NCBI GenBank assembly: GCA_905221615.1
Contig: CAJNDT010004879.1
Location: 531,520 to 595,519, forward strand
DNA from: Symbiodinium sp. CCMP2592
Taxonomy: Eukaryota; Sar; Dinophyceae; Suessiales; Symbiodiniaceae
Length of the DNA: 64,000 nt
Direction: 5' to 3'
The notes below the pieces were generated by a model. It did not search any database. It had not been told where the DNA came from and saw only the letters and a list, made by a program, of their open reading frames with translations. Position 1 is the stretch's first letter; each line of letters opens with the position of its first letter. This document shows positions 1 to 64,000 of this stretch, one piece after another. The position numbers and the translations under genes were made by a program.

Positions 1-2112
1 TGGCTTCTGGTGATAACCGAAACCCCTCCCCTCGACGAACATTGGCCGGGGAGCATCCTCGCAGTTGCGGGGGACACCTTCATCTTCGAGTCCACTCCAA
101 AAGGGGGGAAGATGACCGTGGACAAGCAAGTGCATTCTGCACCCCGAGAGTTTAGGCGTGGGGAAGCAAAGCCACCATCCACGCAGCCACGGCAACAACC
201 GCAAACCCCAACAACCACTACAGACACCCACGATGCGGCACGCGGGAGCAACGACCCGCCCCCCGTTCCACAAACAGACCACCCGGCGACCTCAACCACC
301 CATGGGGAAACACTCCCCCCAAAACAACCAAAGCATGTCCACTTCGCCGCTGACACCAAGGACCCTCCCACCAAGAAGCAGAAGGGAAAAGCAAAAGCCC
401 AATCGCAGCCACAATCCAAACAACCACCTCCACAACCACCATGCAACTACAGCGCATTCGTGGACACACGGGACCTGCGTGGAAGCCGGGGCAGAAACAA
501 GACCGAGCCAAAACCACCTCCTGCCCCCCCCACTCCACAGACAGACCCAGCTGATCTCCTCACTCGCATCCGTGACGGCCGAGACATCGGGGGGAAAAAG
601 CAAGCAAAGACGACAACGACAACAACCACCACCACCACTGGCCATCCCCAAACGCCAACAGCTACCACAACCACCACCACCATCAGCAACACAACCAACA
701 CCATGTGGACGACCACCACAGACACAACCTCCACTACAAGCTCCTCCTCTACAAGCCACGACGAAAGCAACCTTATGCAGCACATCCAACAAGCGCTGCA
801 AAGAGGTGCAGAAGCAGCCACCCCAGCCGTGCCACCACCACAACAAGCCAACACAGCATTGGTGGCACAACCGCCACCCGAAACCATCCCCAATAGCACC
901 ACGGGAGACACTCCCCAAGACCAACCCCTGCCAGCTGCCACAAGCAGCCACTACCCTACAGCCACAGATCGCATCGAACACTACCTTACTCGCATCCACA
1001 GACTCTCCCAACAACTACCAGGGGGGAACATGATAACACACTTGGCTGAATGCGCCCTGGCCGACTTACTTGTCGATGATCAGACCGAATCGGAGGTGCT
1101 TCGCCAACTTGAGCTGGAACATCCCTCTGTTCCGAGTGACGCGGGGGAACCCGAACCAAAGCGCGCTCGAACAGGAGCAACAACAGCATCCTCAACCCAG
1201 CAAGCCCTGCAGCGCATACTTACAAAAGCCTGGAAACACCTGAGTGCAGCGAGCAACCACAACCCAGTCTCATATCATGACATTCAGCACGACATTGACA
1301 TCTTACTCACATGGCTAAATAGCCACCTGCATGCCATGGCCACGGCACGAGGCGGCCACCTCCAGCAATGGGGGAGCGACGAAGCTGACTTGAACTACGA
1401 CAGGGGCATGTTCGATACGGGGAATGTCCTCGGCCAACTCGGCACAGCCCTTCAGGGGATCCAAATGGAACCTCAACAACGTGAACATTGGCTGTTGCTC
1501 GCAGATGTCAGCCACTACTTAGCAGCAGTTGAGCGGGGCGACCCTGTTGGCCACCCAGCTGATGTCATTGCGGAGCACAGGGGGATTGTCACATCTCATC
1601 TTGCTCGTGACCGCCGACATCGTTTAGCTCGGGGGATCGTCCTCGAACTGCAGTCCTTGCGAGGACAGCTACAGGAGTGGCCGGGTGGAGAACTCAATAC
1701 TATCCACCGCGCACTCTTGCAAACTCTTGAAATGGTGGAAGAAGCACTACACCCTGGACTACCAGTACTTCCGGGAGCCCTTGAAGTGCACGATCCTGCC
1801 GGGGGACATGAACTATATCCTGGACACCTTGCACTCCCGGGAGCTGCTGAAGCGCACGATTCTCCCGGGGGACATGAGGAAGCTTTGGGCGAAATGCACC
1901 CCGCCCGAGAAAGGGGGATGCCCTCCTCCTCTGCTCATGTGGACTGGTGGCTCCATGACCGGCACCATGGCCTTGGAAATGCTCCCGGGGGAACCACTCG
2001 AGAAGAACGGAGCCCAACAGAAGACGTACCAAGTGGGAGTGAAGAAAGTCCCGCTGAACATCGGCGTCGCCGCCTACATGGAGCCTACTATGATCGTCAT
2101 GGCCCCCTCTGA
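1..2112 (+). CDS. Uncharacterised Pro/Thr/Gln-rich ORF, 5' end outside window
   Basis: The frame is already open at base 1 and stops at 2110-2112, giving about 703 residues. The first 300 residues are low complexity: Pro, Gln and long Thr runs encoded by ACC/ACA repeats around 605-740. Residues about 310-590 look more like a folded helical protein, with alternating Leu-rich and charged segments. No domain, signal peptide or membrane span is recognisable. A second + frame is open over 158-1033 and again over 1685-2122, and the 66-bp duplication near 1,770-1,900 fits that second frame better, so the last 430 bases may really be read there. The codons contain many G-run motifs in all three frames. 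It could be a Gag-like ORF of a retroelement or one exon of a host gene; neither is shown. I do not recognise it. Confidence 0.35.
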   Translation, partial: WLLVITETPPLDEHWPGSILAVAGDTFIFESTPKGGKMTVDKQVHSAPREFRRGEAKPPSTQPRQQPQTPTTTTDTHDAARGSNDPPPVPQTDHPATSTTHGETLPPKQPKHVHFAADTKDPPTKKQKGKAKAQSQPQSKQPPPQPPCNYSAFVDTRDLRGSRGRNKTEPKPPPAPPTPQTDPADLLTRIRDGRDIGGKKQAKTTTTTTTTTTGHPQTPTATTTTTTISNTTNTMWTTTTDTTSTTSSSSTSHDESNLMQHIQQALQRGAEAATPAVPPPQQANTALVAQPPPETIPNSTTGDTPQDQPLPAATSSHYPTATDRIEHYLTRIHRLSQQLPGGNMITHLAECALADLLVDDQTESEVLRQLELEHPSVPSDAGEPEPKRARTGATTASSTQQALQRILTKAWKHLSAASNHNPVSYHDIQHDIDILLTWLNSHLHAMATARGGHLQQWGSDEADLNYDRGMFDTGNVLGQLGTALQGIQMEPQQREHWLLLADVSHYLAAVERGDPVGHPADVIAEHRGIVTSHLARDRRHRLARGIVLELQSLRGQLQEWPGGELNTIHRALLQTLEMVEEALHPGLPVLPGALEVHDPAGGHELYPGHLALPGAAEAHDSPGGHEEALGEMHPARERGMPSSSAHVDWWLHDRHHGLGNAPGGTTREERSPTEDVPSGSEESPAEHRRRRLHGAYYDRHGPL
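1768..1899 (+). repeat. 66-bp direct duplication inside the 3' end of the first ORF
   Basis: Two 66-bp units (1768-1833 and 1834-1899) share most of their first 45 bases, from a CCGGGAG to a GGGGGACATG motif. In the frame of 1685-2122 both give REPLK/RELLK followed by TILPGDM, and three of the five differences in this stretch are synonymous. In the frame of the long ORF the similarity is poorer. Confidence 0.6.
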
Positions 2113-3256
2113 GAGCCTCTGATCCGGGGAATGCACTACCACCTCGTTTCTCCTACTGCTTTTGAAGCCTCCTGTATTGTAGCTTCAAGCCCTTCTGTGA
2201 CCAACAAGGGGGACGAAACGAGCTTGGTATGCATGTACGAAAAGCCTCCCAAATACCCCGTGCCAATTGCTGCTGCTTCGATGCCACAAACGAACATACT
2301 ATAAGCTGTTGTTGCGAAGTCTACTCATGCTGCCAGGACAAGTGCTGAATCCAGTCGATACGGTGGTCCTATGGTCCTATGTTGAGGTTTGTTTGGTAAC
2401 TTGCGATTCAGCACTTGGAACACGAAGATTGTACCACAGCACGACGAAGGGGCTGGAATTATCCCTACCTACCTACTGACACTCCTGGTTTATAGTATCC
2501 GAGCTACTAAGGGAAATTCCAGCCGAAATTCAGCCATAACGGCCCAGCAGGACACCTCTACGGGGGATAACTTATACAATCTACTTTCTGTTTCTGGTTG
2601 TGAAATCTTTCTTCTGATGACGTCCTGCTTGAACTGGGGGAGTGCCCCCCACAGTGCTGGCCTGGGCCTCAGTCAGTCTGTGATGCTTGCATTTGAACGA
2701 ATTCGTGATGAACCTCTTTTCCTATGTGTTTTATGATGCAAGCAGCATAGACATTTCAACGGGGGGAATGGTCCATCGGTACGTCCTTGCTTTACACATG
2801 CTTAGCCTCTAGGCCACAAAGGTATAGTTGTGTCATTGCTTTGCACTCCGAAATCCGGTGGACTCCCAACCCTGAAACTTTCTTGAACTATACAACCCCG
2901 AACAGTGATGCCGCAACGAAGATATCCTGTAATCTACTTTTTCCCTAAAAACACTTCGGCAACACGGGGGAACTGCAGACACAATCATCCTCCCGGAGTC
3001 ATCCTTTATGCCCCCTATATATTTTTACGATCTTTGACACCGAATGTGATCTACTTTGGCACTTGAATAGGGGGAGATATAAGAATGACTATGCACGTGT
3101 TGAAGTGAGAGTCAAATGGGACACAGTTACCGCTATCGTATTTACTTTATGGCTCTAGCCGAAACTGTGTTCCTGACTCATTCTTCACCCCTCACACACC
3201 CGTTAACACAGCGGGGGGGCCATTGGCCCGAGGGCGTTGACCCGCCCTCATGCCCG

Positions 3257-3276
3257 GGAGAGAGAGAGAGAGAGAG
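3257..3276. repeat. (GA)n microsatellite
   Basis: About ten GA units follow a GC-rich segment that can pair with itself (GGCC...GGCC, CCCGCC...). The same arrangement, a GC-rich hairpin then (GA)n, recurs at 4588 and 5438. Confidence 0.8.
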
Positions 3277-4587
3277 TGGTGTCCCTGGCGAAAGAAAGAC
3301 AGAGAAAGAGAAAGCCAGAATGCAGTGCGCTCCGCCAACCGCGGGCTGCCTCCAGCGGGGGGTTCGCCCCTCAAGCCTGGCGAAAGAAAAGCCAGAACGC
3401 GAGCAGAGGAGGAGGAGGAGGAGGATGCAACCCGAAGCGCGGGAGAGGTGAGGACTGCTATGCGTGCGATAAGAGAGCACAGTGCCTCGGAAGACATGCC
3501 ACTTGATTGGGGGGATGGCGACAGTGACGACCCAGAAGAAGGAGCACAGCCAAGCCAATGGCCCTGGGGGCCGGAAGGAAGGCCGTCAGACAGAAGCACC
3601 ATGAAGCACCACAGGAGTACATGCAGCCAGACCCAATGAACCGTTGGGGGAGCCGCCGGCGAAGAGTCAGAGTCCTAGGCTGAACACAGTCGTGGAAAGG
3701 CCCCGTGAACTTGAGAGGGAACCGCCACGCCAAGGCCGCCAAGCGGGGGAGGAACGCAACTACCTTGCTCCCAGCCTTACGTGGCAAGTCCGCCAAGTGC
3801 AAAGCTATATGGCCTCGAGAAGGAGGGCAACGGACTCGACAGGTTCCGGTACAGGGCAGTCGTGAGCGCTGTGAGGAAAATATCCCAATGCTTTCAAGTG
3901 CTTATGGGGGGACCAATTTTATGCATGCAGTTGTCTATGCTGAAGTGCTTGTGGGGGAGACTTTGTTTGTGATTATTACCAGTACTCATTGGCAACTAAA
4001 CAGTTCTTTGTTGCTGTCCCAGTCACGCTTGCAACAGTCAAGCCTAATTCGACGGGCCGCGGAGCCATACACTACCACAATGCTGGGGCGCACCTCGCCC
4101 CTCTTTAACTGCAGCCCCTCTTTACCTGCACTTTGGGCGCACTTTCTGCACCTTTAATAGCAGCTTTCTACCAATTGACTGGGGGCACAACTTGAACTTC
4201 TCTCCACCAACATGAAACCGTGATTTTGCTTACGGGACGCGCCTGCACTTGTGACCTGCACGTTTCTGTGTTCCGTCGTTGCTTTAACAGTCAAGGCGGG
4301 GGAACCACACTCAAGCCACTGTGTTTGCAGGGGGAATGTGCCTGATGAGGGGCTAAGGACACGGCTTCAGACAGCGCGGTGACGAGGCTGGGATGCGGGC
4401 TAAGGTTCGGGGAGGGTTGGTTCCTTACCAGGCACACACCACCGGCTGCACCAACCTTCACCCAAAACCTTTGCGGGAAAAGACCCTACCAGTGAAAACC
4501 CCAAAGCCTCTTCCACCGTACAAACGATTACAAACGGGGAAGGGGGGCCTTGGCCCGGGTTCGCCTCGGCGGACCTAACCCCAGCAG

Positions 4588-4614
4588 CGAGAGAGAGAGA
4601 GACAGAGAGAGAAG
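4588..4614. repeat. (GA)n microsatellite
   Basis: Interrupted GA run downstream of a GGGGCCTTGGCCC-type segment. A second GA run lies at 4802-4818. Confidence 0.8.
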
Positions 4615-4715
4615 GCAAGCAAGAGGACTGACACCGGCTTGCCGGTCCAGCTCCGCTGCTCTTCCCAGGTTTCATCAGCACACCAGACTCGGACACACAG
4701 CGTAGCGCACAGCGC

Positions 4716-4776
4716 AGGGTTCGAGGGTCTTTGACCCCTGGGCCCACACGCTGAGCCAGCAAGCAAGGACTCCATA
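4716..4776 (+). repeat. Probable truncated copy of the GCAAGC-tailed dispersed repeat
   Basis: It carries the 3' half of the family seen at 5131, 23461 and 43503: GGGTTCGAGGGTC, then GGGCCCACAC, then AGCAAGCAAGG. The CGCGGACCG box is missing. It sits between two (GA)n tracts. Confidence 0.4.
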
Positions 4777-5130
4777 CCCCGAGCACAGCAAAGCAAAGAG
4801 CGAGAGAGAGAGAGAGAGCAATATGCGGATAGCATATCGTCCTGTTGAGCTTTGAGTAGGCTCTAAGTCGAGTAGGCTCTTAGTCGAGTCGTTGTTTTGG
4901 AGCCCTGGCTGCACGCCTCGGGGGGCAGGACCACGAGCTTCGGGCCTGAGTAGGGGGAGTGGAGCTCACCCGCACTGTTGGAGAGACCTCGGATGACCCG
5001 ACTAGAACTTGCAGGTTTTATACGGTCATGGTCTTAGCAGGTGTGTTTTGGGGGGAAGGGTCGAACAAGTTCAATCGGGGGAACGAGTGATTCTCTCAAC
5101 CCCGCAAAAGGCCGTTCCGACCTTGGATCG

Positions 5131-5210
5131 CGCGGACCGTGGGGGGGTAGGCCCTCGGGCCAGGGTTCCCCCGGGAGCCCATACCCCTGCGCAAGCAAGC
5201 AAGCCAGCAA
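5131..5210 (+). repeat. Dispersed repeat family, copy A
   Basis: Order of blocks: CGCGGACCG, a G-run, GTAGGCC, TCGGGCCAGGGT, GAGCCCATACCC, then GCAAGCAAGC. The same blocks in the same order appear at 23461-23560 and 43503-43578. Upstream similarity to the 43-kb copy extends to a GGGGGAACG block near 5076. No coding potential is evident. The self-complementary GGGCC...GGGCCC pairs suggest a structured non-coding element, perhaps SINE-like, but I see no clear pol III A and B boxes. Confidence 0.7.
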
Positions 5211-5450
5211 TATGCACGCATGCCACCTGAAGCCGGGGGCTAAGCAAGCAGTTGTGAGCCCTTTTTCGGGCCTGCACCGCGACGAGGCCCGGTGGTTGCT
5301 AATAGTTAGTGTAAAGGGTCGGGGGATTCGCCGGTTCAGACCAGTGCCTCAGTCGCAGCCGCGAAGTGTCACAGACGAACCTCAGACCCGTGCGCGCACG
5401 CGCGCGGGGGCTTAGGCCCCTTATCCGAGCGCAATCAAGAGAAAGAGAGA

Positions 5451-8400
5451 GAGAAAGGTACATGATCAGATGGAAGACTGTGAAAATTAAAAGCAAAGTT
5501 GAATTAAAGGCTGCTTCGAGCCAGATGAGCCGGGTGGGCAAGGTTTTCCAAGGAGGTTGCCACTTTGCTTGGCACAGTCTTTGTAAGGTGAACCTCCCCG
5601 CACCGTGGACGAACTTCTGGCAATGCAGACGCCCATGTCCACCTGCGCCCGGGCACATCATGAGGTTGGTGCTGCAAGTTTTACCGCGAGGGAAGAACAA
5701 AGGGACGAAATCATGCGAGAACGGGAGATACGGTTAGTGTCGCTATGCGCACTGAACATGCGCTCATAGAGCCTCTTTTCTTCAGACCTCTTTCGTACAA
5801 GTTGCTACAGTATCTGCTTACACGACAGTTAGACCGATCCTCCGCCCTCACTCGTCAAGGAGCATTCACGCGCTGTTTGTGCTTGCGCGCAGAGGTAGAC
5901 ACTCTGCGCTGTGTGGTTATATGAGATGTTGACGTAAAGCTCGTCTTAGAGCTCGCCAGAGTTAGCCTATAGCTACGAAAACCAAAAAGCCAGCCAAACA
6001 AACAAACAAGCAATTGCATGTGTATGTGTGTATACATGTACACAGATACGAACCCTTTGAATACGAAAACATCTATGCCTTGTCGCTTTGACTCATCATC
6101 TTTCCAGGTGCTGCACACTGAATACTACCCCGCTACCTCTTCACAAAAGGCCAGGTAATGTTCAATGTAAGGGGCGGTGCGCGAATAAGAACCTGATTCA
6201 GTTGTTGACCGCTTTCCACTGAACCGCAGTAAAGACGGGGTACAGCCTGAATCTACAATGACAGTTTGCAAAACCCGGACCACTGAAGCCGATGGGGCAC
6301 TTTTAACGCAAGCCATTAGCTTGATTTTGGAACTGTTCCCCGTTCACATCAAAAGATCCACTTTCCCAACTATCAAAGCCATTTCCTGTTTAACATAATT
6401 TCTTATTGTACTGCTATTGTGTTGGAAAACTCAGCGCTGCTTTCTGACCTCTTCCGTTTGCAATGTTTGCGGGCTTTGCAGTCTTGCTTACCTTCCTGAG
6501 GCTTCAGTGCCAATGCAGTCACTGTGGTTCTACGTTCGTAAAGCACCCTGCGATCGAGTATTGGCGATGAAGTGTGAGAATGCCCAAAGGGCAACTCCTT
6601 AATTTTTGGGGTGATTCCGAGTCTGCTGGATTTTGGCGTAGGTGTCTGTGGTGTTTGTTTAAGTTGTGTCGTTTTGCCACAAGAATCCATTGGAAACGCG
6701 AGGGCTTCTGGATGAAGGCAGAAGCCCAAGGAAATCTCAGGAGTATCGGGCTTGCCGAAAAAACCTAAATTGTCCATGCATCTGCGACGGTTAAAGACCC
6801 AGCAACTGGTCTGGAAGGTGATGGATGTTACTTAACTTTCGCTTTCCATCTCTCACCACTGAAGATCCAAAAGTTCTTCGTTATGCTGCAAGAGCCCAGA
6901 AATGTGCTAGTCTTCTCTTGCTTCTTCGCAGATTGCTGAAACTTCCTACTGTAGCGCCTCTGTTGGGTTTGTACAGAAACTCAGAGAAATCCTAACTGTT
7001 CTAGTCTCTCCCAGAAATTGAGAATAAAAGGAAAGTACAAGCTTTCTCAGCTTTTTCAATGCAAATCCGAACACTCACATGTTTTTGTTTTTCTGCAATA
7101 ATCGGCAATTTCTATGTGTATGTGACGAAACACCTTGAAAGTTTAGAGTTGCGCCCGGAGCCTGGTTAGCGCTGCCGACGGAACCGTGGCGGCAACAACA
7201 ACGATGTATATAAATAACAGTAATCACACAAACACGTCAGGGAAACACCGCAAATCTAGAAGTTTGGGTGAGGTTGGGAAGGATGGGGACTATTGCTGTT
7301 CGTGGTTTCGGTCGTAAGGTCACATTTCTTGTGCCATGGGTTGTACACATGTCAATCTCGAAGTGGACAGGAGTGTGCAGGAGTTGAGGGATGTTCCAGA
7401 TGAGCACGCGCACAATCAGATCGTTCGACAGCATTCGTATGGACATAAATTCGGTTCATGCTTGTAGTAAAACAATAAGTACGAGTACCCTCCAAGCCAC
7501 ACTTGGCGCTGCATTTACAGTGGGAAAGACGTCCGTGGGGGGAGAGGATGTGTGCTTTGTATATGTATCTCTATCGTTCTCTATCTATCTATCTATCTAT
7601 TATGTTTTTGCCGGGCCTGCCCCGCCCCCCCCACCCCATTGTATCCCCCGCCCCAACCCCCTTTCGTGCTCCTGTGTTGTGGTGCCTGTGGTCTTGCTTG
7701 GGCTCCTGGTCTCTCGGCTTCTTTGTGTCCCTCCTCGCCGTTTCGGTGGTGCCTGTGGTGTTCGCCATTTCTGAGGATAGTCAGGAACACCGACCCTCTC
7801 TCCAAGCTCAAGTCCAAGTGTTGTGTTTGCTCCAGCATGCCACCAAACAGAAGCTGCAATCTTGGCTGCCTCTCTGTGCACGTTGTGATTACCCTGCTGG
7901 TTGCTGAAGCTAGCAAACCCACAGAAGTATGCTTACAGCTAGTTGTCGGCAGTTGCAGTGTCATCCTTATTGCGGTTGTTGCTACACTAGATGTAGCGGT
8001 TTTCCTCCCTTTTCCGTTGCCGATGGTGCCATTGTCGCTGTGGTATAGTCGTCGATCTGGTGCACTTGCGGAGCATTGCATTGACTTCCAGCGCCTCCTC
8101 CGCCCTGTGGTTTGGGTGGTGGGTTCTGTTCCGGTGCGATCCGTGTTCTGCAACCTGAACCACAAAAACAAAGACAATCTGCTATTCACGATTACATGCC
8201 AGCTACTTATGCCAGGTTTGAGAAGGGAAGTTGCCTTGCATGTCGAAAACTTGCGAGAGTCAGGGGGAAAAAGTTCAATCTCAGCGACTATTGGCGGGGG
8301 TGATATCGCGATGTCGATCCCATCCTCCGAAAACGAGGACTGTCACAACGATCGTGGCCCCAGCCAGCTCGATCCCGGTGACTGTTGTCACAGACAGCCC

Positions 8401-11400
8401 TGGGTTGATACCATGGGTGGGATGGGGCTGCATGTTGTGTACAAACGGTGATTATGCCTCGTGGCATGCGATGTGTGGTATGAGATATCCTCACCAACCG
8501 CTTATGTAATTCATCCGGCGGTACCTGTGGTATCCGTAACATGAACCCCGAATTTAACAAGTCATGGCGACCTCCAATATTACTTACTCGACTCGTAGTA
8601 TTGATACAGGTAAGCTGGATACAGTCCAAATCCTATCCTCAACGGTGATCGTCATATTCATGCTAATATGAAACCTCCAACAATGTTAGTCATAACCATG
8701 AGGAGAAGTTCTCAGATGTGGCATTGCCCAATGACGGCCCGCAGATTTAACGATGACAGGTATTTGCTTGCTTAATTTTGCTTGCTTCAACATAATGGAC
8801 ATAGTGTTTACTGCTGTAGATGCCCTGTCAGAGCTACTAGAAATCGTAGTGGTGCGTGTAATGACCTTGATATCCTGGGCTGTCATAAATCTGCAGTGCT
8901 AGCTCTCAATTCACCCCAAAAGCTCGCCCCCTCGCAAACCTGTCACAGCACTGGACTGGCAAAATCGTGACACATCAGAGTTCAGAAGACGCACTTGAAT
9001 GCTCGTGGCAATGGCTCATTGGTAGTAGTAGTCGTAGTAGGCATGGCCTGGCGCAGTAGCAGTAGCAGCAACAGCGGTAGCAGTTTTGTTGTTGTTGCCA
9101 CTGCTGGTGTTGTTGGTGGTGGCGTTGTTGTATATTTCACATATTCATGTCTTCTAGTTTTATGTAGCAGTGGCGGTGCAAGTGGAAATGGTGGTAGGAG
9201 TGATCGCTACCTGGTAGTGATGGAAATTTCAGACTACAAACTCCGATTTCTGCAGCAGCGGAGTGGTGGTGGGCGGAGTAGGGGTGATGAGGTGGCTTGG
9301 GAGGTGGTTCTTGGATCCCGTTTGTCTGCAGGCGAGTGAAGTACAGAGTTTCCGTAGTTAGGCCCGTCTGATTCTCCATGAAGCTCAGGAGCCTTGTGCA
9401 GCAATCCGGAAAATGATAGCGATGATGAGGATGAAGAAGGTAGGAGAACTATGCATCGCATTGAACAACCAATTGTGCCTTTCCAGCCAGAGGGCGAGGC
9501 CGCCGTTTGATTGCCTCACAGGGTTTTACTTTCTGTCTTTTGGGTAGCCGAACCTCCAATCGCAGACCACTGTTTCAAGAAGACATTGTGGGAAGGGGCC
9601 GATAAACAGAAGCGCTATCTTCATGCCAGCCCTTCCTCTCGGATACGTTCCACTTGCCTCCGGCGTCTGAGCACGACGAGCATCTTTGATGAGCTTCAAT
9701 GCCCCGGCGAAAGTGAACTAACTTGTAGATTCTAGAGCTTCCGACGCTGGGAGGCAGATTGTCAGGGGCCACCTTCCTGGCTGCTTCGGAGAAAAAGTTC
9801 GGCTGCATCCGGACACGGCATGACACAGTCAAAGTGTTGGCCAATGCAAAGAATCCGCATTGCCGACAGGCCGCCTGTTGAGAAGTTGCGCTTGACAAGG
9901 CCGAGCTTTGGGTGAGCGGAGAAAGCTCAGAGCGCTTTTTCGGTTGAAGTTGGAGCCGGGTTGCCAGGCTTGGATCGCCATGGTCGGCCGCGATCTCAGA
10001 TCTTTGCTGCAGCGGTGACCGTGCTAGCGGGTGAGATGCTGTTGCCTCTGCTTGAGCTCAAGGCGCACGTAGACATACGCCTGTGTTGTCCTACAAAAGT
10101 AAGGTTTCAACCTAGGGTCCGAGTTGCCCCTCACGCAACGGCTACGATTTGGTTCGCAACTTAGCATGCCTGCCGACGGCTTCTGGTAGGTCAGAGACCG
10201 TTGTTCTCGGCCACTGCTCGGAGTTCTTCGCGATGAATTCCTGAGTCATGAGCCCACATCCGTTGCTCTCAGAACCTCGACGGTATTCGTTTAGCGATGC
10301 TTGATAGCTTAAGATTGCGTCGGCCAGACAAACCGTCTTTGTGGGCATTGCAGCAGCTGACAACAGTGAATTCACCTGACATGGTGATTGTGCAGACAGC
10401 GACACCTGCAAAGGCTGCCAAGGCACCTCTGGCATTTGGCATCCACATGCCCAGACTAAACTGCACAATTTGCGTGGACTGGACTTGGTGAAGCCCGTCC
10501 GGATCTAAGAGCTTACGCGAGGCACTGATGAACATCAGGTGGACGACAAGGCTGGTGGCATTGCGTCGCACCTTTTGGCAAAGCCAGACCAGCTGCCGTG
10601 CGAAGGTTGGCTGATTTTCGTATTGGGCTCACGGTGGCAATTCGCTGTATGTTAAGGAAGGAGCCACAGGTGATGTCAGATTCAGTTGGTGCATGTTGGT
10701 GCTACAGCAACGGCACCAGCGATATTCCATCAGCAAGGTGGCGGCATCAGATCTGTCACACCTTATCGTCTGGGGTCAAGGCCGCAGGCAACGAGTGTGG
10801 GAATTGACTCCTGCGGAGTGGACGACCTTGCCGAATGACGTGATGAGTGCACACCGGGCATCCCATGCACGCATGCTGGCAGCACTTGCCTCCAAGTTTC
10901 TTAGGCATACTTCGAGACTCGCCCAGCATGGCACATATTTTGTCCCTTGTTTCTCGGTTATCTGTCCCATTGTGGATGGAAATCAGCTTGCAGCGCTCTG
11001 AGCTGGAGTCCCAACAGTCTGAGCTGCAGTCCCAGCGGTCCAAGATCAGCTCGCTGTAGTCCCAATTACAGACAATGATGTTTCACTTGAACCCGACGGA
11101 AGGAATGCAGAAAGTGAGATGCGCTCCCTTTTGGTTGTTTCTGATTCTGCGGCATCCTAGTGTATGCTCCTTTTGTTGCTCGCCTCGTTGTGCTCTTCCC
11201 CTGGTTGATGTTCAAACTCAGAGCGCCGAGGCGAGCTGCAGACAGCAAGACGGCAACAAACGGGGGTGAGAAAATCGACGAGGAGAAGCTGCTTCTGAGT
11301 CACTGTTGTCACCCTACACTTTGTGACGTCGCTTTCTTTCCAGCCTGGGAGCTTCTACGCACCGCAGCGGGAGTGAAAAGTTTGACAACTCTTCTTGAGC

Positions 11401-14400
11401 GCTTTTCCAGGCGGCATACTTCCCGCTCCGCCGATGCCTGGCGCCTGCGCGTAATTGCCAGTCGACGCTCATCTGCCAGCCCGCCCGCCGATGCTCATCC
11501 GCCCGCCTGTTGATGCCATCGCCGGCCCGCCAGATCCACGCACCAGCTGATGCTAAGCCGCGTTTGCAGTCATCAAGCGGTAGTGGTAGTGGTATTACTA
11601 GTAGTAGCAGGAATAAGTATCAGCCTGTTGATGTTGCCTCACGACCAGAAGCTTCAAAACCAAAGCTTCCCAACAAGCAAAACTGGCCCACTCCAAACCG
11701 GGGCCGACGCGATTCCGCATCACACTGGCCGATTTGGGCTTGGTTTCATTGCAACTGCTGTAGGCTTTGGATCTCGGCATCACGGACGCATCTCAAGAAT
11801 GCCGAGAGAAACAGGGACGGTTGGCTGGGAGTTCATGGCAGTTGCTGATTCCGAATCTTGATGCTATTGCAACTGCGACATCTCAAACGTGCCATCATCA
11901 TACATCGGCAGGGGTGGTCTAGTGTTTCGATTCTCGTAGCTCTTGAACAGGTCGAGAGGGGCAATCCGAACACGAAGAGCAAGCCTGCCTACATCCACTG
12001 ACAGGGAGGGAGGCATCTCAGAAATCATGGGCGTCACACCATGGGGTGGGCGGGAGGCTACACACAGGCGTGGGAATTCACTCGCTACCCACCCACTTGT
12101 ACCAGGGAGACTAGCCGCCCGCAAGAGTGAGCATTGGTACTTGATACTTCCTCTCTGCGGTGGGGAGAAGCTGCAGAACTATGCGGCGTATACAGCTGCT
12201 TCAGGCCAGTTTGAGTCTTGCTGCTCCGCGGCTGTTGTTGCTTCATGGTTCACGAAAAGCTTCTTAAGACGATGTTCAGAAGCACCCGTCAGGATGCATC
12301 CATATACTTGCGCTGCCGACGAGCTTCTGAGACCAGCCGACGTGAGTGCAGATGGAAAAAGCTCAGTTTAAGTGGCCGCAGCTTGCACTGTCTTTTGCTC
12401 CCATCGAGGCCTGAGCCTGGGGAAGCTCCTGAGGACGAGGGTGTGGAATCGTTTGCAGAAGGACCACGCATGCGCCCCAGACTAGAAACTCACGGCCGGG
12501 TTTTGAAGCATGCTAAGACCTTAGAGCCTTGGAGGTTGTGTGGTAATGGTCACCAGTTGTCGATCCGATCAGGGCCGGTGTGTCTCATGTTTTGGATCTT
12601 TGGGATTCTTTGTGGTTTATCATCATGGGGCAGCGCTGCATAAGACAGTTTGGTGAAAGTGTTCGGGGAACATGCGGTGGTGGCAAGGAGGCAGAAGCGC
12701 AAGAGCTTTCCAGATGGGCTTCTGAGCAACTTGCATGAAGTAACCAACGCTCTGCCTTCTACAAGCAGACTCAGAACACAGAGGGGCTGTGCGGCTGTGC
12801 TTTTCAATAGCAGTTTCCCAACACAACCTGCCACCGGATGTGCTTGACCCACGATATTCCCAACCCTGGCCTGGTGCGGTGAGACCTTCAGTGCTGCAAA
12901 ACAGAAAGAAACAACTCAGTTGGAGGAAAGCCTGGGGCCGATGCCCAAAACGGTCCGTGTTGCCCTTTTGTTTGCTCGTGATGTCACACTCCTGAGGGCG
13001 CTGCAATTTGTGGCAGAGTGTTCAAGCGCTGGTCAGGCACTCAGAGCATCAGACCTCCACTGCAGAACTTCAGGACTCACACACATGCCTTTGCTAGCTG
13101 GGAGCTTTTCGCTTGTACTGTATATCATACAAGGCAAATCTCAACCCTAACCCTGAGCCTGCGCTAACCAAATCTTCGCAACCTCGTGACGTTTTTGGGA
13201 GTTTTGAAACGTCGCTATCGCATGAGGAATCGCGGCGATGCCTCGGTTTGAATACGCGGCTTGTAGGTGGGTGTTCGTTAAATCGCTTGTTGAAAACTCG
13301 GCCGTTTGGTTGTGGGCCCGTGGGGTTCCGGTAGCAAGTATCGAAAAATGTCACATGTTCCAGTCTTGATTGATTGATCTTTTACATCGTGCAGGCAGGG
13401 ATCCAGGCAGGGGATGTCGGGCTGAGGTGTCTCCATGCACATCTCTGCGCGGCAGCTTGGGATGCAGAAGAGTGAGTGGAAGGGTGGCGGGGCGCAGGGG
13501 GACGCTTGCAGATTCTACTGTATTGAGTAGGTGCGTGTACTTCGTGTACGTGCCAAGTACAAGCTTCTGGCTTTCACGGGCCAGATATCGGAGGTCTTCT
13601 GGAACGACTGCGAGCCGGTTGACATTTGTATGCCAGCGACCCAAGACGCATAAGCGTGGAGAGCCTCAGGTTTGTCCTAGCAAGGTGGGAGGCAGCAGGA
13701 GAAGCTTGCAGGATCGCAGTCCTCGCAGCCTCAGGTCAGCCGGTGGCTACCTACTTCCGTGAATGTCAGATCGGAACATGCTCAGAGCTTTGCTGTTCGA
13801 ACCTCGTTTTGCTAACTCGAGGCAAGGACGTATACAAAGCACGCACCTGGCCTGCTGGATTGCGGGCATCAACTGCCTCATTGCGCTGCGAATAGCTCGG
13901 ATATGCTCGGATAGACCATCGGGAGCTTGAGCCGAACGCTGGAGCTGTCGTCATACAATATGTGTTGCTACATGGCTGACTGAGGGGATGTCGTAGTGGA
14001 ACCCGTTCGACAAGGTTTTTTGGAGACCACCCCGCCCGCTTGGCAGCCCGTCAGGCCATCTTCATTGCTTCGAGGGTTATTGCCACTATGTCGTAAGATC
14101 AAGAGAAATTTGCATGGCATGGCAAGCACGCCTGTCACCCTGTCAGCCGCCCCCCCTTGATTTCTCATAAATGCGTGTTGCGCATTCTTGCCTAGCAGAG
14201 CGATGAAGCATTGTACATAGGGCACAAGTCCCACTAGTCCCCGAGGCTTGAGGCTTGGCTCTGCAGAGACACTCGCGTACTTAGGCAATTTCAGCTGATG
14301 TTGCCAGCCTATATACTTTCCAACATGGAATGTCTGTGTCTGCCGCAAATTGCGGCGAGGGGTGGTGCTTGCTTTGGGTGCTTCCTGCATGCTTGCACTG

Positions 14401-16298
14401 TAAGGCGGTGCACTACAGAATTGTACTCGGCAGTTTGCACGACGACATAGACGAGATCGCGCGAGCTGTAAGCTGAACCTCCCGTGTTTTCGAGCGGGGA
14501 GAAGCCTCCATGTGAATTTTTGTGGTCGGACGGTACCTGCCTCGCCACCGAGGCATTCCAAATCTCAGCTAGCTGCAAATTTTCTAGTTCGAGGTATAAT
14601 TAAGGACGACCGCAGAACAAACATGCCTGTAGGTAGGTCACTGGCACTGTTGTCCGGGGCCTGTCTCGCCAGTCGACAATGGAGCCTTGCGACTTCACTT
14701 CAATGCTTCGGAAGTCTCTGCCTAGATCTTGCAAATCAGTGGCAGCGAGTTCGAAATGCTTTCGGCACTTGGTGTTTTTTAGACAAGCATCAGGTAGTAG
14801 TACCCTTGCATCTAAAAGTTGAAACACCTGTGAATAATGTCAAGTGCAGCTTGCATGGAGGCCGCTGCCCAGTGCAAAACAAACTCTTCGGCAGGTGGAC
14901 ACGGTGGAGTAGGCACCATGCTTGCTAACTGTACCGGCGGCACCGGTTTATATGTCCAAGTGGGTGGCTCAAAGAGATTTCACTGAGTGGTAGTTTGCCT
15001 AATACATCACAAGCTTCCTTGTGAGCCGAGGCCCTAATCACATCAGCATGATGCACACAATGTGCTTTGAGAGTTGGGTACACAGGGAGTCCCTGCTGTA
15101 GATCGAAATGACCTGCTGGTGACTTGTGCCATGCTTCTTAGCAGGGCTAGGTTCCCAGTGCATTGCAGCTGGCAGTGATTTCAGTAATCCCGCCCAAGCA
15201 TCTCGCTGGACATACTAAGGGGTACAAGCAAACGGGATCCAACACTTTGTCGTTTACTCTAAGGGGAGTTCGAGCTCTTTGGATTCGAGAACTCATCCCT
15301 CCAGCAGTGGACAAGCATTTTTTGCAGCTAAGGGGACATCCTCGGTGCCGTAGGGTTTCCCACAGGTTCTGTGATCTACGCATGAGACTGGCTGCCACCG
15401 CCTGGGAGTTTGAAAGGTGGAGAGGCTTCTTCCACGACAGGAGAGCCCACAGGGCAGAAATTGTCATGGCCTGACTGGCTTTTTCGTGCAAGCAGGAGGG
15501 GCACGTCCAGTGAGTGTGCCTGTTTGTCTCTCTGTCTGTCTTTGTTTGTGTTTTTGGGGATCGAAAACCGCAAGGATAGCACGAGCAGGAACACGGCTCC
15601 CCTCGCCACGTTGACTGGACGTTCTCTCACACTGTAGATTCTCGCTGGTGTGCACAATTGCCTCAGCTCTAAGCTTTCTGATCCATCAATATCGCTTTGA
15701 TGCCTGGACTGTCGTCGCTCAAGCTTGCTACCTTGAGGAGGGCAGGAGGAGGGGATAAGTGAATGGATCAGACTCACCGCATGTCTTTCCAGGTCAGCCT
15801 GGATCTGTGCATAGACTGTACACTGGGCTGCAGGCGTCGGCTCTCGACGCGCGCCTGAGCATCATCCGGAACAAAGTAAGCAGGAGACTGGACACTTATC
15901 TTGAGGCTGTGCGTCCTCAAAGCCTCTACGTGAATGCCATGGTACGCCAACCCTTTACGAAAAGCCCGATATGATTCTCCAGTGCGCGTGAGCCGAGTGC
16001 AACAGCCTTGTGATGTAGATCCGAAGACAATTATGAGTCGCTCGCACGGGATGGCCGAGGGAATTTGAATTCCCTCCCGGGCGCTCAACGTGCTTGCATC
16101 AGCCTTTGGCCTTCACAAGTCGCAGAAGTCAGGGGCTGGAGAACAAGCTCAAAGCCTCAATTCTGATTAACCTGAAATGACCGACGCTCGGGTTGATCAG
16201 CTGCTTTCAAGCGTTTGAAAAAGGCGAGTGGCATTTTCTCGTTTAATCAAGCAGCGCGCTTCATGTCAAAATCATTTGGTATGTGCCACCTCCTGGAG
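5451..16298. other. Long region without a recognisable gene
   Basis: I see no protein family, rRNA or tRNA here. Open frames are short, or low in complexity as at 7552-8451. Features are a (TCTA)n tract near 7580-7601, an AGT/GCA/GTT-rich stretch at 9027-9135, and a heptad-like SELESQ/SELQSQ segment near 10998-11050. Two stretches look like exons because they are open and flanked by AG and GT: 11222-11265 (before GTGAGA) and 13681-13734 (18 Gln-rich codons before GTCAGC). Neither can be joined to anything. Genes with very short exons could be hidden here. Confidence 0.5.
7580..7601. repeat. (TCTA)n microsatellite
   Basis: About five TCTA units, bounded by a GC-rich CCCGCCCCCC stretch downstream. 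Confidence 0.8.
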
Positions 16299-16416
16299 AT
16301 CAGCCTGTGCAGCAGGCCTCAACAATTGGCTTATAGATTGCAAACTTCCCGGTACTTCAACAGTTCCTCATCTCTGGATGTTGCAGTGTAGCTTGAAGCA
16401 CCACTTTCAAGGACTC
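16299..16416 (+). pseudogene. Degenerate Cys/Trp-repeat exon pair
   Basis: 16299-16351, after a GGAG acceptor, encodes SACAAGLNNWLIDC. This fits the first half of the repeat described at 34732-37265 (DCxAGxxNWxxGW), except that the FD before the Cys is SA and the second GW is lost. A GT follows at 16352. The stretch after TTGCAG at 16387 encodes CSLKHHFQGL, which resembles the second half (WCCxHHxxGC) with both Cys-bearing signatures altered. The splice phases of the two pieces do not match. I read this as a decayed copy rather than a working gene. Confidence 0.4.
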
Positions 16417-19400
16417 ATGCCTGCACGCCCAAACTGTGCTTCGTCGGCATCACGTCAGCCTGTCGCATCCCGAAGTGCTAAACAACTAGAAACCGCTACT
16501 GCCCCGAATCACGCAGCATGTTTGGCGGCATCCCTGTGTTCCTCCGTAGCATGGGCTATATGTCAAGGGTCAATGCCGCCACAGCTAGTGAGCAGAAGAG
16601 TACAGGAACCGGCATCATATGATGTGAAATGTCATATAACCTGTCTATCAAACGAGCAGGAAAGAATATGGCAGCAGTCAGCAGTGTTGGGGTCCTGACT
16701 GTACAAACCATATCCCAGCCAGCCTTACTTACACGACTGCCCACCCACTTGTCTAGCATTGTCTCTTTAGCTGTGCGACGGTGGACTTGGGCTATAAGCT
16801 GCTTCGCACGGCGGCTGTTGCGATGCACGGTGCAAGCCCTGGAGTCCGACTGGATTCTCAGGGCTTTGGCTTCAGAGGGTATGGTACTGTAATGTGGGCA
16901 TGAACATGTGTGTAAGGCAAGGGTATACACAGCAACGTAGCCGTGACAACTGATTCTTGTTGAGTGCGCTTTCCTTTTGCATTGATGTCTTGGGAGTATT
17001 GGGAGTATCTCATGTCATGCTTCTGTATGTGGTGTTATAGTTCGGAGACAGCTTTCACTACTCAGTAGTGAGTTGCGTACGCCGGCGGCTGCAGCTGAGG
17101 TTATCGTCCAGCATGGAGCTTAGCCAACTTTTTTCAGCTCACTGCTGCACCGGCGTAATGTCGGAAAACTGCGAGAAGGTGTTGGCGCTTCAGGTGATTC
17201 CAAGCCCCAAATTGTAATGCTTTTTTTGCAACTACTTGAATTCGGAATCTCACCCGTGTACTGCAGCTGAGCCCATTTCTCATGCTTTCCAATCACCGAG
17301 GTATCCAGTTCGCAGGACAGCTGCTGCTTGGATGGCCAGAAGTTTGGAGCCGAGAAGCTATCCCAATCTCCTGTTATTCTGTCACGTAGATGGCTTCACG
17401 CCCAAGGCTTTGTGTCGCCACTTGACTGCACTTAGCATTGGGCACACGTCGGAGCCAGCAGCAAGACACGGGAGAATCCGCACCTGCCCGAATGCCCCGT
17501 GGAGCTTCTGCTCAAGAAACGTCGCCAACCGGTCGTACACAGCGCTCATGCAGCGAAACAGGAGTTCGGATTCCGGCTCTGGCTGCAGCCGGTTTGCCGG
17601 AAACCTTCCAACGAGTGTTGGAGCGCTGAGAGCCCACATGAACTTGAGATTCCTGGAAAAAGGCTCGATTCGCGCACCTGAAGGTTTGGAAGATGCTTCT
17701 TTCCGTGACACCACACTGTCAGGCTGAAACTCAAGCGATCGGGTGCGTTGTGGAATTGTGCTCACAACATCACAGCTTGAGGATGGGCTTAACTTCTGAC
17801 GAGTGGTCCAACGTGATCGCGCCTGCCGACCTAACCACCTCGCCTGCAGAGTTCGAGTTGCGAGAGTCCAACAGGATTCAACGGGGCCGTGGACCTTCAG
17901 CAGTAGATCTCCTGCTTGAAGAAAGCTGGGTCAAACTGGCTTCAATTTTGTATTCAGATGGGCTCCGCCAGCAGCATCGCGTCAATGGTTAACCAGAACA
18001 TGCAGCAAACCAGTCAAAGTTTCGTGAGCCATTCGGAAAAACTCGATAAAAGGTCCAACCCAACCGTGTGAAACGTTAAAGCCCAGCCCCGGCAAAGCCT
18101 AAGCCTGCTGGACACCAACCGCAGTACGTGGTGAGCGTGCTAGTGCCAGGACAGAAGAGTTCTTTTTGAAGTTCCGTTTCTTTACCACACCGCCCTGGGT
18201 ATAATACCTGCAGCGGCTGCACAGGTTGCTTGCTGCATGATGAGTTTCTTGAGCATCGGTACAGCCAGTGCCTCGAACTTCACAGCGCAACTGATGATTC
18301 CATGCTGGAAGCACGCGTGGACCCTGATGGAGTGCGACACCGTTCTTCTGGTCAGATACGAGTACTTGCGGCTCCTTGCCTCGGAGAGTCCGACGTAACA
18401 CAACAGCCCGACACAAGAAGCTTCAGCTAAAATCAAACGACCCAACCGCCTCAAGCGTCCTTGATCTTGATGCAAGACGGGCCTTCAAGCCATTAGGCAG
18501 CGATGCTCCACCTCGCCCCACACCACGTGGCTGCTGGTGCTAGCTACGTAGGGCTCGACCAGAATGCGGCTACGACCTCAGACCAGAGGAAGGCATTCCA
18601 TTTGCCTAAGCAGAACGCTCCACATGTCGCGCATGCAGTAGTGGCATGTTTTGCCCTGTTATTGCGTGGACATGCATATCAAAATTCTATCGCACGGCCT
18701 TGAGGTTCACGGCATGCACCAGCACGTCAATCATTGGGTCGTCAGCCCAGAGATCGAGATAAGGACTGATGACGTCACGAGGTGGGAGTATTTGATGGAA
18801 AGGTTTGAAAGCTAACATGTGCAATTAATTACACAGATGTGTCAGATGCGTGTGTGTGTGTGTGTGTTTCCTTTCTCATGTGCCTGTTGCACACCCTTTG
18901 GTGACCGGGCCCACGATGCTTCCGAATCTTCCGGTCAACAGCCTTGCGAGCGGACCTTCACAAGCTACTGAACCGGTTGATCGCTTCTGGATGTGAGCAA
19001 GGCGCAGCGCTCTGGGCTAGATGCCCACCTCCAACGAGCAGGGCAGTGGGCGCAGACCTTGGAGCCTGAACTGGTTTCGTTTTTCAGTTTGGAATACTAC
19101 AGAACGGTTCGAACTTGCGGCGATGCGAAGGGCAACTAGGAATGCCTCCTGTCGCTGCTGCTGCTTTAACCTCCCATACATAGTCCCATAGCGTTGACAT
19201 GTGGAGAAGTCTTCAAGTAGGCAAATCCGTTCTCATGACTGCTTTGGTGTATTTGCCACTGGCATTCGCCGACCCAGTGCGGCATACCCGGCATGCGGAA
19301 ACCAAGCTACAGCCTAAAGTCTTAGCCTTTGCAATGTCTGCTCAGCTCGTGGACCAAGTTGCCCGAGACTGTTAAAGGTAGCTGGAGTCGGCCATGACAT

Positions 19401-19966
19401 GCACAGAGTTGGAGCTGATTTTGCCGGCTTCTGAGCTCTCAAGTCTGCTCCTGCAAGCTTGCTGTGAAGTTCACCGCACGAGGCAGACCATTCTGGACTT
19501 GATCAGCACATGCAGCGTGCTGGGGATTGGGCATGGACCTAAGCTCTGTGAGACAATAGACAAGCTGAGTCTCATACCCGCTCCTGCCTGGATTTGAGCA
19601 GCCGCAGGCGCGGGAAGTACATCAGCAATTGATGGGACAGCTGCCGTCTCAACCTGTTGTCTGCTGTGTTCGATATTACAGTGCTTCACATGTAACGTCT
19701 TGAATCTCGGTCTTTGCGGGCATTTCAGTTTCTGCACGTGCGGTACTGCAATGCAATACAGTGGATGCACAGCGTTTCCAACATTGCAGGATATTGCTAG
19801 CATGGTGCTTCCATAAGGGACCAGATCCTCTCGCCGTATGACTGCACGACAGCTGATATTCCGGAATGGTCGCAGCCCGAGATGAGACGAGGGCTCTCTT
19901 GAGACTAGACCTCTTGAAGACTGTGTGTTGTAGGGTATGTGAAATGAGGTCACGCGCACACAAAGA
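16417..19966. other. No recognisable gene
   Basis: Mixed-composition sequence with a (GT)n tract at 18849-18867. A - strand frame over 17382-17765 (127 residues) and a + frame over 19394-19597 (67 residues) are open, but neither has a recognisable family or splice support. Confidence 0.5.
18849..18867. repeat. (GT)n microsatellite
   Basis: About nine GT units. Confidence 0.85.
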
Positions 19967-19967
19967 G

Positions 19968-20037
19968 TGGTGCTGCGAGCACCAAGACACCGCGCCAGAG
20001 CCCCGAATCGCCCACCGAGCTTAAGGTTGCTGGGGTA
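19968..20037 (+). pseudogene. Degenerate Cys/Trp-repeat second-half exon
   Basis: After ACACAAAG the sequence encodes EWCCEHQDTA. This is close to the second half of the repeat (xWCCxHxxxGC), but the terminal Gly-Cys is replaced by Thr-Ala. The frame stops at 20035-20037. It precedes the better preserved exons at 20788 and 21087, and may be an older unit of the same gene. Confidence 0.4.
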
Positions 20038-20787
20038 GACGCTCTGAATGAAAAGTTTCAGGTGTGGTGCGAGGATTAGTCGTGAGCAGGTGGACATCAG
20101 TGAATGCAACCGGACGATGACGCGACACCCAGATATCGACGTGACGGGCTCTCGTCATCGTAACTTAATGCGTGAGCCCATGGAGAGCTCAGTAAGACTG
20201 CAGCTCGGCTGTACTGTCGGCCGTTCTCGGAAAAGCCGCTGCACAAGGCCATCTAGGCATCATTGATCATGAAATTCGCCGCTGCACATGATGAACAACG
20301 AAGCACACAGACCTCAACTCTGCAGGTGTGCGGAAGCCTCCACAACTGTCTTGCCTTCGTGTTGTTTCGGATTTGCACTAGTGACATTGGTGCGTGAGCG
20401 TTCAAGTTGCGCAGAGCAAGAACAGGGATATTGGCAGTCGAGATGTCCGAGCTACAAGCGTCAACGGCACGGCCAAGCAAGTTTGTCCGGCCAGGCGTCG
20501 ACAAGCCCGTCACCGCAGCATTACGTGCCGCCGTGAGAGTGAGCAGAATACCTGAAGATTTTCCCATATGGGTGAAATTTCGCGCAAACTTGTGAGCACC
20601 ACCACATGACTCCAGCCTGCTCACTGAGTGAACACACAGCCATGACATGCGGAGAAGCAGAGAAAACCGTGCCTATAGTGACTTGCTTGCCGAGATGTGG
20701 ATCTCCGTTCCTCTGCACAAGGGGAAGTGCGCGATAGCAGTGCAGCGGCATGTCTGACAAGCGGTTCGTGGAAGAACTGCGATGCAG

Positions 20788-21128
20788 GTATGACTGCGCA
20801 GCTGGCATCGACAACTGGCTGAAAGGCTTGCCGCGAGAAATTACCAAAGTATGTTGGTCTCTCGCGGATGCCTGCATACCGCATACCTGAACTCAAGGTT
20901 GGTCGCATGGCGATGGCCTTAGCGTTTTGCTGGCTTGACTGTACCAAACCCTTTCGCGACATCACACGCCTATCTCCCGAGCGGCAGTCGCCGCGACCGC
21001 TGACCACGGCCAGTTAGCGCACACCGATTGGCTGTTCACATGCTCGTAATTGGCTTGAATGGCCGTCTGACAGCTCAGGCAAACAGAACTGGTGCTGTCA
21101 GAACAAAGGCATCGGCTGCTTGCACGAG
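20788..21128 (+). CDS. Cys/Trp-repeat protein, two consecutive exons
   Basis: Exon 20788-20848 follows GATGCAG and encodes YDCAAGIDNWLKGLPREITK, ending at a GTATGT donor. Exon 21087-21128 follows AAACAG and encodes NWCCQNKGIGCLHE, ending at a GTTAGC donor. Together they make one complete repeat, with the intron (20849-21086, 238 bp, GT-AG, phase 0) at the same place as in the gene at 34-37 kb: between the Lys and the xWCC. The second Trp of GW is Leu here. Function is unknown. The repeat occurs in many dinoflagellate predicted proteins and its conserved Cys suggest an extracellular or luminal disulphide fold (inference). The outer exons were not found. Confidence 0.6.
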
Positions 21129-22443
21129 GTTAGCCGTGATCTCAGGTTCTGCCGACAAACTCGGTCTCGACGGCATTCCAGCACGGCCCATTTCGGCTTC
21201 AGCTTTCCCGACGTGCAAGTCCGTTAATTCGCAGGCGTCAGACCACCCAGCACCATGTCAGCTGCGTGTCAGTCGTTGACGGAATTAACCGATCTACAAC
21301 GAGTGAGGAACCGCACCAACTGCCAAGCATTCTTGCACACCGCCTTGCTGGCCGCATTGCCTGCGTAGCTCGAGGCACGCCAGACAGCCGGCGGTGCCTG
21401 TGGATGCTACTGTTGCACATTTTATTCTGGCCGCCATGACTCGCCATATGTGTTCAACCAGCGAGATACTTTTACAGGGCACCATTGCATGTCCCCAGAC
21501 CTATGAAGATTCGAATCGATTTTCGTGCTGGTCAGGACTATGGAGGCAGCCACAAGGCTCCGTGACCCGCATGCCGAGACGCCGCAGAGTCTGTTCCCCC
21601 AGGAGGAGTTGCACGATTCGCAGTAAAGAGTGCATCCAAGCACACTCAACATACCACGACACCATACCACACCTGCACAAGGGCTACAGCTCGGAGCCCA
21701 GGAGCCTGGGACATAAATCGAGTGTTGAACGAGTTGTCTCCTTGCACAGGCCAAGCACTGCGGATCACTGCGGCTTCGGGGGTTAGGCTAGGGCGTTCAG
21801 AGCTTCATTACCTTGATGGTGTTTGTCGGCCACCGCCTCACCAGGGTTCAGTGCATCGGAGTTGACACGCAGATAGGTGTGTCCAGCTACAGTACTCTCT
21901 GGCGGAAAACGCTTGTAGGGGATTGCATGTAACGGCTCGGCTAGCATCGAACCCTGAGAAGTGCGGAAGCTGCTTTCCCCTGTCAGATCTGTCAGCACCG
22001 TATCCTCTCGTGACAGACCGACGGATTCGTTTCATCCAAGAAAAAGTCGCAACGCCTGTGGAGGGCGGGGGCGAGGAGGACCCAAGCTGATCGGGTTTCG
22101 GAGCCGACCGGTTTCGCTTCGGCAAAGCACGGCCATGGCCGCCAGGCTAAGGCCGAAGCCGCCGAAGATACCACAAACGGCACTCCGCTCGGCTCACTCG
22201 CATTCACTCGCCCTCGCCATAGGCAGTCGGAATGTTGCAACAGCCGGAAACGGCATGAAACGGTGAGCTTGGACTTGATTGTAGCCACTTGTAGCGGTCG
22301 AGTCTTATCTTGAAGCTCCCAGATTCCAACAGCCATGAGAATCCGTAAGATTCCATGAGGCCACAAGGCATGTTTACGAAGCCCAGAATCCCATCATCCA
22401 GTTCTGGGTGTAAACACGCAGCGCTTGTGTTGCAGCACGTCAG
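21129..22443. other. No recognisable gene
   Basis: Short overlapping frames on both strands; none has a recognisable motif or paired splice sites. Confidence 0.45.
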
Positions 22444-25400
22444 CAGGAGTTGGAAGAGCTCATCTTGAAAGACAAGAAGGTCGGCATAAGGGCCAGAGCA
22501 TGATAGAATATGATGGAGCAGCACCTGCTGGAAAACCGTTTGTGGGGGAAGCGCTTGCAGATGGCTTCGTGGCAGTGCAGGCATTCCTGAAAACCAAGTG
22601 CGCCGAATGTGGCGGCAGCTGCGGCCTTGCAAAGAAGTACAGGGAGACCATGTCGGCACGAAGCCAAGCGACACACAGCAGCTGCATCCATGCTCTTGAC
22701 TATTGCTTTGCTGACAGGAACGGGGAAGGCACAGGGGATGAGGAAGGAAAAGTGAGGCAAGAAACTCTTCGGGCAGGAACTCCACAGGTGGCAAACCTTT
22801 ACCAATTGCTTCCCAGCGAGTGTGTTCGAGCTCGAAGGTTCACGAGTTTGAAGGTTCGAAGGATTGAAATCTAGAAGATCGCGAGTTTCAAGGTTCCTGG
22901 AACCATGAAAATCGAGACTTTCGATCTTTCAAGATCTCGAAGTTTGCAATTGTCGAGCCCCAGCGGCTGCTTCGAACTCAATCTCCAAACCTTTGCCGCT
23001 TCCAGTTCGATCGGCACTCAAAGTTTGCATGTCGAAGGCTTGTTGAGGTCGCGAGTTCAAGAGTTTGCGAATGCGAGCGATTGAGAGTTCGACAGCTTGG
23101 AAGCTTGAATTGTTTGAGAGTTCGAATGCTTCGAACTTGAAATGTTCGCCTCAAGAACGTTATATCGCCTGATATACCGCCTGAGAACTTCGAGAGTTCG
23201 AAGGTTTGGAAGCTTGGTTAGATGGTTTCAACCGCATCGAGTTCGAACGTTCGACGGTCTGCCGAACTCCCAAATTGAAAGTTTAAGAGTTCGACAAGCT
23301 GATAAAAGTCGCAATATGGTTATCCGATTGACTCCAATGAAAAACTGAGAGTTCGAAAGGCCCGGCATCGGTTCGCGTATGGAGGTTCTCACGCTCGGCT
23401 CTGCATAATGAAAGTAATTCGTGTACCAAGTCTTTAAAGGGCCTTGCAGACCTTGGAGCTCGCGGACCGTTGTGGGGGTAGGCCTTCGGGCCAGGGTCCT
23501 TTCGAGGGCCCACACCCCTTCGCAAGCAAGCAAGCAAGCAAACCTGCAAGCAAGCAAGCCAGAGACCTGATAATCACTGATAATGCAAACTTACTGCAAC
23601 TCCGGGATTCTTCCCTCCAAAGACAAGTGAGCGAAACATGACTTAGCCGTCGAAATCACATGAAATATGCGACAGTGTGACTTTTCTCTTTTCGACCTGT
23701 CCTCCACCGGAAGTGGTGGTGAAGCCTTCCAATTGAAACTGACCTGCTATGCGGGCTCGTCCTTGCGAAGGAGGAGGCGAATCAAACATAATTCCATGTA
23801 ATCCCCATACTCAATACATCGACCGTGAAGGCTAGATGATACATATGATACTCAGGCCGCACACAAGAGTAGCTCTCAAAAATCTTCCGAGCTTTCGAGT
23901 GTCGATTCTTGCAATAAGTTTTAGAACTCTCAGATGTTCCAAATTTCGACGTTTTACTCCCTTCAAGACTTCAAGCTTTTTTTCTGTCACTCTCGGGCTA
24001 CAAATTCTGAAATTCAGTTTCCCCGGAGGTGCCGTGCGGTATCGCGCGGCCTTCCGTCGCCTCATGTAGCCGCATCCTTTGCCTCACGCCCGTCAATGCC
24101 CGTCACGCGGCTCGCATCGCCGCTGTTTCTACTCGTAACTTTCCAACTGAGATCCTGTTTTCAATCTCCAGACGTTGATATCCGTAGAACTGCAAATGTT
24201 GGTGTTACTTGTCGAGCTTTCAATCTCTCCAAAATCTCGTGCCCCGTGTGAAATGTTCAATAATTGAAAGATTCGAGCTCAAAACCCTGCATCAGCTATT
24301 TGGCAAAATGCGTTCCACGGGCCCAAGAACCCCAGACGCACTGCTGGGACTGCCACCCTGGGCCTGCCTAAGCTTTTCCTGTGCTGTGTCCCGGAGTCCC
24401 TGCAAGCGTGCTTGCCCACTTCGATGACGGCAGGTCCACTTTTTTGACAAGGGGGGTACGAGCAAGCAGAGGTAGCCACGTTCACGTGCACGATTCTGTG
24501 AGGTTATCATCAAGAGCATGATCGAACCTGGGCTGCACCCGAAATGCAGCTTGTTTCAGTGTGCAGGGTTCTATTTTGTGTTTTTGCATTCTTTCTTCAG
24601 CTTCGGGTTTCGGCATCTTTGCGCCGCTGCTGTACGGCAGAATCGTTCAAGGGCCTCCTTGCTTGCAGTGTGACAGCATCATGCCGGCCTGTTTCCCGCC
24701 ATGAAAAGAGCTTCGGTCAGCGGTTGATTCATGCGCATCTCAGGACACATTTTGGTGTCGCGATTGTGGCCGAGTACTTTGTGACACGCATCGCTATCAG
24801 CACACATGCGAAAAGCTTGATGCATTGAAGGAGAAGAATGCCACTCAGCTCGATGTGCACTTTCTCTCAATGCTCTGCTCTATCGTCATGCTACAACTAC
24901 ATGTTTTGGTTTGCCCTTTCCGACACGTCGGCTCTGAGCCTGCCATGCGCCCATAGCTACCGGTCATCTGCCACAATTGTTTAGCATGGCGTTTGTAAGG
25001 CGAAGATCACCAAAGAGGCGCTTCTTGAGCAGCTGCGAGCAGACGAGGAGCGCATGGAGGCTGCACAGGCAGGACAAGTGCCGCAAAGTTTCCAGACGCT
25101 GCATTCCCATGAACCCCAGCCAAGTCCTTGTGAAATGCCGCGAGCCCATGGGCCAATGAGGGGCCCGTGTCTTTTGCTTAGGCGGCTGCTAGAGCCGAGC
25201 AGCGTCGTGCAGCTGAGCAACTTGAGCAGGCCTGTGCCTTGAGCTTGGGTCGGCCCTTGGCACGACAGGGTACTGCACAACTTTCGGCCTTAAAGCCTGC
25301 AGTTAAGCCAGTAAGTAAGCAACGTCCCCAAAGCCCCCAAGGAAGGGCCCCGTACATGGGGCGGGGTCTGTTGCTTACAGGACCCTTACTAACCTAGAGC

Positions 25401-25740
25401 AGGAAAGATGATATGCAAGCCAGCTACTCGAAGCCAGCATGTAGAAGAGCAATGTAAAGAATCCGACACTGGTCCTGCTGCATGGACCTTCCAAATTCCC
25501 GACCCTGTCCAAGGCATTGAACACATTCCATCTCAAAAGTATGCCTCAAACAAGGCCTCTGCGGCTCCGAGTCACGTGTATCAGGGCCTGACAACCAGAG
25601 CTTCCCGAATAGCAGCAAGACGGTTTGCCACCAAGGGTGGACGAAGCCGATGGTTTCATGAATCTTGAGTGCCAGCAGCGCGGCTTCCACTGCAGGAGAA
25701 GTCGCAGCGGAAGGCGAAGAGAAAGATTCTGGCGACCAAG
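22444..25740 (+). CDS. Charged, helical low-complexity protein encoded by short phase-0 exons
   Basis: I infer exons at 25000-25068 (23 codons), 25182-25229 (16), 25269-25310 (14), 25398-25436 (13), 25572-25622 (17) and 25696-25740 (15). Each is open, has a length divisible by three, follows AG, and ends at GC, GC, GTAAGT, GC, GT and GT respectively. The first two encode Glu/Arg/Ala-rich coiled coil (KEALLEQLRADEERMEAAQ, then RAEQRRAAEQLEQ). The last is basic (EKSQRKAKRKILATK). A matching coiled-coil exon at 22444-22479 (QELEELILKDKK, GT donor) may belong upstream. No family is recognisable, and start and stop were not found. The run of matching phases and the helical pattern argue against chance; single small exons could be wrong. 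Confidence 0.45.
22810..23370 (+). repeat. Cryptically simple TTCGA / GAGTTCGA-rich tract
   Basis: The stretch is crowded with variants of GAGAGTTCGAA, GGTTCGAAGG and AAGCTTG (for example near 22835, 23095, 23110, 23190, 23235 and 23290), without a fixed period. It lies between exon candidates of the helical-protein gene. A second tract at 23860-24280 carries the complementary sense (GAACTCTC, TTTCGAC, CTTTCAATCTC). Confidence 0.5.
23461..23560 (+). repeat. Dispersed repeat family, copy B
   Basis: Best preserved copy: CGCGGACCG, TGGGGGTAGGCC, TTCGGGCCAGGGTCC, TTTCGAGGGCCCACACCCC, then a tail of CAAG units (GCAAGCAAGCAAGC, repeated again after a short break). The tail of short tandem units resembles the 3' end of a non-LTR-mobilised element; this is inference. 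Confidence 0.75.
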
Positions 25741-25834
25741 GTTTCCCATCAGTTGCAGCGAGCAGATGCTTTCTTGTGCCTATGAATCTAGGATTTGCCT
25801 TGACATGCAGTACAGCACACACGTGAGCACAATT

Positions 25835-27190
25835 GAAACTCGGACATCCAAGAGCTTCACTCCGTACGTGATCTCAAGCAGCATGTCAGCTTGTTGGAGC
25901 GCGATGGCACAAGCTGACAGTGCAGGTACTTGGGAAAGGCGTCCCATCCTCATGTCCTATCTTGCATTGGCCCACGCCAGAACCCCTGGTCCAAACGGTC
26001 TTGACCCTACTCACTTGGAAGTGCGGGGCAGAAACCCCAATTGAGGGTCAAACTTAGACTCTTCGAAAGAAGGAAGAGCGGCATGTAACTTGACTTAGTT
26101 CACACGTTGTACAACAAACGGAACAACGAGCTGCCCCACTTATTCGTTAGCAACAGGACCCAGTACTAGGATGACAATGACTGAGACCCCAAGCGAGGCG
26201 GAAAGGCGGTTAAGCAAGGACATGCAAGGACAACAGATCGTCCACATTTTAATGACCCGGAATGACGGACGCGAAGCTGTTCGATTGTGCACGCCCGTGA
26301 CCTCGAGTGTGCCACCGGCAAACTGCTCTGGCTTTCCTCTTTCTCCGGTGCTGACAGCAGTGTCCCTGAACGTCTGGCAAAATCTGTGCATTTCCGTCCT
26401 TTTACATATCTCCTGGTGAAGCCCCGCCTTGTTGGACCTTCGGTTCTGCCCCTGCCGCGCAGACCTCATGCGTGTCGTCCCGGAACCCCGCTGGGTCCAT
26501 GCTCCCCCGGCTGCCGCTTTTCCGGACCTGAAAGTCGTTGGACTTAACCACTCTGCAGCCTTGCTTTGAATGTGAGGGTTCCCAAATGCTTGTGTTGGTG
26601 CCGGTTCGGCGGGCTTTGGAGTTTTCCATCGTTTTAACGACAACCGTCAGCTTCTCTTTGAACACAAGTCTTCTCGGGAGCGGTTCTGTGCTCGCTTCAG
26701 TTGGCTCCCGCCCGATAGCTCCGTTCGATCCTTCCTAGCCGTGTGGAAACTAGCTGCCCGGTGGGCTCTTCTGCACCTTCTGCGCTCCGAGTTGGGGAAG
26801 GGCATCTCCCGTGTCACTGCGTCTTCCGCTCCGACAAAACAGCCTCTGAATCCGCAGCATGGAAAGACGCGACAGTGACGAGGGAATGCGATGCCGCCAT
26901 GCCATGCCCATTCACACTTCAAGCTCGGACACCCGAAAGCTTCCTTGGACGATCTCAAACTCAGGTCGCCGGTGCTTAAGATTCCAACCAATGTGCAGCA
27001 TGTTAGAGTACGACGATGTCACAAGTTGAGAGAGCAGGTACGTGAGAAGCGTCCCATCTTCATATCCTATTTTGCATTCTTCAGTTTCGTTGGCCCATGC
27101 CAGGAACCACGCCCAGGGGGCCACCACGGTTGTGTTGTTGATGCAAGAGGTTTCAGCTCTACCACTTTGGAAGTTCGAATTGCGCACAGA
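25835..27190 (+). repeat. Diverged tandem duplication of about 1.1 kb
   Basis: Two segments share ordered blocks: 25835-26020 and 26917-27185. Shared blocks include CTCGGACAtCC.A.AGCTTC, CACAAG.TG...G.GCAGGTAC, GCGTCCCATC.TCAT.TCCTAT.TTGCATT and GGCCCA.GCCAG.AACC. The 26-27 kb copy keeps one frame open from 26891 to 27274 (GHPKASLDDLKLR and onward). The first copy has a stop and indels in the matching frame. The block just before GTAC looks like the end of an exon in both. I do not recognise the protein. Confidence 0.5.
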
Positions 27191-28530
27191 CAATCACAGA
27201 CACACGCGCGCAAAAGTCCTGCACAGCTGGCTCTTGCTACACAGTTCCTTGTTGCAATTGTCTTTGCAGATTGAGGCGAAGCAGGTGGAAAGTTTCATTC
27301 AACAAAGATCCCGGGATGCCGATGGCTTGCGACCTGCCACGTAGCTTTCCTGATGAAATGCAGAACAGCAGTGTGGAGTGGCACCATGACAGCGTCGTTC
27401 CAGATATGCTGCTTCACTCACCTGAAGACAGGAAACTTCTGAATCGTCACTTGTTGAGCCTCACGGACCGGAAATTTCAGACAGTCAGGCAGCGGTGGTT
27501 TTCTTTTGAAGTGATGGAGATATAGACATAGACATATTTGACAAGACTTACGAAAGCCGACCAACATTAGCTTTGCTAGCTGCATTTTCCCGATTGTTTG
27601 TAACTTCAGGCACAATCAGCTGCTGGAGCTTTATCCACGTGCGCGTCTTGGAAAGCAACATCCATGCTTGCTGCGACAGCTCTCACGGTCCGCATTGCAC
27701 TGCGACATACTGCGACTGTGTTTCGGGACATGTCTGAAATTCATTGTCATTGTGATACAGCCAAGGAGAGGACTAGCGCTCGCTCTTTACAATCAATTCG
27801 AGCACCCCGACAACACGGAGGTTGGAGGCAAAGACTGGGAAGACGTCAAGGAGATCTACAGCCAAGCACGTCACTCCAGCTGCACCTGTTGTTGATTAGA
27901 GTTTATGCTGCACACGCTGCACCCTTGCATGGACTGGTTATCGTATGCACACCAAATCCTCGACCTGTTTTGCATGCCACGGCCTACAGTATTCAGTATT
28001 AAGTGCAACCTTGGTGGCCAAAGCTGCACCTCGTGAGGGAGCGCAGACTCCAGTGTTGATGCCGTCGAATCCGCAGGCAAGTATACAAGAAAAATGTGTG
28101 TATTCAGTCCTCCCCCTTTAGAACTTATAGCGCTAACCCAAACGCCATATTTACAGGAATCAATCCTGATTTCTGCAGGTCCCTGTTTCCACGAACGCAG
28201 TATTCCCTGGTTTGCTTGATTCCGCTAGACATACACTCGATGAGCTAGATTCCCTACGTACCCCACCATGTACTGACCAGGCCTGCGCAATCAAAGAGTC
28301 TAGAGAATGCAGGGAATATTTCTGAACTGAAAATGTCGCGACAGAAAATCTCATCAAAGGTTATATTGACAGATTATCGTGTCGGATGCCGTGCTGGGTG
28401 TACTCGGCAATGATTCTTGATTTTCATGATTTTTCATGCTTTGGATTTGCAAGTCGATATGAACATTTGTGCAAATCGGAGCATGTCAACCTCCTGCAAT
28501 GTTCTCACTCGCAGTTTTCGCTACCAGTAC
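27191..28530. other. No recognisable gene
   Basis: Short frames only. Nothing seen that matches a known family. Confidence 0.5.
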
Positions 28531-28813
28531 TAGCACACGTAGTACTGGTAGCAGTAGTTTTTGTTTTTGCTGCTGTTGTTGCTGCAGTAGTTGCAGTAGT
28601 AGTAGTAGTAGTAGTAGTAGCAGCAGCAGCAGTAGTAGTAGTTGTTGTTGTAGCAGTAGCAGCAGCAGTGGTAGTAGTAGTAGTAGCAGCAGCAGCAGCA
28701 GTAGCAGGAGCAGTACTGCTAGTACTGCTACTGCCCCTGCTCCCGCTCCCGCTCCTACTCCTACAAATATTACTACTGCTACTACTACGACAACTACACT
28801 ACTGCTGCTGCTG

Positions 28814-28847
<34 letters not shown>

Positions 28848-29140
28848 GGCTACTACTACTCCAGTGCTGCTACTTACTGCTGCGATTAATTTTAATTACT
28901 ACTAACACTGATCCTCCTGCTACTGCTACTGCTAATGCTACTACAAAAACTACTACTACTCCTACTCTTACTCCTACTTCTTCAACTCCTCCTCCTACTC
29001 CTACTCCCACTCCTCGTCCTCCTGCTCCTACTGCTACAGCTCCTACTCCTGCTACTCCTACTACTCCTACTACTCCTACTGCTACCCGCCTCCTCCTGCT
29101 CCTACTCCTACCCCTGCCCTTACCCCCTCCTCCTACTGTT
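28531..29140. repeat. Triplet-repeat palindrome, (AGT/AGC)n then (ACT/GCT)n
   Basis: From about 28,550 to 28,715 the + strand is AGT/AGC/GTT triplets. From about 28,725 to 29,140 it is ACT/GCT/CCT triplets, the reverse complement. The turn lies near 28,712-28,735 (GCAGTACTGCTAGTACTGC). Long artificial frames of Ser/Val or Thr/Leu run through it and should not be called genes. Confidence 0.85.
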
Positions 29141-29937
29141 GCTGCTACCGATGGGAGGCCAGGTTTCCCGGTGGAAGCTCTTCATCGGCTTATCGGCTTC
29201 TCCTTGGGGATGGGGGGATGTTGGCCATCTAATTCGTGAGCGATCTGTTCGACAAGCATTGCCCGGCAGAGCATCGCACTCTGAGACGGAAGCAACAAGC
29301 AGGCAGGAACATGTATGATTAATATGATATGACGCAAGGCAATGCAAGACAAGCAAGTTGCAAAGCAGACAAACCGAGAAAGGCCTTCTACCGGGTCGGC
29401 TTATTGGCTTAGCGGCGGCCGCACGACTTCGGACCCGAAAAGCATGCACAAGAGACTGGCACAGTTCCTGTCCCAACAAGGCGAGCTCACAGGCATGATC
29501 ATCATGACGGCCGCTTGTTGGCAAAGATTGACGACAGCCTGATTTGATGATGCCTTCGTTGCACACGTCTCCAGGTTCAGACTGGCTGCATGCCCATCGC
29601 ACGAAACCCGGCAAAACCCACCTTGTTGCAGGAGGATGGACCCCTTGACATGCGCAATGCCTGGGATCCGGTGCCAGCTGATGATCAGTAGAGTTTCCAA
29701 TTTTCGGGTCAGAGACGTCCACGAAGCCAGCCAGCTTGTGCTGCTCGGCTTCCGACTTGCCCTGCGTGGTCGAGCGGCAGAAGCAACCAAAAGAGCTTGT
29801 GGAATCATACGTCTGCGGAGTGCAGCATTAGCTCCATGTCAGATGTCGGAGAACCGTGCTGTATGTACAGTAGAATCTTCCAACAACACGCCTGCTGCGA
29901 CTGCATGTTTGCATGAGCCTCAAGCTTCTGTCCGAGC
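29141..29937. other. Intergenic or intron sequence upstream of the glycosyltransferase-like gene
   Basis: A - strand frame of 200 residues (29120-29722) is open but has no recognisable motif and partly overlaps the triplet repeat. No spliced-leader relic was seen upstream of 29938. Confidence 0.4.
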
Positions 29938-32241
29938 ATGAATCTTTGCAGGGGTTTGCTTGGAGTTCTGCCTCTTCAAGTGGAAGTTCTGGAAGTTGGG
30001 AATCCTCTCGTGTCCTGGGCCTCCAGCGAGGACAGCGAAGGCGAGGATGTTGGCTCTGTCGTGCTCGATCTCGGCATTTGTTTCCAGTTTCCAGGTTCCG
30101 TTCACGCCGTTAGAGCACTTTTCGCTGACGGTGATGATGCTGAGGAAGTGTTGCCAATGTTTGTTATGTTGGAGCATGCGGAGGCACAAGGGGAAGCAGT
30201 TTGGAAAGTGACGGCCACCTCAACCGCAAGTCCTGGTTCACCACGTGGGCGGCCGACACGGCTGAAACTATCTGAACCTTTGTTTGCCAGACCAGGGCAG
30301 TGCTTGGGCTGGTATACGCCAAAGGGTCCAAGGTCATCAAAAGTGAGCCGCATTGGCTTTACGGATGCGGCGTCCTTTGGCCAGCGCTGGATGCGCCCAG
30401 ATGGCAAGGACAAATTGGACCTCTCTGCCATAGCAGAAGCCCCGTACCCACCAAATACACTTCGCGAAGGTTCGCGATTGAGCTTCCACAATCTGTACCG
30501 TAGACGCTATGCCCTGATAGCGGAACAGGACCCTTCACAGAGTAGTTTTCACCATTATGCCTTAAGTCAATTCTTTCGTGGAGCTGGGAAGTCTGGTTCA
30601 CATGTTTCAGATGCGCGGAATTGCTGGTCGGGGACAACGCCTGAGATGTGCTGCGTGCCTGCGGGCACCGGCACTCCGTGGTGCTTCGATGCTCTTTATA
30701 CTTACGAGCTTTGCTGCACGCCCGCGGCTGCAGGAGCGAGTGGTTGGACCCCTACTGAAAACTCCCTGCCACCAAGCACGCTTGCGCAACTACAACCGAA
30801 TTTAGTGGAGCGGGGTGGTCTCTCTCCATCTCCCAGGCCGGGTCTCTCTGTGGATCTCTTCGTGCGCACTTACCATGCAAAGATGCAGGAGCTGATGCAT
30901 TTGTTGCATTCTGTTGCTTTCTTTTGGCCAGCTGACTGGGGAGTAGTCGTTGTTTTGGATGGCGACAGCCTCGAAGATGAGCACGCCTGCACTTTGCTTC
31001 CAACATGGGTCCGATGTATTCTGCAGCCAATGCCTGCATTCTTGGTGAACTTGCAAACATCCTTCAGTCACGTAGATCCCTTCGGCCATGTAGGAGGAGC
31101 CCAACGGCAGCGTGGACTTGTTTGGAAGGAGTGGACAGAGTGTTGGGCTGACAAGTACTCCAGGGCCCAGTTCATCGCAATTTGTGATAGCGACGTCGTT
31201 CTCACAACATTCGGCTTACCACAGCTCATGTTCCAACCAGCAGGACCCGCAAGCAGTCACGTTCGGCCTGTCATCTGGGCACATGCCGACAATGCACAGT
31301 TTCCCAACACTGTAGCTGCACTCGGACTGCCGCTGCAAGCCGAGTTTATGGACGGTTTTCCGTTGGTCATAAAGCGACGTCACTTCCAGTCCCTGCGACG
31401 TCACATTGGCTGGCTATATGGAGAGCCCGAGAAGAATTCATCCGGTCAGGACTTTGACTCGGCCTTCGTCCGGTTCTTGGCCAGAGTTCGAGTACTCTCT
31501 GAAGGTGCTGAGTGCCCTTCCTTCCATTCAATGATGGGTTCTCTGCTTTGGGCTTATCACCGGGCGCAGTATGTGTGGTCTATCCGACATGGACACTTGG
31601 GAGGTGTAGCGCTTGAGCACACCTGCCCTCGTTTGCGGGTGGCCCAGCATGTGGCATATTGGGGCAAGGAGAACTGGGTATCCTATGCAAGGTTGCCGGA
31701 GAAGCACTTAAAGGTTGGGGGGCATCCGGCGGTCTTGTCCGAAGTTGCTTATGCGGCGCGAGCAACGGCACTCATTCTTTCCGGCTTGTGTGCAGCACAG
31801 TGGATGGAGGTCAATACTTCTAAGTTCAGAAGTTTTGCGAACTCCAGACAGAACTTCACATACTTCACCTCTTCAACCGGGCATGGCCGGCTACAAGTCC
31901 CCGATGCAGGCCTGCTCGAGGTTCAGAGGGACCTGTGCTCACACGGCCTTCGCCTGGCAGAAGGGCGAGCGGAGCTTGAGGAAAGGCTCCTGGCACGAAG
32001 CTTTCCTGGTCAACGCTGGACCTCTACAGAAGCCATGCACTGCGGCAGCTTGCAACCAGAGAAGCTACTTTCAGCATACCGTGGCATGATGCGGAGAATT
32101 GTTTTCACTATTCCACAGTCAAGCTGGAGCAAAATGCACACGCATGCATTATGGCAGAAGCCTGCCATGTGCTTACGGCTTCTGGGTTCTTACGTCACCC
32201 CTGTCCTTCTTAGGAAGTTGGGGGACCGTTTCTTCAGCTGA
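29938..32241 (+). CDS. DXD glycosyltransferase-like protein with dinoflagellate CW..CC cluster
   Basis: The open frame gives 767 residues. Residues about 50-135 look like a beta-sandwich ending in PGQCLGWYTP. Residues 229-260 hold a Cys cluster (NCW, EMCC, WCF, YTYELCC) of a kind common in dinoflagellate predicted proteins. Residues about 335-500 resemble a GT-A glycosyltransferase core: VVVLDGDS (337-344), then FIAICDSDVVLTTF with Asp417-Ser-Asp419 as the candidate metal-binding DXD, then an FMDGFPLVIKRRHF stretch. The DXD is known from many nucleotide-sugar transferases; donor and acceptor cannot be told. No signal peptide or membrane span is visible. TTTGCAG ends at 29951, so this is probably a 3' exon starting at 29952 with further exons upstream; the Met at 29938 may not be used. 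The stop is TGA at 32239-32241. Confidence 0.65.
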   Translation: MNLCRGLLGVLPLQVEVLEVGNPLVSWASSEDSEGEDVGSVVLDLGICFQFPGSVHAVRALFADGDDAEEVLPMFVMLEHAEAQGEAVWKVTATSTASPGSPRGRPTRLKLSEPLFARPGQCLGWYTPKGPRSSKVSRIGFTDAASFGQRWMRPDGKDKLDLSAIAEAPYPPNTLREGSRLSFHNLYRRRYALIAEQDPSQSSFHHYALSQFFRGAGKSGSHVSDARNCWSGTTPEMCCVPAGTGTPWCFDALYTYELCCTPAAAGASGWTPTENSLPPSTLAQLQPNLVERGGLSPSPRPGLSVDLFVRTYHAKMQELMHLLHSVAFFWPADWGVVVVLDGDSLEDEHACTLLPTWVRCILQPMPAFLVNLQTSFSHVDPFGHVGGAQRQRGLVWKEWTECWADKYSRAQFIAICDSDVVLTTFGLPQLMFQPAGPASSHVRPVIWAHADNAQFPNTVAALGLPLQAEFMDGFPLVIKRRHFQSLRRHIGWLYGEPEKNSSGQDFDSAFVRFLARVRVLSEGAECPSFHSMMGSLLWAYHRAQYVWSIRHGHLGGVALEHTCPRLRVAQHVAYWGKENWVSYARLPEKHLKVGGHPAVLSEVAYAARATALILSGLCAAQWMEVNTSKFRSFANSRQNFTYFTSSTGHGRLQVPDAGLLEVQRDLCSHGLRLAEGRAELEERLLARSFPGQRWTSTEAMHCGSLQPEKLLSAYRGMMRRIVFTIPQSSWSKMHTHALWQKPAMCLRLLGSYVTPVLLRKLGDRFFS

Positions 32242-32965
32242 TCGAATGTGCGTTGTCATTGAGTTTTAGCGGCATCGTTTCTCATTAAGAGGGGTGTTGA
32301 GCAAAGGCCTAGCATCGTCTGTACATGCGCATCGCCTGGATTGAGTAGTGAGACGTCGGGGAAGTACAGAGACGTAGATGGGAGGGTCGGGCAGCCCTGG
32401 TTTTGGCTCGGCATATGTCTCCGGCAGAGCGATCCGCCGATGTGCACGCACATGTCCGAGGTCGCCCCTTTGACTGTCTGAAGGGCACCGCAGCAGCCGC
32501 AGAACAGACATCAGTGAGAATTCAAGTCAGATGCTGACTCTTCTGACTTGCTCTGCCGCTGAGGCCAGTCGCTGGCCAGCGCAGAAAACCGTCTGGTGCT
32601 GTCAGGCACTAACTTGTTTGACCTTGCTTCGACTTGTTTCGAGCACCCTCCGAGCTTCCCTCTTGAGACTGCGACGACGCCAAAGCATTCGGCCAGCACC
32701 GGTGAGGATAGCAACGCCATTAACGGATCTATTGATTTATCTGACCTTCGAGCTCTTTCCTGCAAAGCTCAGGTCTCCACGAAAACCGTGGATGTCCAAT
32801 GCAGGGAGCTTCTCAGGCACGGACGACAGCTTTTCCGGATTCGCCGACTTCACGTTCAGTAGCCATCATTTGCTATAACAATTCCTTCCATTCCATGAGG
32901 CTCGTACGTTGGCCGGGTCTCATTTGCTGGATCCGTCACATAGAGAAAGATCCACTTCCATGCAG
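32242..32965 (+). other. Intergenic sequence with one candidate Cys/Trp-repeat fragment
   Basis: At about 32,549-32,608 a + frame reads CSAAEASRWPAQKTVWCCQ, then a GC that could be a donor. This resembles a shortened repeat unit running into WCC. No acceptor or phase could be fixed, so it is only a candidate upstream exon of the next gene. Confidence 0.3.
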
Positions 32966-35900
32966 GTTCAAAAGTTTGATTGCGACAATGGCTTATCGAA
33001 TTGGGCAGTCGGATGGTCTACAGCGAAGCAGGCTGGGTTCTTCTGCAAGTGAATGGGTGAGCGAAGGAGGAGGTTACTAGCGGATCACTGCTGAAATCTG
33101 ACACGCCGCGACTGAACATGAAACAATCAGCCGGCCGGACATCTTCTTTTTGGATCTCTGTGCGGGACACTGCTACCAGTAGCAGGTTGTAACGTGCGCT
33201 TAGACTGACTCTGGTTAACGGAAGTGAACCTGCAGACACACTCGAGGGCACATGCAAGATCTGAGTTTGGTCAAGATTCGATTGCTGAAGATCTCCACTG
33301 CCAACAACCTTGCTGCTGTGTTGGCACAGCATGCAAGCATGGATACAGTACACTGGCTACTCTCAAGCCTGACCTGGGAAGCCATTCCAGCTGGAATACA
33401 ACGACGATGCAGTTCCAAGTTGCAACAAGTTTTCCCTTTACATTATGCTTGTGGCAACTGGTTTTCTTGACAAGGTGTTTCCTTTTCGCCTGTGGTGTGT
33501 TGAGCTCCATCCGGAGTCTCATTACGTGCCAAGTGGGACTGCGCAGTAGCAAGGTTAGTGTTTTCAAGAACACAAGTGAACACTGTTTTGCATATCAGTG
33601 CTGAGCGCATCCATTGTTTACTTTCATGCGGTCTTCTTGCTGAAGCTCTGGCAAGGTCCATGCGTAGTAGACTGCTGGCATAGGCCGCAGGAGGAATGCA
33701 GAGACGGGACGACAAAACACTGACTGTGAGAGATGCACTCAACTGTCATGTTCTCTCCGTTTTTTATTCGTTCGGCACTGCTGATGGGACGGAAAGACAA
33801 ACTAGTGAGGTTCAGCTGTAGGTTAACCTGTCAACTACCAGAGCGGTCGCTGCGACGGATCGGCCTGCACTACCGTTCCGGCAGTAAAACTGGTGGCACC
33901 CGCCCCTTCGCTTGATGAAGCTGTTGCCTGCGTGAAGCTGCAGTGCCATCTGCCGCGGCTGTAAGCTGACTGTTTCGTACCGTGTGCTGGCGCCTGTCGT
34001 TAAACCAGCTCATGCTTCTGAGTTTGTGTTGCAAGCAATCACTGCACATGTTGGCTCGTGGCTGTTTTGACGAATGCCCTTTCCTTCGTATAGTCAAGAT
34101 TTTTGTTGTTATTGATAGACGCTATGGAAACCGAAATACCTCCTCTCACCGATTGATGTTGAAAGACTTGGTCCTGTCTGGGTCACTGACGCACACCACT
34201 GGAGTCGGAGTGCAAGCCGCTTTGCTGTCCAAGCGGAGTGAGCTAGCTGTGTGGTATCAATTTCAGAGTCTTTTCGATCAACCACGTCCTCCATCGGCCA
34301 GATATCGACGATTCGCGCGTTTGCCCCGACGGCCACAAGTGAATACTCGAACCATTGCTATGTAGACTCTTGTTTGCAACATCTTGCAACATCGATGGTA
34401 TTCAAGAGTTCAAGGGTTCAGCGGGGGGATTGCTGAGTCCTGACCATCTTGAAGTCCAGAAACAAGACTGGAGCTGCCAAGCAATTAAGATGCCGTCGGC
34501 GCCGCCTATCGGCCTATCGTGCATAAATCCTCGCTTGACGTGCCCTGTCGCATCTTGGAGATCCCAGTCCCCAGCCGACCGTGCGACTAGAACTTCGCAT
34601 GAGTGCGAGAAACACCGTTCGATCGTTCGCGAGGTTATACGGTTATCCGAAGTACACACTATGGCCTCATGGACATCATTTTAAGCATTGTCAAGCTGCG
34701 GCTTGTCGTGATGCATGAAGTCTGCGAGCAGGAATGGTGTTGTGTACATCATGGGCGAGGTTGCACGCAGAACCTTGGCTCAACATGGCAATACGACCCC
34801 TTCATTTTCTGTCACACAGTCGCAACTCCCAACTCGGAGTAGTGAATGGACAAGGCCTGCAGTGGAGCAAAGCAGCTTCGATTGCTCCACTGACCTGTAC
34901 CACTGGCACCAACGGTGGTCAGCTGAGAAGAAGGCGACGGTTGGAGCATGTGATCACACCATGGCCATGGGCAGCATTGCCGGAATAATCGCGTCATGCT
35001 TGCAAGCCGAAAGCCAGCAGGCATGGCCACGAAGCACGTGATGCGGCTGTCAGCCGAAAAGAGAACATGATCTGCCAGGCTTGGTGCTGCGAAGCCTACA
35101 GTTTGGGGTGCCATTCGGACCAAGAGATGTACGACTGTGATGCAGGGCACCCTCGTTGCACTTAGATGCCGTCAGATGCTCGTGGTTTGAAGGGGGCTGT
35201 CAACAGCGGTTGCTTAGGTATGCGAACTGGAGAGCGGGCTGGCCTGGAAGCAAGAAGGTGAGGGAGTTCGAAATGCTATGTTTCTGCTTGCACGAGCTCT
35301 CGTACCGGTTCCGCTGCGAGGCCTGGTGCTGTGCCCACGCCTCTCGAGGTTGTCTCTACGACTGCGAGGCTTCCTTGGGCCGACACCTGGGGGGGGTCAG
35401 CCATTGCCCTTGCTTTTCTAGAATTCTGAGACCTTGCGGATGTAGGTATGTGTAGGTGTGCACGCACTCCTGCTTGCCAAGGATCTAAGCATGAACAGAC
35501 CGGGCGGCAACCCGTGAGCATAGCTCGTCGTTTTGCAATGGAACAGCGCAACCTTCGAATTCGGAGTAGAGTAAGTCCGTATTTGGCAGCATGACCAGCA
35601 TGGGGGCTAAGCTCAGAACCCGACGTTGCCTCATGGTCGACAATAAGCCCCCGATTCCTTCGACCCAGATGGTTCGGAACCCAATGCGTCGCACATGTCG
35701 CACATGAATGAGAACAAGACTTAATCTTAACTTATGTCAATGTTACCTTGCTGTACTGAACACATGACAGAAAGGGCTTCTAAAACAGCAGATGACCATG
35801 GTGCAGGCAGGCAGGCAGGCGAACGGCTCGTGTGCGTCTGCCTGCGTGCGCGAGCATGTGTCCTGCTGTGTTTGTTTGTTTGTAGTGTCTCTGGTAGATG

Positions 35901-37265
35901 ACATGTTACCACTGCGCAAATCCGTTACTCACGCCTGTATTGAGCTCAAGACCGACATGTTTCCGCTGCTGAATCCACAAGCATTCTCGCTGTGCTTTCT
36001 GTGCAAGCGGCATGCTACTTCCGTACGGGGTGGCGAGCATCTGTTCGTGTCGATCTGTCACACTTGGCATGGTTCGAACTATGGTGCCGGATGTCAAACG
36101 ATGGGGCATACAGTAGCACGTTATGCAACATTTATCAGACTGACGGCAGGCCTCGCAACAAGCCTGGTCATCCTCAAGGCTCACAGAAGTCTGTGGCATC
36201 GTGTTGGTTAGTTGCTCCTTTTGTGGCGATGCTCTTGCTGTCGTTGCTCCCGGTTGACTCCGCTCGTTTGGTGTCTGCCAGTGTCTAAAGTTCTCTCTCT
36301 TAGATGCTCCTTTCCCATCCTTTTCACAAATGCTATGCATACACTGGTTCCGGCGGAAGGCGTGCATGGTGTTGCTGGCACCAACAGCAAGGTTGCAGCC
36401 CGGCATTGGGCTAAGAATGGGAGGCCGACATGGAAACATTTGTAGTGAAGTCGGAGCAGCTGCCGTCAAGTGGTCATCCACAGCAATGAAATCCGCAGAG
36501 CCGTAGAGACCTGGAAAACGGTCCCCAGGAAAATTCCCGTCACACCACAACTCAGCGAACGACGACACATGTTTTGACCATCGAGGAAGATGGATACTTC
36601 ACTGCCGCAAGGCCTACTGCAGAGGAGGTTGGATGGTAATCAAAGCGTCATTCGAGCCATCCAAACATGCAGTTCGAAGGACGTTCGCGATGTACACTAC
36701 ACCGTCAGTGCCAAGTTCGACTGCAGCGCAGGCTTCCGAGAGCATTGCTTGTGCTTTGTAGGGGAAGGTCCACCACTCGAGAAACATTAAGCGGCTGTTC
36801 TACGGCTGCCTTCTGTCCGCGGCACAAGCCGCGGACGAGGGTGCAGCTGCTTTGGTAATTACCTGCAGCCTGTCGGCGACCAAACAAGGCATCAGTATCG
36901 GGCCTCGGCATGGACCCTCGACGAATTTCATGGCTCTCCTGTGTCGATGTTGCAGGGCTCAGGTTTCACCCTTGATTTGATTAGCCGGCTTGAGCGGGGA
37001 AGCATCCTGCTCTCAGTCTTCTTGAGTAACAGCTGCACCTAGAGATGAGAACCTGTGAGCAGAACGAGTCCTGAGCCTAATGCGCGGAGGCTACGCCAAC
37101 TGGCAGGCGGGATGGTCAATTGAGAAAAAGGCTTGGTGCTGTCAACACCAAGCAAAAGGCTGTCCGGGTCTCGGCAAGGATTTACCAGTAGTGCAACCAT
37201 GCTCCGCTGTGGATGACGATCTTGCTTGTGAAGCCATGCTCTGTCAAGGCTCCGACGGGCGGTGA
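32966..37265 (+). CDS. Multi-exon protein built of Cys/Trp repeats
   Basis: The repeat reads [YF]DCxAGxxNWxxGWSxxKK, then xWCC, about five residues, GC. Exons supported by motif and splice sites: 32966-33031 (FDCDNGLSNWAVGWSTAKQ, GC donor), 34732-34777 (EWCCVHHGRGC), 34863-34933 (FDCSTDLYHWHQRWSAEKK), 35079-35146 (AWCCEAYSLGC...YDCDAG), 35218-35257 (YANWRAGWPGSKK, GTGAGG donor), 35321 onward (AWCCAHASRGCLYDCEA), 36304 to about 36402 (RRAWCCWHQQQGC), 36709-36731 (AKFDCSAG) and 37090-37265 (YANWQAGWSIEKKAWCCQHQAKGC, stop TGA). The run 34732-35257 joins in phase over four exons with GC-AG introns of 85, 145 and 71 bp. Some links (33032-34731 and 35321-36709) are missing or out of phase. Function is unknown; a secreted or luminal disulphide-rich protein is likely. 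Confidence 0.65.
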
Positions 37266-37690
37266 CCCTGCGCCGTGTAAATCAGGTCGAAGGTGGTCGA
37301 TATCTGTGCAGCTCAGGAGGGCTTTGGCGGTAGGCCCGTGTCACCCAGGTGTCAGAATGAGGTGGCCCTGGCGTATATGATTGAGAGTGGAGAGGGATGC
37401 GGCAAGGGTGTAGCTGACGAGGCTACATAGAATCTTTCCACCCTGGGCCCCTCAACGACATGTGCCTGGCAGTCAGATTTCTTCAAAAGAAGACTGACAG
37501 CAAAGTTGAGAACTCGTAGCAGCTTTTGCGAAGACAAGGCGCTAAAGAGTGCCGAGTGGAAGGATTGACGGCAAGCGGCACTGGCTGGGCTTGCCAGACT
37601 CTTTTTACGACCCATGCGGTGACATTGTAGCTGCGAGTGTTCAGGCCAAAGGAATGCGCACTGCAGCAGCTAATGAGCTAATGAACTCCC
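37266..37690. other. Intergenic spacer before the channel gene
   Basis: About 425 bp between the stop of the Cys/Trp-repeat gene and the channel ATG. CACTGCAG ending near 37,666 could serve as a trans-splice acceptor, with a short leader then ATG at 37691. No relic spliced leader was found. Confidence 0.4.
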
Positions 37691-40600
37691 ATGGACTCCA
37701 GACCCTTTGCAAGCTTGGTGAACGAGCCCATCGAGCCTGGAGAGGCTCGGCCTAACGCCTCTGAGACTCCCAATGTGGCGTTCGAGCCTGAAGCCGGTGG
37801 GACAATGAGCACAGCTGGAGCACGCCTGGCTGATTATATGGACTTCAAGGACGAAGGCATGGAAGAGGACTTAGATGTAGATAGGACTTTGCTGGCGGAG
37901 GAGGAAGAGGACGAGAACATGCCGGCGTCAGCAGATGAGGCCCGCTTTGCCGCACTATTGGAAGAAGGACCTAGCAAAGAGCAAATGGAAGCAGAATCAG
38001 CTCAAGACCCCTTCTCTGCAACGCCGGGAGCAACATCTTTCACGTTTATCCGGACAACGCTGCAGCATCTTAGCAGGGGACTGGTCGCCAAGAAGTTGGA
38101 CGCGTCCAACAATTTCGAACTATCCTTCGAATTGGTTTTGCATCAAACCGCCAAAGAGCGCAGGGGTGTGGCACATTTCTCTGTAGGGGGATCCACCAGA
38201 AGCCAGCTGCCTCGTGTTTGCATACCTCCTGGGTCTACAAAATTGTATTTCTTCTTGCGGCAAGGTTCTTTCCGTGCAAAATTGGCAACAGCCCCCATTC
38301 CCCGCAATCGGCTTGTTCGGGTGAGTTTTCGGCTGGTGCAACATGTGATATCTGTGTCAGTCGATGGCGTGGAGCAGGCTACTGCCTCAGCCGACGGCTT
38401 GCAGGTGCCAGTCCCTGCCAAGATGTTCGCATATTTTGATGGTCCAGGCGACATCGCCGCGGAGGCGATGGTAGGAAATGCAGTCTATCGCTGGCGCCAC
38501 TTTACTTTGCGACCCAGGGTGCAGGCAACAACGATCTTTGAGCTGCCACCGGATGAAATTCAATTGATGGTAGAAGTGACGGATGAACTGAAGAAGTCCA
38601 AAAGGTGGGCAAAGTTTGATGCTTTCTTCGGCATGATTGTGTTCGCTAATGCAGTTTCTATGGGCATTCAGACGGATTGCCGGTGCGCTGATGATGTGGT
38701 GTGGCAGATTCTGGACAATGTTTTCCTCGTGGCCTTCATCATAGAGCTTGTTTTGAGGGCTGTGTTCAGTGGACTGCGGCAATTTGGTGCCATGATAGTC
38801 TCTGACCATTGGCTGCAGCTTGATATGATGGTGATTTCCCTGAGCGTTGTGGACACATGGATACTCGGCGATTTGGGCAGCGGCGGAGTGTTTGCCCTCG
38901 CACGCCTCTACCGGCTACTTAAGCTTGTCAAGATGGTTCGCTTGCTACGCACATTTCGTCAGCTTGCCATGCTCGTGGAGGGCATATTGAGCTCTTTGCA
39001 AACACTGTTCTGGGCAGTTCTATTGTTGGCGCTGAGCATCTACATGTTTTCGGTGCTTCTGGTGCGAATGGCACAGTGGAATGTGGATGCTGTGAAGGAT
39101 GCCTCGCTTCCTTTTACATCGCTTCCAACAGCCATGTGGACACTGGTGCAGCTATCGACTTTCGACAAGTGGGTGGAATTAGTGCGAGTTGCCGCCTTTC
39201 AGCTTGGGGGCCTTCATGGTGGAGCAGTTGCCATTGTTCTGTTGATATGTGTGTGCCTGACTGGGCTCGGCATCATGAACCTGGTGGTCGGCATTTTGTG
39301 TAACACCGCCTTCAAGCTGGAATCTCGTCAAGTTCGTATGGTAGGAGCAGAACGTCTTTTAAAGCAGCAGGGGGCTCTCGAGCTTTTCCGTCAGCAGCTG
39401 CTCAAACACGGGACGCACCTGCTCAAGAACCCCCGATACATAGCGAAGGAAGAATTCTTCGAAGCTCTGCAAGACAGTGGCATCAAGGAAATCATTCAAA
39501 TCTTGAATCTTACTGACAAGGACTTTGACATGCTGGTATCTGCACTTGAGGAGAACAACGACATAGAAATCGATGGCATTATTGAGGCCATTGGCATCAT
39601 CGAACTGCAGTCCTACTTTGCACAGAGTGTGGCCAATAGTGTCAAGAAACACAAAGCTGCGACAGCTTTGAGGCCAGTGGACCTGCTGTTCTTCTGTATC
39701 AGTCTGCGACAACTGGAAGCTTCTATGGAGAAGGTCGATCGCCATGGCCGAAGCATGTGTGCTTTTGCATATGATGCGCTAAGTATTCTCTATGCTCGTG
39801 CAGAAGAATCCTACACCTTGCTCAGGCTGACACATGACGTCAGATGGACCCCGCCTGCTTCAAAGATGGAGTCGACGCAGTCCTCCTTAAATGTTAGGAA
39901 GATGGAAGAGACGGCCAACCAGTTCAATCTCGATACGGAGGAGCAGAAGCTTCTCATGCCGATAGACATCTTGTTCGGCAGCGTTATCGCGGTGAACGGT
40001 GCATTTGTAGGAGTTCAAACGATGCAGGATGACGGAAACGTGCTTGTGTACTGGATTGACTTAGCCTTTACATTTGTGTTTACCTTGGAGTTCATTCTTC
40101 GTGGCGTTTTGGCAGCGAACCTAAATTATGTCCATCAGACGGAAGAGGGGGATAGTGACCTGAACTTCTTCCAGCAAGCCAGCAGGAAAGTGGCGAGATT
40201 CGCTAAGTTGAGGTCAAGAGTCAGGTGCTGGATCTTGCCACCTTGTCCACCCGGTGGGGTTCTCAGCGTGCTTTCTGCTACCTGCCGAAGCCTTAAGGAG
40301 TTTTCCGTCTCTTTCGATTTCACGATCATCGTTCTGTCGCTCCTGGATTCCCTGGTGATTGTCCAGCTCCGCAATGCTGGAGTGCTTGAGCTTGACACTT
40401 CGGCTCTCTCAGTTCTGCGAGCCTTTCGTTTGTTTCGCTTGGCAAAGCTACTGCGCATATTCAGGCTCTTTCCACAACTGCAGAAGCTCGTCTTCGCATT
40501 GATTGAGACCTGGAGACAAGTGTTCTGGGCCCTCATGTTGATTCTCCTTCTGTTGTATGCCTTCTCCATTTATGCAGTGTCGATGATCGGGAGAGATGCA

Positions 40601-41234
40601 GCTCAGGGATCTACATCGAAGTCGTACTATGGTACTTTGACCGACTCTTTCCTCACAGGATGGCAGGTCACAACTTTTGACCGTTGGGATGAGGTTTTGT
40701 ACACATCCACCGACAACCTTCTCCATTTCTGTATGCTTTTGCTGGTGGCTGTCGTGTTGGGTTTGGGGTTGATGAACATGGCCGTTGGAGTTGTATGTGA
40801 AGCTGCCATGAGCTTACAAGCCAAAGATGATGCCGATGTACAGCGAGCTGAACTGATCGCGTTCTTGTCGGCTATGAAGAATCTCCAAGAGACGTGTGTA
40901 CGAGAACTCGGGGACCAAATACTGCCGGCGAGTTTGATGGAAGATGCCATCGGCTTGAAAATGAACCCGCCATTGGGCCGTTCGATCGCTGGCCAGAGCA
41001 CCGTCAACAACCAGTTGTCTTTCGCGCAGGATCAACTTCACTCGTTCCTGATCTTTGCCTGCCGTGGGGCTTCTTTTTCAGTGATGTTGAGCATGCACTA
41101 GGACGGACGCGATGAGTACAGGGCCGCCCCAGTGAACGCTTCCAAGTTTCCATAACCCTTAACACCGTTGGCCGAGATCAGGATACATGACGTGACTGCT
41201 TGAACGTAACATACTGACGTAAAAGTAGAAAGTA

Positions 41235-41321
<87 letters not shown>

Positions 41322-42103
41322 TGGTAGTGGTAGTGGTAGTGGTAGTAGTAGTAGTAGTAGCAGTAGTAGTAGTAGTAGTAGTACCCATGCGCGCCTCCTG
41401 GCGCCTGGTGTTTTGCTCTGTTTTCAAGTGTTTCGGGGAGGTTTTGGGTTGGGGGGGGGGGGTGGGGGGGGGGGTAATAACGACATGGTCGACCGCAATG
41501 GTTTTCTTGTTGCCAAAAACACTGGCAGTGCCGGTACTTTGGAGCGTTTTATGGGGCCTTTTGTTCGACTGGGAGGGGAGGGTTTGGTGGGGGTGTCAAT
41601 CACGACATGCTGAACCGCGATTTTTGCCGAAAACGCAATCCCCACGGTGTGGCTCGATTTTCGTGTGTTTTCGAAGCATTTTCTTCCACTGGTGCGGGGG
41701 GGTCGTCAGGCGGGGGGGCCCGCACAGTGGCTCGATTTTCCTGTGTTGGCAGTAGCAGTAACAGTGGCAGTAGCAGTAGCAGTAGCACAGTACACTATTA
41801 TGGTCGACCGCAGTGGTTTCTTCGACTGGGAGGGGAGGGTTTGGTGGGGGTGTCAATCACGACATGCTGAACCGCGATTTTTACATGCACATCGTTGGCA
41901 TTCTCAGCATCTTCATCATCATCATCATCAGTAGCATCACTAGCATCATCATCGTCATCCAAAAGTGTAATTATTAGTAAAACAAAGTAGTTTTTGACAA
42001 CACACCCAAACTGCGATTTTCAGAAAACCCTGTAAAAACCGCTACATTGTACCCTCGAACACCTCCAAACTACCAGGCGCCAGGAGGCGCGCAAGCCTAG
42101 TAG

Positions 42104-42134
<31 letters not shown>

Positions 42135-42441
42135 CGTAGTCGTCGTAGTAGTCGTAGTAGTAGTAGTAGTCGTCGTCGTCGTCGTCGTAGTGGTAGTGAG
42201 TGGTAGTGGTAGTGGCCGTAGTGGTAGTGGTAGTGGTAGTAGTAGTAGTAGTAGTAGTAGTAGCAGTAGTAGTAGCAGTAGTAGTAGCAGTAGTAGTAGC
42301 AGTAGTAGTAGCAGTAGTAGTGGCAGTAGCAGTAGTAGTAGTAGTAGCAGTAGTAGTAGCAGTGGTAGCAGTGGTAGCAGTGGTAGCAGTAGTAGCAGTA
42401 GTAGCAGGGGTCGGGTAGGAGTAGTAGGAGAAGCAAAAGAC

Positions 42442-42492
<51 letters not shown>

Positions 42493-42963
42493 ATAGTAGT
42501 GGTAGTAGTAGCAGCAGTAGCAGTAGAAGTACCTGCAGTACGACTAGGAGTGAGGGGCAGGCTATGAGGAGCAACAGCAGGGCTAGAGTTGTAGTAGTAG
42601 TTGTAGTAATCGTAGTCGTAGTGGCAGGGGCACGGGCAGGGGCAGTGATAGTGGTGGTGGTGGTGGTGGTGGCAACACTAGTGCTAGTCGTAGTCATGGT
42701 AGCAGTGGTGGTAACTGCAAAAGCTTGTCGTTGTGTTTACTTAGTCCACATCTGATATGAGTGTGAATGTCAAGTGACAGGGGTATCAATTGGGGTGGCG
42801 TAGCAATCCTCGCACCAGCTTAGGCCGAAGCTCCAAGAGTTTCTGGGAGATGCAGGCTTGCACAGACTTCTGGTGAAGAGAGTTCGCGACAAAGTGGACC
42901 ATGGAAGAACTGGACTGGTCACGGTCGCTCAGCTTTCACTGATGCTCAAATCATGTTTGTTGC

Positions 42964-43007
<44 letters not shown>

Positions 43008-43414
43008 CACTGGTATATCACGGACTCTGAGTTCAGGTATTCCCCCACCCAGCGATGTTATAGTGGGTGCGAAGCTCGAGGTGCTTCCACTCAAGGTCGT
43101 TGTGGGAGAGGATCCCCCGGATGTCTTCCGAAAGGTGCGGAAGGTAGTCCTTGCAGCAACTAGGTCGTCGGTGAGGAGGTAGCACTGCAAACGTGCCCTT
43201 CTCGGTTATGGCCTGTCCCCTTCGACGGCTGACTATGGGCCACTGGAGCAATGCAGCGTCGGGCGGTTGGTCTCAAGCACCGCTGGGAAAGACAGGCAGG
43301 CTCCCCCAGGGCGACAGCCTGGGTTAACCTCCTGTCTCCCCCCCGATGCAAGGAGAGCGGACAGGCCCTCCAAGCAAAGGTGCTGTAACCCCCGTGGAAG
43401 GAAGAAAAAAAGAC

Positions 43415-43445
<31 letters not shown>

Positions 43446-46400
43446 CAGATTTGGGGGAACGCCTCTTTCCGCGCCGAATAGGGGCCTCTCCGACAGACTG
43501 CTCGCGGACCGCGGTGGGGTAGGCCTTCGGGCCAAGGGTCTTTCGAGGCCCTAGACCCTCAGCAAGCAAGCAAGCAAGAGAGGTTGTGGCTCAAGTGCTG
43601 CACCTTTGCTGGGAGCCCTGTCCCAATCCTTGCATCGGGGAGGCACGGGGTTGCCCTGAGGCTGTGCCTTCAGGGGGAGCTCCCGTTGCCTTTCCCAGCG
43701 GTGCTTGAGCAAACATATCTGTTGCCGCTTTGCTTCAGGAAACGCGAGCCATAATCGACGGCGGGGGCGCGGGGCGGGAAAGTGTGGAATACTGGCAGCT
43801 CCAGCTCTGACATGCACGTGGTAGGTCCTAACAACGGCGCCAGCCGCGGCACATCGCCAAATTTGACACGCGCAAAATGCCCCGAGCGGAGTCCGTGGGG
43901 TTCGCAGCTTCGCGGGCGCAGTTGCTCGCAGCTTTGGTAGCTCCGTTAGTTTACTGATTTGTGATTTATTGTTGATGTGTGACACCGACGCGCACAGATG
44001 TAATGGATATGGTACAGTATTCTGTTTTTCTGTTTATGTATATGCATGTGTGTTTCTGTACATGTATACGTACTTGCGTGCAAACAGTCGAGCCTCCAAT
44101 TATCACGTGGACTCAGACGTTCTAAGCTGAGATACCTGGCCCAAGAATAAGTAACCATCCATATGACGTCACTTCAAGTAAAAGATGAGACCCCCTTAAT
44201 TGAGACGATAACAAAGGCATGGCTGTGATTTGGCAGCCAGGGTGCTGAATAAAGTTGCAATTGATTGGAAATCGTTTGCAGAGATAGAGAACAAGCACAT
44301 GCAAGTCTGTGTAGAATGTAGGTATGTGTATGTATGTTTATATGTTATGTCGATTGGCCTGTTAAATGCCGGCACCTCACAGTTTAAACTGGGTCTGCCT
44401 ATAACGTAAGCAAGACTGTGTATTCTGTAGAGTGGGAAGATTGAAGCACAACTTGCCCTACCGATTCTGCATGAGACACAGTGCCAACAGGCCTAGTCTA
44501 TGCACGTGAACTGTGTTCGTTGATTTCGCTTCTCTACGTTACGAGAGGTACATAGTCGAAATTGACCAGAGAGGTTAAAGCAACTGCGTTGGATTTCTAG
44601 TACGTTCGGTAGACTGCTTGCCACTGCTTGGATGGAGGGTACGACCTCGTTGAACCTGGACATACTGCATGAGAAAAACTGAACCCAACCCTTATCATTT
44701 ACATATACATTCTTCTCGCCGGCTTAGCTTTCTTTCGCCGGGACAGACTTCATAAGACCAAGAGTTCTGACGGCTAGAAAGTCATATTCGAACTATGCTA
44801 AATTCGTTGTTTCGTTTGTGCTCTGGCCTGTGTAAAACTTCGAGGTTTGCTCTTTTTCGTTTTCACTGAAATCATAGTTGACCACTTCGGCTAAACCACA
44901 GTGATCTCACAAGGCAGCACTGCTTGCACATACTTGCGTGTACTATAGACCGAAAACAATGCCTTCTTCCCCGGAGTCACATAAACTTCGCGAAAAAGGC
45001 AGGCCGAACCGTACTTAACCAAACGCAACTCTAACTTGCCGGCCACTGTGATTGAATCGGGGAAGCAGCACGACCTAGCACCGATATTCATTGTGTGCGT
45101 CTTCGGAGATTCGAAGCGGGCTGTTTGGGAGGATTGCCGACAAGTTTTGAGGGTAGTAGAAAGACGATTTGGCATTCTGCTAGACCTCGTTCGGAGTCAC
45201 CGCAGGAATGGTAGAAAGCCAGCCCACTACCGAAACCAGGATTGCAAAAGCCAGACAAACAAACCAAGAAAGCACACAACCACCGACAAGCGAAGAAGCC
45301 TAGAAAGCAAGGGTCATTATACCTTGGAGCCGGGAGTGTGGAAGTATTCTGGATGTGTTTGGGTTGGTGTGTTGTACAGAGTTGCTTGCGTGCTTTCATT
45401 TTGTAGGTGGTGAGTGCGGTTCAGGTGTTTTTGTTCGGGGTTTAATTCTGCAATGTTTGAACTGATACGGCTAATTTTGGCTGGTCTAGTTCATGCTGTT
45501 TCTCTGTATTATAGATTGCTTGACCATCTTTTGTTGGCGTGAATTGCCGCATATTCTTCCGTGTCTGCCTTGGCTAGACTTGAAATGAGGGTCTCTGCCA
45601 AAGAGAAACAGGAACACAGGATGAGACTGAACCTCGGACTCCCACATGCAATCCCATGACAGTCGCACTGTAACGTGATTTCGTTTTTTGACTTGAGCTT
45701 CAGTATCACTTTGGTTGAAGAATTTATGCATCTGCATCTCTCCTTCGAGATGGGCGCACGCGCATCTGCACGTTTGCAAAGTTTTATTTAATAGTTATTT
45801 ATCTAGGTTTGCTTTCCTGGAGCCAACAGGGAGGTAGATGTGCCGGTGCATAAGGCATAAGGTGTCCACATGCACATGTGCAGTGTTGAGCTGGCACTGG
45901 ACAGCGAGGTGGATGACTTCACGAAAGGTGCCCTTGTGACGAAAGAAGACCTGGCAAAAGTTGAGTTGTACGGTTGCACGGTTGCATTGCGGGAGGTTCG
46001 AGCCAAATGTCTCAAGATGAACGAGTGCATTCTGAATATCCACATGTCTCTGCAACTTGTTCTTGAAGAGATGTGTGCGGTCATCCACCGGAAGAATCAA
46101 TCAAATGACGATGGTCAAAGTGCCTCTGGTGTACTGCATATCGACGGCATGGAGTATGATCCGAGCACTTTACGACCGGAGGCGGAGAGAGCTGTCATGG
46201 AAATGGGCAAGTGGTCTGGCGAAGGCAGCCTTCCACAGATTCTCAACATGGGGACTCTTTTTGTTAGTGCCGGCACCGGGAAGATCGACGTCTCCGGAGA
46301 CGAAGTCGTCGGCTTTGGGACAGCCTTCCGAGCGGAAGTTCAGATTGGTGATATCATCATAGTCGAACCCCTGGTCGCCCAGAAACATGGAGACTTTGCA

Positions 46401-47176
46401 TCAAAGAAAACCTTCGCGATGGCGGTCACTGTTGTCCTGTCGCAAACGCGGCTCAAAGTGGCAACGTTTGTGACGGATTCCTTGCCCGATCACATGGTTT
46501 TCGTCGTTGCCAGGTTTCAGAAGGTGGTGCAGATACCACCACCCAACACACCTTTCTCTGGTATGACAGCACACGAGCCGAAGCAACTGTCACCCAGAAG
46601 CTCGCAGTGTTGGTTCGAATGGGATCTCAAGACGCAAAAACGCGACATGGTAAATTTGCAGGAGGCGGAGGCACACCACTCGTACCTCAAGAGGCTCAAG
46701 AAACAAGCCGAGTTTGAGCTGCTCACCGTGCTTGAACGCCCACTTTTGAGAATGTGCTTCCAAGCCTTGAAGTCGCAGGTCCGACTCCGACAAAAGACTG
46801 TATCTTTATTGTGGTAAGCTTGTGTGAAGACGTTTGCCTAGGATCTCGTGTCACAGCTCACGCATTGCATGTGCCTTGCGTCATAAGACGTGGCGCAGCG
46901 GTGCTTTGAGTCACTCTCCCTAGGTTTAGCCGAGCAATGCCCTCGGTAGTTTCATTTGGAGGTCAATTGAAGAGACGGGCCGCCAAAAGCAACAAAGCGC
47001 CACGCCGAGCATGCAAGTGGGAAGGATTTCCAGCCCGGGCTGCAGCACGCAATGTCGTGCTGGGTTCTCGCAAGCGACATGTTACTGAGGTTCTGCGGAC
47101 TGGCAGCTTGGACGGATTCACGGATTGGCTCGAGGTTAGTCTTACTCGTAAACAACAAGTATCTCGTAGAATGTAG
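37691..47176 (+). CDS. Two-domain voltage-gated cation channel with N-terminal beta-sandwich and C-terminal EF-like/beta region
   Basis: Exons inferred: 37691-41025, 42824-42954, 45862-46813 and 46924-47176, giving 1,556 residues in phase. An in-frame TGA lies just before the ATG. Residues 115-280 look like a LamG/ConA-type sandwich. Domain I: S1-S3 about 307-393, S4 with Arg/Lys at 405, 408, 411, 414, 417, 420 and 423, pore QLSTFDKW (487-494), S6 about 510-540. An EF-hand-like linker lies at 580-640. Domain II: S4 with Arg/Lys at 910, 913, 916, 919, 922 and 925, pore VTTFDRW (993-999), S6 about 1012-1036. The later exons add an EF-like helix pair (KVDHGRTGLVT) and a GTxF..E..VGD beta domain. 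Topology is that of two-pore or half four-domain Ca/Na channels; the selectivity Asp is seen in both pores. Introns begin GC (41026), GT (42955) and GT (46814). The joining of exons 1 to 2 and 2 to 3 is inference. Confidence 0.65.
41236..41380. repeat. (TAG)n microsatellite, left array
   Basis: Almost pure AGT/TAG triplets with some GGT and AGC. Directly abuts the inverted-repeat element at 41389. Confidence 0.9.
41389..42092. mobile_element. Candidate small inverted-repeat element inside a TAG microsatellite
   Basis: A perfect 20-bp inverted repeat bounds 704 bp: left arm 41389-41408 (starts GCGCGCCTCC), right arm 42073-42092 (its reverse complement). Weaker similarity continues inward. Both arms abut same-orientation (TAG)n arrays within about ten bases. 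The inside is G-run rich (41450-41475) and has a 62-bp direct repeat (41564-41625 and 41821-41882). There is no transposase frame, so it would be non-autonomous. It could also be a segment captured between expanding microsatellites. Confidence 0.45.
42098..42530. repeat. (TAG)n / AGC / GTC triplet array, right
   Basis: TAG, AGC, GTC and GGT triplets, with a short non-repeat break near 42405-42445. Same strand sense as the left array. Long frames of Ser, Val or Tyr across it are artefacts. Confidence 0.9.
42967..43008. repeat. (GA)n microsatellite
   Basis: About 20 GA units, starting only 12 bp after the inferred splice donor at 42955. Confidence 0.85.
43503..43578 (+). repeat. Dispersed repeat family, copy C
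   Basis: Same ordered blocks as copies A and B, ending in AGCAAGCAAGCAAGC. It lies in a large intron of the channel gene, 60 bp downstream of a (GA)n tract at 43416-43446, and shares the GGGGGAACG block upstream (about 43453) with copy A. Confidence 0.75.
46814..46923 (+). other. Intron 3 of the channel gene
   Basis: 110-bp GT-AG intron: TTGTG/GTAAGC to CCCTAG/GTTTAGC. Joining restores Trp (TG+G) and continues into the frame of 46937 with no stop. Unspliced, the frame would stop at once (TGGTAA). Confidence 0.7.
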
Positions 47177-47184
47177 TGGTCAGC

Positions 47185-49596
47185 ATGTCGGTCATTCGAG
47201 ATGGGGATGCTGCGCCTGTTTGGCAAATGGTTTTCGCTGCTCTATTGGTCATCGGTCTGCCAGAGTCTGTTGCTCTGGTGGCTTTTTCCAGCATGGGGGC
47301 TGCACCACAAGTTGCTGAGCACATGGCGAACAGCACAGCTGACCTGGCAGGTAACGGAATGGCTGGGATGTGTGCAATTCTGTTAGCTTTTGCTTTTGTG
47401 ATTGATGCTCATCGTCGGCCAATCTGCATTAGACTGACGGTAGCACTTCTGTCCACTTGCTGCTTCTTAGCAGCAGCAACACTAAAGTACATCAGCTACC
47501 CGTGGCTGGGTGGTTTCGTGTGCTTCGGCGTGGCAGTGGCGTCAGTTGCCTATATTCGTGTGCACCACTTTAAGCCAGCGACGGTTCCTGGCCAAGACTT
47601 TTTCGGTGCAGTTGCCATGAGTTTCGTAGTTGCTGCGTTTCTGCTCATATCCACTTGGATTGGGTGGCAAGGTGTCACCGAGAACACTTGGAGCTCGTCA
47701 ACGAGAAGTCGCCTCGCGATCAACAATGGGGCTGTGTACAGCTATATATATGGAAATGCATCGTGGGAGTTCCAGAACTACTGCAGCATTAATGGTACCA
47801 GCATAAGTTTACCAACGACTTTGGCGGATGATGAAGCCGCAGCCATAGAATCAGCATGCCAGAAGTCGGAGACAGTTTGGTTCCTGCAGTGGGCCGCACC
47901 TTGTGCTTTGGGAATTTGCAACTCCGTAGTCGCCGGAGTATGTTGGGTTTTTGCCAAAGCAGCTTCTGCTCTCGAGCTTGAACGAGAGGGCGATGCGCAG
48001 CATTTCCAGAAAGTTCTCAAATTATGTGCATCACTGATTGTCCTTATGCTCGGAATGATGTACAGTGCTCAGTACGTCTCCGGTGCAGATGTTACTGTAA
48101 GCTCTGCGTTGCTTGCACTCGGAGCCGGATCCATGACGGCGATTTTGCTGTTCATGTTACTCGAGTTTGGATTCGAAAGACTTCACCAAAGTACTCAAGA
48201 AGATGGCTTGACCAAAAGCTTGATTTCAATAGCCAAGTCTGACTGGATGAAGGCCTTGGTCATTGGTGGCCTCAATGTGTTCGTTCCCACACTGGCCATA
48301 CTAGATAGGCTCAGGCAGAAAATCCGACGCTGCACAGGTCTGGCTCCCAGCGATGATACTTCTCCATTTACCAAGGAAGGTCGTCAGATCATTGTCGAGA
48401 TGAGCAAGTGGACTTGGTGCAGCATTTTTCTGAAGATCGTCGTGCTGGGAGAAATTTTCGTTGCGTTAATTGTCGGCATGAAGGTCACCTACGTGTTCTT
48501 TTCCTGGTTGAACGAGACACTGGCTGCTGCAGAGTTGCCGTTCGCAGTTTTGGCAGTCTTGGTGCTGGGCGTCGCCTTGGTGATGTTCCTATGTCCGATC
48601 GTACCTGGGAGCGCTGTGTATTTGTTCTCTGGTGTGATCTTTGGCGCGCAGTCACAGCTGCCAGGATCAGTCGGATTTCCTCTTGGAGTCATCTCTGCTT
48701 CTGCCTTAAGTTCTTTAGCCAAGATGATTGCTTGCTGCCTGCAGTACGGCTTGGGCTATATGATGGGAAGGTCAGTCAAAGTACAACAGTTCGTTGGCGT
48801 TGACAAGGTGTCAATTCGAGCAATGGAGCAGATTCTCAAGCAAAATGGCTTGAAACCTGACAAAGTTGGCATTCTTGTAGCTGGTCCGGATTGGCCCACG
48901 AGCGTTCTTTGCGGCATTCTGAGGCTGAACATCCCCCAAATGCTGCTAGGAACCACCCCGGTTATTCTGGTAAGCATCGCACCACAAGTACTCGTGGGTG
49001 CATTTCAGACACTGGCAGACGGTAAATCGGGCATTATGGGCATGGTTTCCAGCTCTGTTACTATGGCAGCAGCTATTGTTCAGGCACTTGCCATGTTCTT
49101 CGTCAGTTATCGGATCATGAAGGTCATTGAGGAGGATGGTCCAACCCTTGCTATGCCACGCCCAGAACATGATGCGGTTGCAGAACTCACTCGCAAAGAG
49201 GCTGTGTACACCGAGGCATTACGCAATGCTAGTGAGTGGACAAATATGAAGTGTGGTCAGAAGTTCCTCGCATTCACTTCAGCAGCGTGCTTGCTGCTGG
49301 CAGGCTTCCTCCTATCCACCGACTTCATACTTAGCGAAAAGTTTTGCTTCAGAAGCTTCAGCATCACGAGCAGCATCGGTGCAGCAATTGAACTGGGCGG
49401 CTTAAATGGCAACGTGGCGAATCTTGTCATGTTCGCAGGCTGGCTGGCATTGGGCATCGCGTTTGCTGGGTTTCTGTTGCATGTGGTTCTTTCAAAATGG
49501 CTTGCCCATGCTGCTCGATCTCACCTCCGCAGAGATTCCCCGGATCAGCCGAAGGGCTCAACCATTGGGAGGCCTCTGAAACGAGACACAGAGTGA
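47185..49596 (+). CDS. Polytopic membrane protein with VTT (SNARE-associated / DedA-type) domain
   Basis: From the ATG at 47185 the frame gives 803 residues. Hydrophobic segments lie at about 12-38, 60-75, 85-130, 140-160, 230-260, 280-330, 355-372 and 410-440. A VTT-type core spans about 450-605: CPIVPGSAVYLFSGVIFG (about 470-487), then a Gly-rich LGYMMGR helix region and an IPQMLLG...P motif. Family members (TMEM41/TMEM64/VMP1, DedA) act in lipid scrambling and vesicle or membrane homeostasis. Two more hydrophobic spans lie at about 697-715 and 745-770. The ATG is 9 bp after the stop of the upstream channel frame. Alternatively a 35-bp intron (47135-47169, GTTAGT to CGTAG) would fuse both proteins in phase. 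I slightly favour a separate gene, because the first span follows the Met closely. Confidence 0.65.
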   Translation: MSVIRDGDAAPVWQMVFAALLVIGLPESVALVAFSSMGAAPQVAEHMANSTADLAGNGMAGMCAILLAFAFVIDAHRRPICIRLTVALLSTCCFLAAATLKYISYPWLGGFVCFGVAVASVAYIRVHHFKPATVPGQDFFGAVAMSFVVAAFLLISTWIGWQGVTENTWSSSTRSRLAINNGAVYSYIYGNASWEFQNYCSINGTSISLPTTLADDEAAAIESACQKSETVWFLQWAAPCALGICNSVVAGVCWVFAKAASALELEREGDAQHFQKVLKLCASLIVLMLGMMYSAQYVSGADVTVSSALLALGAGSMTAILLFMLLEFGFERLHQSTQEDGLTKSLISIAKSDWMKALVIGGLNVFVPTLAILDRLRQKIRRCTGLAPSDDTSPFTKEGRQIIVEMSKWTWCSIFLKIVVLGEIFVALIVGMKVTYVFFSWLNETLAAAELPFAVLAVLVLGVALVMFLCPIVPGSAVYLFSGVIFGAQSQLPGSVGFPLGVISASALSSLAKMIACCLQYGLGYMMGRSVKVQQFVGVDKVSIRAMEQILKQNGLKPDKVGILVAGPDWPTSVLCGILRLNIPQMLLGTTPVILVSIAPQVLVGAFQTLADGKSGIMGMVSSSVTMAAAIVQALAMFFVSYRIMKVIEEDGPTLAMPRPEHDAVAELTRKEAVYTEALRNASEWTNMKCGQKFLAFTSAACLLLAGFLLSTDFILSEKFCFRSFSITSSIGAAIELGGLNGNVANLVMFAGWLALGIAFAGFLLHVVLSKWLAHAARSHLRRDSPDQPKGSTIGRPLKRDTE

Positions 49597-49942
49597 GACG
49601 GGGAACAGTTTGCAAGAGCTTCGCATTTTCACCCCTCCAGCACAGTTTAGATTGACACATGTACAGTACGACTTCACTGTCAGACCAAAAAGCTTGAAGA
49701 ATCTTGTGGAGTTAAAATCTCACAAAGGCCCTTCGGGAAATTGATGGCCGGCAAAGTGGGTCGGTGTTGGTCTGTAGGAAAGATAAGAATGGTGAATGTG
49801 GCATGTCTTTTTCGGAAAGCACGGCGCAAGGAAAGCAAGAGGAGAAGTAGTTCGTGCAGATTGCAGGCCCCAGCTCTCGGTTTCCGTCAACCTAGAACAT
49901 CTCCGTCTCTAGCACTTGAGCACCGCACAGCCTAAGCACAGT
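49597..49942. other. Intergenic spacer
   Basis: About 345 bp with no coding signal. Several AG dinucleotides precede the next ATG and could be trans-splice acceptors. Confidence 0.4.
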
Positions 49943-50273
49943 ATGGGTTTTGCTCATCTCCGTCTCTTGGTCTTGGCTCTTGCAGCCGCGGAGGCCTGGG
50001 CCTCGGCCTGCCTCTCCGGTGAGCAGTGAGAGCAAAAATGAGTGAGACATGTGAGACTCTAAGGATCTCAAAGACAGCCACTTGGCCAGGGCCTCGGACT
50101 TGGCATGCTTTGGAAAACTGCCGATTGGCTCAACTACTAAGGAGTTTGACTGCAAATGCTGGGCTGCTCAGGCGGGCCTTCCAAACTTCAGCATGGGTTG
50201 GGAAGCTTGCCCAGCATGGACTTGCGGTATGCTGGAAGCGAAGCATGGGACGTGGTGTACTGAGAGATGCTGA
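49943..50273 (+). CDS. Small secreted Cys-rich protein related to the Cys/Trp repeats
   Basis: ATG at 49943 opens a classic signal peptide: MGFAHLRLLVLALAAAEA, then WASACLS, ending at a GTGAGC donor after 50018. After CTACTAAG, 50142-50273 encodes EFDCKCWAAQ, AGLPNFSMGW, a Cys-bearing insert, EAKHGTWCTERC and a stop. FDC, AGLPNFSMGW and EAKHGTWC match, in order, FDC, AGxxNWxxGW and xxKKxWCC of the repeat family, with two insertions between them. The two exons do not join in phase directly, so at least one small exon between 50019 and 50141 is missing. Likely secreted or luminal; function unknown. Confidence 0.45.
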
Positions 50274-50459
50274 GAGTATCGATTCCATGTGCCAGGCCAG
50301 TGACAAAGAATTCGGTTGACAACACACTGTCCTGTTCGTGCTGTACAGTTTGCAAACTGTTGCGTTCATGGCAGCGTTGACTGCGCATGTTAACAGTGAT
50401 GAGATTCGCAAGGGCAGGTGGGCTTTCAGCGGAAGTTCCTAGAGCAATCACAACTTGGA

Positions 50460-50489
50460 TATATATATAGATATAGATATAGATATAGA
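50460..50489. repeat. (ATAGAT)n / (AT)n microsatellite
   Basis: Short AT run followed by about four ATAGAT units. Confidence 0.8.
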
Positions 50490-50762
50490 GTTGGCGCTGG
50501 ACTGCGGGCTTGATGTTGAGCGTGTCTCATGAGAACTCACTCGTTCCAGGGGCAATGTGCGTCCAATCCGTTCGGAGCTGAGAGAGGACGAACCTCGCCT
50601 GGGACAGCTTGTGCTTCAGCCGAGGTCCTTTATGCTCGCCAGCTGCGCAGCATCCTGTGCTCGGCATCAGGCGTCCGAGGTGCATAACGGGCACTTAGCA
50701 TCTGTCTGAGTAAGAAGCTTTCGAAGCCCATTCATGTTGCATGTGCGGGAATAAACTGACAG

Positions 50763-53405
50763 GTGCAGATGCGAGAATCTGAGGAAGCGAAAACCAGCTG
50801 CGCAGCCAGAATGGCAGAGCTCCAATCAGAGCTCGCCAACAACGCCATAGCGGTCGAAGAAGCTCAGAAGCAAGCAAAGGCGGAGGCAGCGGCCAATGCA
50901 GCCAAGGTCAGTGAGCTTGAGCAGAGACTCAAAGCCTCAGCCGACAGCGGCGGTGCGGGGAGGTTGGTGGAGCTGGAAGCAGAGCTAGCGAACAAGGCCA
51001 AAGAGGTTGAAGAAGCTCAGAATAGGGCCAAGGTGGAAGCAGCGGCCAATGTCGCCAATGCAGCCAAGATCAGTGAGCTTGAGCAGAGGCTCCAAGTCGC
51101 AGATGGCAGTCAAGCAGGGAGGCTGGCGGAGCTGGAAGCAGAGCTGGCGAACAAGGCCAAAGAGGTTGAAGAAGCTCAGAGTAAGGCCAGGGTGGAAGCA
51201 GCGGCCAATGTCGCCAATGCAGCCAAGGTCAGTGAGCTTGAGCAGAGGCTCCAAGTCGCAGATGGCAGTCAAGCAGGGAGGCTGGCGGAGCTGGAAGCAG
51301 AGCTGGCGAACAAGGCCAAAGAGGTTGAAGAAGCTCAGAGTAAGGCCAGGGTGGAAGCAGCGGCCAATGTCGCCAATGCAGCCAAGGTCAGTGAGCTTGA
51401 GCAGAGGCTCCAAGTCGCAGATGGCAGTCAAGCAGGGAGGCTGGCGGAGCTGGAAGCAGAGCTGGCGAACAAGGCCAAAGAGGTTGAAGAAGCTCAGAGT
51501 AAGGCCAGGGTGGAAGCAGCGGCCAATGTCGCCAATGCAGCCAAGGTCAGTGAGCTTGAGCAGAGGCTCCAAGTCGCAGATGGCAGTCAAGCAGGGAGGC
51601 TGGCGGAGCTGGAAGCAGAGCTGGCGAACAAGGCCAAAGAGGTTGAAGAAGCTCAGAGTAAGGCCAGGGTGGAAGCAGCGGCCAATGTCGCCAATGCAGC
51701 CAAGGTCAGTGAGCTTGAGCAGAGGCTCCAAGTCGCAGATGGCAGTCAAGCAGGGAGGCTGGCGGAGCTGGAAGCAGAGCTGGCGAACAAGGCCAAAGAG
51801 GTTGAAGAAGCTCAGAGTAAGGCCAGGGTGGAAGCAGCGGCCAATGTCGCCAATGCAGCCAAGGTCAGTGAGCTTGAGCAGAGGCTCAAAGTCTCAGTCG
51901 ACAGCAGCGGTGCGGGGAGGGTGGCAGAGCTGGAAGCAGAGCTGGCGAACAAGGCCAGAGAGGTTGAAGAAGCTCAGAGTAAGGCCAGGGTGGAAGCAGC
52001 GGCCAATGTCGCCAATGCAGCCAAGGTCAGTGAGCTTGAGCAGAGGCTCAAAGTCTCAGCCGACAGCAGCGGTGCGGGGAGGTTGGCAGAGCTGGAAGCA
52101 GAGCTGGCGAACAAGGCCAAAGAGGTTGTAGAAGCTCAGCATAAGGCCAGTGTGCAAGCAGCAGCGGTTGTTGTGCTCGAGCAGAAGCTCAGTTCTTCAG
52201 CAGGTTGTGAGGCTGAACCATCCCATGACAAAGTTGGTGCGACTGACCCGCTGGAAGGTGCACCTGCATGGGTCAAAGCAATACCAGAATATGCTGTCGC
52301 AGCCTGGCACATGTGGGCGAACGTGCCCGAACTTGTGGGGTCCTGCCGTACTCTGGCAGCACAATCGGTAACAAGCTGCTGGGCGATGGCCAAGCCATAC
52401 TTGCAGGCTGCTGCTTTGTGTTGCTTTGGGGCTGCCTACCCCGGTTGCTTCGTGGTGGTCTTTGTTGCCTCTTGTCTCGGTGCCCTTGTCCTGGTGCTGG
52501 GCATGCGGTGCTTGCAAGCCATTTTCACTCGCCTTGGCCGATTCCTCGGCCGCAGCCGCACTTCCCCAGCCTTTGCTTCGAAGATGTCGAAAGACCTCGG
52601 GTCGATTGGGACCATGTCAGGCGTTCCTGGCTATGGCAAGGAGCTAAAGCAGAACAAGCTTCAGGGCAGGGGTGATGTGGATCTCTCTCGAATCGAAGGT
52701 CGTCTTGATCGCCTTGAACACGCCCTCATAGATCGACTGGAGCGCATTGCCGCAGCTGTACCGCGTGTGCAAGCTGCAGGGCCGTCAGCAGCTCCTGCAG
52801 CAGCCACGCCAGCGGCATCACCGCCTGCAGCGCCCGCAGTGCCATTACCAGTGTCAGTGCCTCCTGTAGCTGTGGTGCCAGCGCAGGTGCCGCCTGCCGG
52901 CACGGTGCCTGCGCCGGTGTCGTCATCACCAGCGCCTTGCTTCGCCCGGTCCCCATTGCCAAGCTCCAGCCCCACACCTAGTCGCCCTCAAGCAGGCCCA
53001 CCATTGCCAAACTCCAGCCCCACACCTAGTCGCCCTCAAGCAGGCCCACCATTGCCAAACTCCAGCCCCACACCTAGTCGCCCTCAAGCAGGCGCACCAG
53101 CACCGGTACCCACCAAAGTTAATGCCTCACCTACGGAGACAAATGTGAGGAAAGCTCCACCGACTCCTCCACCGTCAGTCCCACCCAGTGCTCCCACAGC
53201 GTCTGCAGAGCCGAAAGCTCAGGTCTTCGCAGTCTTCGCAGAATGCATAGGAAGGCGTCGTCAGAGCTTCGAGGCCCAGTGCCGTGCGTGGAGCCCGGGC
53301 CAGTCCCTTCGCAGAGCCGACGGAGAAGGCCGGCTTTTGTGCGCCACCTTCCGTTTTTGTCATGAACATGTCTCGGTGCAGGTTTGCCTGGAGGGTGAAG
53401 TGTGA
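50763..53405 (+). CDS. Coiled-coil membrane protein with 53-residue tandem repeats and Pro-rich tail
   Basis: The open frame gives about 880 residues from a TGACAG acceptor (50761-50762), so the true start is upstream or at the ATG at 50769. Residues 1-460 are Ala/Glu/Lys/Leu coiled coil with heptads. Within it lie eight units beginning GR(L/V)xELEAELANKA at 50958, 51117, 51276, 51435, 51594, 51753, 51915 and 52077 (last partial). A hydrophobic segment at about 560-582 (GCFVVVFVASCLGALVLVLG) is a single membrane span. A second short helix (SRIEGRLDRLEHALIDRLER) follows at about 640-660, then a Pro/Ala-rich stretch with three 16-residue repeats (LPNSSPTPSRPQAG). The layout suggests a membrane-anchored tether or scaffold; no family can be named. 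The C-terminus is Cys-containing and may continue in another exon. Confidence 0.65.
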   Translation: MQMRESEEAKTSCAARMAELQSELANNAIAVEEAQKQAKAEAAANAAKVSELEQRLKASADSGGAGRLVELEAELANKAKEVEEAQNRAKVEAAANVANAAKISELEQRLQVADGSQAGRLAELEAELANKAKEVEEAQSKARVEAAANVANAAKVSELEQRLQVADGSQAGRLAELEAELANKAKEVEEAQSKARVEAAANVANAAKVSELEQRLQVADGSQAGRLAELEAELANKAKEVEEAQSKARVEAAANVANAAKVSELEQRLQVADGSQAGRLAELEAELANKAKEVEEAQSKARVEAAANVANAAKVSELEQRLQVADGSQAGRLAELEAELANKAKEVEEAQSKARVEAAANVANAAKVSELEQRLKVSVDSSGAGRVAELEAELANKAREVEEAQSKARVEAAANVANAAKVSELEQRLKVSADSSGAGRLAELEAELANKAKEVVEAQHKASVQAAAVVVLEQKLSSSAGCEAEPSHDKVGATDPLEGAPAWVKAIPEYAVAAWHMWANVPELVGSCRTLAAQSVTSCWAMAKPYLQAAALCCFGAAYPGCFVVVFVASCLGALVLVLGMRCLQAIFTRLGRFLGRSRTSPAFASKMSKDLGSIGTMSGVPGYGKELKQNKLQGRGDVDLSRIEGRLDRLEHALIDRLERIAAAVPRVQAAGPSAAPAAATPAASPPAAPAVPLPVSVPPVAVVPAQVPPAGTVPAPVSSSPAPCFARSPLPSSSPTPSRPQAGPPLPNSSPTPSRPQAGPPLPNSSPTPSRPQAGAPAPVPTKVNASPTETNVRKAPPTPPPSVPPSAPTASAEPKAQVFAVFAECIGRRRQSFEAQCRAWSPGQSLRRADGEGRLLCATFRFCHEHVSVQVCLEGEV
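50958..52180 (+). repeat. 159/162-bp coding tandem repeat, eight units
   Basis: Units start at 50958, 51117, 51276, 51435, 51594, 51753, 51915 and 52077. The five from 51117 appear identical to each other over most of their length at DNA level, including third positions. The first, sixth-to-seventh junction and last are diverged. A 48-bp coding repeat also occurs at about 52,955-53,095 (three units). Confidence 0.9.
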
Positions 53406-55109
53406 GTGGACGTGACCGCCACGCTGTACGCGTAAAGTTGCTGCATTCCCACATGTGGGTTCGCACAACTTTGCAGCATGGACGTCGATAGTTACTACGC
53501 CATTCAAAAAGTCTCGTATGTTCGGAGATTGGGAATGCTGACCCTTTCCTTCACCGCTGCGGGTCGGAAACAAGGCCGGCGTTCAAAGGAAACCCGCATG
53601 ATGGCTCTCCAGATTTCTTGAGAATCTTGAGACGCCCTGCCCGACTCGCGTTCCAAAAGCCTTTGGCTCATCTTGTATTGGTGGGTGTGTGTGTGTCTCT
53701 GTGCAAGAGGTCCCCGAAACCCAAGTTCAACCTGCTGGTGCTGTGGTGCCGTGTGAACGTTGTCGCCTCCAGCTGTCACCATGAACAGGAGACGATAAAG
53801 CGTGATTAAGCACACGCAGTGGATGTTGGTTCACTCAAAAACCGTATATCACCGTATGTGCACATGCTACGTAGCAAAGGAAACAAGGGGCTGTCTGTGT
53901 ACAGTGCACATACGATGTTGTTGAATTCGTTCTGCTGAAGTTGTTCTGCTTGAACACACACGTGTGCACGTGCACACAGGCGCGCATTAGAGACACGCAA
54001 AGAGATATGTATGTCACGCGCATTAGAGACACACAAAGAGATATGTATGTCACATATGAATATCACATGATGATGTAACTGTAACTGTGACCTTATCTGT
54101 TATGGCTGAAGATAGAGTTAGTGTAGCATAGTATAATCTCATATGCATACGTACTATCACGTACTTACAGACAGACATGCTTCAAAGAGCCACTCTGTGA
54201 CACTCTTTGACTGCTAGCTTGAAGGAACAATGCCGCAAACCTGTCCCCAACTTGTGTTAGCCTCAGTCTTAGGGAACAAGCAATACAAACAGTCTCCCTC
54301 AACATCCTCTACTGTCAAGCCATGTTGTCAGGAACGATCTCGTTGGACGTGGCGTGAATTGACGATTTTGCATAAGCCTTCACAAAGCAGTCTCTAGAAT
54401 CCTATATGTGTAGACCCATTGCTTGCTCACGCTACGAATCCCTTTCAGAAAAGTCAACGGTCCAAACGAAAGCCTTGAAGCAGTAACAAGCCGCTGCATG
54501 CTGGCGCTGAGCACGCACTTGACGACGGCCTTGAAGGGAGTACGCCGTAAGATGCGCAGTGTGTCGACCATACAGCTCCTTCGCCGAAGCAGCCATGCTG
54601 TCACGATGCCTCTCGGTGAGTCTGGTGCCACTAGGCTATGCCTATTGTATCGATCCGAACGGCTGCCGCGGATTTAACCAGCGCGTCTCCCAGAAGGATG
54701 CGACGTGCAGGCACATGCCAACTTCGGGTGTGATTTGTTTAGCCTCACTTTCAGTTACCGGTCATGAGACGACCAGGCTAAGTGCAGTCGGAATGGGCTC
54801 ACGTGTCAGTTCCAAATGTGTGGGCGAAGCAGTGACCATGCCAGGCAGAGGGAGTCGTTGACTAGAATCGCGATTGTGCGGAGAGCCCCTGAACTCGAAG
54901 CCGGTCATGCAAAGCTGTTGATTCATGCACAATCCCCGTGGCCTTTTCGAAGTGGGATTCTGCGCCATAGCTTGCTCTTGGTCCTAACCTGTGGAATCAT
55001 GCAGCCTTGCGTGTCTCGGTTTGCATTTGTTTGGGTCACACGCAGTACATGAGAAGGCTTGTTGCTTAACCGGATGGCCATGTTGCAGCTGGCCCGCCCT
55101 GCTGCCTAG
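53406..55109. other. Intergenic region, no recognisable gene
   Basis: Contains a (GT)n-like stretch near 53,687, a 36-bp tandem duplication (53982-54053) and AT-rich sequence to 54,200. Frames at 54423-54677 and 54559-54861 are short and unrecognised. The first exon(s) of the V-ATPase copy could lie here. Confidence 0.45.
53982..54053. repeat. 36-bp tandem duplication
   Basis: Units 53982-54017 and 54018-54053 (GCGCATTAGAGACAC...) differ at one position. Confidence 0.85.
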
Positions 55110-56835
55110 GATCCTTCTTCGGCATTCTTCGGCTTCATGAGGGTTTCCTCCGCTCTGGTGTTCGCCAACTTGGGAGCGGAAGCCCGGTTGCAGTCGCAGC
55201 TGAAGCGTCTTGAAATTGACAGTTGCGGAGGAGGCGAGAGTGAAAGAGAAAAGGACAGCCTGAGAGAGGGTGATGGCTTTGCACATGCAGGTTGAAATTT
55301 GATGTGCGTAACACGAACCTCAAGAATGTTAATCTCCCAGCAAAGCCTAAGAATTAAAACTTTGGTAATCTAATACATGTTAAGTCAGCAGGGGTTACTG
55401 CTGGGAGACAGCCCTTCGAGTGCTAAACGGGCAGAGACTATGACCATGAGGATAAAAGACACCGAACTTCGAAACGCCGGTAGTCCATGGTCCACTTTGT
55501 GAGATTGAAGAACTTCCAAACTTCTGCTTTCATTGGTGTTGGCCAACAAAGAAAACAGGTAAGGCATGTTTTCGTGCTTCGAAATTGCGGTTCGCACTCC
55601 CTGTTGTCTGTCGTCTCAGAAGTTCCAAGGCCTATGGAACAGCGAAATCTGGAGTTGGAATCGCCTCGATGGGCGTCATGCGTCCGGACATGATCATGAA
55701 GTCCATCATTCCGGTGGTCATGGCCGGTGTACTCAGCATCTATGGTACCTGCCTCAGCTTTGCTGCTTCTTAGACTCCGTGTGCATCCGTGAAGCCTCCT
55801 AAACCGCGCCCATCCGGCTGCTCAGATCGCATGCACCTCAACCCCAAGAAGCCCAGGCCTGATCACAGCGGTAATCATCAACGGCAAGATGAACGCAGCC
55901 AATTACTCGGCCTGCGCACTTGGGAGCAGGTGCCATCATCTGTGTAGGCTCAGTCCTTTGTTTGTGGCTTTTCAAGCTTGTACAGAGCTGACAGAGCCTA
56001 TTTGCCAGGACTTACCGTTGGCATGAGCTCCCTGGCTGCGGTCTCGCAATCGGCATTGTGGGCGCAGCAGCCACGTCTCTTCGTGTCTCGTCTCAGGACG
56101 ACTCAGGATTTGTTCAAGATCATTGAGATTTCGTTGTGGCTCCGCGCAGAACCCTTAGCCCTGCCGGCTTTGTTTTACCGCGCCCACAATTTCAACCGAA
56201 TTACACGAAGTTTACTCGCGTCCAGCTAGCTTCTTGCAAGTCACACTTCGACTTGGGCGTCTTAAGCTGTGCTTCTGTGCTTGGAGCACATGTGGGTGCA
56301 TAAGTCAGCAAGTAGGTCGGAGAGAGACACTGGCTGTTTCGCATAAGTGCGTCACAGGTTGGCATGATCTTGATTCTTATCTTCGCAGGGGCGCAAGGGT
56401 TAGCGCTGCCAGGGCTGGCTCGTGCTTGGAGCGGGGCGGCGACTTCCCGTTGTCACAAGCTACGGTTGAAGCTTGCAGCACATCTTATACTGCCCGAACC
56501 CATGTACACTTAAGGAAAGTAAGGAAAGTTCCTGGCATGCCTACGGGAGTCGCTGCTCACCTTTGCAAGGGAGGGCCAACCAAGCGTCGCGTGCAGAAGC
56601 AAGGGCTCTGAATGCTGAATGCATGCTGCCGGTTCCGATTTTGCCTTCGTTGGCACAGTCAGAGGCTCTGGGGCTCTACGGTCTGATCGTTGGTCTGGTC
56701 GTGGCCTCCACAGCTGAAGGGACGCCTGGCAGCTGGATACACGCCGGACCTGAAGCTGTCAGACTCGTTTTGCATCACGATGTTGATGTGCAGGGCATGT
56801 TCAATGTCCAGCCATATGGATTTTCCGACGCATGA
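55110..56835 (+). pseudogene. V-type ATPase proteolipid subunit c, multi-exon, apparently decaying copy
   Basis: Six exons match the 16-kDa rotor-ring proteolipid of the vacuolar H+-ATPase: 55110-55178 (FFGFM, SALVFANLGA), 55630-55744 ([31 protein letters not shown]), 55857-55929 (GLITAVIINGK, then AHLGAG in another frame), 56009-56082 (GLTVGMSSLAA, then AQQPRLF), 56358-56384 (VGMILILIF, 27 nt) and 56659-56835 (SEALGLYGLIVGLVVAST). Splice phases agree across all junctions; donors are GA, GT, GT, GT and GC. Compared with the family, exon 3 lacks about 11 nt between YSA and AHLGAG, shifting the frame. Exon 4 lacks one base after SSLAA and about 23 nt where GDAGVRA should be. The last exon runs about 34 residues past the usual C-terminus. 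The second helix's proton-carrying Glu in FSEALGLYG (exon 6) is present. The initiator exon was not found. A decayed copy is the best reading; assembly errors are possible. Confidence 0.7.
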
Positions 56836-57310
56836 TGCTCCAACCAAGGAAGGGGAAAGGCCTTTGCACACCTTATGCCTGAGCATGTGCACTGCGTTTG
56901 TGTGAAGGGCGCCCAGGATGCAGCGAGGAAAACTTTGAGGCTGTCGAAAAGTGGTTCCTCCTTGCTGCAGCCAGCGCCACTGGGTTTGCTTCTTGAGGAG
57001 CTGGAGGTTTCAGACCCTTTGCACTAAAAGTTGTAGAAGAGAAACAGCAAGATGCTATGGAATCGCACCGTTTCGCGGTGTGCAGGTGCACCTGACTTCG
57101 GAAGCCTTTCTTCTGAGAAACCGGTATTCTATCGAGTCGCTGTGTTGTGTTTCCTGCAAGGGCTTGTGCACAGCTCCGGAGAGGCCGGCAGTTTTCTGTT
57201 GCGCTTGTAAATCTCCAACCTCTTGATTCGCAGCTTTGACCGATTCTAGCAATTCTGGCAGAGTTGCAAGATGTAGGGCCAGCTTCATGTATTCGAGCAT
57301 TAAAAAATAG
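56836..57310. other. Intergenic spacer
   Basis: No coding signal recognised. An in-frame TAG at 57308-57310 limits the next gene's first visible exon. Confidence 0.4.
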
Positions 57311-57364
57311 ACTTGGCTGACACTAGCAGACATCACCAATGTGTTCAGCACACGGCTGCCCTGC

Positions 57365-59820
57365 ATGATGACCGGTATTTCGCCATTGCCTTTGGGTGGA
57401 AGCTCTGTCTGCCTTACCCCGGACGAGAAGCTGCGCGAGGCGATTAGATCGTGCAGCTTGATTGGCTTGGCGAAAGCGCTGGAGGAAGGAGCCGATGCTA
57501 ACTGTGTTCAATCCGCTTGCTCTTCGCTGGCCTTGGCTTTGCTCCATGAGAACTCTGTGGATCTCGTGGCAATGCTGCTGGAGGCTGGCGCTCAGCTACA
57601 CGACCAGGAGGAAGACATGAAGTTGCTCTGTGCACTGTTGCGCACGGAAGGGCCCCATGCCACTGAAACCGTGGACGCATTGCTCCGATCACATGGAGAG
57701 CAGCTCACCAGCCTTCCCAGCAGAGTTGGGTGCATGGTGGCATCCAAGCTCCGCGTGGCAGAGGAAGCCGAGATTCCATACTACTTGGCCCAGGTGGATC
57801 AGAATCTCTTCGAATATCCCAAGGTCCAGGTCGACGTAAAGCTGTTGCGCTTGCCAGCGCATTGTGCGTGCTACCCGAGCATCCTCGGGGCTTTGGCGGT
57901 AACAGCGAACAAAGAGACGCTGGAGTCTGATACCGTTTATGCAATCCTTTCTGCTGCTTGGGTTCAACATCGCTGGACGAGCATGATGGATATACTTCTA
58001 AACATCCTCAATGTTATGATGCTGTGCATCATGTCACTGAATTACCACGGTCCGGATTTCATAGCACCTCCCGAGACCATTGTCGTTGTCCTTGCAGCAC
58101 TTCACCTAAAAGAAACGGCTGAATGGCTGTTTGAGTGTTTGCGTGGCTGCTACGGCTCATTGTCCAGACTGAAGCAATGCACGCAAGGAAGATCGGTGAA
58201 GGCAGCCCCTGTGTTCACCAGTGGGGACTTTTTATTGGACACCGTTTACTGTGTCACGGGACACATCGTGATCAGCAAGCAGCTGGGCATTCTGGACTTG
58301 GACGACACAGTTGCCAAGCGATGGATTGCCTTTTTCAGTGGCATGGCTTGGCTGCGGATGCTTTACAGCATGCGCGGAGAGAAGTGGCTTGGACCCCGAC
58401 TCCTGCCAATCTTAGCTGCGATTAAAGACACTGCGGCCTTCTTCTTCATAACGACCATTTGCGTGTTTGCCCTAGCTCACGCATACTATCAACTGTCGCT
58501 CCGTGGTGACGACCATTTCCCTGCCTACATGTCCTTGATTCAAACCTTTCGCCTGGGTATTCTGGGTGATTTTGATTTGTTCGAGCTCGAAGGCAAGGAT
58601 GTCGAGTATGAGCGCGTGGCAGATGGCGCTTCGGAGAGCGGCTGGGATGCACGTAAACCTTGTGTTCAGAATACCTTTGCAAGATACATAGGAACCCTAT
58701 GATTGTGCGAAGCTGCGTGAAACATGTGAAACAAGCTGCTTGCAACAAGCATCATGGCCCCCATGAACCCAGTACAGCTCCAACAGATTGTCGTTGGCAA
58801 ATGCAGAATCTCCCAAGCAGATCCTCGTAGATTCGCTGGAGGCGCACACAAGGCCCATGCCATTACCTTGCATAAAGAGCTCTATGAAGGTGTCTTAAAT
58901 CAAGTGACCAATCATCACACAGTGCCGGGCATGCGATCTACAGCGCAAACCCACCCCTCACTTGCAACCGAGGATGGGTACCGCAAGATCCTGAGCCGGG
59001 AGAGGACTACATCTACGTCCATCTGATGTTCTTCGTGACCAGTATCGGGTTGGCCGTGCTCCTGATGAATATATTCATTGCGGTCTTGGGCCAAAACTTG
59101 GAGCTGTTTCAGGATCAGGCCGCTCAACTGTCTCTTGGGCATTGCAGCAAGTACTTGCTCATGTTTGGCTGTTGTTCGTTCGATTCCGTCAACCAGCCAA
59201 GATGCGGGCCGAAAGTGATGTTGCATTGACCAGCGCTGGTCATGAGAGCAAGAGCAGCTGAAACACTGAGGTTCGCCCGATCAAGGGCTAAGATGCTTCT
59301 GGAGCATCATCAGCGCCCTTGGGCCAGAATTTGGCGCAGCTTCGGCACACGAACGGAGTCGCTGGAGCCAGACCAACTCAAGTGGTCCGCAGACCATTTG
59401 CTTGCACCTTGCATTCTAAGCTTGAGCCTGTTGCCGCTCGTTGGCGTCTTCGGAAGTGAAGTTTTCATGTGGATTGACCGTAAGTTCTCAGAGAGACGCC
59501 TCGGAAAGCTGACCACAGCAATCCTTTGCCTGATCTGCCCCGTGCCGTTTCTGCTTTCCTTGACCATGCTAATTCTCGTCGCATGTTTCTCCCTAGTCTT
59601 CAAATGGGACTGCCTGAAGCACTGGTGCCGCATCGTTTTCCTGGGCTTGTATTTGACACCAGCTCAAGAGCACTTCTACATCAGCCGGGCCTCGAGTTGC
59701 TTCATCTGGGTGCTCGTCCGGCGTGAGGCACCTAAAGAGGAGCTTCGAAGCACTCGCACAGCGTTGGAGGCCAAGATGCAACGCATGGAGAAGAAGATGG
59801 ACCAGGCGGTGAGCCTATAA
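57365..59820 (+). CDS. TRP/polycystin-like cation channel with ankyrin-like N-terminus
   Basis: Three exons, 57365-58652, 58973-59146 and 59234-59820, join in phase to 682 residues. Residues 20-110 resemble ankyrin repeats (LREAIRSCSLIGLAKALEEGA, LVAMLLEAGA). Membrane segments lie at about 204-225, 238-258, 288-306, 320-334 and 347-377. The pore segment is FRLGILGDFDLFE (about 393-408), with GDFD as candidate filter. Exon 2 supplies S6 (VTSIGLAVLLMNIFIAVLG). Exon 3 gives a basic post-S6 helix, two more hydrophobic spans and a C-terminal coiled coil. Intron 1 is GT-AG (320 bp), intron 2 GC-AG (GCAAGT donor, 87 bp); both junctions rebuild a codon. TRP-family channels carry Ca and Na at plasma or endomembranes. 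The frame is open back to 57311 and upstream exons are possible. The two spans after S6 are unusual for TRP. Confidence 0.7.
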
Positions 59821-60889
59821 GTCCCCTTTTGGCTAACTAACTTTTCCTCATCATTTGTTGGAAGGCTCCACATTTTCCGGTCATGTTTGCGTCCTGGTGA
59901 TAAACTGACCAGGTGCTGAGCCTGCTCCACGCGAGCTACAAAATGCCAGTGCTGAGCTGAAGACCGAGTCTGGACGCAAGCCATGTGAGGCGAGGATGTC
60001 TCAACACTACCCAGTTTCCCAGTTTGTTCACGGATTAGTGTCGTACTGTTTGCCGAAAGAGTTTTGAAGAGGTCCGAATCATTTCGCACATGTGTACACT
60101 TTGTTGGCCTAGCGTCGACAAGCAGCCACATTGGCAATAGTCAAGGCAGTTTTTGTCGTGCAGCACGTCCGTCTCGGTCTCCAAAGGAGATCTGCTGCTT
60201 AGCTTGGTGTTAGGCAAGTTAGGGCGGCCTAGTTCGACATGTGGCATCGTGTGGGTGAACGACAAAGAGCATAATTGCACAAAATCAGTGGCTGGGACAT
60301 CAAGTGTTGGTTGTTTCAGCAGTCGCCAGAACTTGAAATTCGCCAGCATAGCTCTCTGCCGGAAAGGAACAAACACCTTGATGTTGCTGACTCGTTTGCG
60401 GTTTGCCTTGGCCGTTGTGTACACTTCTTGAGAGATGTCGGATGAGCAAATGCTCTTGGGCAATCTTGCACGGGCACACCAGAAACCTCCTGGTTTAAGC
60501 ATCTTGCAAATTTTCAACTTCTGGTGGGATTTTAGGCACACATTCAAGCACGAATACAAGCTCTGGGTTGAAAAGATTGAAGGTTTAAGGATTCCGGCTT
60601 CACCACACTAAGAACACTTGGGTTCTTGCAGCCATTTTCCCTATAAGCTGAATTTGCGATGCGGGCTATTGAATTTTGCGGGATTGGAGTGGGCTTGTGT
60701 TTGCCTTGGTTTGCCCGGACTATAAGGCGATAGGGCGTGTTGCCAAATCCGATCCCCAATGCCAGAAGTCTAAAACGACTGGCCAAGCCTTTCAGCGTAT
60801 TCTAATTGATTCTCGTGGCTTTCGAGTTTCAGTCCCCGCTCCAGGCAAATGTTGTCCTCGTGATGTGGGTGTTCAACGATATCTGCTCT
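59821..60889. other. No recognisable gene
   Basis: A - strand frame of 174 residues (60035-60559) and a + frame of 92 (60153-60431) overlap. Neither has a recognisable family. The - strand would break the one-direction order of the window. Confidence 0.4.
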
Positions 60890-62208
60890 AGTTCCAGCCG
60901 CAACCTCACCCTAAAGACCATAAAACCCTAAGCCTCAAAGAGCACTCAACACTCTAACACCCCAAAAGAGTTGGCAAGCCTTCAAGCAACCATCCAAAAC
61001 ACAAATTGACATTCAGCCACATTTCCAAAACAACGTGACGGCCGTGAAGACAATCCGCGAAGCCTAAGACGAAAACTTGAAAGCTCTCTCTCCTGAGTTT
61101 GGAGGTAGCGGCTGAGGGTCACATTGCAACATCTAAAAACTACGCAACTGTCACCTTCACTGTCACACATCGGCTGTGCCCCAGAGGCCACAGAGCACGG
61201 GGCGTAGCTTTTTCAAACGTAGGTTTAGGGTTGACGATTGGCTCGGGCCATGGATGCGCATGGTCCTTGCTGTCACCACATGTTTAGTACCGCCTGCACA
61301 CCTCGTTTGGCATTTGCGACGCTCATGCACATGTCTTTGGTCTAATACCGCGCCACGCGAGGGGACCACTAGAAAGCCAAAAACTGACAGTTCCTGTGAG
61401 CCTGGAGTCTTGGGGCATGTGACTGCCCTCCGCTCCGAACAAACCTAAGGTTTTGGGCATTTTAGAGCCAGGGGTTGGTTGTGCATTAATTGTGTTGTTG
61501 TTTTTGTTTGGGAAGCGGGGAGCCTTTCAAGCTTTAAGAAGGTTTAGGGTTGTCAGGGTTAAGGGGTTATTCGGGTGGCGTTGGAATTTAAGGATTGGGG
61601 TGTTTTAAGCTTTTGAACTCTGCTAGTACAGCCACAACTAGAAGTGACTGGAATTCGAAGTCGCTTTGAGCCTCTCTTCGCGCATCGAGGGGCCAGGCTG
61701 AGGCCTCCGGCGGCCTCCGAGGGGCGTTGTTTTGAAAAGGCAGAGCTTTGATCTAAGTTGAGGGGTCTTGAGCCAAGGCCTAAACCCTGAAGCAAGAATG
61801 GTCTGTTTATTTCCAAGGGTACAGCGATCTCCCCATATCCAGATCGCCTCAAGACGCTGTCGCTCTCAGACCCACATCTGGCAGGCCGCAGCCGTCTGTG
61901 TGGTTTTGGACACTTACATGAATCCAATCTAGTTAGAAACGAGGATTACAAGAGAGTCTGGGGTATAATATGGGTCCCTTTTTTTTGTTTGCTGCATATG
62001 TCTAGGGCTCTTAGGATTATCACGGTTTTTAGGGCTGGAAGAGCTCCATATACGGTTTCCGGGTCAAGGCATGAAGGTCGATGCTTCGCGGTGTAGGAAA
62101 TAGAAAAATCTAAGTCCCATACCCGGTCCAAAAGCAGCGATTCCTTCGTTTCCTCGGCCGAAGCGGCCTTGGCTCGGGCGAGGGTTTGCCAGGGTTTGCG
62201 AGGGTTTA
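60890..62208. repeat. Degenerate telomere-like (TTTAGGG) tract
   Basis: CCCTAAA/CCCTAAG variants occur near 60,908-60,930, and G-strand variants at 61223 (GGTTTAGGGTTG), 61542 (GGTTTAGGGTTG) and 62183-62215 (AGGGTTTG units, then GGGTTTAGGGTTTAA). No gene seen. TTTAGGG is the telomere repeat reported for dinoflagellates and plants. Confidence 0.5.
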
Positions 62209-64000
62209 GGGTTTAAGTGAATTGAAGGGGTTGACCCCCGCGAGGGTTTAAGTGAATTGAAGGGGTTGACCCCCGCGAGGGTTTAAGTGAATTGAAGGGG
62301 TTGACCCCCGCGAGGGTTTAAGTGAATTGAAGGGGTTGACCCCCGCGAGGGTTTAAGTGAATGGAAGGGGTTGACCCCCGCGAGGGTTTAAGTGAATTGA
62401 AGGGGTTGACCCCCGCGAGGGTTTAAGTGAATTGAAGGGGTTGACCCCAGCGAGGGTTTAAGTGAATTGAAGGGGTTGACCCCCGCGAGGGTTTAAGTGA
62501 ATTGAAGGGGTTGACCCCCGCGAGGGTTTAAGTGAATTGAAGGGGTTGACCCCCGCGAGGGTTTAAGTGAATTGAAGGGGTTGACCCCCGCGAGGGTTTA
62601 AGTGAATTGAAGGGGTTGACCCCCGCGAGGGGTTAAGTGAATTGAAGGGGTTGACCCCCGCGAGGGTTTAAGTGAGTTGAAAGGGTTGACCCCCGCGAGG
62701 GTTTAAGTGAGTTGAAAGGGTTGACCCCCGCGAGGGTTTAAGTGAGTTGAAAGGGTTGACCCCCGCGAGGGTTTAAGTGAGTTGAAAGGGTTGACCCCCG
62801 CGAGGGTTTAAGTGAGTTGAAGGGGTTGACCCCCGCGAGGGTTTAAGTGAGTTGAAAGGGTTGACCCCCGCGAGGGTTTAAGTGAGTTGAGGGGGTGCCC
62901 CGCGGGGGTTTTTAAGTGAATGAAGGGGTCTTGACCACCGCGAGGTTTAGTGACTTGAAGGGAGTGACCCCCGCGAGGGTTTTTAAGTGAATTGAAGGGG
63001 TTGCCTCCCGCGAGGGTTTTAATGTGAATTGAAGGGGTTGACCCCCGCGAGGGTTTAAGTGAATTGAAGGGGTTGACCCCCGCGAGGGTTTAAGTGAATT
63101 GAAGGGGTTGACCCCCGCGGGGGTTTAAGTGAATTGAAGGGGTTGACCCCCGCGAGGGTTTAAGTGAATTGAAGGGGTTGACCCCCGCGAGGGTTTAAGT
63201 GAATTGAAGGGGTTGACCCCCGCGAGGGTTTAAGTGAATTGAAGGGGTTGACCCCCGCGAGGGTTTAAGTGAATTGAAGGGGTTGACCCCCGCGAGGGTT
63301 TAAGTGAATTGAAGGGGTTGACCCCCGCGAGGGTTTAAGTGAATTGAAGGGGTTGACTCCCGCGAGGGTTTAAGTGAATTGAAGGGGTTGACCCCCGCGA
63401 GGGTTTAAGTGAATTGAAGGGGTTGACCCCCGCGAGGGTTTAAGTGAATTGAAGGGGTTGACCCCCGCGAGGGTTTAAGTGAATTGAAGGGGTTGACCCC
63501 CGCGAGGGTTTAAGTGAATTGAAGGGGTTGACCCCCGCGAGGGTTTAAGTGAATTGAAGGAGTTGACCCCCGCGAGGGTTAACTGGAAAAATTGAAGGGG
63601 TTGACCCCGCGAGGGTTTTTTTTCAGTGATGACGGGTTGACCCCGCGAAGGTTTTTAAGTGAATTGAAGGGGTGACCCCCGAGGGTTTAAGTGAATTGAA
63701 GGGGTTGACCCCCGCGAGGGTTTAAGTGAATTGAAGGGGTTGACCCCCGCGAGGGTTTAAGTGAATTGAAGGGGTTGACCCCCGCGAGGGTTTAAGTGAA
63801 TTGAAGGGGTGGACCCCCGCGAGGGTTTAAGTGAATTGAAGGGGTTGACCCCCGCGAGGGTTTAAGTGAATTGAAGGGGTTGACCCCCGCGAGGGTTTAA
63901 GTGAATTGAAGGGGTTGACCCCCGCGAGGGTTTAAGTGAATTGAAGGGGGTGACCCCCGCGAGGGTTTAAGTGAATTGAAGGGGTTGACCCCCGCGAGGG
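62209..64000 (+). repeat. 35-bp satellite array, continues past window
   Basis: Unit: GGGTTTAAGTGAATTG followed by AAGGGGTTGACCCCCGCGA; about 51 copies in 1.79 kb. Each unit carries one GGGTTTA and a short hairpin (GGGGT-TG-ACCCC). A block at about 62,670-62,885 uses a variant (GTGAGTTGAAAGGG). Units at about 62,885-63,030 and 63,570-63,690 are scrambled with indels. The array grows out of the telomere-like junction GGGTTTAGGGTTTAA at 62202-62216. Confidence 0.95.

Follow-up and report, generated by a model that had tools for sequence, protein, structure and literature searches.

Results

The analysed window, a 64,000-nucleotide stretch of Symbiodinium sp. CCMP2592 DNA, contains at 32966-37265 what appears from its sequence to be a real nuclear gene of dinoflagellate type, split into tiny exons and belonging to a heavily multiplied, unregistered family. 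The encoded unit, [FY]DC.AGY.NW..GWS..KK.WCC.H..RGC, is 30 residues long and has four cysteines with the spacing C-18-CC-6-C together with conserved tryptophans. An earlier note had proposed a hidden multi-exon gene of cysteine/tryptophan repeats, and the proposal is supported both by the exons below and by 40 distinct 30-aa units read unspliced at other loci.

Exon structure of the window gene

The following features were assigned, with columns numbered along the unit (A2 box, columns 7-19; B-box, columns 20-30).

20789..20825, + strand: further unit, front half (YDCAAGIDNWLKG); a separate or upstream part, possibly decayed
21074..21119, + strand: further unit, rear half, NWCCQNKGIGC; B-box 16.9 at 21087-21119
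32966..33031, + strand: exon, VQK and unit 1 front half (FDCDNGLSNWAVGWSTAKQ); GC donor; front-half score 40.9 at 32975-33031
34732..34777, + strand: exon, unit 1 rear half EWCCVHHGRGC and TQNL; GC donor; B-box 37.5
34863..34933, + strand: exon, linker and unit 2 front half (FDCSTDLYHWHQRWSAEKK); GC donor; front half 36.8
35079..35146, + strand: exon, unit 2 rear AWCCEAYSLGC, linker and unit 3 start YDCDAG; GC donor; B-box 30.7
35218..35257, + strand: exon, unit 3 middle (YANWRAGWPGSKK); GT donor; A2 box 26.2
35321..35374, + strand: exon, putative 3' end, unit 3 rear AWCCAHASRGC and next unit's start YDCEAS; B-box 35.2
36364..36396, + strand: fourth unit, rear half only, AWCCWHQQQGC; B-box 35.0
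36709..36731, + strand: 23-nt exon, unit 5 start AKFDCSA and a split codon; GC donor
37090..37265, + strand: exon, unit 5 completed (YANWQAGWSIEKKAWCCQHQAKGC), then a tail and a stop codon, the true end provided that splicing does not continue beyond it

Joining 32966-33031, 34732-34777, 34863-34933, 35079-35146, 35218-35257 and 35321-35374 yields one open frame (32966-35374) with three full units in tandem and the start of a fourth, and joining 36709-36731 to 37090-37265 yields one more unit followed by a stop. No internal stop is present in the joined exons, and the linkers are short. All four of units 1, 2, 3 and 5 are 30 residues long with C3, W10, W14, C22, C23, G29 and C30 in place, so that the protein would carry at least four such beads.

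The five junctions that had been named previously (34777/34863, 34933/35079, 35146/35218, 35257/35321 and 36731/37090) were recovered at exactly those bases, together with a sixth at 33031/34732. Five of the six donors are GC, in agreement with the claim that most would be, and one is GT; the acceptor is AG in 6/6 cases and is followed by G in 5/6, which conforms to dinoflagellate introns. Across 39 introns from the window and nine other loci, parsed by a scanner that accepts only GT, GC or GA donors, penalises GA and favours G after AG, the donors were GC in 26, GT in 8 and GA in 5, and AG was followed by G in 37. GC and GA donors make up 25-74% in Symbiodiniaceae according to the available part of PMC11453091. 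GC donors and AG acceptors followed by G are ordinary for dinoflagellates.

The region 32966-37265 is a partial gene model, with no gene start and with no exon assigned in the stretch 35375-36363. No start exon and no signal peptide were found for the window gene. A candidate shared signal peptide at 36220-36297 proved to be a dispersed repeat of 78 bp, with copies in which the frame is not kept, a candidate second motif behind the units was rejected as a single match, and the spliced-leader pattern had no match within the window. Fusion of the repeats to an upstream 767-aa frame was also rejected; that frame is a separate gene, since a 74% paralogue of it on C5093 has no repeats within about 7 kb downstream.

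No convincing front half was found for the fourth unit (box 36364-36396), the best candidate scoring 27.2 and being equalled by 4/60 controls. A parse through this box scoring 32.0 takes a distant FDRSRG at 34618 and was not counted as a unit. More fragments of the same repeat family lie at 16300-21119, among them YDCAAGIDNW (20789..20825), the top match in the window to columns 1-10 (30.3). The missing fourth front half and the absent start exon, together with apparently incomplete pieces at 16300, 19965 and 20789-21119 and what looks by eye like a shortened box at 32565-32615, would suit a decaying relic, in which the units are real family members and the gene is not expressed or not intact. 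This reading is unlikely: the four complete units hold the consensus at their full length, and the exons join without a stop through splice sites usable at 6/6 junctions.

Support against chance

A repeat profile was built solely from loci elsewhere in the 1.1-Gb genome, with no window data. In the window it matched five WCC and four NW..KK boxes, every one on the + strand between 32975 and 37163, and the boxes of the gene ranked first, well above the next matches. The A2 box scored 25.1-33.9 bits in the gene vs 6.5 for the next window match, and the B-box 30.7-37.5 vs 16.9.

A splice-aware scan, controlled with 12 simulated third-order Markov windows and the reverse strand, recovered four complete units with exactly the junctions of the earlier note. 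Their spliced scores were 82.5 (unit 5), 69.7 (unit 3), 68.1 (unit 1) and 60.3 (unit 2), vs at most 20.4 for the simulated windows and 7.5 for the reverse strand, and random introns reached the observed score in 0/200 trials for each unit. These results bear out the argument that consecutive junctions extend the motif beyond chance. Junctions alone could in principle be selected by eye, and for the box at 36364 the parse does not exceed chance, but a reading of chance motifs over non-coding DNA must also meet the score margin, the intron randomisation and the contiguous copies present elsewhere in the genome. It has next to no probability, and for the four full units it is refuted.

Beyond these units the scan returned 46.0 (20789-21119), 32.0, 22.9, 20.8 and 13.6; such parses were not counted as units, with the doubtful exception of the first. 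The first four exceed the best control of 20.4, partly by borrowing real boxes, and the parse at 20789-21119 passes through a 7-nt exon.

Length and conserved residues of the unit

All 40 distinct units collected from other loci were exactly 30 aa long, although the collecting pattern allowed 28-36; L001 and L003-L009, where no full unit was shown, were left out. The invariance of C3, both tryptophans, C23 and C30 in this set is uninformative because the pattern itself demanded them. Not demanded, yet found, were C22 (40/40), G29 (40/40) and serine or threonine at column 15 (39/40), whereas column 13 is glycine in 20/40 and column 25 histidine in 18/40.

A score-only scan (threshold 38 bits, with scores that derive from the same 40 units and favour these residues) gave 70 sequence windows containing W14 in 70/70, K18 in 66/70, W10 in 58/70 and four cysteines in 63/70. 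Splice parses account for four of the seven that lack a cysteine, the other three not being parsed. Spliced units contained four cysteines in 26 of 27 cases and five in one.

The family across the genome

The module recurs in this genome, at some ninety places or more. Searching with unit 5 gave at least 88 places at E <=0.001 among 149 matches, its own place included, and a second unit gave at least 91 among 146 (both hand counts). The earlier statement that the repeat is common in dinoflagellate proteomes is supported to the extent of this one genome. Among the best 30 of the 149 unit 5 matches, 28 lie within open frames of 182-1292 codons and are unspliced, and arrays within a single frame reach 12 scored units.

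Nine other intron-bearing loci, some of which also fed units to the profile, parse by the same splice rules; only spliced units that scored at least 50 and whose internal exons all measured at least 12 nt were counted here. One locus, L051, gave no unit in the splice parse. A gene count by the WCC DNA pattern alone was abandoned as too noisy (553 matches vs 460 in the reversed control); a narrower pattern gave 50 vs 13.

Database and literature searches

None of the reference family libraries that were searched contains the repeat family. With two window peptides, Pfam returned 0 families at E <=1; with six long family frames it returned three matches at E 0.21-0.7, below cut-offs and none carbohydrate-binding. 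There was no match above cut-off to CBM1, a zinc finger or any other Pfam family. NCBIfam held no relative of the repeat, and a profile of 23 units gave 0 matches up to E 10 against PDB sequences. A single-sequence PDB search returned complement receptor 1, with a whole-chain E of 0.00057 that adds up four weak alignments spread over two units, the best reaching 7.7 bits and E 34 alone. This match was taken as chance, as was a sybody at E 1.3.

At least 80 pattern stretches occurred in prokaryote contigs, none confirmed among the matches listed, and the sole DNA-pattern match there (L001, cyanobacterial) has the motif out of frame. Viral contigs gave 37 and 34 pattern stretches, none confirmed, and 0 pattern matches in either of two scans; the phage matches were 2 records from a single phage (E 0.7), not a relative. 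Literal peptide strings, including KKAWCC, had no match in the literature searched. By title or abstract start, the repeat was absent among the matches listed for thecal plates, cysteine-rich or dinoflagellate-specific domains and carbohydrate binding.

Discussion

The best explanation, given about even confidence, is that the repeat would be a module of proteins in the cell surface or wall, with two helices and two disulfides per unit and perhaps an affinity for polysaccharide. AlphaFold2, run on 41 window residues as a single sequence, placed two helices, one over columns 10-13 and the other over 16-24, separated by a break at W14-S15; the confidence is low (pLDDT 65.4, pTM 0.39), too low to base a fold search on the model. 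The model lacks C3, which is located in another exon. An alignment of window fragments was discarded as input after MAFFT misplaced them. Glycine at column 13 in half of the collected units is consistent with a turn. Each unit may be a bead of two short helices turning at G13-W14-S15, with C3 bonded to either WCC cysteine and C30 to the remaining one, a model that could equally hold or fail.

The compact disulphide look noted earlier gains support from the unspliced genomic copies. Cysteines in units and linkers number 48/0 in L041, 36/0 in L013 and 12/0 in L017, and 40/3 in L042, 45/4 in L040 (with a sub-threshold unit) and 24/12 in L026. It is quite likely that the units lie outside the cytosol, each closed by two disulfides within itself.

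In four frames (L040, L013 and two of L027) the scored units come after a hydrophobic segment, and linkers are 73% serine plus threonine in L041 and 75% in L042; other frames show neither context. L013 has a second hydrophobic segment, behind the units. The linkers of L017 and L026 are rich in valine, proline and histidine and not mucin-like, which could mean a different place or role.

No hydrophobic segment precedes the units in 33 of 37 frames, a set that includes overlapping loci and many exon pieces only; this counts against the surface reading. Together with the four cysteines and the frequent histidine at column 25, it is what a metal-binding, zinc-finger-like repeat of the cytosol or nucleus might present; such a repeat is very improbable, as the WCC cysteines are adjacent, the histidine is not conserved, Pfam gave no zinc-finger match, and units stand behind hydrophobic segments or between Ser/Thr linkers in the frames named above. 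The module is probably built for the cell surface.

Those Ser/Thr linkers, the even intervals between units (104/116 residues in L025, 106-116 in L041) and the near-constant four cysteines are also compatible with beads that act as structural spacers or disulfide cross-linkers of mucin-like or membrane proteins, without sugar binding; the setting would then be secreted mucilage, extrusome content or wall matrix. With four cysteines in each unit and few in most linkers, the bonds would more likely close the unit itself than cross-link chains, and a W14 present in 70/70 scan windows would be costly for a mere spacer. This alternative is rather unlikely.

Under the preferred surface-module reading, bead arrays on a membrane segment or mucin-like linkers would give the cell covering (amphiesma, wall or mucilage) its multivalent grips, with tryptophans stacked against polysaccharide in the manner of small cellulose-binding modules. 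Dinoflagellate coverings hold cellulosic plates that are labelled by fungal cellulose-binding domains, according to the accessible text of PMC9959387. The grip is a tentative proposal, somewhat short of even, and was put at the low end because W10 is frequent but not invariant (replaced in 12/70 scan windows). Tryptophans in a 30-residue domain may also be core rather than ligand residues. A bolder version, in which the unit would be a new, lineage-expanded carbohydrate-binding fold and the main glue of the cell covering or of host contact, its tryptophans gripping cellulosic plates or mucilage from beads arrayed on membrane anchors and mucin strings, is doubtful.

Half or more of dinoflagellate genes are without annotation, as given in the available part of PMC11453091. 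One compact module of fixed length and strongly conserved residues accounts for about 90 or more places in one genome, and introns that cut modules into exons as short as 23 nt can hide them from open-frame searches. The 30-residue unit now lends itself to profile searches, to expression as a peptide and to assays of disulfide content and of binding to glycans.

Comparison with known systems

Fungal CBM1 is a disulfide-locked, aromatic-rich module of ~36 aa on Ser/Thr-rich linkers. The repeat unit is likewise small and aromatic-rich, stands on Ser/Thr linkers in L041 and L042, and would have disulfides; it differs in its 30 aa, its seemingly helical predicted structure, its WCC pair, its conserved lysines and its arrays of up to 12. 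Plant alpha-hairpinins are helical hairpins stapled by disulfides between CxxxC pairs. The repeat would share the two-helix hairpin and two disulfides if the predicted fold is right, a fold drawn from one low-confidence model, but has WCC in place of CxxxC.

Cnidarian nematocyst minicollagens have small cysteine-rich domains that form an extracellular disulfide polymer (available part of PMC4863159); likened by description only, the repeat has no visible collagen tract and instead combines C-18-CC-6-C with tryptophans. Dinoflagellate 'dark' genes, which lack database annotation (PMC6249206, in the portion available), resemble the window gene in that it too is unannotated, multi-exon and rich in GC donors. 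The available portions of PMC6249206 and PMC11453091 describe no such repeat, and the present gene differs from the dark genes in that the domain, length and conserved residues of its repeat are defined.

Exon structure of the window gene

The repeats DC..G..NW..GW...KK and WCC.....GC, which the earlier note had read over short exons in 32966-37265, are present in the letters as described. Donors are mostly GC, as it had said, and the junctions it named all carry a GC or GT donor and an AG acceptor. The six joined exons give a stop-free translation (VQKFDCDNGLSNWAVGWSTAKQEWCCVHHGRGC...FDCSTDLYHWHQRWSAEKKAWCCEAYSLGC...YDCDAGYANWRAGWPGSKKAWCCAHASRGCLYDCEAS), while 36709-36731 joined to 37090-37265 is translated as AKFDCSAGYANWQAGWSIEKKAWCCQHQAKGC... 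and ends at a stop. A start of the window gene was looked for and not found.

A scoring matrix derived from 40 units of other loci, without window data, was applied to all six window frames. The five top WCC-GC boxes (rear of the unit, columns 20-30) scored 30.7-37.5 bits, with the next at 16.9, and the four top Y.NW..GWS..KK boxes (columns 7-19) scored 25.1-33.9 bits, with the next at 6.5. A Viterbi splice-aware scan, admitting GT, GC or GA donors and AG acceptors, assembled four full units.

Joined exons and full units of the window gene
32966-33031, 34732-34777, 34863-34933, 35079-35146, 35218-35257, 35321-35374, + strand: joined exons of 66, 46, 71, 68, 40 and 54 nt
32975-33031+34732-34764, + strand: full unit 1, Viterbi score 68.1
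34877-34933+35079-35111, + strand: full unit 2, Viterbi score 60.3
35130-35146+35218-35257+35321-35353, + strand: full unit 3, Viterbi score 69.7
36716-36731+37090-37163, + strand: full unit 5, Viterbi score 82.5

The highest score was 7.5 on the window's reverse strand and 20.4 among 12 third-order Markov windows. When exons were kept and introns swapped for random second-order sequence, the observed score was reached in 0 of 200 trials for each of the four units, the best trials falling 2.2 to 6.9 bits short; the splice junctions themselves, beyond the boxes alone, therefore exceed chance. The hidden gene proposed earlier thus stands, its boxes being exactly the best boxes recovered by the window-free matrix and its junctions lying beyond chance. 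For the WCC box at 36364, the rear half of a fourth unit, no front half was better than chance (best 27.2, equalled in 4 of 60 controls).

Introns were tallied in units scoring 50 or more from the window and nine other loci. The 39 introns have 26 GC, 8 GT and 5 GA donors and AG|G acceptors in 37 cases, as called by a scanner that credits G with 1 bit, charges GA 3 bits and admits no other donors. GC and GA donors are put at 25-74% for Symbiodiniaceae in PMC11453091, and the repeat-gene introns are ordinary for the group. Intron sites fall at 23 scattered positions within the unit. Seven of the 39, the biggest heap, separate K19 from residue 20, a place at which AAG|G offers a natural target for insertion. 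The distribution would fit repeated gain better than one ancestral set.

Surroundings of the window gene

A single-exon frame lies just upstream of the repeats:
29938-32241, + strand: 767-aa frame, cysteine pairs present

NCBIfam gave no match for it, and Pfam none below E 0.24; the same genome contains one 74% identical paralogue on contig C5093 and a 29% relative on C4745. Membership in the repeat gene was considered and rejected; the frame is a separate gene, since the C5093 paralogue lacks repeats in about 7 kb downstream.

Apart from the window itself, a DNA search for near copies of 32250-37690 in the genome, very common words skipped, brought up nothing but a dispersed repeat of 78 bp that lies within the gene (36220-36297; copies 80% on C4357 and 77% on C5147). 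Just upstream of the gene, RWPAQKTVWCCQALTC at 32565-32615 (+) resembles a shortened WCC box by eye, and DNA 32583-32604 and 37123-37144 are 82% alike over 22 nt.

Same-family pieces occur in 16300-21119 (+): SACAAGLNNW at 16300, EWCCEHQ at 19965, YDCAAGIDNW at 20789 and NWCCQNKGIGC at 21087. They may stem from a second gene in decay or represent remote exons of the window gene. A further unit at 20789-21119 reaches a splice score of 46.0, but via an implausible 7-nt exon, and is partly decayed or badly split.

Farther downstream, 37691-41101 (+) holds a single-exon 1136-aa ion channel (Pfam Ion_trans, E 1.5e-47, two stretches), and 50763-53405 (+) an 880-aa frame with about eight 53-residue repeats of coiled-coil type (159-bp, 95% matches). 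A 35-bp satellite, possibly subtelomeric, fills 62208-64000 with about 51 copies and reaches the window end; contig C4873 (595519 bases) also terminates there.

Conservation and distribution of the repeat

The loose pattern used to collect units accepted lengths of 28 to 36 residues and demanded C3, two tryptophans, C23 and C30; these residues are given by the pattern and hence no test of conservation. All 40 distinct units are exactly 30 residues long. Every one has C22 and G29, though the pattern also allowed serine at both, and 39 carry S or T at column 15. A score-only scan yielded 70 distinct sequence windows above 38 bits, with W14 in 70, K18 in 66, W21 in 60 and all four cysteines in 63; W10, present in 58, is thus frequent, not invariant.

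The genome searched comprises 1,098,105,373 bases in 5383 contigs, the window being C4873:531520-595519. With a window unit as query, at least 149 matches were obtained at E up to 10, at least 88 of them at E 0.001 or less; a C5295 unit gave at least 146 and at least 91, the latter on at least 19 contigs. The 88 and 91 are hand counts and lower bounds, 150 of 171 candidates having been scored. Open frames of 182 to 1292 codons contain 28 of the best 30 among the 149 window-unit matches; the exceptions are the window row (68 codons) and C4906 (55 codons). The window-unit query also met clusters of near-identical repeat genes, with six equal-scoring places on C4911 and several on C4701, which points to recent duplication of genes in tandem.

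Searches of Pfam and NCBIfam gave no family for the repeat, the unit profile matched no PDB sequence, and no relative was found in the prokaryote genomes, IMG/VR and phages scanned. Two single-sequence PDB matches were taken as chance: complement receptor 1, whose E of 0.00057 sums four weak stretches, and a sybody (E 1.3). Six literal unit strings occurred in no paper searched, and none of the papers listed, judged by title or abstract start, was about this repeat. The repeat is presumably common in dinoflagellate proteomes, as the earlier note stated, the present data coming from one genome.

Architecture, predicted fold and candidate function

Among 37 frames examined, a hydrophobic segment ahead of the units was absent in 33 and present in four: locus L040 (C5295; 638 codons, segment at residue 67, 11 scored units from 109 at a spacing of 32-72 residues), L013 (C3323; 659 codons, segment at 161, nine units from 215) and two frames of L027 (C102). 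L013 has a second, weaker hydrophobic stretch at 617, behind the last unit. L041 (C5163; 1292 codons, 12 units, spacing 106-116) and L042 (C5007; 920 codons, 10 units) have linkers of 73% and 75% Ser+Thr, respectively. Linkers of L017 (C4701) and L026 (C4960) are Val/Pro/His-rich (KYVPYPVPSKP..., VSVPVPSPSHVV), with what we take to be a faint resemblance to alveolin repeats. Cysteines in units and linkers number 48 and 0 in L041, 40 and 3 in L042, 36 and 0 in L013, 12 and 0 in L017, 45 and 4 in L040, and 24 and 12 in L026. Any of these frames may belong to a longer gene as one of its exons.

Because a membrane segment precedes the units in four frames, linkers are mucin-like in some others and cysteines come in fours, the repeat unit is most likely an extracytosolic disulfide module. 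AlphaFold2, given a 41-residue window stretch without C3, placed one helix at residues 8-11 (columns 10-13) and another at residues 14-22 (columns 16-24); the break falls at W14-S15 (pLDDT 65.4, pTM 0.39). Together with the common S15 and G13 (G in 20 of 40 units), the model suggests a hairpin of two helices. Such a hairpin would bring C3 near C22-C23, with cysteine pairing presumed.

Small cellulose-binding modules are beads on Ser/Thr strings with aromatics, an arrangement to which the family bears a likeness. Dinoflagellate plates are labelled by fungal cellulose-binding domains, according to PMC9959387. Given this labelling and the likeness to cellulose-binding modules, glycan binding is put forward tentatively as the leading candidate function of the repeat unit.
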